Assembly: GCA_016748015.1 (NCBI GenBank) | Contig: JAAOMT010000665.1 | Coordinates: forward strand, 138,901-202,900 | Reading direction: 5' to 3' | Length of the DNA: 64,000 nt | Source: Geosiphon pyriformis | Lineage: Eukaryota > Glomeromycota > Glomeromycetes > Archaeosporales > Geosiphonaceae | Shown: in pieces, positions 1-64,000 of the stretch | How positions within the stretch are numbered: position 1 is the stretch's first letter | Layout of the letters: every line of letters begins with the position of its first letter | Translations under genes and position numbers: made by a program | Notes under the pieces: generated by a model | The model's input: only the letters and a program-made list of their open reading frames with translations | Told to the model about the DNA's origin: nothing | Databases searched by the model: none

Positions 1-496
1 TTTGTTTGATGCTAATGATCATGCTTGTTTATTGGATTCTCATGTATCAGCTTAAAGAGTGCAATCTAGTCTGGGTCATTCTTCCTCAGTTGTCTCGCAG
101 CTGTTGTTTACTTGTTCGTCTAATGTTTTGGTTAGCATTGCTTTGTGCAAGAGTTTTATTTTCAAGAATTGGTTTCATGAGTCTGTCTCTGTTTTCAAGG
201 ATTCCAAAGTAGTGAGTCAGAACATTGTGGCCTTTGTGTATGAGTTTAGTCATGCTTTTTGGGAAGACATTTGGTTGGTTCATGTCAAGTATTGTGCTTT
301 CATAAAAAAAAATGGACTTATTTTATGCGATAGATTTGTTCCTATCTTGATTTTTGGGCTTCCTTCAGTGCTGTTGGCAGGTGTGATTAGATTGCTGGAT
401 ATTGTTGAGGCAATTGGTGTTGGTTTTGGTTTTCATAAGTTTTGTTTGTTTTTTTTAGGCATAAGTGATAAAGTTTCTGTTTATATAAGTATATAG
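1..496 (+). pseudogene. 3' end of a LINE ORF2 (fragment)
   Basis: The reading frame running to the TAG at 494-496 encodes the C-terminal tail of the LINE ORF2 that occurs elsewhere in this window. Phrases such as WLVHVKYCAF, KKNGLIL and GVIRLLDIVEA have counterparts in the minus-strand LINE ending at 31358. An in-frame stop near 55-57 interrupts it where the family likely has Trp. The 5' part lies outside the window. The region after the stop (roughly 497-615) resembles the 3' UTR of the other copy (shared AGCTRGTCACAT). It is transposon debris, not a host gene. Confidence 0.7.
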
Positions 497-1627
497 TGTT
501 GTTTTAATTAGTCTGAGTAGCTGGTCACATGTAAAAAATGCATAATTTACACCTAGTTTAGATCATTTGTATAATGTATTATACTAGGCAGTGTTTGGAC
601 TTTACTCATTAAATGTTTAAAAAAAAAAATATATATTTAAATTATTTTAAATAAGTTGTTTTAAAAAAATCTTAAAAAGAAAAAACTTTTAACTAAAAAC
701 AAAAAAATGGGTTTAAAACAGCAAAAAATCAATTAATTATTAAATTATTTAAAAAAAGTGCTTTTATAAAATGCTGTTAAATAACTTTTATAATTGGTAA
801 TATTTTATTAATAAAAAGATTATTAATTGTTTTAAATAATAATAAAAAATAAAAAAGTACAGTCTTTTTACTTTTTGTTTTGGTTATAATTATAAAAATA
901 GAAAAAAAGAGTATTTAATTTTTTTGTTTTATTAAAATGTAATTTAATTATTAATTATTTACATAATACTTAAGTATTATTAAAAAATATAACCAGTTAT
1001 TCAATTTAAAATTAATATATTAAAATAAAATATTGTTATTTTTGTTTTTTTTTTAATTTTGTAAATTTTATTTAAAATAATTAAATTATAAACAAAATAC
1101 AAAATGGGGTTTGAATTAATAATTAAAATAAATATTATTAATTTTAATCAGAAAATTAATATTTTAAAATTAATTAATAATTTTAAATAATTTTTTTGCA
1201 TTCATTTTAAATTATTACAAATAAAAATTTGGATTTAAATTAATAAATAAGTAAAAAACAAATTTGAATATCATAATAATTTATTATAGTATTTTAAATT
1301 TTTTTAATAAATAATATCAATTTTAAATTGGTTTAACATAATAAAAATTGATTAAGTCTTGTTTTAAAAAAAAATACTATATTAATGCAAACAAATAAAT
1401 TTCTTTTTGTTTAACATATTTACATAATTACTATTATTTCTGGAAATATTTTGTCAAAAAATTAAAACAATTTTACAACAAAATAATTATTATTTACTAT
1501 AATAATTCTTTTAACAAACAATCTTATTAAAAAGAATGGTTCCCAACTTAAACAATTTACATAATATTTTAAAGAAAACAATTATAACAGATGCTATATT
1601 AGAATCGTACAAATAAAGAAATACACT
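497..1627. other. AT-rich intergenic region with LINE 3' UTR remnant
   Basis: The first ~120 bases continue the LINE 3' untranslated region and end in an A-run around 618-630, possibly the LINE tail. The rest is about 85% A+T, with no ORF of coding character, no tRNA-like fold and no clear tandem repeat. It separates the LINE fragment from the elongin-B-like gene and must hold that gene's promoter. Confidence 0.5.
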
Positions 1628-2367
1628 ATGATCGTGAGAGAAATGATAAAGTTTTCAATACAATCTTTCGAATGCTTTTCAAAGCTTATAATTGTTGTTT
1701 CCACCATTAAACTCATAACATTTCATTTTTTGGATCAAAAAGTTAGAATTCAGGCCCTTTTAACAAGAATATGGGTGGTGAGGGAAGAAAATTTTTTGCA
1801 CGCTAACGCATTGGTTTTATTTTCGTTTTTGATTTTTATATTATTGTACTATACATCATGTTTGCAGGAACCCTCTACTCAACGCTATTTTCGAGTAAAA
1901 TACCAAAAGACTACCTATTTTCTCAATGCTAGCACTACTGATAAACTTTCAACAGTAAAAAACAACTTGGCAAAGATGTTGGGCGATGATCGAGATCCAA
2001 AACGCATACGCTTGTCTACATCTAACTTCAATAATCCGCCAGCTTATATTGCTTTGGATAAAGATAATGATACAATTGAAAAATTGAAGCTAGAGGATGA
2101 ACAGATTTTGTTCCTTAGTTTCTGGGACGAAAATGATCGTAAGCTATTAAATGATATGCTGGATTTGTTCTGTGAGGTCGAGAAGTCCCGATATCTCACT
2201 TCATTTAACTCAACATTCTTCATTCATTTTCAGGGAAATGGGAACCCATACAAGTTGAATGGCCAGATCCGTTGGTAGATGACACAACGGAAGATGAGGA
2301 GTACGATCTTGAAGACCAGTTAGGAAAAGTTGATTTAGAAACTGGGAAAGGCAAAGCGAAAGCGTAA
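1628..2367 (+). CDS. Elongin-B-like ubiquitin-fold protein
   Basis: Exons as read: 1628-1633, 1868-2138 and 2234-2367, giving about 136 aa. The first coding exon is only ATG ATC, followed by a GTGAGA donor; the acceptor is TTTGCAG at 1867. The product begins YFRVKYQKTTYFLNA, matching the elongin-B start pattern (xxRRHKTTIFTDA). Residues LSFWDEND then WEPIQVEWPDPL match the C-terminal half of elongin B. The family is a ubiquitin-like partner of elongin C in transcription-elongation and cullin-RING ligase complexes. An acidic and Lys-rich tail follows. The last exon may instead splice at 2364 to 2443, ending ARK at 2452. The call rests on remembered alignment; another ubiquitin-like family is possible. 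Confidence 0.6.
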
Positions 2368-2769
2368 ATATGAAGGAACCCTTATAGATTTCTAGCAATA
2401 TTCGAAAAAACCATATTTACTAATTTATCATATTTTTTTTAGGCGCAAATGATCATATCTAGACCTGATAAAACGCCAATCTTCTGATAGCTCAGAATCA
2501 AGAGAGTATTATGATAATTATATGTAGGTAAGAAACGAGTAACTTTTATTTTTTTGGTGTTTCAATAAAATCCAACATTGAGAAAACCCTCTCGAAATTC
2601 TAGGATGAGCTCTCCGAATTTTTATTCGTGAAATATTGGAGAAATCAATCTTTTTTTTTCAACAAAGTGAAAAGATCAGGATTGCAATATCCATATTTAT
2701 CTAATTTTAAATTTATAATGATAGTTATTAGTTTTCTCATTCTGCCTGGTCAATTTTTTAAGCAGGAAT
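2368..2769. other. Short intergenic region between convergent genes
   Basis: This 400-bp stretch lies between the ends of the elongin-B-like gene (+) and the copper transporter gene (-). Apart from the possible alternative last exon at 2443-2452, I see only AT-rich 3' flanking sequence. Confidence 0.5.
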
Positions 2770-3551
2770 TCACAGATCTTGTGGAAAATCAGGGACCACG
2801 ACTATGTTATTACTGAGTTCGATATCATCTTTGTAGCTTGAATTTTTAGCATTTGCCAGATCGCTTTTCAAGATGTGTGAGGAATCTGATGAGGGTACTA
2901 AACCTGTTATTGTTACTTTTTTAATGGGTTGGTAATTGGAATATCTACAAAATTTCTTGAATTGGGTAGTAGGTGAAAAGGGGATTTTAACAAACAATTG
3001 GAACTTACGAAGTTAATTGAAAATATTCCACAATAAATTGACCTGTAGTCAAACCAGTCACCTTTGTTTTTTACACGGAAAAAAGAAGGCAATTTTCGGG
3101 TTAATAAATATTGAGTTTTCCTAATAATCAATTTAACTCACCACAACAATAAATATTCCAAAATTCATATTCATCACCAGTAACATATAAACAAGTCGTA
3201 GTGTCGTGATGATACCATATCCCAAGGTCTTTACTAACAAACTATGCGATTTATAGTAATTTGGGATTTTATTTCCAGTTAAAAATGAGACATTTTCAAA
3301 CCAAAAAGTCAGAAATCTTTCTATCCAACAAAAGGACAAGACTAATATAGAAGCAAAAAAAAAGGTAATAGGAGTGGTTATTGGAAAAACTGAGAATAAA
3401 AAATAGGTAGAATTCGGGTCTGTGGATTAAATATATAGATGAAAAAGGATAAAAAGTTAAGTTGGGCTATTTAAAATAGTTTTTTACTTGAAGTTGAATA
3501 ATTTATCCTTTCATTACCGTTATGAAAGTAAGTTTTCCGATCTTGTTGCAT
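2770..3551 (-). CDS. Ctr-family copper transporter
   Basis: Exons on the minus strand: 3551-3488, 3419-3142, 3061-3009 and 2944-2770, about 189 aa, all phases consistent. Three membrane segments are visible: one at about residues 33-57 (ending FFFASILVLSFCWIERFL), one containing the MxxxM motif of helix 2 (YMLLVMNMN), and one with the GxxxG motif of helix 3 (GLTTG). These motifs line the trimeric pore that moves Cu(I) across plasma or vacuolar membranes. The N-terminus holds TYFHNGNE, as in Ctr proteins, but is poor in Met-rich clusters. The C-terminal ~60 residues are hydrophilic with no CxC motif. The start is the first Met in frame; an upstream exon carrying a Met-rich domain cannot be excluded. 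It is divergent from the ARF6-like gene. Confidence 0.75.
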
Positions 3552-4260
3552 ATTATTATTTGTTATAGGGTAGGGAAAACGAGGATTCCGCTTTTTTGAA
3601 GCGATTCTTTTTTACTTAGTATAAAATTAGGAAATATTGTATGGCTTGTGATTAGTAATACTTTAAATTTTGCTTTTAGTTCTTGAACCAATGAAAATAT
3701 TACAGAAATTAAGAATATATATATATATATAATAATTGAAATGTAATTGTCTAATCCTCCCACCAAATTTGGCTACCTTGTTAAAATTTTGGACAGAGTA
3801 ATCCCTCCGTCATCGTAAACGGAGCACAAAAGTGATCATATCGGGAATTGGAAGAAACCAAATTTGCGAGCGACCAATCAGCATCTATCTAGCAATTGGG
3901 TTTGTTTCGTACAATGTTGTTGTATCTTCTTTTCTATGCCTGTCAACACACACAAAACCTTCAAATTCCACACCACAAGAGTCTCAATCAAATATAGCCT
4001 TCATCATCTCAGCCTTCTTATTTCTTGAGTGTGTTCACAATCAAAATTTTGACAAGGTTAAAGCTGAGTGAGCTAGAAGAAAGTTTGTTTTACGCTTAAA
4101 ATACCCTTCTTTTCAACCTACCAAAACCACAACTGTGCACACTCGTCCGTTTTCTTTTATTTTTGTGAAAATTCTGCGGCTCGACAACAACAACAGTGTC
4201 TTTAGATTGCTTTACTTTCACTCTTCAAAACTATCAACTATAAAAGGCTAGCTATTTTAA
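3552..4260. promoter_or_regulatory. Shared upstream region of divergent Ctr and ARF6-like genes
   Basis: This 709-bp segment separates two divergent start codons and must carry both promoters. It contains a (TA)n run at about 3717-3731 and pyrimidine-rich stretches upstream of the ARF6 start (4081-4250). I recognise no specific factor site. Confidence 0.4.
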
Positions 4261-5191
<931 letters not shown>

Positions 5192-6108
5192 GTGGCTTAT
5201 GATTTGGCCCTGATTGATCTTTTCCTTTTGGATATTGATGGAGGATGAGTTTGATTGTATTTATAAAAATTCTAGAGACGGTTGGCTATTAACGGTGGGG
5301 TGGTGCCAATTTTTTCTCAGTGAAGCATTGAACTTTACCGATCGGTCGCACATATTTTTATTGGATTCTAATAGATTTTATAATTTGTCGTTCCTACTTA
5401 TTGATGAGAATGGATTCTGAGGACTGATTTGATTTTTCTTTGATCATTATTATTATGATAACAATAATAGTAATAACAATAATAATAATAATAATAATAA
5501 CCAATCATTTTAAATCACTTCCATAGACCATTATCATCAACATCAACCTTTTATTAATATAAAAAACATACCCAAACTTCCCAAGTTTCCAATTCTAGTT
5601 TTATTATATTTAATTTTTGTTGTTTTTTATTTTACTGTCCATTAATTCTACTAGTAAAAGTGACAATTTTGGGGAGGGAGGGTTATTATTTCATTCATTA
5701 TCACTTTTGCATGATAAGAAAATTTATTTCACTCTTTCATCTCATGAGCCATGTATTGTTTATAGATAGTATTTTTAAAGTTGTATTTTCTTTTTAAATT
5801 TGAGAATTATAAAAAGTTTTTTAAAGGAAAGAAAAAACAGAGACAAGATGGGCGTGATAAATTCATTTTTATTTTATTTTATTTTTAAAGTTAACTTTGA
5901 TCTTTGGAAAAAAGCATTGAAACAATCAGGTAAATCTGGATAAAAATTTATAAATTTAACCAGGTGATTGCTGATTGATATTATTACCCAATTATCAAAT
6001 CCTGTTAATTCAACTTTTGGTCCGATTAATTGATTAGTTGGACCACATTAGATTTTCATGACCCATAAATAGAGCAAATCTATTGTATTTTTTATTTTTT
6101 AAACAGAA
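5192..6108. other. Intergenic region with short AAT repeat
   Basis: 3' flank of the ARF6-like gene and 5' flank of the RRM gene. It contains an (AAT)n tract at about 5473-5502 and AT-rich unique sequence. No gene, RNA or terminator-like structure is convincing. Confidence 0.5.
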
Positions 6109-6943
6109 ATGGCAATGAAGGAAAATGTTAATAAGTGTACAATATACGTTGGTAAATATAAAAGTTTATTATTTTTGCATTGCCGTTTGTCACTGAGTCT
6201 CATCGTTTACTTGATAAAAACGAAATATTCAATTTTTATCATGATTTATTTATTTATTTTGACTTGAACATTGAAATAGGAGGTCTAGATGATCAAGTAA
6301 ACGAAAAAGTTTTACATGCAGCTTTTATTCCGTTTGGAGATATAGTTGAGATTCAGATCCCACCCGATCCTGCTTCTCGTAAACAATTTCTTGCGATGAT
6401 TTTATTTATTTATTTATTTATTTTTTGTAAAAAAAATAAGTTTGATAGAAAATTTGATTTAAAAAACGTATATTTCATCTTTCTTTTTTTTTGGTATTCT
6501 GAAAGATAATCAACATCGTGGATTTGGATTTGTCGAATTTGAAGAATTGGATGATGCACAAGCTTCTATTGATAATATGCATTTATCGGAATTGTATGGA
6601 AAGGTGATTAAAGTTAACTTGGCAAGACCGATGAAGATTAAAGAGGGGAGTTTAAGGGCTGGTATGTTTAATTTTTAATAATTAGTAATTAATAATTATA
6701 ATTTTGAAGATGGCAAGTCTTTCATTTTTATTTTTATCAGTTTGGTCGGAAGATGCATGGTTACAGAAATACGCGTTAAAATCGACGGACCCCAATGTCA
6801 AAGAAGATGAAGATGAAGATGATAAAGACCAAGGTGGTAATGATTCGGTTTCTGAAAATCAGGGTTCCCAGAACTTTCCACGTAACACGTTGGATCGTTT
6901 GAATTCACCTAATGATGATGATGATGGTTCAATGTCTGGATAA
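6109..6943 (+). CDS. RRM protein resembling the N-terminus of PPIE/Cyp33
   Basis: Exons 6109-6151, 6280-6378, 6506-6661 and 6741-6943 encode about 166 aa. One RRM spans roughly residues 10-90: RNP2 is TIYVGGL and RNP1 is HRGFGFVEF. The stretches [28 protein letters not shown] and [15 protein letters not shown] closely follow the RRM and linker of human PPIE, a spliceosome-associated nuclear cyclophilin. The PPIase (cyclophilin) domain that should follow is absent. The protein instead ends in an acidic, Asp/Glu-rich low-complexity tail, and no cyclophilin-coding exon is visible downstream to 9.3 kb. It is probably an RNA-binding splicing-associated protein without isomerase activity. Confidence 0.8.
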
Positions 6944-8232
6944 GTTGATGATTTTTTTTTTTTGAATTTGTTTAAAAACACAATGAGGAAATAGATACTG
7001 TTAAAGGAAAGTAAAAATGTGATTTCAGGCCGGACTTATTAAAGTAAGTTTTTATGAAGACTGATGAAATGTTATTTTTTTTTTGGCCACATTTGGAATA
7101 GATTTTCAAACCAAAACACTTTGAATTATTTATTAAATCTTTTATTAAAAATCAAACTAATTTGTCTTATTTTTGGTCTTCTTTTGAAAAGCTTAAATAT
7201 AAACTTTTTTTTATATCTCTATATTCATTTCTTCCTTGTGTTAACAAATATTTTATTTTTTTCTATTTCCAATTTACAGTTTTTTTTTAAAAGAATTAAA
7301 AATGTTTCAAATTAATCCGAAAATAAATCAAGACAAAATAAAAAGAGAGATACAAGAGATCTCACCAAATCCGTTTCATATCGATAATTTTCAAATTCTT
7401 CTCTTGCCCATTTTTTCATTTCTTTAGAATCTTGTTTGTTTTTTAATACTAACGTAAAAAATATTAATTAATTGATTGATTGAAAAAAACTTTGTTTTTT
7501 TTCCTAGTCTTACACATGTTTTCACTTACATGTTACTGTTTTCAAAATTTCCCTGTAAAATGCGCGTACTTGGGCTTTAACAATAAACTAAAAATCAAAA
7601 AATCAATTTAAATTTATTTATTTTATTTGTTTAATCCTGAATATAAAATAAAATAAAATAAAAATTATTTTCTGCCGTACATACATGTTGCAAGCTCAAT
7701 AACTGTTTTTGACCACCATTCACAAATTTTCGATTTAATTCAACGTGATTCGTCGTAACTTTCAAATTACCAATATTGAGAATATTTCTAAAGCATGAAA
7801 ATTCCCACCACATTGTGTTACACGATTTTCTTATAATTAACACCATTTTCTATCGAATGGTTAGGGCAAATATGAAAGAATGATGATAGGGATGAGGATG
7901 ATGAGGATGATAAGGATGATAAGGAATATTAATTATAAACCTTTGAATCTTTCCTTTATGGGAAGGAATAAACCAGAAGTAAAAATTGAAATTTGCTTAG
8001 GGTTTTGTGTTTAGAACGTTTAAAATCGTCAATCATTTAATGTGTGAAAACCCAATAAAGGTCTGAATCCGCCAAGTAGCTTTTTTGATATCCGCTAATC
8101 AAGCACTTTTGGTGTGATACCTGATTCAGAGGTCTGATGATGATAAAAGGGAAAATAAGGACAAAAAATTTATATATAATTTTTTTTCTCTTGAAAAACA
8201 ATGATTATAAATGACATTCACAATTAAAATAA

Positions 8233-8235
8233 TAA

Positions 8236-8277
<42 letters not shown>

Positions 8278-8297
8278 GTTGTTGTTGTTGTTGTTGT
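8233..8297. repeat. Compound microsatellite (ATT)n-(GTT)n
   Basis: About 15 ATT units run directly into about 6-7 GTT units. The change from ATT to GTT is a single transition repeated in phase, typical of a compound microsatellite. Confidence 0.9.
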
Positions 8298-8390
8298 CTT
8301 TGAATACAATTTTTACGATATTTAAATAGGAAAATTAAAAAATAAAACTTGAATATTAAAAATATATATATATATATATTATAATAATTC

Positions 8391-8517
<127 letters not shown>

Positions 8518-9331
8518 TATTTTTATTTTTTTAAAAATGTGGTAAACTAAGATAACATTCCAATTTGGAATCCCCCAATTAAACTTAATATTCCCAACAT
8601 CCTTTGAAATTCCACTGCTGGTATGACAAAGATTAATCTTTTTACTTCTTTAAAGTATACCACCCCATCTCCACACAGTCATAAGAAAACTTGAATAAAA
8701 CTATGCTAGAAAATTCTAAATTTTCACTCTTGTATTATACGTGTTGAAAAATATTGCGAGCTGCATTGAAATCGTGGTTCCTCAGGGTGAAACACGCTCC
8801 AATGATTAGACATAAGAAATTGGCTAGACTATGGAAAGACAACGAATCTCATATATCCTTACTTGAATGACCACCCAAGATTTGTATCGAGAGGAACCGC
8901 CCTCTATATCATCGCAGTGTAACCAAACCTATAAGAATTAGTACACTAATTGAAATTTAAACTCTCGTACTCTCCCCACCCCCGTTCGAGCTCACGAATG
9001 GACTCCGAAGCATGACCGCGAAATTATGAATTGTCCCGAAAAATGCAAAACTTGAGGTAACCCTAATAAAAAATTATTAATAAATAATAAACAGTAACAT
9101 TGACCACCAATAAATGATTTGTTTGGACTTTTAAAAGTGATTGCTGCGGGAGACATATTCAGGCTGGGAGTTTGAAAAAAGTATATATATAATATTAAAA
9201 TCAATATACTATTGGGAACCCATAAATCCATTAATTTCTTTTAATTCTTGTTATTTTCCTTTTGGCCTTACTTTTTTCACGCACAAAAACTTCCTTCCTT
9301 CCTCGTAACCTCTCAACTACGTCTCTGAACA

Positions 9332-12913
<3,582 letters not shown>

Positions 12914-13481
12914 AAACTTCCTTAGGATTTAAACATTTATCAATTGTAGTAAAATTAAGAATTTAATTATTTTACCTATGGAAATATTTTCCATAATGCG
13001 TACGCGTTTAAATTGATTGCGCGATTGAATTATCATTTAAAGTCATAATTATTGCAATTGGTAGTTTCCAATTTTTATATTTTTAAATCTAAAATACTGG
13101 ATAACGCATAAAATTTATACACAATCTTTTTGTACCCAATTTGTTGGGTATCTTAAAATTTGTCATCATTAACAAAGACGCGTCATGTTTTGATATCTTT
13201 TTGGATAATGAAAAGTAACAGTTCCTTTACAAATATAAATACAGTCGTGGAAAAAATATATTATAAAACAATGGAAAATATGGATTATAAGAATCTACAA
13301 ATTTCCCGAAAAAATATCTACGGCCCAATTTTTTTTTCAGGCCAAAAACCACAACTGAGATTTCAAGCCCCATATGATCCGGTTTGATGGTATATTTTTC
13401 ATTATGGCGAAAAATATTCATCACTTTTAGGTGGATCAATTAAGGTTTTGGAATTGATTTTAATTAACCTATTGTCAAACA
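12914..13481. other. Intergenic region between convergent SSL2 and NIPA genes
   Basis: AT-rich 3' flanks of two converging genes, 568 bp. Short ORFs exist on both strands but have no recognisable domain or splice support. Confidence 0.5.
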
Positions 13482-16118
13482 TTATATCGGACTTATACTT
13501 CCACTAGATTGTGCGTCCTCATCGCTCCCATGCATATCAATAGTACCTTCAATCCTTCCAGAGGTGACAACACGTGGTTTGGTAGGTTTACTCATAACAT
13601 TACTTTTTCTTCTTTTGGTTACCAATTCCTCATAATCATCATTATTTCCAGGATGCAGTCCGAATTTAAACTTTTCCATAATCGATACATCTTTTTGTGA
13701 TCGTCTTGAACCTGTACTACCTTTATTATCGATATGTATGCCACTGTATGATTCACTGTTAGTGTTTTTGAATTCAGGGAAATTGGGAGCAGCAGGTTGT
13801 CCCAAGTGTGATTTAAGGTAATTAATAGGATGTTGTAAAGGTGAAAGGGGTGGAGGGAGAGCAAGATGTGGCTGAGGTGGCGAATTTGGTGGGGAGGCTG
13901 ATATCGTTGATGATATTGAAGGGGCAGTAGCATGAATAAATGGATTGGATTTTAATTGTTCAGTTGGGGATGAAGATAACACCGGTGATCCAACAAATCG
14001 AACGGTAGAAAGCCGGGAGGATGGCTGAGATTTAGAAGGGGGTAAAGAAGTTTGATTGGAAAGTTCCACGGCGTCGTTGTCAAAAGAGCTTTCTCCAATC
14101 GCTATACCAATTTGTGCAGCGGTCGAATCAATACCACGAGGAATACTTTTATTATTAGAGCCCGTTTCATTGATAGTTGTCAGATTACTACTTGCGGAAG
14201 ATTCTCTTCTATTATGTCCGCCAAAACTTAGGCTCATGCTTCTCCTATTATCAGGATTTGCCGAGTGCATGGAATTATTGCGTCCATGATGCAGTGAATA
14301 ACGACGAATACTACCAAAACTTCCTCTAATTTCCGAAGCACCTGGTTCCATGGTACCATCGCTTCCCATACTTAGTCTGTGATCATCAGAATATGTAACA
14401 GAGCCTCTACCATCAACAATAGCTCCTTTAGAAGTTTGTAAGAGGACAATACCGCTACAAATAACTAAAAATCCTAATACCACTGATACGATATTCACTG
14501 GTGGAGCAGTAAATCCTTGAAATAGAATGGCGGAGCTCACCATTGTCAAACTGGTAAAGGTGACATAATACACCGGGGTTACCATTGCAGTGTTGAAAAG
14601 ATTCAAGGCTTTATTGAGGTAATTGATTTCCGTTAATAATGTCACAGCCACAAATCCAGCGAGAAAATAAAGGAACCAATGAGTGAATTGGTTTTTGCCC
14701 ATTATTGAGGTCACTATTGCACTTCCAAGGCCTTGCGTGGCGACAACTGAAAGTGATCCAATCAACGAACATATTCCAATATATACAAGCATATTTTTGG
14801 AGCCATATTTAGGGGCAATTTTCCAAATTACTATTATACTCAAAAACATAGCCACGCTCGCATACGTAAGGAACACTAATAGAGGGGAAATGTAACTATT
14901 TTGTAAAAATTATTGAGGATTTGCGTGTTTTGAAAAAACCATTCTTACCTGGATGTAGGAACAAATGCTGAAACTGTTGAATAGTGTTAGCAGACTGTTG
15001 ATCAGGAGCGTGCATTAGAATAATAACGGCACCAATCAAACATTGGGCACAACCAATTTTTCCTTGCATGTTGAGTCTTTCGTTAAGAAATACCGAAGAC
15101 AGCACAGCACTATTTTACGTGAAAGTGATATATAAAATATTTACTTGATAAAGAATATACTTCAGGGCAATAGCAAGAGTACTTAATACCTTACCTGACC
15201 ACAACACTGAGCGCGCCTAAAGGCGTAACCAGAATTGCTTGGGTGAAGGCATATGCAACAAAATTGCACAGTTCACCTATAATCACTAGAATCAAAATAT
15301 TTTAATTGAGTAGTTAGGAAAAGGATTATACGAAATGATTCGAGGTTTCTAAAGTTTTTTTCTTTTCAAATCAACTTACTCAGAGTCATACCAAGCCACC
15401 ATAGCCCATTAGATAAGTAACTGTGTCCTTGTCCAGCAATTGCTCCTATATGTAAAAAATGAGGCTTTTTTGATTAATTATATACTGAAAATGTCACGAA
15501 TGAGAAACTAAAATCAGTAAACAGATCTCTACCAGCTTTACTAGCTTGAAGAAGACCCTTCTTCTTAAATATAAATGATGAGCCGATAAATAATCCTGGT
15601 AAATAGAATTGAGTAATGTAGAGAAAAGATTATTAAATAATAAAATTTTGCTTTTCATCCATTTAGAATCTAATTCAGCATTGTTTCTTATTCTTTAGGC
15701 GAGAAAATGATACACCTGGCCACCTTAAGCTCAAATAGAGAATTGATTATATAGACCCACGATTAGATTCGCTAGATGTTTTCCAGGAATTGATCGACTA
15801 GTGAACTTATAGAGGCCCACGTGCCTAATTCTCATTTCACTGTTTTCTTCGCATCCTTATGCGATCGTGTTTCCAAGTTATTATTCGGTGCATGATTGCT
15901 GCCTCTCTCCTCTGCAGCTTCAAACATGAGAATAAGCTCAAGAAGCTTTTAGTTACCTCGCCCCACTCCCTAGACGCCAGACCATCAGATTGCAATGTAA
16001 GGGTTTACTTACCACTCAAAAGAGCGAGTATAAGTCCGACAGTCTTAAAGACTGGATCATTTCCAGAATCACCATTAAACGAATGTACTGTATGTTCTTT
16101 CGTATCTGTGTCTGCCAT
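13482..16118 (-). CDS. NIPA-type magnesium transporter
   Basis: Minus-strand exons: 16118-16013, 15595-15533, 15445-15380, 15285-15195, 15109-14949 and 14875-13482; about 626 aa with consistent phases. The membrane domain (residues ~30-330) follows the NIPA/DUF803 family: SSFIFKKKGLLQA, NGLWWLGMTLMI, GELCNFVAYAF, VTPLGALSVVVSAVLSS, then KIGCAQCLIGAVII. The family are multi-helix Mg2+ carriers of plasma and endosomal membranes. A C-terminal cytosolic tail of about 290 residues is Ser/Pro/Asn-rich, with SSS and polyproline-like runs, long for the family. The last acceptor is the CCCCTCTATTAG at 14876; the nearer upstream AG would shift the frame. Confidence 0.9.
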
Positions 16119-16337
16119 AACGCTGTTTTATTTCGTTGGGGTTCCAATCGTGAACCTTGACAGGAGTCGCGACCAGCGGGAAAATGCTTTTCTTTTTCGT
16201 AAAGTCAACAGTCAAAATTTTAGGTGAAAGAATATTTACTACAAATTGTGCTAATTTTAATAAAAGGCTTTTAAGTCGTAAAATAAAGTGTGGCTTTGAC
16301 CAAAAATAATATATATTTGGTGTGGCGATAGTCAGCT

Positions 16338-16559
16338 ATGAAAGAACAAAAGAGGAAACCCCGAATTTCACTTTGGTACTTTATAGACGAGGATTTCTTC
16401 GTCGTAGATAAATATTTAGAAAAAGTGAGTGTATGAGTTTCGTGAAAAGAAGCCAGGAATCGCGTGGAACAATAAAGCCCTTCTAATTTCGAATTGTTTA
16501 TTCACCAGCTACCAGAGCTTTGTGTGTTGGGGTCGTTCAAGAAAAAATTATGTATGTAA
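16338..16559 (+). CDS. Possible small two-exon gene, unknown function
   Basis: An ATG at 16338 opens a 29-codon exon ending at 16424 with a consensus GTGAGT donor; an acceptor TTCACCAG at 16508 joins in phase to a 16-codon exon ending with TAA at 16557-16559. The 45-residue product is basic at its N-terminus (MKEQKRKPRISLW) and has aromatic and acidic residues (YFIDEDFF). I recognise no family. It lies 220 bp upstream of the NIPA start, in divergent orientation. It may be a real small protein, part of a longer gene using other exons, or chance. Confidence 0.25.
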
Positions 16560-17159
16560 TGTTGGTAATACAACAGAAAATTATTATTTATGAAAAGCAA
16601 TCATGTACATCATATAATATCAGATTTTGGCTTTACAAAATACACAATCACAAGAAAGGGGTAACTTCCCTATCCAGAAACACAATGTTATTGGCTCAAA
16701 GATTTGTTTTTTCGGGAATTTTGGTGAAAATTAAAGTCAAAAGACCAAATATAGCTAATTTGAAAAAAGCTAAAGGACTTTGTCCCTTCCGAAATAAATT
16801 TGCAATACGTATTCCAAATAATATAACTATTCCCGAATTTGAAATTGATATTTCAATGTTTCATAAATAATGATGCTTGTGAAAAAGTTGGTTCTTGGTC
16901 GGAAGTATTCGTTCTTAATTGAGAAAGTTATATTCATTTGAGGGTAAGAGCAATCACCCTTAGTACTGGATGTGTGTTTTATAAGTCTTTTTTGAAGCTT
17001 AAGCTTTTAGTGATTATCACAAATTTTTGTAATCAGCGTTTTAGATATACATGAAATTCTTTGTAATTTAAACATAATTGAATTTCTTGAAAAGTCTCTC
17101 CTGCCCAAGTAATTATAATAAAGGCTACAAGTTCCCATATAGATTGTCTGATCTGAAAA
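16560..17159. other. Intergenic region
   Basis: 600 bp between the small candidate gene and the end of the homoserine O-acetyltransferase gene. An open frame continues to 16870 (ending in a TAA after FEIDISMFHK) with no known domain. It could be a further exon of the small candidate, but no phase-compatible splice is convincing. The remainder is AT-rich. Confidence 0.4.
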
Positions 17160-19303
17160 TCAACCCCGAAGTTCTAAATGTCCCTTCACCGCACTTCCAA
17201 TATTTGTTAAATCAATCAGGAAAGTATCATGACCATACATTGAATCTAACTCATAATAAGTAACATTCTTATTACCACCCATTTTGAGACATTCAGCAAT
17301 CTCTTTTTGTTGCCAACAAGGAAATAAAATATCAGACTGGACCCCAAGAATCAAAGTAGGAATTTGAATGACGGATAAACCCTGGATCAAATCTTTTAAG
17401 TCATTCATACTTGTTTTGGAAAGTGAGGAAATATGCTTTTTTGGTGGATTTAAGGTGGGATATTGAGAGAGGGAGGATTTTTGTTCTTTTGGTTTGGATT
17501 TAACTTTAAGACTGCATTGTTCCGGCTCAGTTGATGGTCCTAATTGGTTTTCCTTAATTCGAAGCTCTCTTTGGCGTTTAATTTCATCTAGTGTTGAGGC
17601 CGACATGTCGAATAAGTCCATGGCTTTTGAAATGTACAGCAAAGAGTTTGGATCGTATTGTAAACACCATCTTTCACCCTGAATAGTTGACAATTAATTG
17701 ATTAGGGAGGTATTTATTTGGTGCAATAGATACATTGGACAAGGGAAGAGTACTTGATGATCAAGATATGTTTCAATCAAGAAATCGGGGCATAATGCAG
17801 GAGATTGATTCTCTTGAGCTCGTTTTCTACCAAATCTTTGTTCCCACTCAGGTCCTGATCGATAACTAGATTTTTATAAGAAATGAAGGAAATTTTTAAA
17901 AGCTTTTAATTTTTTTACGCAATCAAGATATTCACCTGATAGTCGCGATCTCTCGAGCAAGCTAGATTAAATCAAAGTTTAATAGAATAAACAATTTGCT
18001 AAGCAGGAAAATTTTAAATTAAAAACAATTACCTTCATGCCTATATGAGGTGGAATTCCATTGTAATAAAAACCTTTGTTCCAATTTGGATCAGCCATTA
18101 AGACTATTTTAATTCAAAAGGATCGGAAAAAATGGGTCAATCAATATATGCTATATAAACTAGTGTATAAGGATCAGGGTTGATAACCACCTTGACGTTG
18201 AGTGTGCCGAGTTGCAATAGAATAAGGATGGGATCTTGCACACGCTGAAATGCTGATAAGGCGTTTTATACGATTCGGAAATAAATATGCAGCTGCTAAT
18301 GACTTTGATAAACAATTAATAGATTGTTATTTTCAGTGACATAATTAAATCATCTCTTTCAAAAATTCATCTCAATACCTGCATTCCTCCCATACTACTG
18401 CCAATACTAGCGTATAATTGGCTGATACCAAGATGATTCAACAATAAAAATTGTGCTCGAACCATATCAAAAATTGTGAGAATGGGAAAACGAGTAGCAT
18501 AACGTTCTTGATCTGAGGGATCAATCGACCAAGGACCTGTTGAACCATAACAACCACCAATTACATTGGTGCAAATGACAAAAAATTTATTGGTATCAAT
18601 GGAAAGACCTGGCCCTATTTAAATACGCTTATGATGATTATTAATAGCTCAAACATGGTATTATTTCGTTTTTTTCTTTCTGCAAATATTCGAAAATCTT
18701 ATTTCTTACCTACCAATAAACTTCTCCCACCATCCATCTTTCACATTTTTTTCATGACTTTTTGCGTGACTACTAGCCGATAGACCAGTATGTAATAAAA
18801 TAGCATTATCCTTTTGTTCATTAATCTTTCCCCATGTTTCATATGCGATATCTAATTGTGGCAATACCCCCCCATGGTCACACAAAAAAGGTTTGGTATG
18901 ATGAAAATGTAAATATCCAGTGACAACATTTTCGTAAGTTGGTTCAGGTCCGCCGTCCAGTGAACGAGTTCTTAAAGCGAGTTGATCGATACATGGAAAA
19001 GTTAACGCTGGATTTGAACTTGTCCTTGATTTTTTTTTGGTTTCAGGTATATGTTGAGGAAGTGAAGGCGGAGGTTCGAGTAAGATTCCACTTGGATTAG
19101 TTTTGGAGACAAAAGCCGAATTTTTCCGGATTGATGAAGCAGTAAAATCTATAACCACATGTGGAATTATAAAAATTGTATTTCTATTAATCGTGCGTAA
19201 AATTTAATCCAACAAAGTTCAATATTATTAATTTACCCCTGAATAAATATTTTAAGGAATTATAATTTTTGAGTTTGCAGAAATTACGAAATAAAATTGC
19301 CAT
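17160..19303 (-). CDS. MET2: Homoserine O-acetyltransferase (MetX/Met2 type)
   Basis: Eight minus-strand exons: 19303-19237, 19148-18714, 18614-18379, 18302-18191, 18103-18033, 17961-17936, 17865-17754 and 17678-17160; about 525 aa. It is an alpha/beta hydrolase-fold acetyltransferase that activates homoserine with acetyl-CoA for methionine synthesis. Landmarks: [33 protein letters not shown], the nucleophile elbow GSSMGGMQ (Ser about 241), then Asp (~469, VQSDILFP) and His (~503, MYGHD) completing the triad. The N-terminus [13 protein letters not shown] is basic and hydrophobic, suggesting a mitochondrial presequence. A Lys/Ser/Pro-rich insert of about 70 residues (roughly 377-445) separates the lid region from the catalytic Asp. 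A related serine O-acyltransferase is the main alternative. Confidence 0.9.
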
Positions 19304-20471
19304 TATTTTTCCTGTGATTTGGTGATAGAGTGAAAATTGAAATTTTTTAAGACAGGAACATTATCATTTAAGCCACTGCTAAACAATCCTTTATTATTTA
19401 AAGCATTTCGTGATTGGCTGAGGACCAAACAACAATTCTTTTGATGAAACTTCAAAATATTATTTTGATAATTTTGTTTGATAATTTTTTTTAAAATTGC
19501 GCATTCATATAGAATCTTAAATTTTATTAAAACAAATAAATAAATTTAACAAAAAATAAATAATTAGTAACATTAAAGTTTTCTGAGTTTTTATGTTAGG
19601 AATATGGTTTTAAAACAAATGCCGATATCTTTTGGGATAATCCAAAAGAAATAAAAATATTTTGAAAGCACGGTTAACAAAGAAATTATGAAGGCAATGA
19701 TATATTGAATAAATTTAATATTTGAATTAAAACAATTAAAAATGTCAAGGCATTATTAGTTGGAATTTAAAAGCTCCTTTTTTAATTAGGCAGTCCTTTA
19801 AATGCTGTGGTATTACAGTTGTATTTGATGGCTTTGAAAAAATTGGGTGTTCAACTATTTACCACTTATTCAAAGAAAAAAGTAGAAATTCTCTTATTAA
19901 AAGTGCTTAGAGAAACGTGAGACTTTGATCTTCCCAGAAAAATCTAAATTTTATGGCTGGAACATATCAAAAAGTAAATGAGTCTCCCATTAAGAAATCA
20001 TCAGAAAACAAAGATCAGTGAGAATACTTACAAAAGCTACCATCCCTACAGATTATAAAATGAAAATGAAAATTTGACGACAAGACAAAATTTTAAAGGC
20101 AATGAAGGGCAGAAAAAAAGTACAAAGAGAGCAAGAATCGACAAAACTCTAAATGAGGCAAAAGCATATATATGGGACGCGCAAAGCCAGAGGCCATCAG
20201 CACCTGAAATTCTATTTAAATGGCAACCTTTAAACTCTATTTTCATACAACATTTTTTATTATAGATTGTTTTCGGAAATAAGTGGGACATGATAGTTGG
20301 TTCTCTCTTTTTGATCTTTTCAATTTGTCGGGATTTCAAGATAGCGGATGATTAATATATTTCACGGCGTTTAAAATTGATTTTATTTCAATTATGTGCC
20401 TGGAAATAAAAACATTTCAGCACTCGAGAGAATATATGCAAGGATTTCGGTAAAGCATGATTTAAGAATTT
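19304..20471. other. Intergenic region
   Basis: 1.17 kb between the MET2 start and the SUA5 end (both minus strand). It contains the MET2 promoter. Short open frames around 20046-20340 have unconvincing composition and no splice or domain support. No RNA gene recognised. Confidence 0.45.
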
Positions 20472-21893
20472 TCAATCGACAATTTTTGAAGCTGCTTTTC
20501 TTAATCTGTTCATCACCGCAAGACCTTCTTTCTCTTCCTTCATTCCTTCCACAATAATATAATCAACTTTTCGGTCATCTAAAAACCTCAAACCTTTAAA
20601 AAGTTGTCGCGCGACTTCTTCAGGAAATGCAATCGAGTCACCAAGATTGTATTCAATTAAATCAATATTTTTACTATGTACAAGACCATTAGTTGATGAT
20701 AAAGTTATAGCAGGGTTGACAAAATTGTCACATTCTTGATCAATTTCATTTCCATATTGGCTTTCTATCGGAATGAAATTCTCGCAGGATAAATTATCCT
20801 TAATCTTCTGAGGAATTGGGGTTGATGACAAAGAAGCAGAAGTTTTAATCGTCCTTAAAATTCCAATTCGCTTTTTAGAGCTTTTTCTAATTTCAAATAT
20901 CTCTTTCTCCACTAATTCTTTCATTTTTTTTGTTCTATCCTCTAATGAGCTTTTTTCTTCCTTAGGATCAATCAATATAACTTGCGCATCAGGAGAGTAA
21001 TGTCTATATTTCATCCCAGGTGTTGTAGGAGCCATTTCTAACTTTTCATCTATAAAATCTTTCTTGTACACCCTCAAACCAGACATTCCAGGCATGGGGA
21101 ATAAATCCTCAAATGTAACACCACCAGGTCTTAAAATGGTCGGTAGCTTTGGGTTACTCAGGACATCAAGCACTGTAGATTCTACACCAGAGACACATTG
21201 ACCACCATCAATAATCATTGACACCTTTGTATTGAGGTCATTAAAAACATGCGAGGCTATAGTTGGGGAAGGACGTCCTGAAATATTGGCTGAGGGTGCG
21301 GCAAGAGGAAAACCACAGAGTGTGATTAAAGCACGGGCGATTGGATGAGATGGGAAGCGAACAGCAACTGTTTGTTGGTTACAAGTAACTTCGTCAGGTA
21401 TTAGACTTGATTTGGGTAATAGTATAGTTAAAGGACCAGGCCAAAATTTTTTTATAATCTCCAGATAAATTCCCGGAATTTTGGCCTCAGGATTAGGTAG
21501 GAGTGAGCGTAACATTTTCAGAGAAGAAATATGCACAATCAAGGGGTTGTCCGCAGGTCTGTTCTTGATTGAGAAAATTTTTTTAACGGCTTCTGGATTA
21601 AGCGCGTTGGATGCTAGACCATAAACTGTTTCCGTAGGCATTGCCACAACTTCCCCTCTTGCGAGTAATGAAGCAGCTCTTGAAAGAATTTCTCGCGCTT
21701 TATTGTCATATGTCTGAAAATATGGATTTTCGAGACTATCGCAGGGTTCAAACGTAAAAGTGGTAGGGTCTATTTTGGAAACCTCTGTAATCATATTTAA
21801 AAAAAGCGGAGTTTCATTCCTAGAGAATTTTGGTGATTTCAAGTGTTTATATAAACTAGATAGTCTGCGAACAATTTTCAGAGCCGCAGGCAT
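20472..21893 (-). CDS. SUA5: Threonylcarbamoyl-AMP synthase (Sua5/YrdC/YwlC)
   Basis: A single uninterrupted frame of 473 aa, the only intronless recognised gene here. It makes threonylcarbamoyl-AMP from Thr, bicarbonate and ATP, the first step of t6A37 in ANN-decoding tRNAs. The YrdC domain spans about residues 60-250: GEVVAMPTETVYGLA, KNRPADNPLIVH, FWPGPLTILL, VAVRFPSHPIA, APSANISGRPSPT, and GVESTVLD. The C-terminal Sua5 domain (about 290-473) carries MKYRHYSPDA and ends with VMNRLRKAASKI. The N-terminus (MPAALKIVRRLSSLYKHL) looks like a mitochondrial presequence, so dual cytosolic and mitochondrial supply is plausible. It starts 123 bp from the divergent aspartate aminotransferase. Confidence 0.95.
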   Translation of the reverse strand: MPAALKIVRRLSSLYKHLKSPKFSRNETPLFLNMITEVSKIDPTTFTFEPCDSLENPYFQTYDNKAREILSRAASLLARGEVVAMPTETVYGLASNALNPEAVKKIFSIKNRPADNPLIVHISSLKMLRSLLPNPEAKIPGIYLEIIKKFWPGPLTILLPKSSLIPDEVTCNQQTVAVRFPSHPIARALITLCGFPLAAPSANISGRPSPTIASHVFNDLNTKVSMIIDGGQCVSGVESTVLDVLSNPKLPTILRPGGVTFEDLFPMPGMSGLRVYKKDFIDEKLEMAPTTPGMKYRHYSPDAQVILIDPKEEKSSLEDRTKKMKELVEKEIFEIRKSSKKRIGILRTIKTSASLSSTPIPQKIKDNLSCENFIPIESQYGNEIDQECDNFVNPAITLSSTNGLVHSKNIDLIEYNLGDSIAFPEEVARQLFKGLRFLDDRKVDYIIVEGMKEEKEGLAVMNRLRKAASKIVD

Positions 21894-22016
21894 TTCAGAT
21901 TATTATTTGAGGCTGGGAGCCTATTGTGTGTGTATATATATGCACTAAGATTCTGAGTCATCATAGCATTTTAACAACATTTTTGATCACATCTCGAGCT
22001 TCAACCAAACACAAAA
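21894..22016. promoter_or_regulatory. Bidirectional promoter between SUA5 and AAT
   Basis: Only 123 bp separate the two start codons, so the promoters and 5' UTRs must overlap. A TATATATA-like stretch is present around 21930-21942. Confidence 0.55.
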
Positions 22017-23923
<1,907 letters not shown>

Positions 23924-24093
23924 GACAGCTGTCTATAATAGGTCTTACGTAATAGATGATAATGCATTTCTCAAAAACTTAAGACTTAGAAGAGAATCAT
24001 TAACTTAAATTCGAAACATATACTAGTTATCTAATATTAGGACCAAGTATATATTTAAAGAAAATAAGATATCAGTAGAACGAATTCTATACG

Positions 24094-25677
24094 TTATTTC
24101 CATACCTTTGCAGTTCCATCCACACTAGTAGAAACCATCATTGGTTGCCGCGGATGATGAGCTACACAAGTGATAACACCTCCATGAGCTTCCTTGATCG
24201 TGGATAGCAATTTCCCCTGATGAATTTTATTTTAGTCTAAAATCCCGCATATCGTAACTGTCATATTCTTAATAATTTACCTCCAGTAAATCCCAAATAT
24301 AGATTCTGCCATCCTCTGAACCACTAATCACATGTAAATCGTAATTTGACAGACATGATTGTATTTTGTACAGTGAATTTTTATGACCCTTAAACCTAAT
24401 GTTCGTTTTCAGGTTAGTTTTTTGATAATCGAACAAGTTAATAAATAGGGAACTGAAAGAATGCAGATGACGATAGATGACTGTCCTTACTCATTCAATA
24501 GGCCACCATTGTCTTTGTCCATCAATCGAATAGTACTATCTAATGAGCTAGCCAAAACACAATTTCCATCTCCAGAAAAGCAGACGGAGGTAACAGGATC
24601 TTTTAAAACAAAGCAGGAATTAAAATTCTATTGAGACAATTAGCAAAATACAATTAAGTCGCTCATTACGTGAAATTAGATCCTGTAGAAGAGCACCCAC
24701 ACGAAGATCGTATATACGTATATTACCATCAACGGAGCTGATGAGTTAAAGATAGTCATTAGAAAAAAACCTTGAGTTTATTGAAGTTTGATCGAGTTAA
24801 ACTCACCCAGTGACAATTTCATATTGTGATACTTGCAAAGAGGCTACGCTATCTTTAGCCTCTTCTAATATTTGAATTGGGAGACGTGAATTTCCCCTAG
24901 CTTGAAAGAAATGAAATTAGCAGATCAATTCGTTGTAAAAATGTGTATTTGGCGGCTTAATTAAAACGAAAAAATCGTACCTGCAATCCCATAAGCGTAC
25001 AGTAGAATCGTAGGAGCCTATAAGAATTGTACAAATTGAAAGAATGAATTTGAATATAATATTTTTGAAAAAACTATTATTTAGATATACCGCTGGCGAT
25101 CACAGTCCCTTCTTGATTGAAATCGACCGTATTCACTCTCTTTTTATTAAAGCCCAAAAGCAGAAAATAATTAAAATGTGAAGAAACTGAAGTGTCAAAT
25201 TTTAAATAAATAATTAGAATTATTTTATACATGTTGATGTCCTTCAAAACGTCGAATCGTTCTAGCGGTGGTCACGTCAAACATAAAGACTTGGCGGTCT
25301 CCCCCACAAGAAGCAAAACGTGAATGATCCTGTGTACTAGTTTTGGCCAAGTAAAAGTTATAAGAGAAGAAAGTAGGTATTCAGCATTGAAAACTTGCCA
25401 TTAATGTCTATAAATATCAAGCCACTCTATTCACTTACATAGAAACACCCAAAACCTCCTTGCCATGGCCTTCATACGTTTTGATGCATAGGCCAGACTC
25501 AGGATTCCATAGTTTCACAGTACGGTCTTGACCACCAGTTAAAACATATTCGCCCGTTGAATTATAACGCGCATAATGTACGGGTCCCGTGTGAGAGGCG
25601 AAAACAAGGGAGCATTTTACTGGGAAAGGTGAAGCGGCCATAGTGTCATAATGGAGGTCTCCCACATGTTTCATCAT
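24094..25677 (-). CDS. WD40 protein of the WDR83/MORG1 family
   Basis: Nine minus-strand exons: 25677-25439, 25336-25231, 25139-25091, 25017-24981, 24896-24807, 24737-24670, 24599-24491, 24395-24281 and 24216-24094; 311 aa, the normal family length. Seven WD repeats fill the protein, for example GGQDRTVKLWNP, SYDSTVRLWDC, SVDGNIRIYDLR, SSLDSTIRLMD and GSEDGRIYIWDL. FKGHKNSLYK and the RFEGHQHRVNTVDFN block are typical of WDR83, a scaffold reported in spliceosomal C complexes and in MAPK signalling in animals. Exon 2 uses the TAG acceptor just upstream of 25336, because the more obvious ACACAG would break the frame. The gene is divergent from SPO7, only 79 bp away. Confidence 0.9.
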
Positions 25678-25756
25678 AAATTTAAGTGACCCTTTGTCAC
25701 ATGATTGATAATATTTCTCTATTCTGATTGGCTAACTTTGAATATGGAGGAAGATA
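25678..25756. promoter_or_regulatory. Bidirectional promoter between WDR83-like and SPO7-like genes
   Basis: Seventy-nine bases separate divergent start codons. The segment contains CATGATTGATAATA and GATTGGCTAA (ATTGG, a CCAAT box in reverse, at about 25726). If SPO7 starts at the second Met (25790) the gap is 112 bp. Confidence 0.5.
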
Positions 25757-26696
25757 ATGAGACTCATCCATAGAAGCAATTTCTCACTGATGTCTTACAG
25801 TTCGTTGCCGCTTTATTCGGATTCATCTTCCTCTTCTACCTCTGTTTCACCGTTGTCCGCACCCTCTGAAAGTCCTCCATCTCATCATGACCTATTTGGT
25901 GAGTCGTCGGGTCTATCTTTTTCTACGAACTTGGGCCTTTCGATGACTTCGCCATTACCTCGTGTTCCCTCGCCTAGTCAAAATCAAAAGTTTAAAGATT
26001 TATTGGTGTTTGAAGAGCGACTAAAACAAAATCTACACGCATTGAGTAAGCGACAACAGAAATATGAAGGTATTTGCCTTTTTTTTTACTTCAGTGATAA
26101 TTTAAATTCAAATATGAATCCTATTGACTTGAATAATTTTATTTCTAGCTATTTTAGGTTTCAATTCCTGTTTGATTATATTTTTCGCCTATTGGATTTT
26201 TATTTATCAACTCCAGGTAAAAAAAATGTGATAACTTGTGATTTTTGTTGAATTATTACTTCATGTTGCTAAAAGCAATAAATTTATTTTCTTACAAGAA
26301 TCCCACTTTATACTTTTTAAGTATTGCTTGCATGATCTCTTCGATTAGTTATATATTAATATTCTTTATGACTGGGCAATATTCAGAGAAAGTCTCTGTT
26401 GGTCAAAAGTAAAGTAACCTGTTTTAATTTACCTAAATTATGCATTGAATCATTTTCATTTCACTAAATTTTCCTGCTTATAAAAATTATTTTCTAGATA
26501 TGTTCCACAATGCAATCGTGCCTTAAGAGCATTCAATATGCACTTTAATCGTGATAATAAAGGAGAACTTACATTTTATCGTAAAGTTCCAAAAAAAATT
26601 CAAGAAGGTTTTGAAAAATACCGTAAATCGTACATCAACAAGAAAAAAGAACGGGCCAAGTTCAAAGAAGAAAAGGAAAAGGGTAAAGAAAAGTAA
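25757..26696 (+). CDS. SPO7: Spo7-like regulatory subunit of the Nem1 phosphatase
   Basis: Exons 25757-26069, 26149-26216, 26299-26408 and 26498-26696 encode up to 229 aa; the second Met (25790, MSYSSLPLYSD) is an equally good start. A Ser/Pro-rich N-terminus is followed by FKDLLVFEERLKQNL, a two-helix membrane hairpin (ILGFNSCLIIFFAYWIFIY at ~107-125, then LYFLSIACMISSISYILIFF at ~130-150) and YVPQCNRALRAFNMHFN. This matches the Spo7/TMEM188 layout. Spo7 binds Nem1 at the ER and nuclear envelope and activates the lipin Pah1. The C-terminus is a Lys/Glu coiled region. Family call by domain order and the PQxNRALRxFN motif. Confidence 0.8.
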
Positions 26697-27003
26697 ATAT
26701 TCTTGTCAAACAAGTAAGTCATAAAAATTGTATTAGATGTTTAAAATCTATCATTAAAAATTCTGACTTCGAATTTGCCAAACTTTTAGTGACAATGACT
26801 AGACTATGGAATTTTGTTATCTTTTTTTGAATGTTAAAATTCGAGATATTCCAGTGATAAGCTAACGACAAATATACAATATGAGCCTTACCGAGAATTT
26901 ATCCTTTTATCGTATGTGTTCGCCGGTGGCAATTACTTGTACAGCATCTCTTAAGTGCAAAGCCTTACCTATTAAAATTCTTAGAATTATAAATAACTTA
27001 AAG
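26697..27003. other. Intergenic region between convergent SPO7 and mARC genes
   Basis: About 300 bp of 3' flanking sequence, AT-rich, without recognisable features. Confidence 0.5.
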
Positions 27004-28289
27004 TTAAAACCATTCTTCAATGATAAATAAACACTCACCAGGCTTTCCTTGAATAATGTTCATGCCTACGAGGGATGTGATTAAAAAATTGCAAGTGAAG
27101 ACTACGTTTTTACTATCATCTTTAAACTTCTCACCAAAACAAGCTTTGTACTTTACTCCTTTGTCAACTCTCCTGTATGACAGCAAAGTTTTCAGCGGAT
27201 CTATACCATTTCTCTCCCCAGTGTCTGGGTTTACATTTGGGACTAAATTTCATTTATTTCCGTGAATGGATATCCTGCCTCTTCCTTAAATCAAGTCTTT
27301 TTGTTTTTAGCTTAGATAGACTCACTTATGCAACGGGAACAACGGCAAGCGACATAAAAGACATTCTCAGGATCTTCGCCAATGACTATTTTTTTCCAAG
27401 TATCCTCTTCGAAAGGAACCTTACATCCTTTTACGGTAATATTGGGTCTAAAGTTGCGCATACTAACTGGCTCTGATAATTTGGAATTGAGGTCTTTTAA
27501 AGATTCCTCGCTGATTAATAGGAAAGGATAGCCATCCGAAAACGCTGTCTGTTTAGAAAAAATCACATTTCAACTGTTTGGATATTTACATCAAAAAACT
27601 CACACAATTTGTTCCTTACCTGAGGCTGATATCCGACCTCTTCTTGATTTGGCGCGTGTTCTTTTACAGGTCTAACTTCGTTTGGTGACTTGAATACGAT
27701 CCTGGATGGAATACCCAAATATTTAGATATCCATCTAGATGCTTCTTCACCACAATCATAAGCGTCATAGTAACCCTCACAAACGAGGGATTTTTGAAGG
27801 TTGTAACTTTCTGGGCTATATCGCGAAATAATGATTTATTTGTTAAACAGGTCAAATGTTTTATCAGAATTAATAATAAAATTAAATTGTTCCTTATACT
27901 CTGGCCTCAACGGAAGTGAGAACTCTAGCATGCCCGGAGCACACAAAATTAGGGCTCCTCTTTCTTCATTAATTGTAGGAGCAATCAAAGCCAACTAATT
28001 TAAATTGATGGAATACAAAGTCCATGAGTTCTGAAAATTAATTTCTGGGTGGAAATTTTAACCACATTAAGGCTTATGAAACCTTCGGTATCTCTCGCTG
28101 TGTCAAAAAATTTGAATCTTCATCGACAATCATCCAGAATCGGTCATAAATAAAACCACACTCATTGGTTTTACATGAATCCACCTTAATACCTCGACAA
28201 GACTTTATTGGGTAAATATAAAGACCACTAATTTTTATATTATTGGAATAATCCATTTTACGAAAATTGGTCGAGTTTATTTCATCCAT
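27004..28289 (-). CDS. mARC-like MOSC-domain molybdenum protein
   Basis: Minus-strand exons: 28289-28083, 27994-27900, 27815-27620, 27548-27326 and 27242-27004; about 319 aa. The N-terminal beta-barrel shows SGLYIYPIKSCRGIKVDS and YDRFWMIVDEDSNFLTQRE. The MOSC domain carries FRPNITVKGC, DTWKKIVIG, the CRCSRC segment that supplies the Mo-binding Cys, and VNPDTGERNG. mARC proteins reduce N-hydroxylated compounds with cytochrome b5 and its reductase. The N-terminus lacks an obvious presequence or anchor, so location is uncertain. A pogo-like transposon lies 36 bp upstream of this start codon, leaving almost no original promoter. Confidence 0.9.
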
Positions 28290-28509
28290 TTTTATATGAA
28301 TTTGATTAATAATTATAATTATGTACAGTCAAACCTGAGATAACCCATACTGAGATAACCCATAACCTGTGATAAGCCATAACCTGTGATAAGCCATAGC
28401 ATTTACTGTCAGTATGGGTTATCTCAGGTGCTAGTTCTGGTAAAATTGCAAAGCAAACCAATATTTCCATGACTAAAAATGCTATATGATAATGTAACAT
28501 CACTTATTC

Positions 28510-29180
28510 AACAGAATGATCATTAATCATGTAAGTAATCAAGTCGGAGTTTCGAATTGTCCCAAGTTTTAAATTATCATCAATTGTGTGAGTAATCAAG
28601 TCGGAATTTTGAATTGTCCCAAGTTTTAAATTATTACTGATCTTGTGAGTAATTAAGTCATAGTTTCAAATTGTCCCAAGTTTTAAATTATCATTGATTG
28701 TATGAGTAATCAAGTCGGAGTTTCGAATTGTTCCAAGTTTTAAATTACTGACCTTGTGAATAATCAATTCGGAGTTTTAAATTGTCCCAAGTTCTAAATT
28801 ATCATCGATTGTATGAGTAATCAATTCGGAGTTTTAAATTGTCCCAAGTTCTAAATTATCATCGATTGTATGAGTAATCAAGTCAGAGTTTCGAATTGTT
28901 TCAAGTTTTAAATTATTATCGATTGTATAAGTAATCAAGTCGGAGTTTCGAATTGTCCCAAGTTCTAAATTATCATCGATTGTATAAGTAATCAAGTCGG
29001 AGTTTCGAATTGTCCCAAGTTCTAAATTATCATCAATTGTATGAGTAATCAAGTCAGAGTTTCGAATTGTCCCAAGCTCTAAATTATCATTGATTGTATG
29101 AGTAATCAAATCAGAGTTTCGAATTGTTTCAAGTTTTAAATTATTATCAATTGTGTGAGTAATCAAGTCGGATTTTTGGA
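28510..29180. repeat. 57-bp minisatellite inside the pogo-like element (about 12 units)
   Basis: Twelve units with 56-57 bp spacing, each containing the core GAGTAATCAAGTCGGAGTTT and CCCAAGTTYTAAATTATC. Units are diverged mostly by transitions. Because 57 is divisible by three, the minus strand stays open and reads as 19-residue repeats (LITHTIDDNLELGTIRNSD), probably a by-product. The same array recurs in the second element copy. Confidence 0.9.
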
Positions 29181-29238
29181 TCAGCCCTATCTGATCAGAG
29201 TCTTAATCGTACTTTTCCTTTGCCTTTTGATTCCACCA

Positions 29239-30571
29239 TGTCTAATAGCAAAAAGCATGCTATCTCTTTAGCTTGCATTCCACAAAGTCGTGAGAATGCT
29301 ACACTTTATGATAAGCTTATGGTGCTTGATTGATATCATGCAAATGATAAAAACCAATCAAAAACTGCAAGGCACTTTAAGGAAAACGGTTTTCCATACA
29401 TGAAACAGCCTCTAGTTTCGGCTTGGGTCAAAAATGAACCAAATCTTCGTCCATGAGCAAATACAATGCGTGACTTGACTAGCAAGCGTATACGCACAGT
29501 ATGTAATCCTGACTTTGATAAAGCACTTGTTATTTTTGTTCGAGGCAGAATCACGTGGAATGATACTTAGTGGAGATGTAATTCGAGCTGCTGGCATAAA
29601 GTTCTATGATCAATTGAATATTCCAGAAAATGAGCGCCAAAAACTATCCAATGGCTGGCTTGAGAGCTTTAAAGACCATGTTGGATTGCATTCACTTCAC
29701 TTTCAAGGTGAGTATCATCAGCCAATGTTGAGCATATTGAAGATGAGTGAGTGCATGTAATGACACTTCTTGCTGATTGGAAGTTATGCAATATTTTCAA
29801 CATGGATGAAACTGCACTATTTGCTACAATACCACGTTATGGCACCAAACAATCAAAAATGCGACTGACACTTGCCTTTACAACCAATGGTGATGGAACT
29901 GAGTGTTTGCCACCACTTATTATAGGTCATGCTAAACGTCCACGCTGTTTTCAAAAGAAAACAGGAGAGCAACTTGGTTTCCAGTATTATTCAAACACTC
30001 GTGCTTAGATAACTGGTGATATTTTTTGACAATGGCTTGTTGATTGGGACTATCAGCTGCATAAAAAAAACCAAAACATATTGTTGTTAGTAGACAATTT
30101 TGCTGATCACAACTATAATACGAGATTTATTACAAATATTCATGCAGAATGGTTTGCATCTAACTTGACAGCACATATTCAGCCTATGGATGCTGGAATT
30201 ATTCATTGTTTTAAGGCACATTACTGTCACCATTTTTTTACCATGCATTGGATTTTTTTGATGATGGTGCCGATGATATTTATGCAATCAACCAACTTCA
30301 AGCAATGTGTCTAATTTATAGGGCATGGAAAAATGTTTCAAATGAAATAATTGCTTATTGCTGGCACAAAGTTGGCATTCTTCCAATCAATACAAATGAC
30401 AATTTTCAGAATGAAACTGCAAACTTGGAAATAATAGCTAATTATAATCAAAAGATAGTATTAGAAAAGATTAAGGATTGCTACAAAGAGTTCAATTGCA
30501 TACAGCCAAATCGTAGATACTTATCAATTGAAGAGTTGGTAAATTGCAAATTATATTATAACAAATCGTAA
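29239..30571 (+). pseudogene. Disrupted pogo/Tigger-type DDE transposase
   Basis: Reading across frames gives an N-terminal CENP-B-like DNA-binding region (KTARHFKENGF, VSAWVKNEPN), then the catalytic domain: NMDETALFATIPRYGTKQ (first Asp), LLLVDNFADHN (second Asp) and HIQPMDAGIIHCFKAHY (third Asp region). Stops occur soon after the start (near 29331), near 30006-30008 and around 30028, with frame changes near 29545 and 29750. It cannot make an intact enzyme. Family: DDE_1 transposases that use TA targets, in agreement with the element ends. Confidence 0.85.
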
Positions 30572-32117
30572 AACAAAGCATGATAGCTCTGATAAAGAAC
30601 AAGAGGTACAGAAAGTAATGAGTATTAAGGATGTACTAACTGCTATTACAAATCTTGAACAGTTTATAGAGCTTAAAAATAGCAAGGAATTTTATGATAC
30701 AGTTAGTAAGCTTGCTTATGTTAAATGTATACTTCATAAGAGAATGCAAAATAAACAAAAACAAATAACTTTTACAAGTTTCTTTAATATTGCATAAACT
30801 ATTTAAAGATTCTTATAAGAATATGCAAATAAAATTATTTTTTAATAATATTATATCTATTTTTATTATATGTATATTATATATACTTAAACCTAAGAAA
30901 ATCTATAATCTGTAATAATTTATAGCAATTTGTATTTACCAAAGGCATAAGTTATCTCAGATTTGACTGTACTAATTATTTTTTAATATTTAATATCTTG
31001 AATATTCTTTTGTATTATAAAATTTGTTTTTTAAAATATTTTAAAATAACTTTTAATAATTTGCTTTTAAATAAATGTAATAATATTTTGAATTAAAAAA
31101 CTTTTTATTGTTAAAAAAAATTGGATTCTAAAAAATTAATATTATATTAGTTTATTTTAGCTACAAATTTTATGTATGTTAATAATCTAATTAATACTAA
31201 ATTTATGTTAATTTATAAATATTATTATTATTATTATTATTTAACAAGTATAATTCAGTTATTATCTAGTAAACAGAATCAAGTAAGATAATTCCAACTA
31301 AATATAACTCATGTACTTACTATATGTGACTAGCTATTTAAGCCAATTTAAATAACACTATGCATTTATAAAAACTATTGGAACATTATTAACACCAAAG
31401 AAGAATACATAAAGTAAATGCTTACCAAAACTTACTGTTAAAAACTTAATGATACCAAACATATTTAACAACTTTGTGTTTAATTTAGTAGACAACATAA
31501 AAATCTTATTGTTAACTTTTACCAAACCAGCTTTTTTTAATTCTACCCTATACTTTACTTTGACACATTATATCTTACAGTAATAAGAATTAACTAAATA
31601 GTAAGAAAATTTTACCAGAATAAAAACAGTCTTTTTTTTATTGTCAAATATACATAAAGCTTTTTTGGTCTAATCTTTGAAAACAAAATCTTTGCAAAGA
31701 ATCATATATAACTCAATATTAAACAGACAGAGCAACAAAGACTACACAACTAAAGAAAACATAGGCACTTTTCTACCAGCCAATTGTAACCCTAATCCAA
31801 TATAATTCAAACCCAATTTTCTCCATCAATTTACATTTTTTAAGTATGTAAACAAATGGTTTAAAATCTTTACTTGTCTACAAAATAAGCACAAAACACT
31901 TAGATATAATTTGTCATACAATTTTTTATGCACAGTAACAGAAAGTCTCCCATAAACAGCTTTTATCATATAAGTTCTTAGAATGTTAATAAACATATCA
32001 GTAATTTCAACAAGCATGTGTGAATTAAAATGTCAAATTTCAGCTATACAAACTCAATTAATATTACAAACAAAAAATCTATCAATAATTTTAGAACTAG
32101 AACCCACTTTTTAATAA

Positions 32118-33006
32118 TATTACATATGATTATTTAGAAATATTAGTACAAATAACAAATTCATAACTTGGTGCTTAATAATTGATAATAGTTAGTAATA
32201 TCTGAAAAATTTTGTAATTTAAAGGTTTTGGTTGAGTTTTTTATATAATAGACAGAGATTCAATAATTGTTTTAGTATCTGTCCCAAAAAGTCTTTTCAT
32301 AAATTTTTTTCTCAGCATAGTAACTGGTTTTTTTAATAATGTTGTCTTTTTGGTAAACTATTCTCAATTCTATAAGTTCTCTATCTTTGTTTTATAGATT
32401 TTTTACCAGACTATTCTTGATATCAAAATATTTAGTGCTTAATTTCTTTAATCAGTTAGTAAAACAACAAAAAAAAATAAAAATAAAAATAAAAAATAAA
32501 ATAAAAAATTAGTATCCTGTTAATAGTTATAATTAAGAGTTATTAGTCTAGTATAATTAAGTATTAAATTTTATTAACATGAAGTGTTGATAGAATAAAA
32601 GTGATTAATATTTTTTAATTAAGTAATAATAATATGAATTCAGATAATAATTGATATTTTTATTGATATGTAATTTAATTTTGCTTTAAATTATAAAAAG
32701 CTATCTTTTAAAAAGAGAGATATTAGATAATTAATTGATTTTAAACTAAATTCTGTCTTTTTTGTTTCTAATATTCTTACTATATATACATAATTAATAT
32801 TATATGAAATTTTTTGAATTTTTTTAATTTTTCTAACCAGGAATTTTAAAATTCCTGAAATTTTGTAATTCTTTAAGAGAAATTCTAAAATTTCTGAAAT
32901 TCTGCAATTTTTTGAAAAAAATCCTGAAATTTTTCTTTTACTATACCTAATTTTAATTGGCTACTTTATCTTCTTATTAAGAATTCCTAAATTTCTATAA
33001 GTAACA
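32118..33006 (+). repeat. Solo LTR, family L (copy 1)
   Basis: Starts TATTACATATGATTATTT and ends CTATAAGTAACA, matching the degraded TGTTA...TAACA ends of four other copies here. It contains the shared block CAAATAACAAATTCATAACTTGG and the repeated AATTCTRAAATTYTG stretch near its 3' end. It interrupts the LINE between its RNase H and C-terminal regions. No clear target duplication remains. Confidence 0.7.
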
Positions 33007-36000
33007 ACATAATATATAAATCTATATATATTACAGATAAAATAATAAGTATTGTTAAAAACAGCTGTGTTCTTAATTATAATAAAACATTCATAAATTT
33101 TACTTAACAAAAACAAGAAGGAGTTTGCAGTTATACTTGTTATTTGATCTACTTTAATATTATCTAAAATACCCAAATAACTCTTAATTTTAATCTACTT
33201 AATTATAAGATTCTTGTTTTTTATTAAATTAGTAATATGTCTTTTTTTTATCCAACATTGATTACAAAAACCCAGTGTATTAAGTTTAATCTCAAACATA
33301 CATATATTAATAATAGTTTGGTTATCTAGATACAAAATCACTATACAAAAAAATAAGATATACTCTAAAAACAAAGCAATAGTCTGTAATTTGGTTATTG
33401 TAAATAACAAAAAACTATGCATTTTAATACCAATTCTTATATCTAATACTGAGAAATATGTTGCAGTCTCATAAACCACCTCCATAAAATCCAAATTTTT
33501 TAATAATTTATTAGTATATACTTTAATGGCTTTTGTCAAATCTTATATAAATGTTTACAGATATTAAAAAACTTATTAAATTCCAAAACATTCAATCTAT
33601 TTGATTTATTAATACAATTAAAATCAACCATCAAAAAAGCACTATTATAAAAAACTTTAAAACCAACTTAAACCAAAACAGCACAGAATTTTTAAGATCT
33701 AATCTTTTTTAATAACAAAATGTTTTTTAATCTATTACACTACTATATTTATCTAAGAGTCTGTTACTAAATACCATATTAAATTTTTTTAAAAAGCAAA
33801 CTAAATTATAATACAAAAACTTTTCCAAAATATATAACATCAAAAATTTTTTAAAATTGTAAAATACACTAGGCAGCTTGCCATCCAAAAATAAATTATT
33901 AACCAAAAAAATCTTTATTACTTTTGCCAAAAAATTGTTAACAAAATTAATATACAACTTAACAAAATATTACAATAAATTTGAAAAAATTTAGTCCAAA
34001 ACCTGCAAATTCAAATGTTTATAATCAAATAACTGTCTAAAAATGCCTAAAAAATTGGCAAAAAACATTATTGATGCTAATTTGGCCTTAGCTTGTATTT
34101 GCTCAAAAAATTTCAAGTCATATAAAGATAGATAATATAATATTTTACTAGAAAAGTTATGTGGTAAATTAGTCTTAGACTTAAGAATTTTTTTAACTAT
34201 AACATTCTACTTATAATACATATTTGATAAGACAAAACTAAGCTGAGATTTATAGCAAATTATGAACTGTAAAACAGCCAACACCAGATAAGAGAATTGT
34301 TTATCTGTAATAGTTTTTTTAAGTATTACATTAACAAAAAACTAAACATTAAAATAAGCCTTAACTAAATTTGGCTTAAACAATCTTTTAGTTAACAAAA
34401 AGATATTCAAATATCTGTGTATTTTACCTTTTTTGGCAATAAAAATCAGCAAATTACTAATTTTCAAAGAAGCAATTTTAATGCTTTGGTTAATAAAAAT
34501 AGCTATTATTTTTTTATTGTTAATTAAAATATTATTAACCATAAAAAATTTACTAGCTATGTTTAAAACATACTATGTAGAAGCTTAATTATTTTCAACC
34601 CAAATTGTGTTATCAACAAATGTATTTGTAGCAAAAAAGAAAGACATCCTATTATTGTTTTCAATTTTGTCTGTTTTGATTACAAACTTAGTATTAATTC
34701 AATATTTATACAAATGTTTATGTCTCTTAATCTTACACAAAAGTAGATCATAAAAAATTCTCCAAAGAAAAGATAAAAAAATCTTTTTTTGATTCAACTT
34801 ATCTTGCATCTTATAGCCATTCAAAAGTCTAAAATTAATTATTATCTTATTAATCTTATCTTTATGTATGCTGCTAAAAAATTTGATAAACTAATTACAC
34901 ATCTTGATTTATTGCAAACTAGCTTTTAAATAATATTATCTAATTAGATTATATATTTTGTGCATATTCTACAAAACCAACCAAAGTTTTTTATTTTTTT
35001 CTAAAACATTCTTAACTATAAATCCAATAACAAACACAAAAGACTGAGTTAAAATACTTTTTAATACTAAAAAATTATTACTATATAGAATATCAAACTT
35101 GCTATATATAACTAAAATATAATCAAAAAAAATTTTGGAAAGAATTTTTCTGGCTGTTTTAATTAAAACAATAAGTTGGATGTTTGTTAGAATTCTATTC
35201 TAATTATATGATTTAAAAATTATTGAAACCCAAACTCTTTTTTATAAAACAAAAACATTACTAAAAGACAAATATGCATTCAGTAATTTCAAAAAAAACT
35301 TTATCATATTATTACTATTATGTTTCCAAAGTTTATTGGAGATGTCAAACAATCTGACAGTTTTATTATTAGACAGATCACTAATCACCAAGAGTAATTT
35401 TTCTATATTAATTTTTTTTATTATTCTGGAAAAAGTATTATTATTTATATAGTCTAATAACAGATATTAGTAAATTTAAAGATCAGATATTACTAAAAAC
35501 ACAGTCTGCTTTTTTGTCTAACTTTTTATAATCTTGTCAATATTAAGTTTTATTTCTTTTGGTTTCAAAACTAATTCATCTTTTACTATTAAGTAATTCA
35601 AAACTACTTTATAAAAAGACCAGTCCAGAATATTTTTTATTATGTCTTCTTTATTTGAACAAAAATTTTTCATGTGCTTTTTAATTATCTTCTTAATAGA
35701 TGTTTTTTTAGCCAGCTTTGACTTATATAATTTGGATTTTCTGTATTTCTTGTAAACAATTAACAAATATTTAAAAATATCTACTAATTTCAAATTATTC
35801 TGAACCATATTTATGACTTTGAAAGTCTTACTATTATTTAAAGTTGACTATTTTTTAGCAAAATAGTTGAATTCAAACATATTATTAGAGCTTAACTTCT
35901 TAACAATTTTAGCAATTAGCAATTTCAATCCAAAAAACTTAAAAAAATGTTTGTTTTTCAAACACTAAAATTCATTGAAATAATGTTTAGAGAATATTTT

Positions 36001-37215
36001 ATTAATAGATCTTATTATTATTTTACTCAGCAACTTTTACTTAATATCCAAATTTTTATAAGTTTTTGCTCTCAAAAACTTATCTGTTATTAATACATAT
36101 TTAGCAAAAAAACATTTTTTAAATTGTATTCATTTTGTACTATCTACATTTTTGATTTTAAACTTCTAGTAATCTTTGTTAGCTTGCTTGTATAGGCTAT
36201 TTAAATAAACATCTAATAAATTATTTAAACCAACTATTACTGAAACTGCTTTGTGATTAGTATTAAAAAAGTCAAATACTGATTTGATTTCATAATCAAT
36301 AACTGCAAAAAACAAGTCTTTATTTACAAAAATGTAATCAATAATCTTTTTAACACCTTTTAAATTCTTTTAAGTAAAGGCTTTAATTAACAAATGCCAA
36401 TTAAATAAGTTAACCAAATCCAAATTCAAACAGAACTTAAAACTTGCACTTTTTTGAATCTATTTTTATTGAAGTCATTACTTATGATCATAAAATTGTT
36501 AGAATTGATTGCTTTGGCAATAAAAAAGTTGATTTTTAAAGTCTAATTGAATCTAGCTTTAGCAAAAACACCAGTATACAAACCCAAAACCATATCTAAA
36601 AGATTGTTTTTAAAAAAAAGCTGTATTGAGATAACACAATATTATAGATAATTATTTGAGGTGTTAGAACAAATAACAAATTTATAACTTGGTACTCAAT
36701 AGCTGAAAATGTTAGTAATTTCTGAAGGTTTTGAAGTCTAAAGATTTTAATTAAGTTTTTTATATAATAAACAGAAATTAAATTAATGATTTTTTTTATG
36801 AATCTCTTTTTTTAACATGATGGCCAGTTTATTCTAGCAGTTATGTCCTTCTAATAAGCTATTTTTAAATTTTTTACCCTTTTTCTAGGTTTTTTACCAG
36901 GCTATCTTTGATGTCAATTACTTAGTACTTAATTCTTTTAATCAATTAGTAAACAACAAAGAAATAAAACAAAAGAAAATAATAAAATAATAAAAAATAA
37001 TAATAAAAAATAAAAATAAAAATAAGAAATTAGTATTCTATTAATAGCTATAATCAAAAATTATTGGTCTAGTATAGTTAAATATTGAATTTTATCAATA
37101 TTTTATGTTGATAATAAGGAAAATAATTAATATTTTTAATTAAATAATAATAATATAGATAAAATAATAATAGATAATTTTATTAATATTAATATAATTT
37201 CATTTCAAGTTATAG

Positions 37216-37940
37216 TGTTATGGTTGAGACCTATACTTCTTATTAATTATCACATGTATTAGTTACTGATATCATATAATTAGCCACACTATTTTTAGAA
37301 AGTAATTATTGACCTGACTGTTGACTTGACCATTGACCTGATTATTGACCTGATCAATAATCTGATTATTGACCTGATTATTGACCTAATCATTGACCTA
37401 ATTATTGACTACTTTTGACAGCTATATAAGCAATGAATCTCTTAGCTGTAAAAAAGTATGTAATAACAAGCATCTGAATAATCAAGAATAAATAAAATAA
37501 CAACTTTCATCTCAATCCTTCTCTTATCACTAATTTTCCTTTCCCTACCTTCAAGTATCTGAACATCTTAAAGATAAAAGATTACTTGTTGGCCTTTTCC
37601 TAACATATATAATTGTAGCATTTGAAGATTATTTGAATAAACGTGACTGAAAAGCACAAATTGATACCTAATATTGAATTCTAAGAGTGCTAACATGAGA
37701 CATAGAATTATACCAGTAGTGATCAATTGTTGACAGTACGGACTATCCCTCTATCTTCAGATTCTCCAGTTACTTTTGAAAAGAATAGTGACTGAGATAT
37801 TTTATGAGAGTGATCTTACACATTGAATCCATACTCATTCAATTTGCTCTTTAAAGTTGAATTCTCTTTTGATTATTTCCATCACCCTACAATCCTGTTC
37901 TCCCTTGCTATCCATTAGCTTGTTACTCCAACCCATAACA
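37216..37940 (+). repeat. 5' LTR of the Gypsy element
   Basis: 725 bp. Contains a run of degenerate 12-mers of the type ATTATTGACCTG (about 37305-37415) immediately before a TATATAAG box at about 37423, a probable enhancer and promoter arrangement. Same length as the 3' LTR, without indels. Confidence 0.95.
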
Positions 37941-37992
37941 TAAAAGTGGTGCTCTCTGTGAGGTTGTCAAAATTCACTTATTTTTTCATTGT

Positions 37993-39480
37993 ATGGATGA
38001 TTATTCATACTTGCCACAGCAATCAGAAGGACACTTTGCAGCATACAACAACAACAACCTAGAGTTTATTGAACTCAATCCTCTGCCCTCCTGTTTAATC
38101 TGTTTCCCTGTTGAAGAACAATTCAGTAGACAATTCCAAGACTTTTGGAACTGGTTTCTGAATGAACATTCAGCTGAAACCTACACAGCTTATACCATCT
38201 ATTACTTTGATCAAGCTTATTTTGAAGACAATTTTGAAGAAAGAAATACCAGTATTAATCAGCTCTTATACTCCACAACCTTTGAACAACAGCCCCCTGA
38301 TTTCGAATATCTGAATCACCAAATCTATATTTGGATTACTGCTCACCAACTAGCTGAAAACTCCTTTAAAACAGAAGAAAAAAATTACCAAACTGCCTCT
38401 ATTTTTGATATTTTTTCAAGTGAATCAGAGCACTTCACACAAACAGTAACTCCTGAACCAATGGCCCAAGATCCAATGCAAGCAAACATCCTGGCTGCCC
38501 TCCAAGGTATACAAACTGCCTTGGGGTGAAGAAACAACACTCTATTACCATTATTTAGAGGTGATGCACAAGATCCAATTGAATGGTTGGATGACTTTGA
38601 GAGAGCTGCTACAGCTAACCAATACAATGATGAGTACAAGTTTCAAATTGTTAGTGGCTACCTTCAAGGCTCCCCTGCCACCTGGTTCTTACAGAAAACT
38701 GATGCCAATGTCCATCAAAGAATCATTAGATGGATGCCAGTAAATGCTGGAGAAAACAACACCTCTTTCACAACCCAGTTTGAAAACAAGTTCAGAATCC
38801 CAATCTTGATATCCAAGTGGTGCATAGAATTGGAAAGAAGAACTCAAGGTCCAGAAAAAGTAGTAACTGAATATGCTAAAGCAATCAGAAAGTTAATCAA
38901 ATGAGTGGACTTTAGAAGAAACTGAACAAAAGAACAAAAGATTCATTCCTTTACAAAAAGATTGAGAACCAACTTATCCTATACTCTTTGGCCTCTCTTG
39001 GCTCCAAAAGATAATCCTACAATGGACATGGCCATTGAACTTGCCCAAAGAATTGAAGACAACTAAAGAATGCACTTGGAATTCACACTTCCAGTTTTCG
39101 CTCCTGCTCCTGTTATGGCTTCTGCTCCTCAAATGGCTGCTACTTTTTTTGCTGCCCAAACTTAAAATCCAAATGAACAGTTGATAGATAGACTTACAGC
39201 AAATCTTGCTTGGCTATTAGAACCATTAGCCCAAGCAGTCAAAAATAACCAGCAACCCCAAAGACCCAGATTTGAGCCATGCTTTAATCAGTCTTAGCAA
39301 CCACCTTATCAAAGACAACAAAATCATGGCCCACCTGTGTGCTATCACTGTGAATTAACTGGACATTTTTCAAGAGATTGCAACAATCTTCCCTTACCCC
39401 CTCCAGCTCCCAGAAACAATGATAACCAAAACAACAGAACTATTAACAACAATGCTCCCAATTAAAGACCTAATCATGCC
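37993..39480 (+). pseudogene. Gypsy gag (disrupted)
   Basis: Starts MDDYSYLPQQSEG at 37993. After a TGA at 38527 the same product continues with FRGDAQDPIEWLDDFERAA and WFLQKTDANVH, a capsid-like region of retrotransposon gag, and ends with a CCHC zinc knuckle CYHCELTGHFSRDC (39340-39381). Stops at 38527, 38902, about 38921, 39064, 39163, 39296 and 39463 interrupt it. Confidence 0.8.
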
Positions 39481-39872
39481 AATATCAATTTCTTTGGAGA
39501 GGATCCCCTAGTTGAAGCCACTGTTTATCAGCCTTTAAACTGGTAGGTGCACCTCCAAAGGGTGAGAGTGCAAGCCAACCAGAAGAAAACTCCTTTTATG
39601 TCTTTAACTTAACTTATGATGACTATGACATAGATGAACTAGCAATTAACACCACAGAATCAACAAGGAAAAAGAAGAAAGCCAAGGTTGATTTTGTTTT
39701 AGATCCAAACAAATCATCCACATCAACTGTTGATAATAATGAGCCACCAAAAGCTAAAGTTTTTAACAATTCTCCAAAGCTAAAACCCTCAGAAATAGTA
39801 CAAAAATCTGGACCTTATTCTATTATTAAAAATTTCATAGAAACTCTAATACATATTACCTTTGGCCAGCTA

Positions 39873-42800
39873 ATGATCCATCCACAGTTTAGAAAAGATT
39901 TTCACAAATCTTTAATCCCCAAGAAGAAAATACCAAAAACCAACAAACACTCTTGTCAAGCTGGACTTGCTGACAACAGCAATGTTACCCCTTTAATTTG
40001 CAAAGCCCAAGTGGCTGGTTATTTCATCGATTTGATCCTAGACAGTAGATTATTTGTGAGTGTCATTGCCAAACATTTCTTAGAAGCAATTGGCAGAAAA
40101 ATTGACAAATCTTCCACCAGACCTATGACCAATGTACATAGCAATAAAAAGAAAGGTCTTGATATTGCCAAAGCTATTCCTGTCCACATCAATGACATCA
40201 GCATTGAAACTGACATAAAGATTTCTGAAACAAAGGAATACACCATCATTGTTGGCAATAAGTGGCTCAAGAAAGCAAAAGCCTTACTCGACTATAAACT
40301 GTATGAATTAACCATCAGATGTAATGAGAAGCCCATAGTGGTTAAATGCCGCCATTGGACAACTCTCCCAGCAAACAAACAGGAACAAGAAAAAGAACAA
40401 TCAGACAAATCAGATGATGAAGAGAGTGATGAAGAAAAAGAACAAAAGGAACAAAAAGAAACCACTGAACTTACATACACTATCTTTATCAGCAATGACA
40501 AGCCACTAGACAATGTCAAAGCTGACAAAGAAGGAATCATTGTAAATGATAAGCTAATCTGCTGGCCCTACTATAATATCCTTAGAAGAATCTTTGACCA
40601 AAAACCTGGCAAGAAAGCCAAGTACTGTTATTAGTGGCATGGTTTTTGTGCCCAGTGCTAATGCAACCAACCCTTGTATTCTCCAAGTAATGAATGCAAA
40701 TCATGCTTGATCTATTACAAAGATTGGGAACAAATCAGTTTAATACCAAGAGAAGAATTGAAAAAAGTCCAAAAGTCCTTTGAAAATGAACCACCTGAGA
40801 TCCAATTACTAGTTGTAGAACAAAGAGAACCCTCTTCAGAAGAAAGAAAAATAGACATTGAAAATCTGCTGGCTAGAAACAGCCTAGTTATCTTAAAAGA
40901 AAGTGACATCTCTAGACGAACTCATGTGATACAACACACCATCACCATCAAAGAAACTTGCCCCATCTATCTAAAGCCATATCAATCCAATTGCCACAAT
41001 AATGAGTTCATCAAGAAAGAAATAAAATAAATGAAAGATCTTGGATTCATACAAGAAACCAAGAGTGAATAGGCTTTCCCAGTTGTAGTAGTATCCAAGA
41101 AAGGTGGAATCCTGCACTTCTGTGTCAATTATTATCAATTAAATGCCATCACTGAAAGAGGCATATACCCACTTCCCAAAATTGATGCAATGCTAGATCA
41201 ATTCAAGAGTGCTGCTTTCTTCTCAGCTATTGATCTAACTGCTGGATTTTGACAAGTAGAGATGGATCCAGAAAGTTGGAAAAAAACCACTTTCATAACC
41301 AAGTATGGCAGCTATGAATTCACAGTCATGCTTTTTGGTCTCACCAATGCTTCTCCTATCTTTCAATGCTTAATGGACAAAGTATTTGAATCAGTGAAAA
41401 AAAATTTTGTTCTGGTTTATTTGGATGACATAATGGTGTACTCAAAAACTTGGAATGAACATCTTAAACATTTGCAAAAGGTTTTTGACTTTCTTAGAAA
41501 TGCTGTCCTTAAGATAAACCCAATCAAATCTTTCTTTGGATGGCAATCAACCCAATTTTTTGGCCATCTTATTACAAAAAATAGAATCTTTCCTGATCCA
41601 GCCAAGGTTGAAAAAATCCAAAACATTAAACAACCAATGAATGTTCATGAACTGTGCTCTTTTCTTGGTTTGGCTTTTTATTATCGGAAATTTGTCAAGG
41701 ATTTTTCCAAAATTGCCTTTCCACTCAATCAGCTACTTAAAAAAAATATCAATTACCACTGGAGTACACATCAACAGAAAGCATTTGAAACCCTCAAAGA
41801 AAAATTGGTTACAGAACCTATTCTCAAGCAACCTAATCTGGATCAATCTTTTATTCTTTATACTAATGCATCTGGTTATGGACTTGGTGCTGTCCTGTCA
41901 CAAAAAGATGAAAATGACAGGGAACATGCAATAGCATATGCCAGTAGAACCCTTACACCAGCAGAACAGAACTATTCAGTTACTGAACAGGAATGCTTAG
42001 TAGTAGTCTGGGCTACCAGTTACTGGAATAAGTATCTCCTAGGGGTAAAGTTTTTGGTAGTAACAAATTACCAAGCTTTGGTTTAGTTATACAACAAAAA
42101 GAAGCTGGAACATAAAAGAATAACTCACTGGATACTCCACTTGGACGAATTCGACTATGACATTCAACATCGCAAAGAAACATATCATCAAAACACTGAC
42201 ATTCTCTCTAGACTTACCATCCAGTGACAGTACAACTACCTCAAACCAAACCAACCTAATTATTAGTAATTCTCTCACAACCAAACACGATAATAAACTT
42301 GGACAACTACTATGCCTTAATGAAATTTTTGGGTAAAAAACAATACCCACCAGAATACAATCAACAGCAAGGAGAACATTTGTGCAAACAATCAAATTTC
42401 TATTTGATCTGTCAGAACCAACTATACAAAAAAAACAGAAAAGATCCTAACCACCCCCAAAGAGTCATAAGATTTGAAGAAAGAGAAATTGTGATCTATA
42501 ACATGTACACTGATCCATTAGCTGGACATTTTGGAAAAACTAAAACAATTCAGAAAACTCTAGCTTGCTATTATTAGTCTACCTTGGGAAAAGACATTGC
42601 TGAGTACATTAAAACCTGTGATACCTGCCAAAGAAAAGAAAAACCCAATAGAAAAGATGATATCCATTCAATCTCTGTTGGCCAACTATTTGACAGGATT
42701 GGTATAGATGTTGTTGGATCTTTAACAATAACTCCTGATGGCAATAGATACATTATCACAGCTACCAACTATCTTACAAAGTAAGTAGAAGCAAGAGCCA

Positions 42801-43606
42801 CTTCAGACCAAACAGCAGTCTCAATAGCCAATTTCATTTATGAAAATATCATCTGCTATTATGGCTGCCCCAGAAAACTTTTATCTAATAAAGGAAAAGC
42901 TTTTCTCAGTACACTAGTTGAAGAACTTTGTAGAAAAATGGGAATACATCACAAATTTTTCTCTTCTTATCACCCCCAAACAAATGGCCTAGTAGAACAT
43001 TTTAATAGAATACTATGTAAAACTCTAACCAAAACAAGTGAAAAAACAAACTTATGGGACAAAGTACTGCCTTCAGCTTTGTTTGCTTATAAAACTGTAA
43101 ATCATAACATAACAAGTTATAAACCTTTTTATCTGCTCTATAGATACATGGCAACACTACCAATAGAAACTAACATTGAGACAATATCCTTTGAAGAGAT
43201 CACAATAGCAAATTACAAAAACATTTTGCAAAGAAGACTTGGTACCATTCTTAACTCATTGATAAAAGCACGAATAGTTGCTTTTGAAAAAATAAAACAG
43301 TTTCAAAAAAAGCTTAAAAAGAAGAAAACCTATAAAACACTTTCTTTAAGTGTTGGTAACTTGGTATTAGAATATTGTTCAGACAGAGACAATGTTTATG
43401 GTGATAAATTCTTTAGCCAGTGGAAAAGACTCTTTATAATCAACAAAGTTTTGAACAATGGTTCTTATATTCTTCAAGATCAATTTAGAACAATCTTTAA
43501 TGATCGATCTGTTCATGGTATGCAACTCAAGAAATATTACAAACGACTTGATTGGTTGCTTGTTGTGGTAATACTGACTCAAATGATCAACAAAAATCAA
43601 GTATAA
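39873..43606 (+). pseudogene. Gypsy pol: protease, RT, RNase H, integrase (disrupted)
   Basis: Protease region at about 40010-40350, where the expected DSG active site reads DSR. RT at about 41080-41500 with PLPKIDAMLDQ, FGLTNASPIFQ and the intact YLDD box. RNase H at 41840-42060 (LYTNASGYGLGAVLSQ, where the first catalytic Asp is Asn). Integrase at 42460-43500 with CDTCQRKEKP and SSYHPQTNGLVEHFNR. Stops at 40632, 41028, 41068, 41250, 42084, 42574 and 42783 split it. It is not functional. Confidence 0.9.
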
Positions 43607-43614
43607 ATAAACAC

Positions 43615-44304
43615 ACTATTTCCAAAACAGAAATATCTTCAATTGACATAAACAATTATTTTTTGGATCAAAACATTCAAAATGTCTTTTATATTCTCTA
43701 TGAGTATTGGATTAAAAACTATCTAAATGCTACTTTGACTATTGGAAAACAGACCACTATAACTGACAACAATGGAATACATACTGTTATTAGACCAAAG
43801 AAAACAACTACCAGAAGAGAAAAAATTGGTGGCAAAATGAATAAATATCTGCTAGAAAATATAACAGCAGTGATACTCATACCTTCCATCACACTTGGAA
43901 AAACAATTAAAAAAATCTTACTCATAGACAAAAACTTGTCATATGAAAGACAACTAGAGCTCTATAGTTGCCTTAGTAAAATTATAGATAACATAAAGCT
44001 CATAAAGAAAACAACTTCAGAGTTACAGGCAGAAATTTTGGGCATTATACGATTAGATGTTCTAAGAGTTTTAACTATTGCTAGAAAAGCCAAAACTCTA
44101 ATACAAAGATTTGGTCTCTTGAATACAAAACTCATTTCACCTCAAGTATTATACATTCTATCTACAAAAGACTTCAATAAATTAGTTAGCTTTAAGTTAA
44201 ATAAAACTTTTCAAATAGATTACACTATAAATAGCTTGATTTCACTAGAGCTCAATCTCTTTGAAGAAGATGATGTTATGATTGAGACCTATACTTCTTA
44301 TTAA
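43615..44304 (+). CDS. Uninterrupted ORF downstream of the Gypsy integrase, unknown function
   Basis: A frame open from about 43552, overlapping the end of integrase in a different register, to TAA at 44302-44304; the last ~10 residues are encoded by the 3' LTR. The first good ATG is at 43837 (MNKYLLENITAVIL). The product is Lys/Ile-rich, lacks an evident membrane segment or zinc motif, and has a helical middle (SYERQLELYSCLSKIIDNIKL). It is the only long frame in the element with no stop. It could be an accessory ORF, a chromodomain-less integrase tail read in another frame, or chance survival. Confidence 0.4.
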   Translation, partial: TISKTEISSIDINNYFLDQNIQNVFYILYEYWIKNYLNATLTIGKQTTITDNNGIHTVIRPKKTTTRREKIGGKMNKYLLENITAVILIPSITLGKTIKKILLIDKNLSYERQLELYSCLSKIIDNIKLIKKTTSELQAEILGIIRLDVLRVLTIARKAKTLIQRFGLLNTKLISPQVLYILSTKDFNKLVSFKLNKTFQIDYTINSLISLELNLFEEDDVMIETYTSY

Positions 44305-44998
44305 TTATTACATGTATTAGTCATTGATGTCATATGATTAGTCACACTATTTTTAGAAAGTGATCATTAACCTGACTGTTGATTTAACTATTGACCTGAT
44401 CATTGACCTGATCAATGACCTGATCATTAACCTAATCATTGACTTAATTATTGACCTGATTATTGACCACTTTTGACAGCTATATAAGTGATAAATCTCT
44501 TAGCTGTAGAAAAGCATATAATAACAAGCATCTGAATAATCAAGAATAAATAAAATAACAACTTTCATCTCAATCCTTCTCTTATCACTAATTTCCTTTT
44601 TTCTACCTTCAAGTATCTGAACATCTTAAAGATAAAAGATTACTTGTTGGCCTTTTCCTAACATATATAATTGTAGCATTTGAAGATTATTTGAATAAAC
44701 ATAACTGAAAAGCACAAGTTGATATCTGATATTAAATTCTAAAAGTGCCAATGTGAGGCATAGAATTATACCAGTGGTGATCAATTGTTGACAGTATGGA
44801 CTATTCCTCTACCTTCAGATTCTCCAGTTACCTTTGAAAAAAATAGTGACTGAGATATTTTATGAGACTAATCTCGCACATTGAATCCATACTTATTCAA
44901 TTCACTCTTTAAAATTGAATTCTTTTTTGATTATTTCTATTACCCTACAATTCTGTTCTCCCTTGCTATCCGTTAGCTTGTTACTCTAACCTGTAATA
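44274..44998 (+). repeat. 3' LTR of the Gypsy element
   Basis: 725 bp, starting TGTTATG and ending ATAATA (ancestral ATAACA). It aligns with the 5' LTR without gaps. By eye there are about 68 substitutions, all but one transitions. Confidence 0.95.
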
Positions 44999-47900
44999 AT
45001 AGAAAACTATCTTTTGAAAAAAAAAGTATTGTTGTTCTAAACTTTATTGAATTTTTCTGAAATTATTTTTTTTGCTTTTAACATTCTTGTTATATATATA
45101 TAATTTATGTTATATGAGATTTTTTGGAATTCTGCAATTCCCTAAAAAAAATTCTAAAATTTTGCAATTTTGCAATTCCTCAAAAAAAATTCTGGAATTC
45201 TGGAATCTTGTAATTCTCTTTTTTACTATATTTATTTTTAATTAACTATTTTATCTATTATTATAATTCCTAATTTTTATAAGTAATAATGTTATCTTTT
45301 TTGTTAATGAATTTTTCTAATTTGGCAATTAGTGTATATGCCATTAGTTTAAGTTATTATTATTAAGATTGTTGTTGTTGTGTAGTAATTGGTGCAATTG
45401 GTAGATTGATTATAATAACTGAAAGTAAGTTTTGCTAAAAAATAGAAGTAAGGTTTAAATTATTTAAGTTTAGTGAAGTTTAAACAATTGAAATTTATAT
45501 TTCTGAGTTATCTAAAATTGGGTTTTGATTCTTATTTTTCTAATTGTCATTTTTTTTTTCTGAATTGGTGTTTTTCTAATAACTAGTAGATTCGAAATTT
45601 GGTTGAGATGATAGTGATTAAAGTTTTGATAGTGTTGTTGGTCATAATTTAAATTCTTTAAAAAAATTGTCATAGATTTCTAATAGTTTGGTTTTTTCTT
45701 AATTATTTTAAAATAATACTTTGAATAATAGTGTTTTTATTATTAATAATAATGTGAATTCAAATAATATGTAGATAGTACTTTCTGGTATATGATAATA
45801 TAATAAGTAAATAAGTAAAATAATTCTTGATTTCTTTTAAATAGGCAGTTGTATTTTTCTTGATGTTCTTGCTAAAGTTTGTAATTTCTTTTTGTTTACA
45901 AAGATAATAAGAAATTTTTACTGAGTGTACTTTTCAATTTCTGTAATTAGTGGAACAAACAAATAATTTTATAGAAGCATAGTGCTTTGGAGTAATTTAC
46001 TATAGAAATTATTGAAGGTGGCTTTTGAATCTTCTTAGTTTCCTAAGTAAGATTTAATTTTTTTGTTAATATAGAAATTGAAAGTTGATTCTGTTGGCCA
46101 ATAATTATTTGTTAGTTTAAAGTAAATTTGGTAATGTTGAAATAAAAATTTCGTGAATTTTAAATGATTTTTTTCTATAATTTTTTGTCTACCATTTTTT
46201 TGAATAGTTAATGTTAGTGTTGGTTTTCTGTTAGATTATATATCTTACAAAAAGCACCAAATATTATAGGTAATTATTTGAAATGTTAAAACAAATAACA
46301 AATTTATAACTTGGTGCTTAATAACTAAAAATGTTAATAAACAGAAATTCAATTAATACTTTCTTCTGTGAATTTTTTTTTCCAGTATAATGGCTGGTTT
46401 ATTTTGACAGTTATGTCTTTTTGGTAAGCTATCCTTAAATTTTTACCCTTGTTTCCAAGTTTTTTACCAGACTATTTTTAACATCAAATATTTAGTGCTT
46501 AATTTTTTTTTTAATTAGTAAACAACAAAGAAACAAAACAAAATAAATAAATAAAAATAAATAAAAAATTAGTATTCTATCAATAGCTGTAATCAAAAAC
46601 TATTGGTTCAGTATAGTTAAGTATTAAATTTTATCAAAATAAAGTGTTAATAATATGGAATAAATTAATATTTTTTTTAATCAAGTAATGATAACATAAA
46701 TTTAAGTAATAATAAATGTTTTATTAATATAAGTATAATTCTCATTTTAAGTTATAAAAAACTATCTTTTAAAGAAAGAAATATTGTTATTTTGAACTAA
46801 TTAGAACTCTAATAAATACTTTTTCTGTTTTTAACATTTTTGTTATATATACATAATTTATATTATATGAGATTTTTTGAAATTTTTGAAATTCTTTGAA
46901 AAAAATTCTAAAATTCTGAAATCTTGCAATTTCTTGAAAAAAATCCTGGAATTTTTTTTTTACTATGTATATTTCTAATTGGCTATTTTATCTACTTATT
47001 ATAATCTTTAATTTTTATAAGTAACAATAATTAAGAACTTTTTCTATCTTAAAAACATGTTAAACCAAAGAATTGTTTATGATAATAACTATTCCAGCAT
47101 TGAAAAAACTTTTTTTCAAACCAGATATAAAAATTCATATACTATCAAACTTATTTACAATCTATGGCTTAATGCTAGATCTTAATTTTGTTTCTATAAC
47201 TATAAAGATTATATTACCTAATTTTGTATGTCAACAAACAATATTTTTTTGCTTAGTAAAAACATTAATGTCTTGAATATTACATGTAACAAATTTTTAT
47301 ACCAAATTAGTTATTAAAATAAAAAAAACAACAGAAAACTCAAGCCAGAGCACAATTGATCTATTTTTTAAAACTGAACTAATAAAGACCTTAAAAACAA
47401 TTATTTTTAATTTCAAGCCACCAATCTTGATAGTTAAAACCTTTAAGCTACTCAAATTCAGATCTGAAAACTTATTTTTTACAATCAATAAAAATAAAAA
47501 AAGTGATGTTAATAAGCCATTTAAAACCATATTCAAATCGAAATTTGAATTTATTAATACAAATATAGCAGAAAAAAGAAATTAAAAACAGATACCAAAG
47601 ATACCAGATTCACATTGCTTAATTTTTGCAGAATACTTAAAACTTGATTAGCCAAAAGCTCTAAAAAACATTCCAAAAAAGCCAAATAAACACAAATGAA
47701 CAAATTATCTTAAACAACTAAAAAACTTTTTTTAATATATAATATACTAAAAAAAAGAGATCTAAAACCAAAACCAAAGTAAGTATTATCAAAAAAAACA
47801 GCAAATAAGACTACCTGTGTTCAATATTTGCCACCAAAGACAGCAAAATATAAAATAAAAACATATTTCTTAATATATAATTTGGCCAGCTAAAAATGAT

Positions 47901-48719
47901 TTTTTTTTAAAGCAATTCTATTATAAATATTTTTAAAAGGCAAGATAAATACATTTAATATATCACATTTCACAGCCAAATGTTCAAAATGTCTGTACTT
48001 TTTATAATAAATTAAACTTAATTTAATTTATAAGAATTTTACACCACCAAAGATTAACTTTATGCAAAAAACAGTTTCTAGTTTTTTATTTGTTTTGAAA
48101 TTAATTACAGTATAATAAACTCTATTGCTAGTTTCTAATGATTGATTAAAAATACAAATTTTCCCATTTACTTTGTCCAAAAGAGTGCCAAAATTATAAA
48201 CAATTATACTTACAGCCAAAGTAAACAAGAATATTCTAAAATAATCTCTAAATATTTAAATATCTTAATCTTTTATAGCTTTTATTACATATATTAAGTT
48301 CTTATCAATTAAAAAAAACCATTTAGATACTAGTTAATCAACTTAACTTAATTCGGCAAATTTCATTATAGTCTTTTGTTATAGCTTAATAAATTGTAAT
48401 TTGATAAACACAATTTGACCAAACTTAGATACTGTAGTAATAATTATTTTTTTTAATGTATTTATGAGAATTTTTATTATTATTACAGCTTAATTTAAAC
48501 AAAATTTTTGTTTCTTAATATTGTTGTTTATGATGATTTTTTTTTAGCCAATAACACAGTCTTTTTATGCTCTTCTTTAATATAAACATTAATCTAATAA
48601 TTCTTTCAAATTTTAAAAAAATAATAGTCTTCTCAAAACAATTAATTACAGAAAAATTTTTTTAAAAGCCTAAGTTTTAGTCATTGCTGATTTGTTTTCT
48701 ACTGCTGATAAATTAATAT

Positions 48720-49511
48720 TATTACTTATAGAAATAGAAATCATAATAAGTAAAAAAATAGCCAATAAGAAGGAAGTATAGTAAAAAGAGAAATTGCAGA
48801 ATTGCAGAATTTTTTTCAAAGAAATTAAAAAATTTCAAAAAATTTGTATAACATAAATTATATATATATAATGAGAATATTAAAAACAGAAAAAAAACAA
48901 TAAACAAACAGAATAGTAACTAATAATAAGTAATTATTTAATATTTCTCTTTTCAAAAAATAGTTTTCTATAACTTAAAATGAAATTATATTTATACTAA
49001 TAAAATTATTCATCATTATTCAATTTATGTTATTATTGCTTGATTAAAAAAATTAATTACTTCTATACTATCAATAATTTATATTGATAGAATTCAATAT
49101 TTAATCATATTTAACCAATAACTCTTAATTATGGTTATTAATAGAATACCAATTTTTTATTTCTTTTTTTATTTTTTTTTATTTTTTTTATTTTTTTGTT
49201 TGTTTTATTTGTTGTTTACTAATTGATTAAAAAAATTAAGTGCTGAGTAATTAACATTAAAGATAGTCTAATAAAAGACTTATGAAACAAGGATAAAAAA
49301 CCTAAGAATAGCTTATCAGAAAAGCACAACTGTTAAAATAAACCAGCCATTATACTAAAAACAAAATTGGAGAAAATTCATTAATTAAATCATTGTCTAT
49401 TATACAAAAAACTCAACCAAAATTCTTAAAAATTACTAATATCAACAGCTATTAAGCACTAAGTTATGAGTTTGTTATTTGTTCTAATACTCTAAATAAT
49501 CATTTATAACA
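48720..49511 (-). repeat. Solo LTR, family L (inverted, copy 4)
   Basis: Reads on the minus strand from TGTTATAAATGATTATTT (49511) to CTATAAGTAATA (48720). It keeps the TG start that is mutated to TA in most other copies. It splits ORF1 of LINE copy B. Confidence 0.7.
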
Positions 49512-51859
49512 ATGTTCAAAGTGAAAAATTTTTTAATGGCTACTTTAATAGAAATTTTTATTATTTTAGAATCAACTCATTTTTTATTTAAAGAAATATT
49601 AAAAGAAGAAAAAAGTGGTCCAACTTCTTTTTCTATATTAAACTTAAGAAAACCAAAGTTAGAGCCACAATTTATATTAGAAATTATTTTTTTGGCTTTA
49701 GAAATAGCAGCAACTAAGCCCAAAAGGGACTTATTATCAAGATTATTTATAATATAATTGTCTTTATCACTATTAGACTCACTATTTATATTTAAATACA
49801 CAGTATTAAGACTAAATCTAATCAAAAATATATCTTTCTTGTTATTAGAGTGTTTTATATTACTGAGAATTATTTTTTTCTTTTAAAGAAAAAGTCATTA
49901 ACAGAATCATAAAAAGTCTCTTTAAGTATCTTTTTCCTAAATATGTTATTACTTGAAATAGCTTTTAAATTCACAATAAAAAAGTTATTAAATTGAAAAA
50001 TATTAAATAAGAAAAACAAAAAAAAACAAAAACTTTTTTTTTAAAAAATATGCTTTTTGGAAAATTTAAAACATAGAAGAAAAAGAAGTATTATAATTAT
50101 TTTTTATTAATTATAGTGTATTGTTTTCAAAAAACTTATAATTAAAAAAAAATATTTTTTTAAAAACAATTAAAGATTGCTTTAAATCTGTATTATCTAT
50201 AAAAAAACACTTTTAAAATATTTTGTTCAGCTATTTTTTCTATTAAAAAAACTTTTTTGGTTGTTTTTTAATTATATTAACAGAAATAGTTAAATTTTAT
50301 ATATTATATATTTTTATTTTTACAATAATTTCAAATTAATAAATTAATATTACAGTTAAATTTAAGATAACTCATATTTTTAATGAATACAAATTGTTAT
50401 GAATTATTACAAGTTATAAATTTTTTTAGGTTTAAGTATATATAGTATATATATAATAAAAATAAATTTATTTGCATATTCTTATAAAATTTTTTAAATA
50501 GTTTATGCAATATTAAAGAAACTTGTAAAAGTTATTTGTTTTTGTTTATTTTGTATTTTTTTATAAAGTATATATTTAACATAAGCAAGCTTACTAACTG
50601 CATTATAAAATTTCTTGCTATTTTTAAGTTCTATAAACTGTTCAAAATTTGTAATAGCAATTAGTATATCTTTAATACTTATTACTTTTTGTATCTCTTG
50701 TTTTTTATCAGAGCTATCATGTTTTGTTTTATGATTTGTTATAATATAATTTGCAATCTCATCATCATTTAGATGTTCTAAAGTAATTATATTATTTTTT
50801 TAGATAGATTTACCAATTTTTTAATTAATAAGTATATATGATTTGGCTGTATACAATTAAACTTTTTGTAGCAATTTTTAATTTTTTTTAATATTATCTT
50901 TTAATTATAATTAGCTATTATTTTCAAGTTTGCATTTTTATTCTAAAAGTAGTTATTTGTATTAATTAGAATATTATTAACATTATTATCAAAAAATCTA
51001 ATATATAATAAAAAAATAGCAACAATAATGTGCTTTAAAATAATAAATAATTTTAGTATCTATAGACTAAATATGTACTGTTAAGTTAGATACAAACTAT
51101 TCTATATGAATATTTGTAATAGATCTTGTATTATAGTTATAATTAACAAAATTGTTTATTAATAACAATATGTTTTGGTTTTTTTTATGCAATTAATAGT
51201 CCCAATCAACAAGCTATTGTCAAAAAATATCACTAGTTATTTAAACATAAGTGTTTAAATAATACTAAAAACCAAGTTGTTTTTCTGTTTTCTTTTGAAA
51301 ACAGTGTGAATATTTAATATAATTAATAATAAGTAATGGCAAACACTTAGTTCTATCAGCATTAGTTGTAAAAACAAGTATTAATTGCACTTTTAATTGT
51401 TTAATGCCATGATATGATATTGTAACAAGACTTCAATTTGGTGATATAGCATAAAATAATGCAGTTTTATCTATATTAAAAATATTGTATAACTTTTAAT
51501 CAGCAAAAAATATCATTATATGCACTTATTTATCTTCAATATACTTAATATTGGCTGATAATATTCATCATAAAAGTTAAGTAAATGCAATTTAACATGG
51601 TTTTTAAAGCTTTTAAATTAGTTATTAGATAGTTTTTGGTGCTTATTTTTTAAAATATTCAATTAAACATAACACTTTATGACAAAAACTTGTATTATAT
51701 TTTCAGTAAATATTATTTCATGCAATTTTGTCTCTTAAACAAAAATAACAAATGCTTTATCAAAATTAAAATTACATATTATGTATTGTTATTCATAAAA
51801 AAAAAATACAAAAAAAAAGAAAAAAAAAAAGATCATAAGATAAACTAATAAAAGAATAG

Positions 51860-52598
51860 TACTCAATAAGTAAACACATTTTCAGAAAATTATGATACAT
51901 TTCTAGAAATGTGCATATTTTTAGAAAGTAGCATAAAAAAAGAGTAAAAATATGTAGAATTTTATATAACATAAATTATGTATATATAGTAAGAGTATTA
52001 AAAGCAGAAAAAACAAAACAGTTAAAGAAAAAGTTAGAAATAAATAATTATCTAATATCTTTCTCTTTAAAAGATAGTTTCTTATAACTTAAAGTAAAAT
52101 TATATTAATATTAATAAAAATATTTCTTATTATTTAATTAAGAAATATTAATCAATTATATATTATTAATTATCTATGTTAATAGAATCCAATACTTAAT
52201 TATCCTAAACCAATAGTTCTTAATTATAACTATTGACAGAATACTAATTTCTTATTTATTTCCTATTTTTTTTATTTTTTTTTATTTTGTTTTTTTGTTG
52301 TTTACTAATTAATTATAGAATTAAATACTAAATAATTGACATCAAAAATAGTCTGATAAAAGATCTGTAAAACAAGAGTAAAAAAACTTAAGAATAGCTT
52401 TCTAAAAAAACATAACTGCCAAAATAAACTGACTACTATGCTGAAAATAAAAATTAAGAAAAATTATTAATTAAATTTCTGTCTATTATACAAAAAACTT
52501 AACTAAAATCTTTAAAAATTACTATTATAATTAGCTATTAAGTACCAAGTTATAAATTTGTTATTTGCTTCAACTATTCCAAATAATTATTTATAATA
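51860..52598 (-). repeat. Solo LTR, family L (inverted, copy 5)
   Basis: Ends at 52598 with the complement of TATTATAAATAATTATTTGG and contains the shared block for ATAACTTGGTACTTAATAG. The other end is too decayed to place exactly. It is nested in pogo-like copy 2. Confidence 0.6.
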
Positions 52599-52909
52599 GC
52601 ATATATGTTTATTAGTTAAGTCATATATTATATTTGCTTATGGATAAAAATTTGGTTTATTTTTGATCCAAGCTGAAACTAGAAACTGTTTTATATATGA
52701 AAAACTGTTTTTCTTAAAGTGTTTTATAGTTTTTGATTGGTTTTTATTATTTTTATAATATTAATTAAGCATTATAAACTTATTATAAAATGTAGTATTC
52801 TTATAACTTAATAGAATGCAAACTAAAAAAATAACATGCTTTTTGTTATTAAATATAGTGAATTAAAAAGCAAAAAAAAAGTACAATTAAAACTTTAATT
52901 AGATAAAAC

Positions 52910-53640
52910 TGATTCAAAAATTCGACTTGATTACTCACATAATTGATAATAATTTAAAATTTAAAATAATTCAAAACTTTGATTTAATTATTTATATAAT
53001 CAATAATAATTTAAAGCTTAGAACAATTTAAAATTCTGACTTAATTATTCATACAATTAATGATAATTTAGAACTTAAGACAATTTGAAACTCTAATTTA
53101 ATTACTTATATAATTAATAATAATTTAAAACTTAGAACAATTTGAAATTTTAACTTAATTACTTATATAATTAATAATAATATAGAACTTAAAACAATTT
53201 GAAACTCTAATTTGATTACTTACAAGTTTAGTAATAATTTAAAACTTAGAACAATTCAAAACTCTAACTTAATTACTTATATAATTAATAATAATTTAGA
53301 ACTTAAGACAATTCAAAACTCCAACTTATTTATTTACAAGGTTAATAATAATTTACAATTTAAAACTCTGACTTGATTACTCATATAATTGATGATAATT
53401 TAAAACTTGGAACAATTCAAAACTCCAATTTGATTACTCATACAAGTAATAATAATTTAAAACTTAAAACAATTTGAAACTATAACTTAATTATTTACAA
53501 GATTAATAATAATTTAAAACTTAGAATAATTTAAATTTTTAATTTAATTACTTACACAATTGATGATAATTTAAAACTTAGAATAATTTGAAATTCTGAT
53601 TTAATTACTTACATAATTAATAATTATTTTATTAAATAAG
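52910..53640. repeat. 57-bp minisatellite in pogo-like copy 2 (decayed)
   Basis: About 13 diverged units, reverse complement of the array at 28510-29180, with recurring ACTTAATTACTTATATAATT and AATAATTTAAAACTTAGAACA. Its presence at the same relative place in both copies shows that the array belongs to the element family rather than being a local expansion. Confidence 0.8.
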
Positions 53641-53904
53641 TGATATTATATTATCATATAGCATTTTTAGTTATGAAAATATTAATTTGCTTTACTGCAA
53701 TTTTATCAGAATTAGCAGAATTTAAATTAAACTAGCATTTAAGATAATTTATACTGACAGTAAAAATTTATGGGTTTTTAGATATTACAAATATAGATTA
53801 TAAACATAATAATTTTTTTATTATCAAATTGGTAGATTCAAAATATTATGGCTTATTATAAATTATAGATTATCTCAATATAAATTGTTTTAGGTTTGAC
53901 TATA

Positions 53905-55152
53905 TTTTAAAACATACCAAATAAACTATTTACAAAAAAATTTTCACAATACCAATTAGAAAATTATTAATTAAATTAATTCTTAACTTAACAAAAAATT
54001 ATAATAAATTTTTTAAAGTCTAATTAAAAATCTGTAAATTTAAAGATTAATAATTAAAAAACAAACAAAAATTCTATTAATATTAATAAAAGCAATAATT
54101 AATATCACTTTTTTTTTAGTTTGTATTTGTTTAAAAGATTTTAAATTATACAAAAATAATAATATAAAATCTTATTTAAAAATTATTAAATAAATTACTT
54201 TTTAATTTCAAACTCTTTTTTATTGTAATATTTTATTTATAATATACATTTTTTGAAACCAAACTAAATTAAAATTAATAATTAATAATAAATTATAAAA
54301 CAGCCAAGACCAAATACAAAAACTGTTTATTTAAAACTATTTTTTTTAATATTAAATTTAAAAAAACTTTGTATTTAAATATGCTTTAACCAAATTAAAC
54401 TTAAATAAATTTTTTGTAAACAAAAAAATGGTTAAATACTTATAAAATTCTTTTTTTTTTTAAAATAAAAATCAATTAACTACTTATAAACAAAAATGTA
54501 TTTTTAATTTATTGATTAATTAAAATAGCCACAATTATATTATTATTATTAATTAATCTTAAAAATCATATTTGTAATAATTAAAATATATTGAATAAAT
54601 ACTTAATTATTTTTTACTTATATTGTATTATTAATAAAAATACCAGCTATTAAATAAAATATTATTTTAATTTAATTATTTATTCTATTTATTTTAATAA
54701 CAAATTTGATATTGATTTAATAATACATAATTATTTATGTTTTTTTATTTTATATAAAAAAAAACCATAAAAAATTTTTTATAGCAAAAGCAAAAAAACT
54801 TTACTTTAATTTAATTTATTATGCATACTATATTTATTTGTAAATTTAAAATTTATTATTATTTAATTAATTTTGTCTTTATAAATACTATTAAAAAACT
54901 TTTAAGAAAATTTTTTTTGCTGTTTTAATTAAAACAATTTACTAAGTATTAGTAAAAATACTATTTTACTTATAAGATTTAAAAATTATTAAGACTTAAA
55001 CTTTTTTTTATAAAATAAAAACTAATTTTAATATCAAATATAAATTAAATAAATTCAAACCTAATTTTATTGTTATAATATTAACTTAATCTTATAGTAA
55101 TAAAATTATTAACAATTCACATCCAAAATAAAATCTAAAAAACTATTGATAT
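53905..55152 (-). pseudogene. LINE fragment (copy C), RT to RNase H spacer region
   Basis: Aligns on the minus strand with LINE copy B at about 33900-35400; for example TTTGTATTTGTTTAAAAGA corresponds to the block near 34090. It is cut at the left by pogo copy 2 and at the right by an LTR. Extremely AT-rich, no open frame. Confidence 0.6.
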
Positions 55153-56100
55153 TATTATCAATTAAAATTTAAGATATTAATTAACATAAAATTATCTCTA
55201 TAATTTCTATTATTAATTAGATATACTATTAATTCAATTTATTACTTATTATCTTATTAAATTATCTGATTTATACAAAACACAAATATAATCAAATTGT
55301 AATAATCAGATTATGCAATATACTAAACTATATAACATTTAAAGTTTACCAAAATATTTAATAATTCGCTAAAATATTTAACAGTTTACTAAAATAATTT
55401 ATAATTTACAGAAATAACTTATAGTTTAACGAAATATATCTTTAGTTTACTGAAAAATTAGGAAAAGAAAAAGTATTAAATCATAAAATAGTATTATAAT
55501 AAATTGTATAAAAAAAAAGTTTTTCTTTTTAAGAAAATATATCTTAGTTAGAATTAATTTTTTACAAAATATCTTAGTTGGAATTATTTTTCTTGCAAAT
55601 TAATTCCAATAAAACTTACTTTAAAAAACATAAAAATTTTTAATTATTTTTGATTCAAAATCAACTATTTTATATTAACAGTTAAAATTAATTAATTATC
55701 AATTTTAATAATTATTAGTAATTTTTAAACTTAAATCCAAAATAACTTCCTTATATATTTTTTTATTTTTTAGTTTAGTTTAATTTTTTTTTGTTTTTTT
55801 TTATATTATTAAGTAGTCTACAGTCAAAATTTTTTGTAGAAAAGTTAACTTTTATAGCAAAATAACTACACACAATTTAAAAAGCTTACAGATAGAATTT
55901 TGATTAAACCAAACTAAATTGAACTTTGGGTGTTGTTTAAGTTTAGTTCAAATTACAAACTGAATTTAAACCAAACCAATTTTTCAAAGTAGGTTTAATT
56001 TAAGTTTAACATTAAATTTTTTTGACAAGTCTAAGTTTGGTTTAAGTTTGGTTTAAAGTTTATGAACTTGTTTAAGTTTGATAAAATTAAAAAAACAACT
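55153..56100 (+). repeat. Decayed family Y LTR plus GTTTAAG-rich segment
   Basis: The first ~760 bp match the LTR at 59202-60173 (shared ATTAATTARCATAAAATTA and AAGTTRACTTTTAYAGCAAA). After about 55905 it diverges into a stretch built from TTTAAGTTTGGTTTAAGTTT-like motifs and their complements (to about 56090), probably a separate insertion. Confidence 0.55.
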
Positions 56101-57182
56101 TGTACTACTTGTTCATTAATTATTACTTTGTTTAATTATTATAATTAATTAAAAAAATATATAAAACTATGCATATATAACAACTCTACTCTCCAACTTA
56201 CTAAAATAAATTTATTGTTGGCATTATTTAATGTTACCAAAAATTCAAAATTCGAAATAATAGAATTTAATAATTCAAATAGTCTAAATATTAATATATT
56301 TAGTCAATATAGTTTTTAGAGTAAAGTATAAAACTATTTTAATAAGTTTGAATGAATAAAAAAAACAGCTAAATATACAGTCTCAAAATATATGCATAAG
56401 CCATTTTTTTGTAGAACCATAAATACTATTAAATTCTTATAGCACTATTTAAAGACTTTTTATTGAACAGTATATATTACAATAGAAAAATATTATAAGA
56501 AAAGACAAAATATCCAGAAAAATTATGAGTTAATTAAAAAAATGTTTTAACAGATTAGATTGCTATTTTTTTTATGATTTTTAGCCAATTTAACTAGAAA
56601 ACTGCTTTAGCTTTCTGTAGTAACTGCTATTGATATTGACAATAAAAAACTTCATAACATAATTATTATTTGACTTATTAATTACCAGCAACTAATTTCT
56701 ATAATAGAAAACTCTGAATTAATTAAAATATTTTAATATTTGAATCTTACTTTTTAACTTGTTTGTGCTAATACAATTAAGAATAAAATCATAAAACTTT
56801 ATGTTTTAAGTAGATAAAAATTAAAAATAAGTACTATCTTTATTATGAAATATCTCTTTTTTTTACTTATACTTATAATATAATAGACATACTTAAATAT
56901 TATTAAGTTCAAAATTTTTTTTACATTAGATCTCTAAACATTTTTCAATAATAAAGCTTTTGTTTCTATTACTATTTATTATATTAATAACAATTGAGAT
57001 CTTCAATAAATATTAATTAATTTTGAATTAATAAATAAATAATATAATGGAATAAATATTGTGAACATATTTTTTAAAGTATTAAAAGATTATAGAATTA
57101 TATTAAAGATATATATATATATTCTTACATAAATTTAAGTTAGTTAATAGCCAATAATAAGATTGGTATATCATACAACATA
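56101..57182. other. AT-rich region without identifiable features
   Basis: About 1.1 kb of very AT-rich sequence with no frame, LTR end or tandem structure that I can identify. It is probably fully decayed transposon sequence. Confidence 0.4.
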
Positions 57183-57525
57183 TTAATATTATCTAAAACT
57201 TAAAATTAGCATAGTACTTATATTATTAAAAATTGTGGTTTTTCAATGTTGGCTTAAATTAGTTTTTATTATTGTTCTAAAGCTGAATTTTTGGTATTAA
57301 TATCATCTGAAACTTAAAGTTATTATAATGTTTATATCATTGAAAATTATATTTTCTTAATGTTGGATTAAGTTGATTTTTATCATTCTCTTAAAGCTAA
57401 ATTTTTAGTATTAGTATTATCTAAAGCTTAAAGTTACTATAATACTCATATTATCAAAAACTGTATTTTTTAATATTAATTTAAGTGGTTTTTATTATTG
57501 CTTTAAGCTAAATTTTCAACCAAAT
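57183..57525. repeat. Tandem repeat, three units of about 114 bp
   Basis: Three consecutive units starting TTAATATTATCTAAAACTTAAA (57183), TTAATATCATCTGAAACTTA (about 57297) and TTAGTATTATCTAAAGCTTA (about 57411). Each contains a TTAATGTTGGMTTAA-like block and an AAAGCTRAATTTT block. Confidence 0.7.
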
Positions 57526-57834
57526 AGATTAAAAAAGAAGTTTAAGAAAGAATTGTACTTATCTTTTTTTTATATAAGTTTACCATTAATTTTATTAGTT
57601 ATAACCTAATTTTTTTTAACAACTTTTTGCTATTACTCTTAATAATATTATAAATAATAATATTTTTGTAAAAAAATTAGAAGAAAAAAACATTAAAAAA
57701 AAACTTCTTTCTCTCTTTCGTCCCAAATTCCTGAAAAAGAGTCAAATTTTGAAAGAAGTTTTTTCTGTTTTTGCATACTGTCTTCCACTATTTCACAAGA
57801 ATCAAACTCTTTTGTTGTTGGACTGGCTGCCACT

Positions 57835-60399
57835 ATGAGTGGTCCTAGTGCTAAGAAAAGGTCTGCCAGAGTCTTGACTACTGGTTTAGTTGGTGGTGGT
57901 TCGATTCAAAAAGTCAAAAAGTCTTTCAGTGGTGTTAAACTTTCAAGTGTGAATAAGAATCTCAAAGATAGTGGGCCTGTTAGTGTGGATGGGCAATTTA
58001 CTAGCATGGATATGGATGGAAAAGCCTCTGATGGTAAAGCCACTTCTGACTCCTAAATGAATACACCCAATGCGAAGTGTTTCAATACTGGTGCAACTAT
58101 CGGTTCCCCTCTCAGCTCTATTAATTATGACATGGATGATGAGAAGAAAGTTTTTCTTCCTTTCCATTTGTCTTTCTCTTTAGAAAAGGTGTGAGTGGAC
58201 CCCAAAATTGTTAAAACTCAGGTGGAGGTAGCTGTGAAGAAATCTTTCACTTTGGACATCAATCTTTTGGCTATAGAAGGGAAATCGGCAACGGCTAAAA
58301 CTCAGGTCATAAGGAAATTATTTTCAGGAATCAATGGTTTTGGGAGGGCCACTACTCCCTCAAAATTTGAAGGGATCATCAGATCAACGTTTACTTCATC
58401 AAAAAGCATAGAAAAGACCGTGTCATTGGCCAGAGAAAATAACATCATAGTAAACAGCGATCTTAAGAGACAAGGAATTTGCTCAGATCGGACTGTAGTA
58501 ATTAAGGAAATTCTCATGGATATGCCAAAAAAAATGATCGTCGCCACAGTATCTGAGTTTGGAAAAATTAAGTCAATCAAAATCTAGTTAATTGGTTTAT
58601 GGCAAAAGACTGTGGTGGAATTCGCCAAACTAAAACAAGCTGTGTCTTTGGCTGTTAGGTGGTCCTTCTTGATTGATAAAAATTCAGTTTGTGTGGCTAT
58701 GGTGGTGGGCAATTGTGAAACTTGGGCATCTAGAGATCAGTTCAAAGCACTTTTGTTTACTTTGCCAGTAGGAACTACTGTTCATGATCTTGGGGATCTT
58801 CTTGAAGGGGCTGGTGGAAAAACTTGTGTCATAAATCGGTCATTGGAGACTAGTAATAAGGTCCGCTGTGCTGTTGTTTGTTTTGATTCTGATGAGGTTT
58901 TGGAGTCAGCTTTTTGCATGGAGCCAATCTTTGGTGGTGTGAAACTCTCATGGGCTAAACTGGATTTGGTTTGCTGTGAACGGTGTGGGAAGTTCAGTTA
59001 TTCTGCCTTGGAATATGATGCTGAGGTTGCATCAGCTCTTAAATCTTCAAAGTTTTTTATAAGACCTGCCAATCTAAATACTCGTTTCCAGCTGGCCAAA
59101 TTGTATGCAAAGAAAAATGTACCAATCTCTTGTTCTGTTGTCTTTGGTGCAAATCTTGGACTTAAGTGGTCTCAGTTGCTTCAGTCTCTCATGGTTTTTG
59201 TTGTTACCAGTAGAATTTTAGTTATTAATTAGCATAAAATTACTCTTATAATTCCTATAATTCATTAGTATATTAATATTATTTTAAATTATTATTTATT
59301 ATTTAATCAATTATCACATATCACAATTTAATTAAAATAATCTAATTAGTATAACAAAAAGTAGGATGATCAAATTACACAATATCCTGAACTTTGTAAC
59401 ATTCAAAAATTTGCCGAAATTTACAGAAATTTGCCAAAATTATGAATAGTTCACCCAAATTAATTAATAGTTCAGTGAAATAACTTGTAGTTCATCAAAA
59501 TGTATCTTTAGTTCGCCAAAATTTGAGCAAAGAGAAAAAGTGCAAGTTCATAGACTAGTACTACAACAAGTTGTATAAAAGAAGAGTTTTTTTCTTCTGG
59601 AAAATGTATCTTACTTTAGATTTATCTCTTAAAAACTGTTCTTATACACACAAAAAAAAATAAATATCAAATAATTCGAAAAAACCAAATTTTTTAATTA
59701 TTGTACTTAGAAAATTCCCAAAACCCAACTAACATTTCGAAATTGATTAGCTACCAATTTCAGTAAACTGTTAATAACTCCAGGCCTGGATAGAAAACGT
59801 TTCCTTTAACAAAATTCTATTTCTTGTACATTTCTTTTATTTTTCTTTTCTTTTCTTATTACAATCATTAGGGTAGCCTACAGACGAGATTCCTGTAGAA
59901 GAGTTGACTTTTACAGCAAAGTAACTACACATTTTAGTGAGCTTTCAGACAAGCAATTCCTGGGAAAGAGTTGACGTTTACTACAACATAACTACATAAA
60001 ATAACTGACAAAAAATTGGCTATTCTACTTATAAGTCCAGCAGTTCAAATTATAGGAGATAATCTGAAAATAAATTCAGTTATTGGAGGTTCAACCACAT
60101 CCAGAAAACGTGAATTCACAACAAACAGGCATCAACAACATTTAAAAAAAGAGACCAAAAATCTCTGGTAACATTGTGCTGGTTCTGGTTCTCTGTCTTC
60201 TGGTGCTTTGAGTTCGGGTGGAGCACCTCCCCTTCTACCTGTGGTCAATTCTCCTTTGAGTGTTTGCTTAGCACTTCTGGAACACTCTGTGAAGCTTCTG
60301 TTTGATCAAATTTCAAACATTCTTTCTCATTTTGACAATATTGGTTCAGCATCCTTGGCGTCCTCCTCTCAAATGGTTTCTTCTATGGTTGTTTTTTAG
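57835..60399 (+). pseudogene. LINE ORF1 (disrupted)
   Basis: Begins MSGPSAKKRSARVLTTGLVG at 57835. Stops at 58054, 58192 and 58585 and an LTR insertion at 59202-60173 break it. A nucleic-acid-binding region includes VINRSLETSNKVRCAVV and FGGVKLSWAKLD, followed by what should be a CCHC knuckle but reads CERCGKFSYSALEYD, with the His and last Cys positions both Tyr. ORF1 resumes after the LTR with SGGAPPLLPVV and a coiled C-terminus. Confidence 0.75.
59202..60173 (+). repeat. Solo LTR, family Y
   Basis: 972 bp with perfect 9-bp inverted ends, TGTTACCAG at 59202 and CTGGTAACA at 60173, and a TTGT target duplication on both sides (59198-59201 and 60174-60177). It splits LINE ORF1, so it inserted after the LINE. 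Confidence 0.9.
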
Positions 60400-60662
60400 T
60401 CCCCAACCTCTGTTTCTCTTGTGGTTGCAAACTCTGACTTGAATTTTGACATGACAGTTAATGATCTTTTTGTCCAGCCTACTTCTTTCTCTCCAGGTGT
60501 TACTGATCTGCTCTTGGGTCTGAGTAGTTTCAAAGTCCTGACTTCCAAAGTTGGTGGTCTGAAATTGAAGTTAGTTGCTCTCGACATTTCCGTTGGTTTG
60601 ATTTTGGCTAAGTTGGATTAGTTGTGTGCTGGCTCAGGTTCTTCGGTTATCTCTTCATCACA

Positions 60663-63560
60663 ATGACCAGTTTTATTTGGAAAATTGCCACATGTAATGT
60701 TAGGGGAATGAACAATCCTGCAAAACAGGAGGACATTTTTCATTGGCATAAGGAATCTGGTAGTTCGATCTCAATTGTTACAAAAACCAAGTTGTGTTCC
60801 AGTTCACAACCTTGGATCATAAAAAGGTTTGAAGGTGTTTGGGTTTTTACGTCTGGTCTGAATGTTGGGTTTCATGGGACTGGTGTGGCTATTTTTGTGA
60901 ACAATTCTCTGACTCATCATGTTTCCAGAGTTGAGGAGGTGAAGGGCAGAGTTTTTTCAATTTATCTTTTGTTCAAAAACAAGCTCTCTATGTCTATCAT
61001 TGGGCTTTATGCCTGTGCATCTGGTGGTGACCGTTTTGCTCAGGCTTCTGTTATTAATTCATTCATTGTTGATACTGTCAACAAAAGTTCTTTTGTTGTT
61101 TTGGGTGGGGACTTCAATAAAAACAATTCAGTCAAGGGGGCAAGTCTTAGAAAATGCTTAGGTTTGGGTTTAGTTAATGTTTTTGGTGGCCATTTTTTAG
61201 CTAGGATTCCTACTTGGAGCAATTCAAGAGGCGTTAGCAAGGTTTTAGACTATATTCTAGTTAGTGACCCTTTGATTTCAGCTGTTGTGAATCGTGATGT
61301 TAGTTTTGTCTCAGAATTTTTTGACATAGATCACTTGGCTGTCTTGATGTCTATTGGGCTGGGTGGTCTTCTGGATGCTCGTTTGAACAGCATCTACAAG
61401 CACACTAATAAAGATCACTGAAAGTTTAAGATTAAGAATGCTGATGAGAAAAAGTGGGCGCATTTTAAAAAACTTTCTGAGTGTGCACTTTTGGGTTCTC
61501 TGGATAGGTTCAAGATGGCTAAGGATGATGGCAACTTGGATGGAATGTGGGGGGTGCTAGCTGAAGCCATGACTGCTTCTGCTAAAAAATTTTTTCAAGA
61601 CATTGGTATAGTGAATTTGATTGTGCTAAGAATAAACTTTTTTCTAAATTTTCCAGGTTAGAGCTATTGGTTGCCAAGTTATTAAAGGTGCTGAGACTAA
61701 ATGATACGTTGGGCTTTAATTGTTTGGCTGACACTTGGTTTAAAGTTGACTCTTCTGAAGCTTCCAAAGTTCTTAGTATGGTCAGAGATAGTGTGGGTTC
61801 TGCTGGCTTGATAAGTCATTTTTCGAAGGTTAGAAAGCAATATAGAAAGTCCAAATATTATGAATCTGAAGTGGCCAAAAGATCTGCTATTAGAGACACG
61901 ATTAATAAGCATATGATAAAGTTTGATACAGACAAAAGTGGAATAATTTGGAGCATCTTGGAGTGGCCCTTTCACAAAGTTGTTCTAGACTATTTGGTTG
62001 TTGGTGATTCTCTTATTTTGGAACCTAATAAAGTGAAGCTCAAAATGGATGACATCATGGTTAATTAGACCAAAAAGTGGAATGCTCTTTCTGTTCTGTC
62101 TGGTTCCTGAGTGCAACAATATGCCTCTTTGGCCTATGTTAATGATAGTGCCTTTAGTCTGGTCATGTGTGATATTACCATGTGTGAGATGTCTTCAATT
62201 ATAAGCAATCTTCCTGATGGCAAAGCTGCTGGTTTGTTTGGTATCACCAATGAATTTTGAAAACATGCTGACTGTTTGGTTTTGGAGTGTTTATTGTCTT
62301 TGCTGAACTCTTGTTTGCGTTTTGGTGATGTTTTGGTCCATTGGAAAGAGGCCTGGGTGTTTATGATTCTTAAGCCTTATAATTGGGATGGCATTTTGTC
62401 AAATATCTGGCCTATTGCATTAATTGAGATGGCCAGAAAAATTTTGTCAAAAGTTCTCTCAGACAGGATCTCTCTTGCTTGTAGTAAGTTTGATGTTCTC
62501 CATGGTAACAACTTTTCTGTCCTTAAAGGCATTTCCACTCAGTCACCAATTTTAGCTGTGGGTTTAATTATGAAGAATGCTTTGGAGAAAGGCCGTGAAC
62601 TTTAGCTGGTTCTTCAAGACATGTGTAAAGTGTATAACTCTGTTGGTTGGCCTCATTTGGAAACTAGTTTATGCCATATCAAAATGTGTGGCAGGTTCAT
62701 CAAGTTTTTTGGCAACATTTACAACAATTGCTTCAACAGAGTCATGACAGATTTTGGTCTTTCTAATGAATACAAAGTTCTTGATGGTTTGGATCAGAGT
62801 GAAGTTTTCTCACCTCTCCTATGGAGAATTTTTTACGACCTCTTGTTATGTGAGGTTGTGAGACAAGATCATTTGTGTGATTATCAAATCAATTCGAACT
62901 TTGTGGCAAAAACTGGAAGGATTGAGACTAGTGGGGGTATGACTTCATTTTTTGCAGCTGGTGTCTTTGTCAATGACACTATTTGGGTGGGAAATAGACA
63001 AGCCTCTATACAGCACATTCTTAATGTGGCCAGCGAGTTTTTTCTCATTAATAACATTAACATAAATAACAAGAAGACGGTTGCCATTTCTATCAACAAA
63101 AGAGTAGGGGTTCCTGTTTTATCCATCAATGGCCAGGCTATCACTGTTGTCAATCTTGGTGTGAGTCATTGATATTTGGGTATTTTCTTGTTCACTAATG
63201 GTTTGTCTAAGCCAAGTCTTGCCAAAGCCAATTCAGATGTTAGGTTCTTCTCAAATATGGTTCTCCAGAAGGCTGTCTCTGATAAACAATTCTCTTATCT
63301 GGTTTCAGCTGTTTTGCAGCTCATAGTTAGTTATTGAACACAGTTTAGTTTTGTTTCCAAAGCTGTTTGTCTAAAATAGGACGTTCTAATTAGAAAGGGT
63401 CTTAGGTCTAAAGCCAATTTGCTGAAAGACTTTCCCAATGAGGCATTGCACCACCCCTCTTTTTATGGACTGAAATTTTTTAAACAGTTGCAGACTAAAT
63501 GCAAGATAGCTTCCATTGTGCAATTTGCAAATTCTTCTGGAATTCTTGGCCATTGTTATG
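60663..63560 (+). pseudogene. LINE ORF2: APE-type endonuclease and reverse transcriptase (disrupted)
   Basis: The endonuclease shows TCNVRGMNN, VVLGGDFN, SNSRGVSKVLDYI and FFDIDHLAV; the expected catalytic Glu in the T-E-T-K-L motif is Lys. RT shows LPDGKAAGLFGI, WPIALIEMARKILSK, FSVLKGISTQS, SPLLWRIFYDPLL-like and the YxDD-type box as FVNDTIWVG, with an Asn replacing the first Asp. Stops at 61419, 62066, 62108, 62258, 62603, 63170 and 63336. An inactive copy. Confidence 0.85.
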
Positions 63561-63954
63561 GGTAAACTTGGTGAGTATGGGAAATGGTAATGTTTGGTGC
63601 TCTTAATTATTGATGATGCATCTTCCGTGTAATTTTGTTGGCTTAATCTTGATTATCAGTCTCTGAAGGTCTATTCTTGGATGTGAATTTTACCTGTTGA
63701 GTTCTTTGGTTATAAGGCACAGAGTTTGTCTTTCATCAATTACAACATTTTTTCATAAATGTAAGCTTTTTTCTCCAAACTAACGAGCACAGTTGTTAGG
63801 GTCTGGCATTGTCTTTTTACCTTTCTGGTAAGCTAACAAGATAATGTTAATATCCAAAACTTAGAGGGAGCTTCTCTCTTTTACCAGGCTATTATGAAGT
63901 CTATTCCCAAACAGTCGATTTTACTATGTTGTCACTTCACAAAAAATAAGACAG

Positions 63955-64000
<46 letters not shown>
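63955..64000 (+). repeat. Poly(A) tract of at least 46 nt
   Basis: An unbroken A-run reaching the window edge, directly after AAAAAATAAGACAG. Either a LINE 3' tail made from a prematurely polyadenylated transcript, or a longer homopolymer. Confidence 0.8.

Follow-up and report, generated by a model that had tools for sequence, protein, structure and literature searches.

The two long terminal repeats (LTRs) of a Ty3/Gypsy-type element in the glomeromycotan fungus Geosiphon pyriformis differ almost only by transitions. This raises the question of what has acted on the element: repeat-induced point mutation (RIP), mutation linked to cytosine methylation, editing by a deaminase or ordinary decay. 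The element lies in a 64-kb stretch of contig JAAOMT010000665.1 (GC content 0.29), referred to below as the window.

The window element and its LTR pair

The following features were assigned to the element:

37212..37215, no strand: left target-site duplication ATAG (from the sequence)
37216..37940, + strand: 5' LTR of the Ty3/Gypsy-type element, 725 bp, TG...CA; 22 C-to-T changes at 204 scored C/G columns
37810, + strand: sole transversion between the LTRs, G; its counterpart is C at 44868
39516..40634, + strand: RVP_2 retroviral-type aspartyl protease domain in an open stretch (Pfam PF08284, E 2.1e-05)
41253..42086, + strand: reverse transcriptase/RNase H stretch (Pfam RVT_1, 3.2e-20; RT_RNaseH_2, 1.2e-36)
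42785..43606, + strand: weak integrase match 3' of the reverse transcriptase, the Ty3/Gypsy order (rve, E 0.001; rve_3, E 0.0004; both under the Pfam cut-off)
44274..44998, + strand: 3' LTR, 725 bp, with terminal TAATA (TAACA in the 5' LTR); 35 C-to-T changes at 204 scored columns
44999..45002, no strand: right target-site duplication ATAG (from the sequence)

The element thus has the hallmarks of Ty3/Gypsy, i.e. an LTR pair with a 4-bp target-site duplication, and a protease followed by reverse transcriptase-RNase H. Since the ATAG duplication flanks the element, its two LTRs are an insertion pair. The interior is a mosaic between subfamilies, and all 120 homologues of the protease stretch that were listed (of 183) are annotated G. 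pyriformis proteins.

A MAFFT alignment of 37216-37940 with 44274-44998 (725 columns) contained 67 transitions, 1 transversion and no gaps, in full agreement with an earlier note on this DNA, in which about 68 differences, a single transversion and no indels had been counted by eye. The transversion, placed there near 37806, is indeed of the G/C type, but its exact site is 37810. At a transition/transversion ratio (ts/tv) of 2.2, the value of the source lineage described below, the chance of at most one transversion among 68 differences is about 3e-10 (own arithmetic). In the direction from the 5' to the 3' LTR, the transitions are C>T (23), T>C (14), G>A (15) and A>G (15), and their contexts (n=67) are CA (40), CT (11), CC (11) and CG (5). 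The earlier impression that many changes sit in CpA/TpG therefore holds as a count (40/67 have C before A), but per available site the order is CG > CC > CA > CT and CpA is not preferred.

Only 4 differences fall within a 182-bp stretch of this pair (LTR positions 246-427). A protected promoter block was considered here and rejected, as the family-wide C-to-T rate in this stretch equals that in the rest of the LTR. The low-difference block is therefore peculiar to the window element, where gene conversion may have produced it (p 0.003 for the largest gap, post hoc).

Directional C-to-T changes across the LTR family

The transition excess claimed for the window pair, against which a ts/tv near 2 would have spoken, extends to the whole family: 25 LTR pairs (15001 sites) contained 1262 transitions and 38 transversions (ts/tv 33). 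Outside a 12-bp tandem array in U3, whose copy number is unequal between the LTRs in 11 of the first 12 pairs, there were 13 small gaps, of which 4 lie at the cut ends of extracted LTRs and 9 are internal.

The direction of change was read from an alignment of 56 LTRs; the diverged LTRs L022_3 and L025m_5, present in the first alignment, were excluded from later ones, and the 5' LTRs of C354 and C260 were left out of the analysis. C-to-T changes on both strands, as expected of RIP in repeats, were present at 197 of the 204 C/G-majority columns, whereas only 68 of the 399 A/T-majority columns varied at all. Counted by cells, there were 1689 C>T/G>A changes versus 377 in the reverse direction and 135 transversions. 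Both strands are affected alike (15.2% of C columns and 14.2% of G columns mutated per copy), and each C is altered in a variable minority of copies.

Every context is mutated, CG the most: the mutated fraction per C per copy is.389 for CG,.184 for CC,.143 for CA and.107 for CT. Non-CG positions account for 1471/1689 changes, and by our own arithmetic the decay of non-CG cytosines is, per site, at least about 80-fold faster than transversion. The 5' neighbour also has an effect (CC.183, TC.169, GC.123, AC.109), and TCG, represented by few columns, is at.333 versus.393-.438 for other NCG in the 56 LTRs and at.427 versus.28-.40 in 25 LTRs. The mutations in the 56 LTRs show no spatial clustering (neighbours within 10 bp, 667 versus 671 +/- 13 expected) and a slight excess of same-strand neighbours (929 versus 899 +/- 14). 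The two LTRs of one element have on average 8.3 mutated sites in common and unrelated LTRs 6.6; as this is little more, the mutations came after insertion. Of 2384 Gypsy LTR candidates 40 were scored, and none of these was unmutated (the best non-self match is 92% identical); the classical RIP indices (TpA/ApT > 1.1 with a substrate index < 0.9) flagged 0 of 56 LTRs.

Transitions per pair are Poisson-like (25 pairs; var/mean 1.14; rho -0.12 with transversions). Such counts are also expected from a one-time dose and in this respect speak against decay through methylated cytosine (5mC). As a means of telling a burst from a clock, the LTR pairs were set aside, since the copies had been selected by similarity to one LTR.

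Source lineage and gene duplicates

In three interior pieces of the element, differences belonging to the source lineage amount to 57 transitions and 26 transversions (2.2), 71/83 of them at third codon positions. Changes private to single copies in the same pieces amount to 175 transitions and 15 transversions; 160/175 of these transitions are C-to-T and 121/175 fall at codon positions 1 and 2. The integrase piece was omitted from this fixed-versus-private count (3 of 4 interior pieces used), because it has no subfamily split.

Gene duplicates, a small set of controls in part under selection, gave ts:tv of 50:22 (a DNMT pair), 206:178 and 46:67 (ratios 0.7-2.3). A 1.7-kb tandem duplication of an AGO gene is identical at 1696/1696 bp, which could reflect a very recent origin or a problem of the assembly. 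In these few cases (the AGO and DNMT pairs), the mutation of duplicated genes that RIP entails was not seen.

Other repeat families and CpG compartments

Two copies of a pogo/Tigger-type DNA transposon and a gene fragment next to one of them were located in the window:

28074-28328: MOSC-domain gene fragment adjoining W1 (MOSC_N, E 3.9e-16)
28429..30987, + strand: W1, a less mutated pogo/Tigger-type DNA transposon (DDE_1, PF03184, E 3.9e-10; CpG o/e 0.62)
50335..53717, - strand: W2, a copy of this family with heavy C-to-T mutation (GC 0.17, CpG o/e 0.04)

Relative to W1, W2 carries 366 C>T changes, 16 in the opposite direction and 26 transversions, with a rate of.68 in CG versus.40-.51 in other contexts. 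Nine copies of the family, at transversion distances of 0.64-1.42% that include source-lineage divergence, have lost from 4 to 60% of their cytosines; at like distance, their C>T counts differ up to 19-fold (24 versus 466). Heterogeneity testing indicates that C>T is uncoupled from transversions (p 1.6e-25), the grouping into light and heavy copies being partly our choice, though across all nine the two counts remain correlated (Spearman 0.73, p 0.025). In a 2.4-kb family, of which three copies were compared, the bias is less marked (C>T 145, T>C 59, transversions 11), with CG at.225 versus.037-.045 elsewhere; that T>C is not rare here is an observation against a 5mC origin.

A plateau in the loss of cytosines was sought in 93 listed alignments and dismissed as confounded by source divergence; among them were the alignment of the two DNMT genes and a large number of overlapping rows from a single tandem repeat. 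Once transversions exceed 1%, the bin means of transitions lie at 12.6-17.4% (4.6-23.7% in single rows), while transversions climb past 12%. The median GC of other repeats, ordered by increasing transversions, is 0.42, 0.24, 0.23, 0.17, 0.19 and 0.19, and 0.31 in the most diverged bin; values of 0.17-0.19 correspond to 3-12% transversions and 0.31 to those beyond.

Within the window, on which alone the following compartment link is based, two halves were distinguished:

1..30000, no strand: gene-bearing half, CpG o/e 0.52-1.02 (2-kb bins), with the genes NIPA, Sua5 and XPB
30001..64000, no strand: repeat half, CpG o/e 0-0.38 (2-kb bins)

CpG o/e is at least 0.72 in 14/15 bins of the gene half. 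From 29.5 to 31.5 kb, spanning the right end of W1, successive 500-bp stretches contain 8, 2, 2 and 0 CG. The earlier note would have been contradicted by an equally high transition excess in unique intergenic DNA; the stand-ins used for such DNA, namely the source lineage, the gene duplicates and the CpG content of the gene half, look normal.

Methyltransferase and deaminase genes

The genome contains the catalytic part of a DNMT1, preceded on the same contig, at a distance of about 3.5 kb, by a replication-foci domain, and two DIM-2-like candidates, L002 (BAH domain over the cut-off) and L006 (BAH match under the cut-off). The joined catalytic piece of L006 had as its best PDB match, with a small margin over DNMT1, 9baq/9bap, which we take to be Neurospora DIM-2; it was the only piece to match, as those from the BAH and C-terminal regions of the candidates had no counterpart in PDB. 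L007 (PF00145 match) is presumably DNMT2-like, as judged by eye from its motifs. A small DNMT of Glomeromycotina type (P0121) carries ENV at the place where, as we assume, RID has EQT, and its second copy is without PPCQ and the ENV stretch; among the best 120 relatives listed for P0121, those outside Glomeromycotina are unnamed or prokaryotic. The search for DNMT and RID genes that the earlier note had called for was productive in its first part (DNMT1-type, DIM-2-like, DNMT2-like and Glomeromycotina-type genes), while RID could not be attributed to any of the genes. For PF00383, five matches were listed, of which the three examined are nearest to the models of TadA, ComEB (presumably dCMP deaminase) and RibD, all under those models' cut-offs.

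In R. irregularis, 32.5-49.5% of C was reported to be methylated (LC-MS; PMC8298701), and high mCG was described at most TE loci with a nanopore map that calls CG only (PMC8647823). The predominance of non-CG changes in Geosiphon exceeds what such a map covers, a point against a 5mC reading. According to PMC8298701, AM fungi retain RID; contrary to this, RID is given as ascomycete only in a 2026 review (PMC13297926), which also conflicts with PMC8298701 in placing Glomeromycota among early-diverging fungi with 6mA nearly replacing 5mC. In the same review, DIM-2 is said to methylate all CpN contexts with a preference for CpT. In our data mutation is rarest in CT, again an observation against a 5mC reading and one that slightly lowers our confidence in it.

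Origin of the C-to-T changes

We consider it somewhat probable that 5mC-to-T mutation underlies the decay of silenced transposon copies in G. pyriformis, whose cytosines would be methylated in every context. After insertion, many copies would pass into silenced, cytosine-methylated chromatin, where the change of cytosine to thymine, on both strands, would greatly outpace other mutations, in every context and most of all in CG. The writers would likely be among the DNMT1-type and DIM-2-like methyltransferases, and the chemistry would likely be inefficiently repaired deamination, either of 5mC to T or carried out by the methyltransferase itself. As host genes and transposing source copies would be spared, the outcome would be a compartment-bound decay of transposons, comparable to RIP in effect. 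We infer the methylation, the enzymes, the repair gap and the timing within the life cycle; consistent with 5mC-linked decay are the presence of DNA methyltransferase genes and the position of CG as the most mutated context in the LTRs, the pogo pair and the 2.4-kb family. The earlier proposal of RIP, or of enzymatic or methylation-linked mutation of repeats, is well supported in its second part, ts/tv being 33 and not near 2, and unsupported as strict RIP.

True RIP, in which homology recognition during the sexual cycle would expose duplicated DNA to a burst of mutation from a RID-type enzyme, could explain C-to-T changes on both strands of repeats, the lack of an unmutated LTR among the scored candidates and, as from a discrete event, the 19-fold spread among pogo copies; the reported retention of RID in AM fungi (PMC8298701) would agree with it. 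We nevertheless regard it as unlikely, given the missing CpA preference, the negative indices, the 100% identical AGO duplication, the coexistence of light and heavy copies within one pogo/Tigger family, the unclustered mutations with only a slight same-strand excess, and the state of P0121 and its second copy, neither assignable to RID, an enzyme described as confined to ascomycetes (PMC13297926). An AID/APOBEC-like cytidine deaminase acting on exposed single-stranded DNA, whether of the element or of its cDNA, would need no methylation and would account for the 5' pyrimidine preference, but strand bias or strand-coordinated clusters are lacking, a DNA transposon family is mutated too and the three PF00383 matches examined come nearest to models of other enzymes, which makes this quite improbable.

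The remaining alternatives have still less in their favour. Nanopore miscalls at methylated cytosines, in repeats beyond the reach of short-read polishing, are conceivable in a genome with 64% repeats and long scaffolds (PMC9453076). They would recur at one motif in all copies, whereas each C is altered in a variable minority; moreover, internal indels are few (9 in 15001 sites), the median GC of other repeats mostly declines as transversions increase, in spite of its rise in the most diverged bin, and changed C ranges from 4% to 60% between pogo copies, so that an artefact is very improbable. Ordinary decay under a strong genome-wide transition bias would suit the AT-rich window, but is slightly less credible still in view of the ts/tv of the transposing lineage and the gene duplicates of the same genome, and of the high CpG o/e in the gene half. 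We give the least credence to exchange with diverged family members, by recombination or gene conversion, in place of new mutation: the mosaic interior and the 182-bp stretch would fit, but the deviating bases are C-to-T at nearly all C columns and far fewer at A/T columns, and imported variation would have brought the transversions found between subfamilies.

Comparison with known systems

CpG depletion of transposons is common in eukaryotes, and the Geosiphon case may therefore differ from ordinary 5mC decay only in having an unusual rate. Spontaneous 5mC deamination drives CpG decay in mammals and plants, which resembles the present pattern in its CG maximum, strand symmetry and location in transposon-rich DNA; it differs in that non-CG cytosines of Geosiphon decay too, at the high rate relative to transversions given above. 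In Zymoseptoria tritici, repeats likewise undergo C-to-T mutation, which is described as mitotic, Dim2-dependent, confined to methylated repeat regions, more than 95% C-to-T and independent of sex; unlike in Geosiphon, over 98% of it is at CpA and CG is not highly mutated (PMC8016269). Ascomycete RIP (Neurospora rid; PMC12543289) also converts C to T on both strands of repeats, but Geosiphon departs from it in context, sparing of the tested gene duplicates, indices and unassigned RID; strong recent signatures of repeat-directed mutation were reported from four ascomycete classes only in a kingdom-wide k-mer screen (PMC12543289). The TpCpG-biased C-to-T mutation of Microbotryum transposons (PMC4352252) is similarly CG-centred and outside Ascomycota, whereas Geosiphon has no steady TCG preference (few columns) and mostly non-CG changes.

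Significance

RIP has been reported as absent from the AM fungus Gigaspora margarita (PMC8647823, PMC7082362). In G. pyriformis, a relative of mycorrhizal fungi from this group, we find RIP-like decay, i.e. a Glomeromycotina genome with intense C-to-T decay of transposons that is invisible to the usual RIP indices. As transitions exceed transversions 33-fold, LTR divergence would be no simple clock in Geosiphon, which suggests that standard Kimura distances would inflate transposon ages here. The finding also offers a route to testing methylation itself as a mutagen in fungi said to be sexless. A more far-reaching idea, which we put forward only tentatively and hold to be doubtful, is that Glomeromycotina possess a distinct mutator that acts on the cytosines of silenced transposons in every context. 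As the vegetative equivalent of RIP, it would depend on methyltransferases that are either DIM-2-like or single-domain and lineage-specific, and RIP screens would have overlooked it because it leaves no CpA signature. If this is true, the mutator would be a working defence where sex is rare or unseen and the main force behind AT-rich repeat compartments.

Transition excess in the LTRs of a Gypsy family

The following features of the window are considered:
28429-30987: pogo/Tigger copy with a DDE_1 match, less mutated (W1)
37216-37940 and 44274-44998: 5' and 3' LTRs of one Gypsy element
37300-37421: U3 tandem array of 12-bp units (LTR positions 85-206)
37941-44273: Gypsy interior
50335-53717: homologous pogo/Tigger copy, heavily mutated (W2)

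The two LTRs of the Gypsy element align over 725 bases with 67 transitions, a single transversion and no gaps, which agrees with the earlier note, where the pair had been described by eye as differing almost only by transitions and lacking indels. Only four differences, clustered, lie within the 182 bp at 37461-37642 and 44519-44700, a possible trace of conversion between both LTRs. ATAG is present on both sides of the element, and its protease, RT/RNase H and (weakly matched) integrase domains follow the Ty3/Gypsy order. The 120 homologues listed, of 183, for its 372-aa protease stretch were all annotated proteins of Geosiphon pyriformis (Glomeromycotina, Archaeosporales), whose genome is tabulated in PMC9453076 as 129 Mb with 64% repeats. 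The assembly searched here (124.7 Mb, 406 contigs) contained at least 43 matches to the 5' LTR, the search having scored only 40 of 2384 candidates.

Examination of 33 Gypsy elements provided 25 LTR pairs, the other eight being without a usable second LTR. With the variable 12-bp array excluded, these pairs differed by 1262 transitions and by 38 transversions across 15001 aligned sites, far from the ratio near 2 that had been named as counting against a transition excess. Outside the array there were 13 small gaps, 4 of them at the cut ends of extracted LTRs. The number of transitions per pair averaged 50.5 and nearly followed a Poisson distribution (variance/mean 1.14), its spread being curtailed because the copies sampled were those most similar to the window LTR. 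The array itself (units like TTGACCTGATCA, by eye) varied in copy number, by multiples of 12, within 11 of the first 12 LTR pairs.

The direction and context of the changes were established with 56 LTRs and 603 columns. C-to-T (G-to-A) was present in some copy at 197 of the 204 columns in which C or G was commonest, and 331 of the 399 A/T columns were invariant. The C-to-T rate per C and copy was.389 for CG,.184 for CC,.143 for CA and.107 for CT. Changed cells made up 15.2% in C columns and 14.2% in G columns, and therefore both strands are affected alike. No clustering of mutations was seen (667 had a neighbour count within 10 bp as against an expectation of 671), and same-strand neighbours were slightly over expectation (929 versus 899 +/- 14). 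LTRs of the same element had on average 8.3 mutated sites in common and unrelated LTRs 6.6, which indicates that almost every change was acquired by each LTR on its own once the element had inserted.

Among the 25 elements, mean C-to-T per 204 columns was higher in 3' LTRs (32.8) than in 5' LTRs (27.8; Wilcoxon p 0.0002), also in the nine pairs not picked via the 5' LTR (31.0 versus 26.1, p 0.016); a promoter-active 5' LTR may be partially protected.

Source lineage and host gene duplicates

The Gypsy interior splits into subfamilies, whose identity switches along the element from copy to copy, which gives the copies the appearance of recombinants between two or more source lineages. Subfamily-fixed differences date from the period of transposition; 57 transitions and 26 transversions of this kind were counted over three interior pieces, 71 of the 83 at third codon positions. 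Private changes (seen in one copy only) in the same pieces comprised 175 transitions and 15 transversions, and 121 of these 175 transitions fell on codon positions 1 and 2; the copies were therefore by then free of selection. Ratios of transitions to transversions were 50:22 for a two-copy DNMT duplicate on one contig whose second copy has lost the catalytic stretch, 206:178 for an AGO gene duplicate and 46:67 between the DIM-2-like candidates. A tandem Argonaute (AGO) duplication (locus L073, 1-1696 and 2679-4374) was 100% identical across 1696 bp, and may extend past the stretch fetched. Given these normal spectra, the excess appears, as far as a few genes tell, to belong to resident transposon copies and not to the whole genome or to duplication as such.

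Other transposon families

Compared with W1, W2 carries 366 C-to-T changes, 16 in the opposite direction and 26 transversions. Nine pogo copies differed from W1 by 0.64-1.42% transversions and by 24 to 466 C-to-T changes (heterogeneity p 1.6e-25, though both counts still correlate), the light and heavy groups being partly our choice because, of eight copies fetched, five were best-scoring (one passed over) and three were taken from further down among 40 matches. W1 is itself mutated to some extent (16 to 81 positions in the opposite direction). In a 2.4-kb family with an RRM ORF and, by eye, a zinc knuckle, the bias was weaker (145 C-to-T, 59 T-to-C, 11 transversions), CG again being highest. 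In 2-kb bins, CpG observed/expected was 0.52-1.02 in the gene half (1-30 kb) and 0-0.38 in the repeat half (30-64 kb), with the edge at 30-31 kb, spanning the right end of W1.

DNA methyltransferases and deaminases

A search for methyltransferase genes, as proposed in the earlier note, showed a DNMT1 catalytic piece and a replication-foci domain on one contig, about 3.5 kb apart, and a DNMT2-like gene. Of two DIM-2-like candidates, L002 has a BAH domain above the Pfam cut-off and L006 one below; the joined L006 catalytic pieces are nearest, by a small margin over DNMT1, to PDB 9baq/9bap, which we take to be Neurospora DIM-2. A small DNMT (P0121) has a second copy on the same contig (L001/L003 and L005, about 32 kb apart), which lacks the catalytic stretch holding the PPCQ and ENV motifs and is probably broken. 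Among the best 120 of its 6862 relatives, annotated proteins were from Ambispora, Diversispora, Entrophospora, Dentiscutata and Acaulospora, with prokaryotic ones among the rest; the type thus occurs in other Glomeromycotina. Five matches to PF00383 (deaminases) were found, three classified, weakly.

Possible mechanism

True RIP is improbable. The very unequal mutation of pogo copies at similar transversion distance, as by a discrete event, speaks for it; the RIP-index check suggested earlier went the other way, classical indices being positive in none of the 56 LTRs. Two reports describe RIP as undetected or lacking in Gigaspora margarita (PMC8647823, PMC7082362), and a literature search on RIP in Rhizophagus, Glomeromycotina, Gigaspora, Geosiphon and Mucoromycota, with most subscription journals outside its coverage, returned no title with such a signature in Glomeromycotina. 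The dim2-dependent mitotic mutator known from Zymoseptoria (PMC8016269) is the nearest working analogue, although its sequence context is unlike that of Geosiphon.

We lean somewhat towards methylation-linked decay, in which silenced transposon copies would decay C-to-T in connection with cytosine methylation. The data establish the direction and context of the changes, their symmetry between strands, their origin after insertion and a normal spectrum in the controls tested; the methylation, the enzyme and the life-cycle stage are what we infer. Our confidence is slightly reduced because DIM-2, according to a review (PMC13297926), acts on all CpN but prefers CpT, a misfit with a spectrum in which CT is least affected. 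The same review places Glomeromycota among fungi with 6mA nearly in place of 5mC. An earlier LC-MS measurement (PMC8298701), by contrast, gave 32.5-49.5% cytosine methylation in R. irregularis, and on this ground all-context methylation, as the decay of silenced copies may involve, is plausible in this fungal group.
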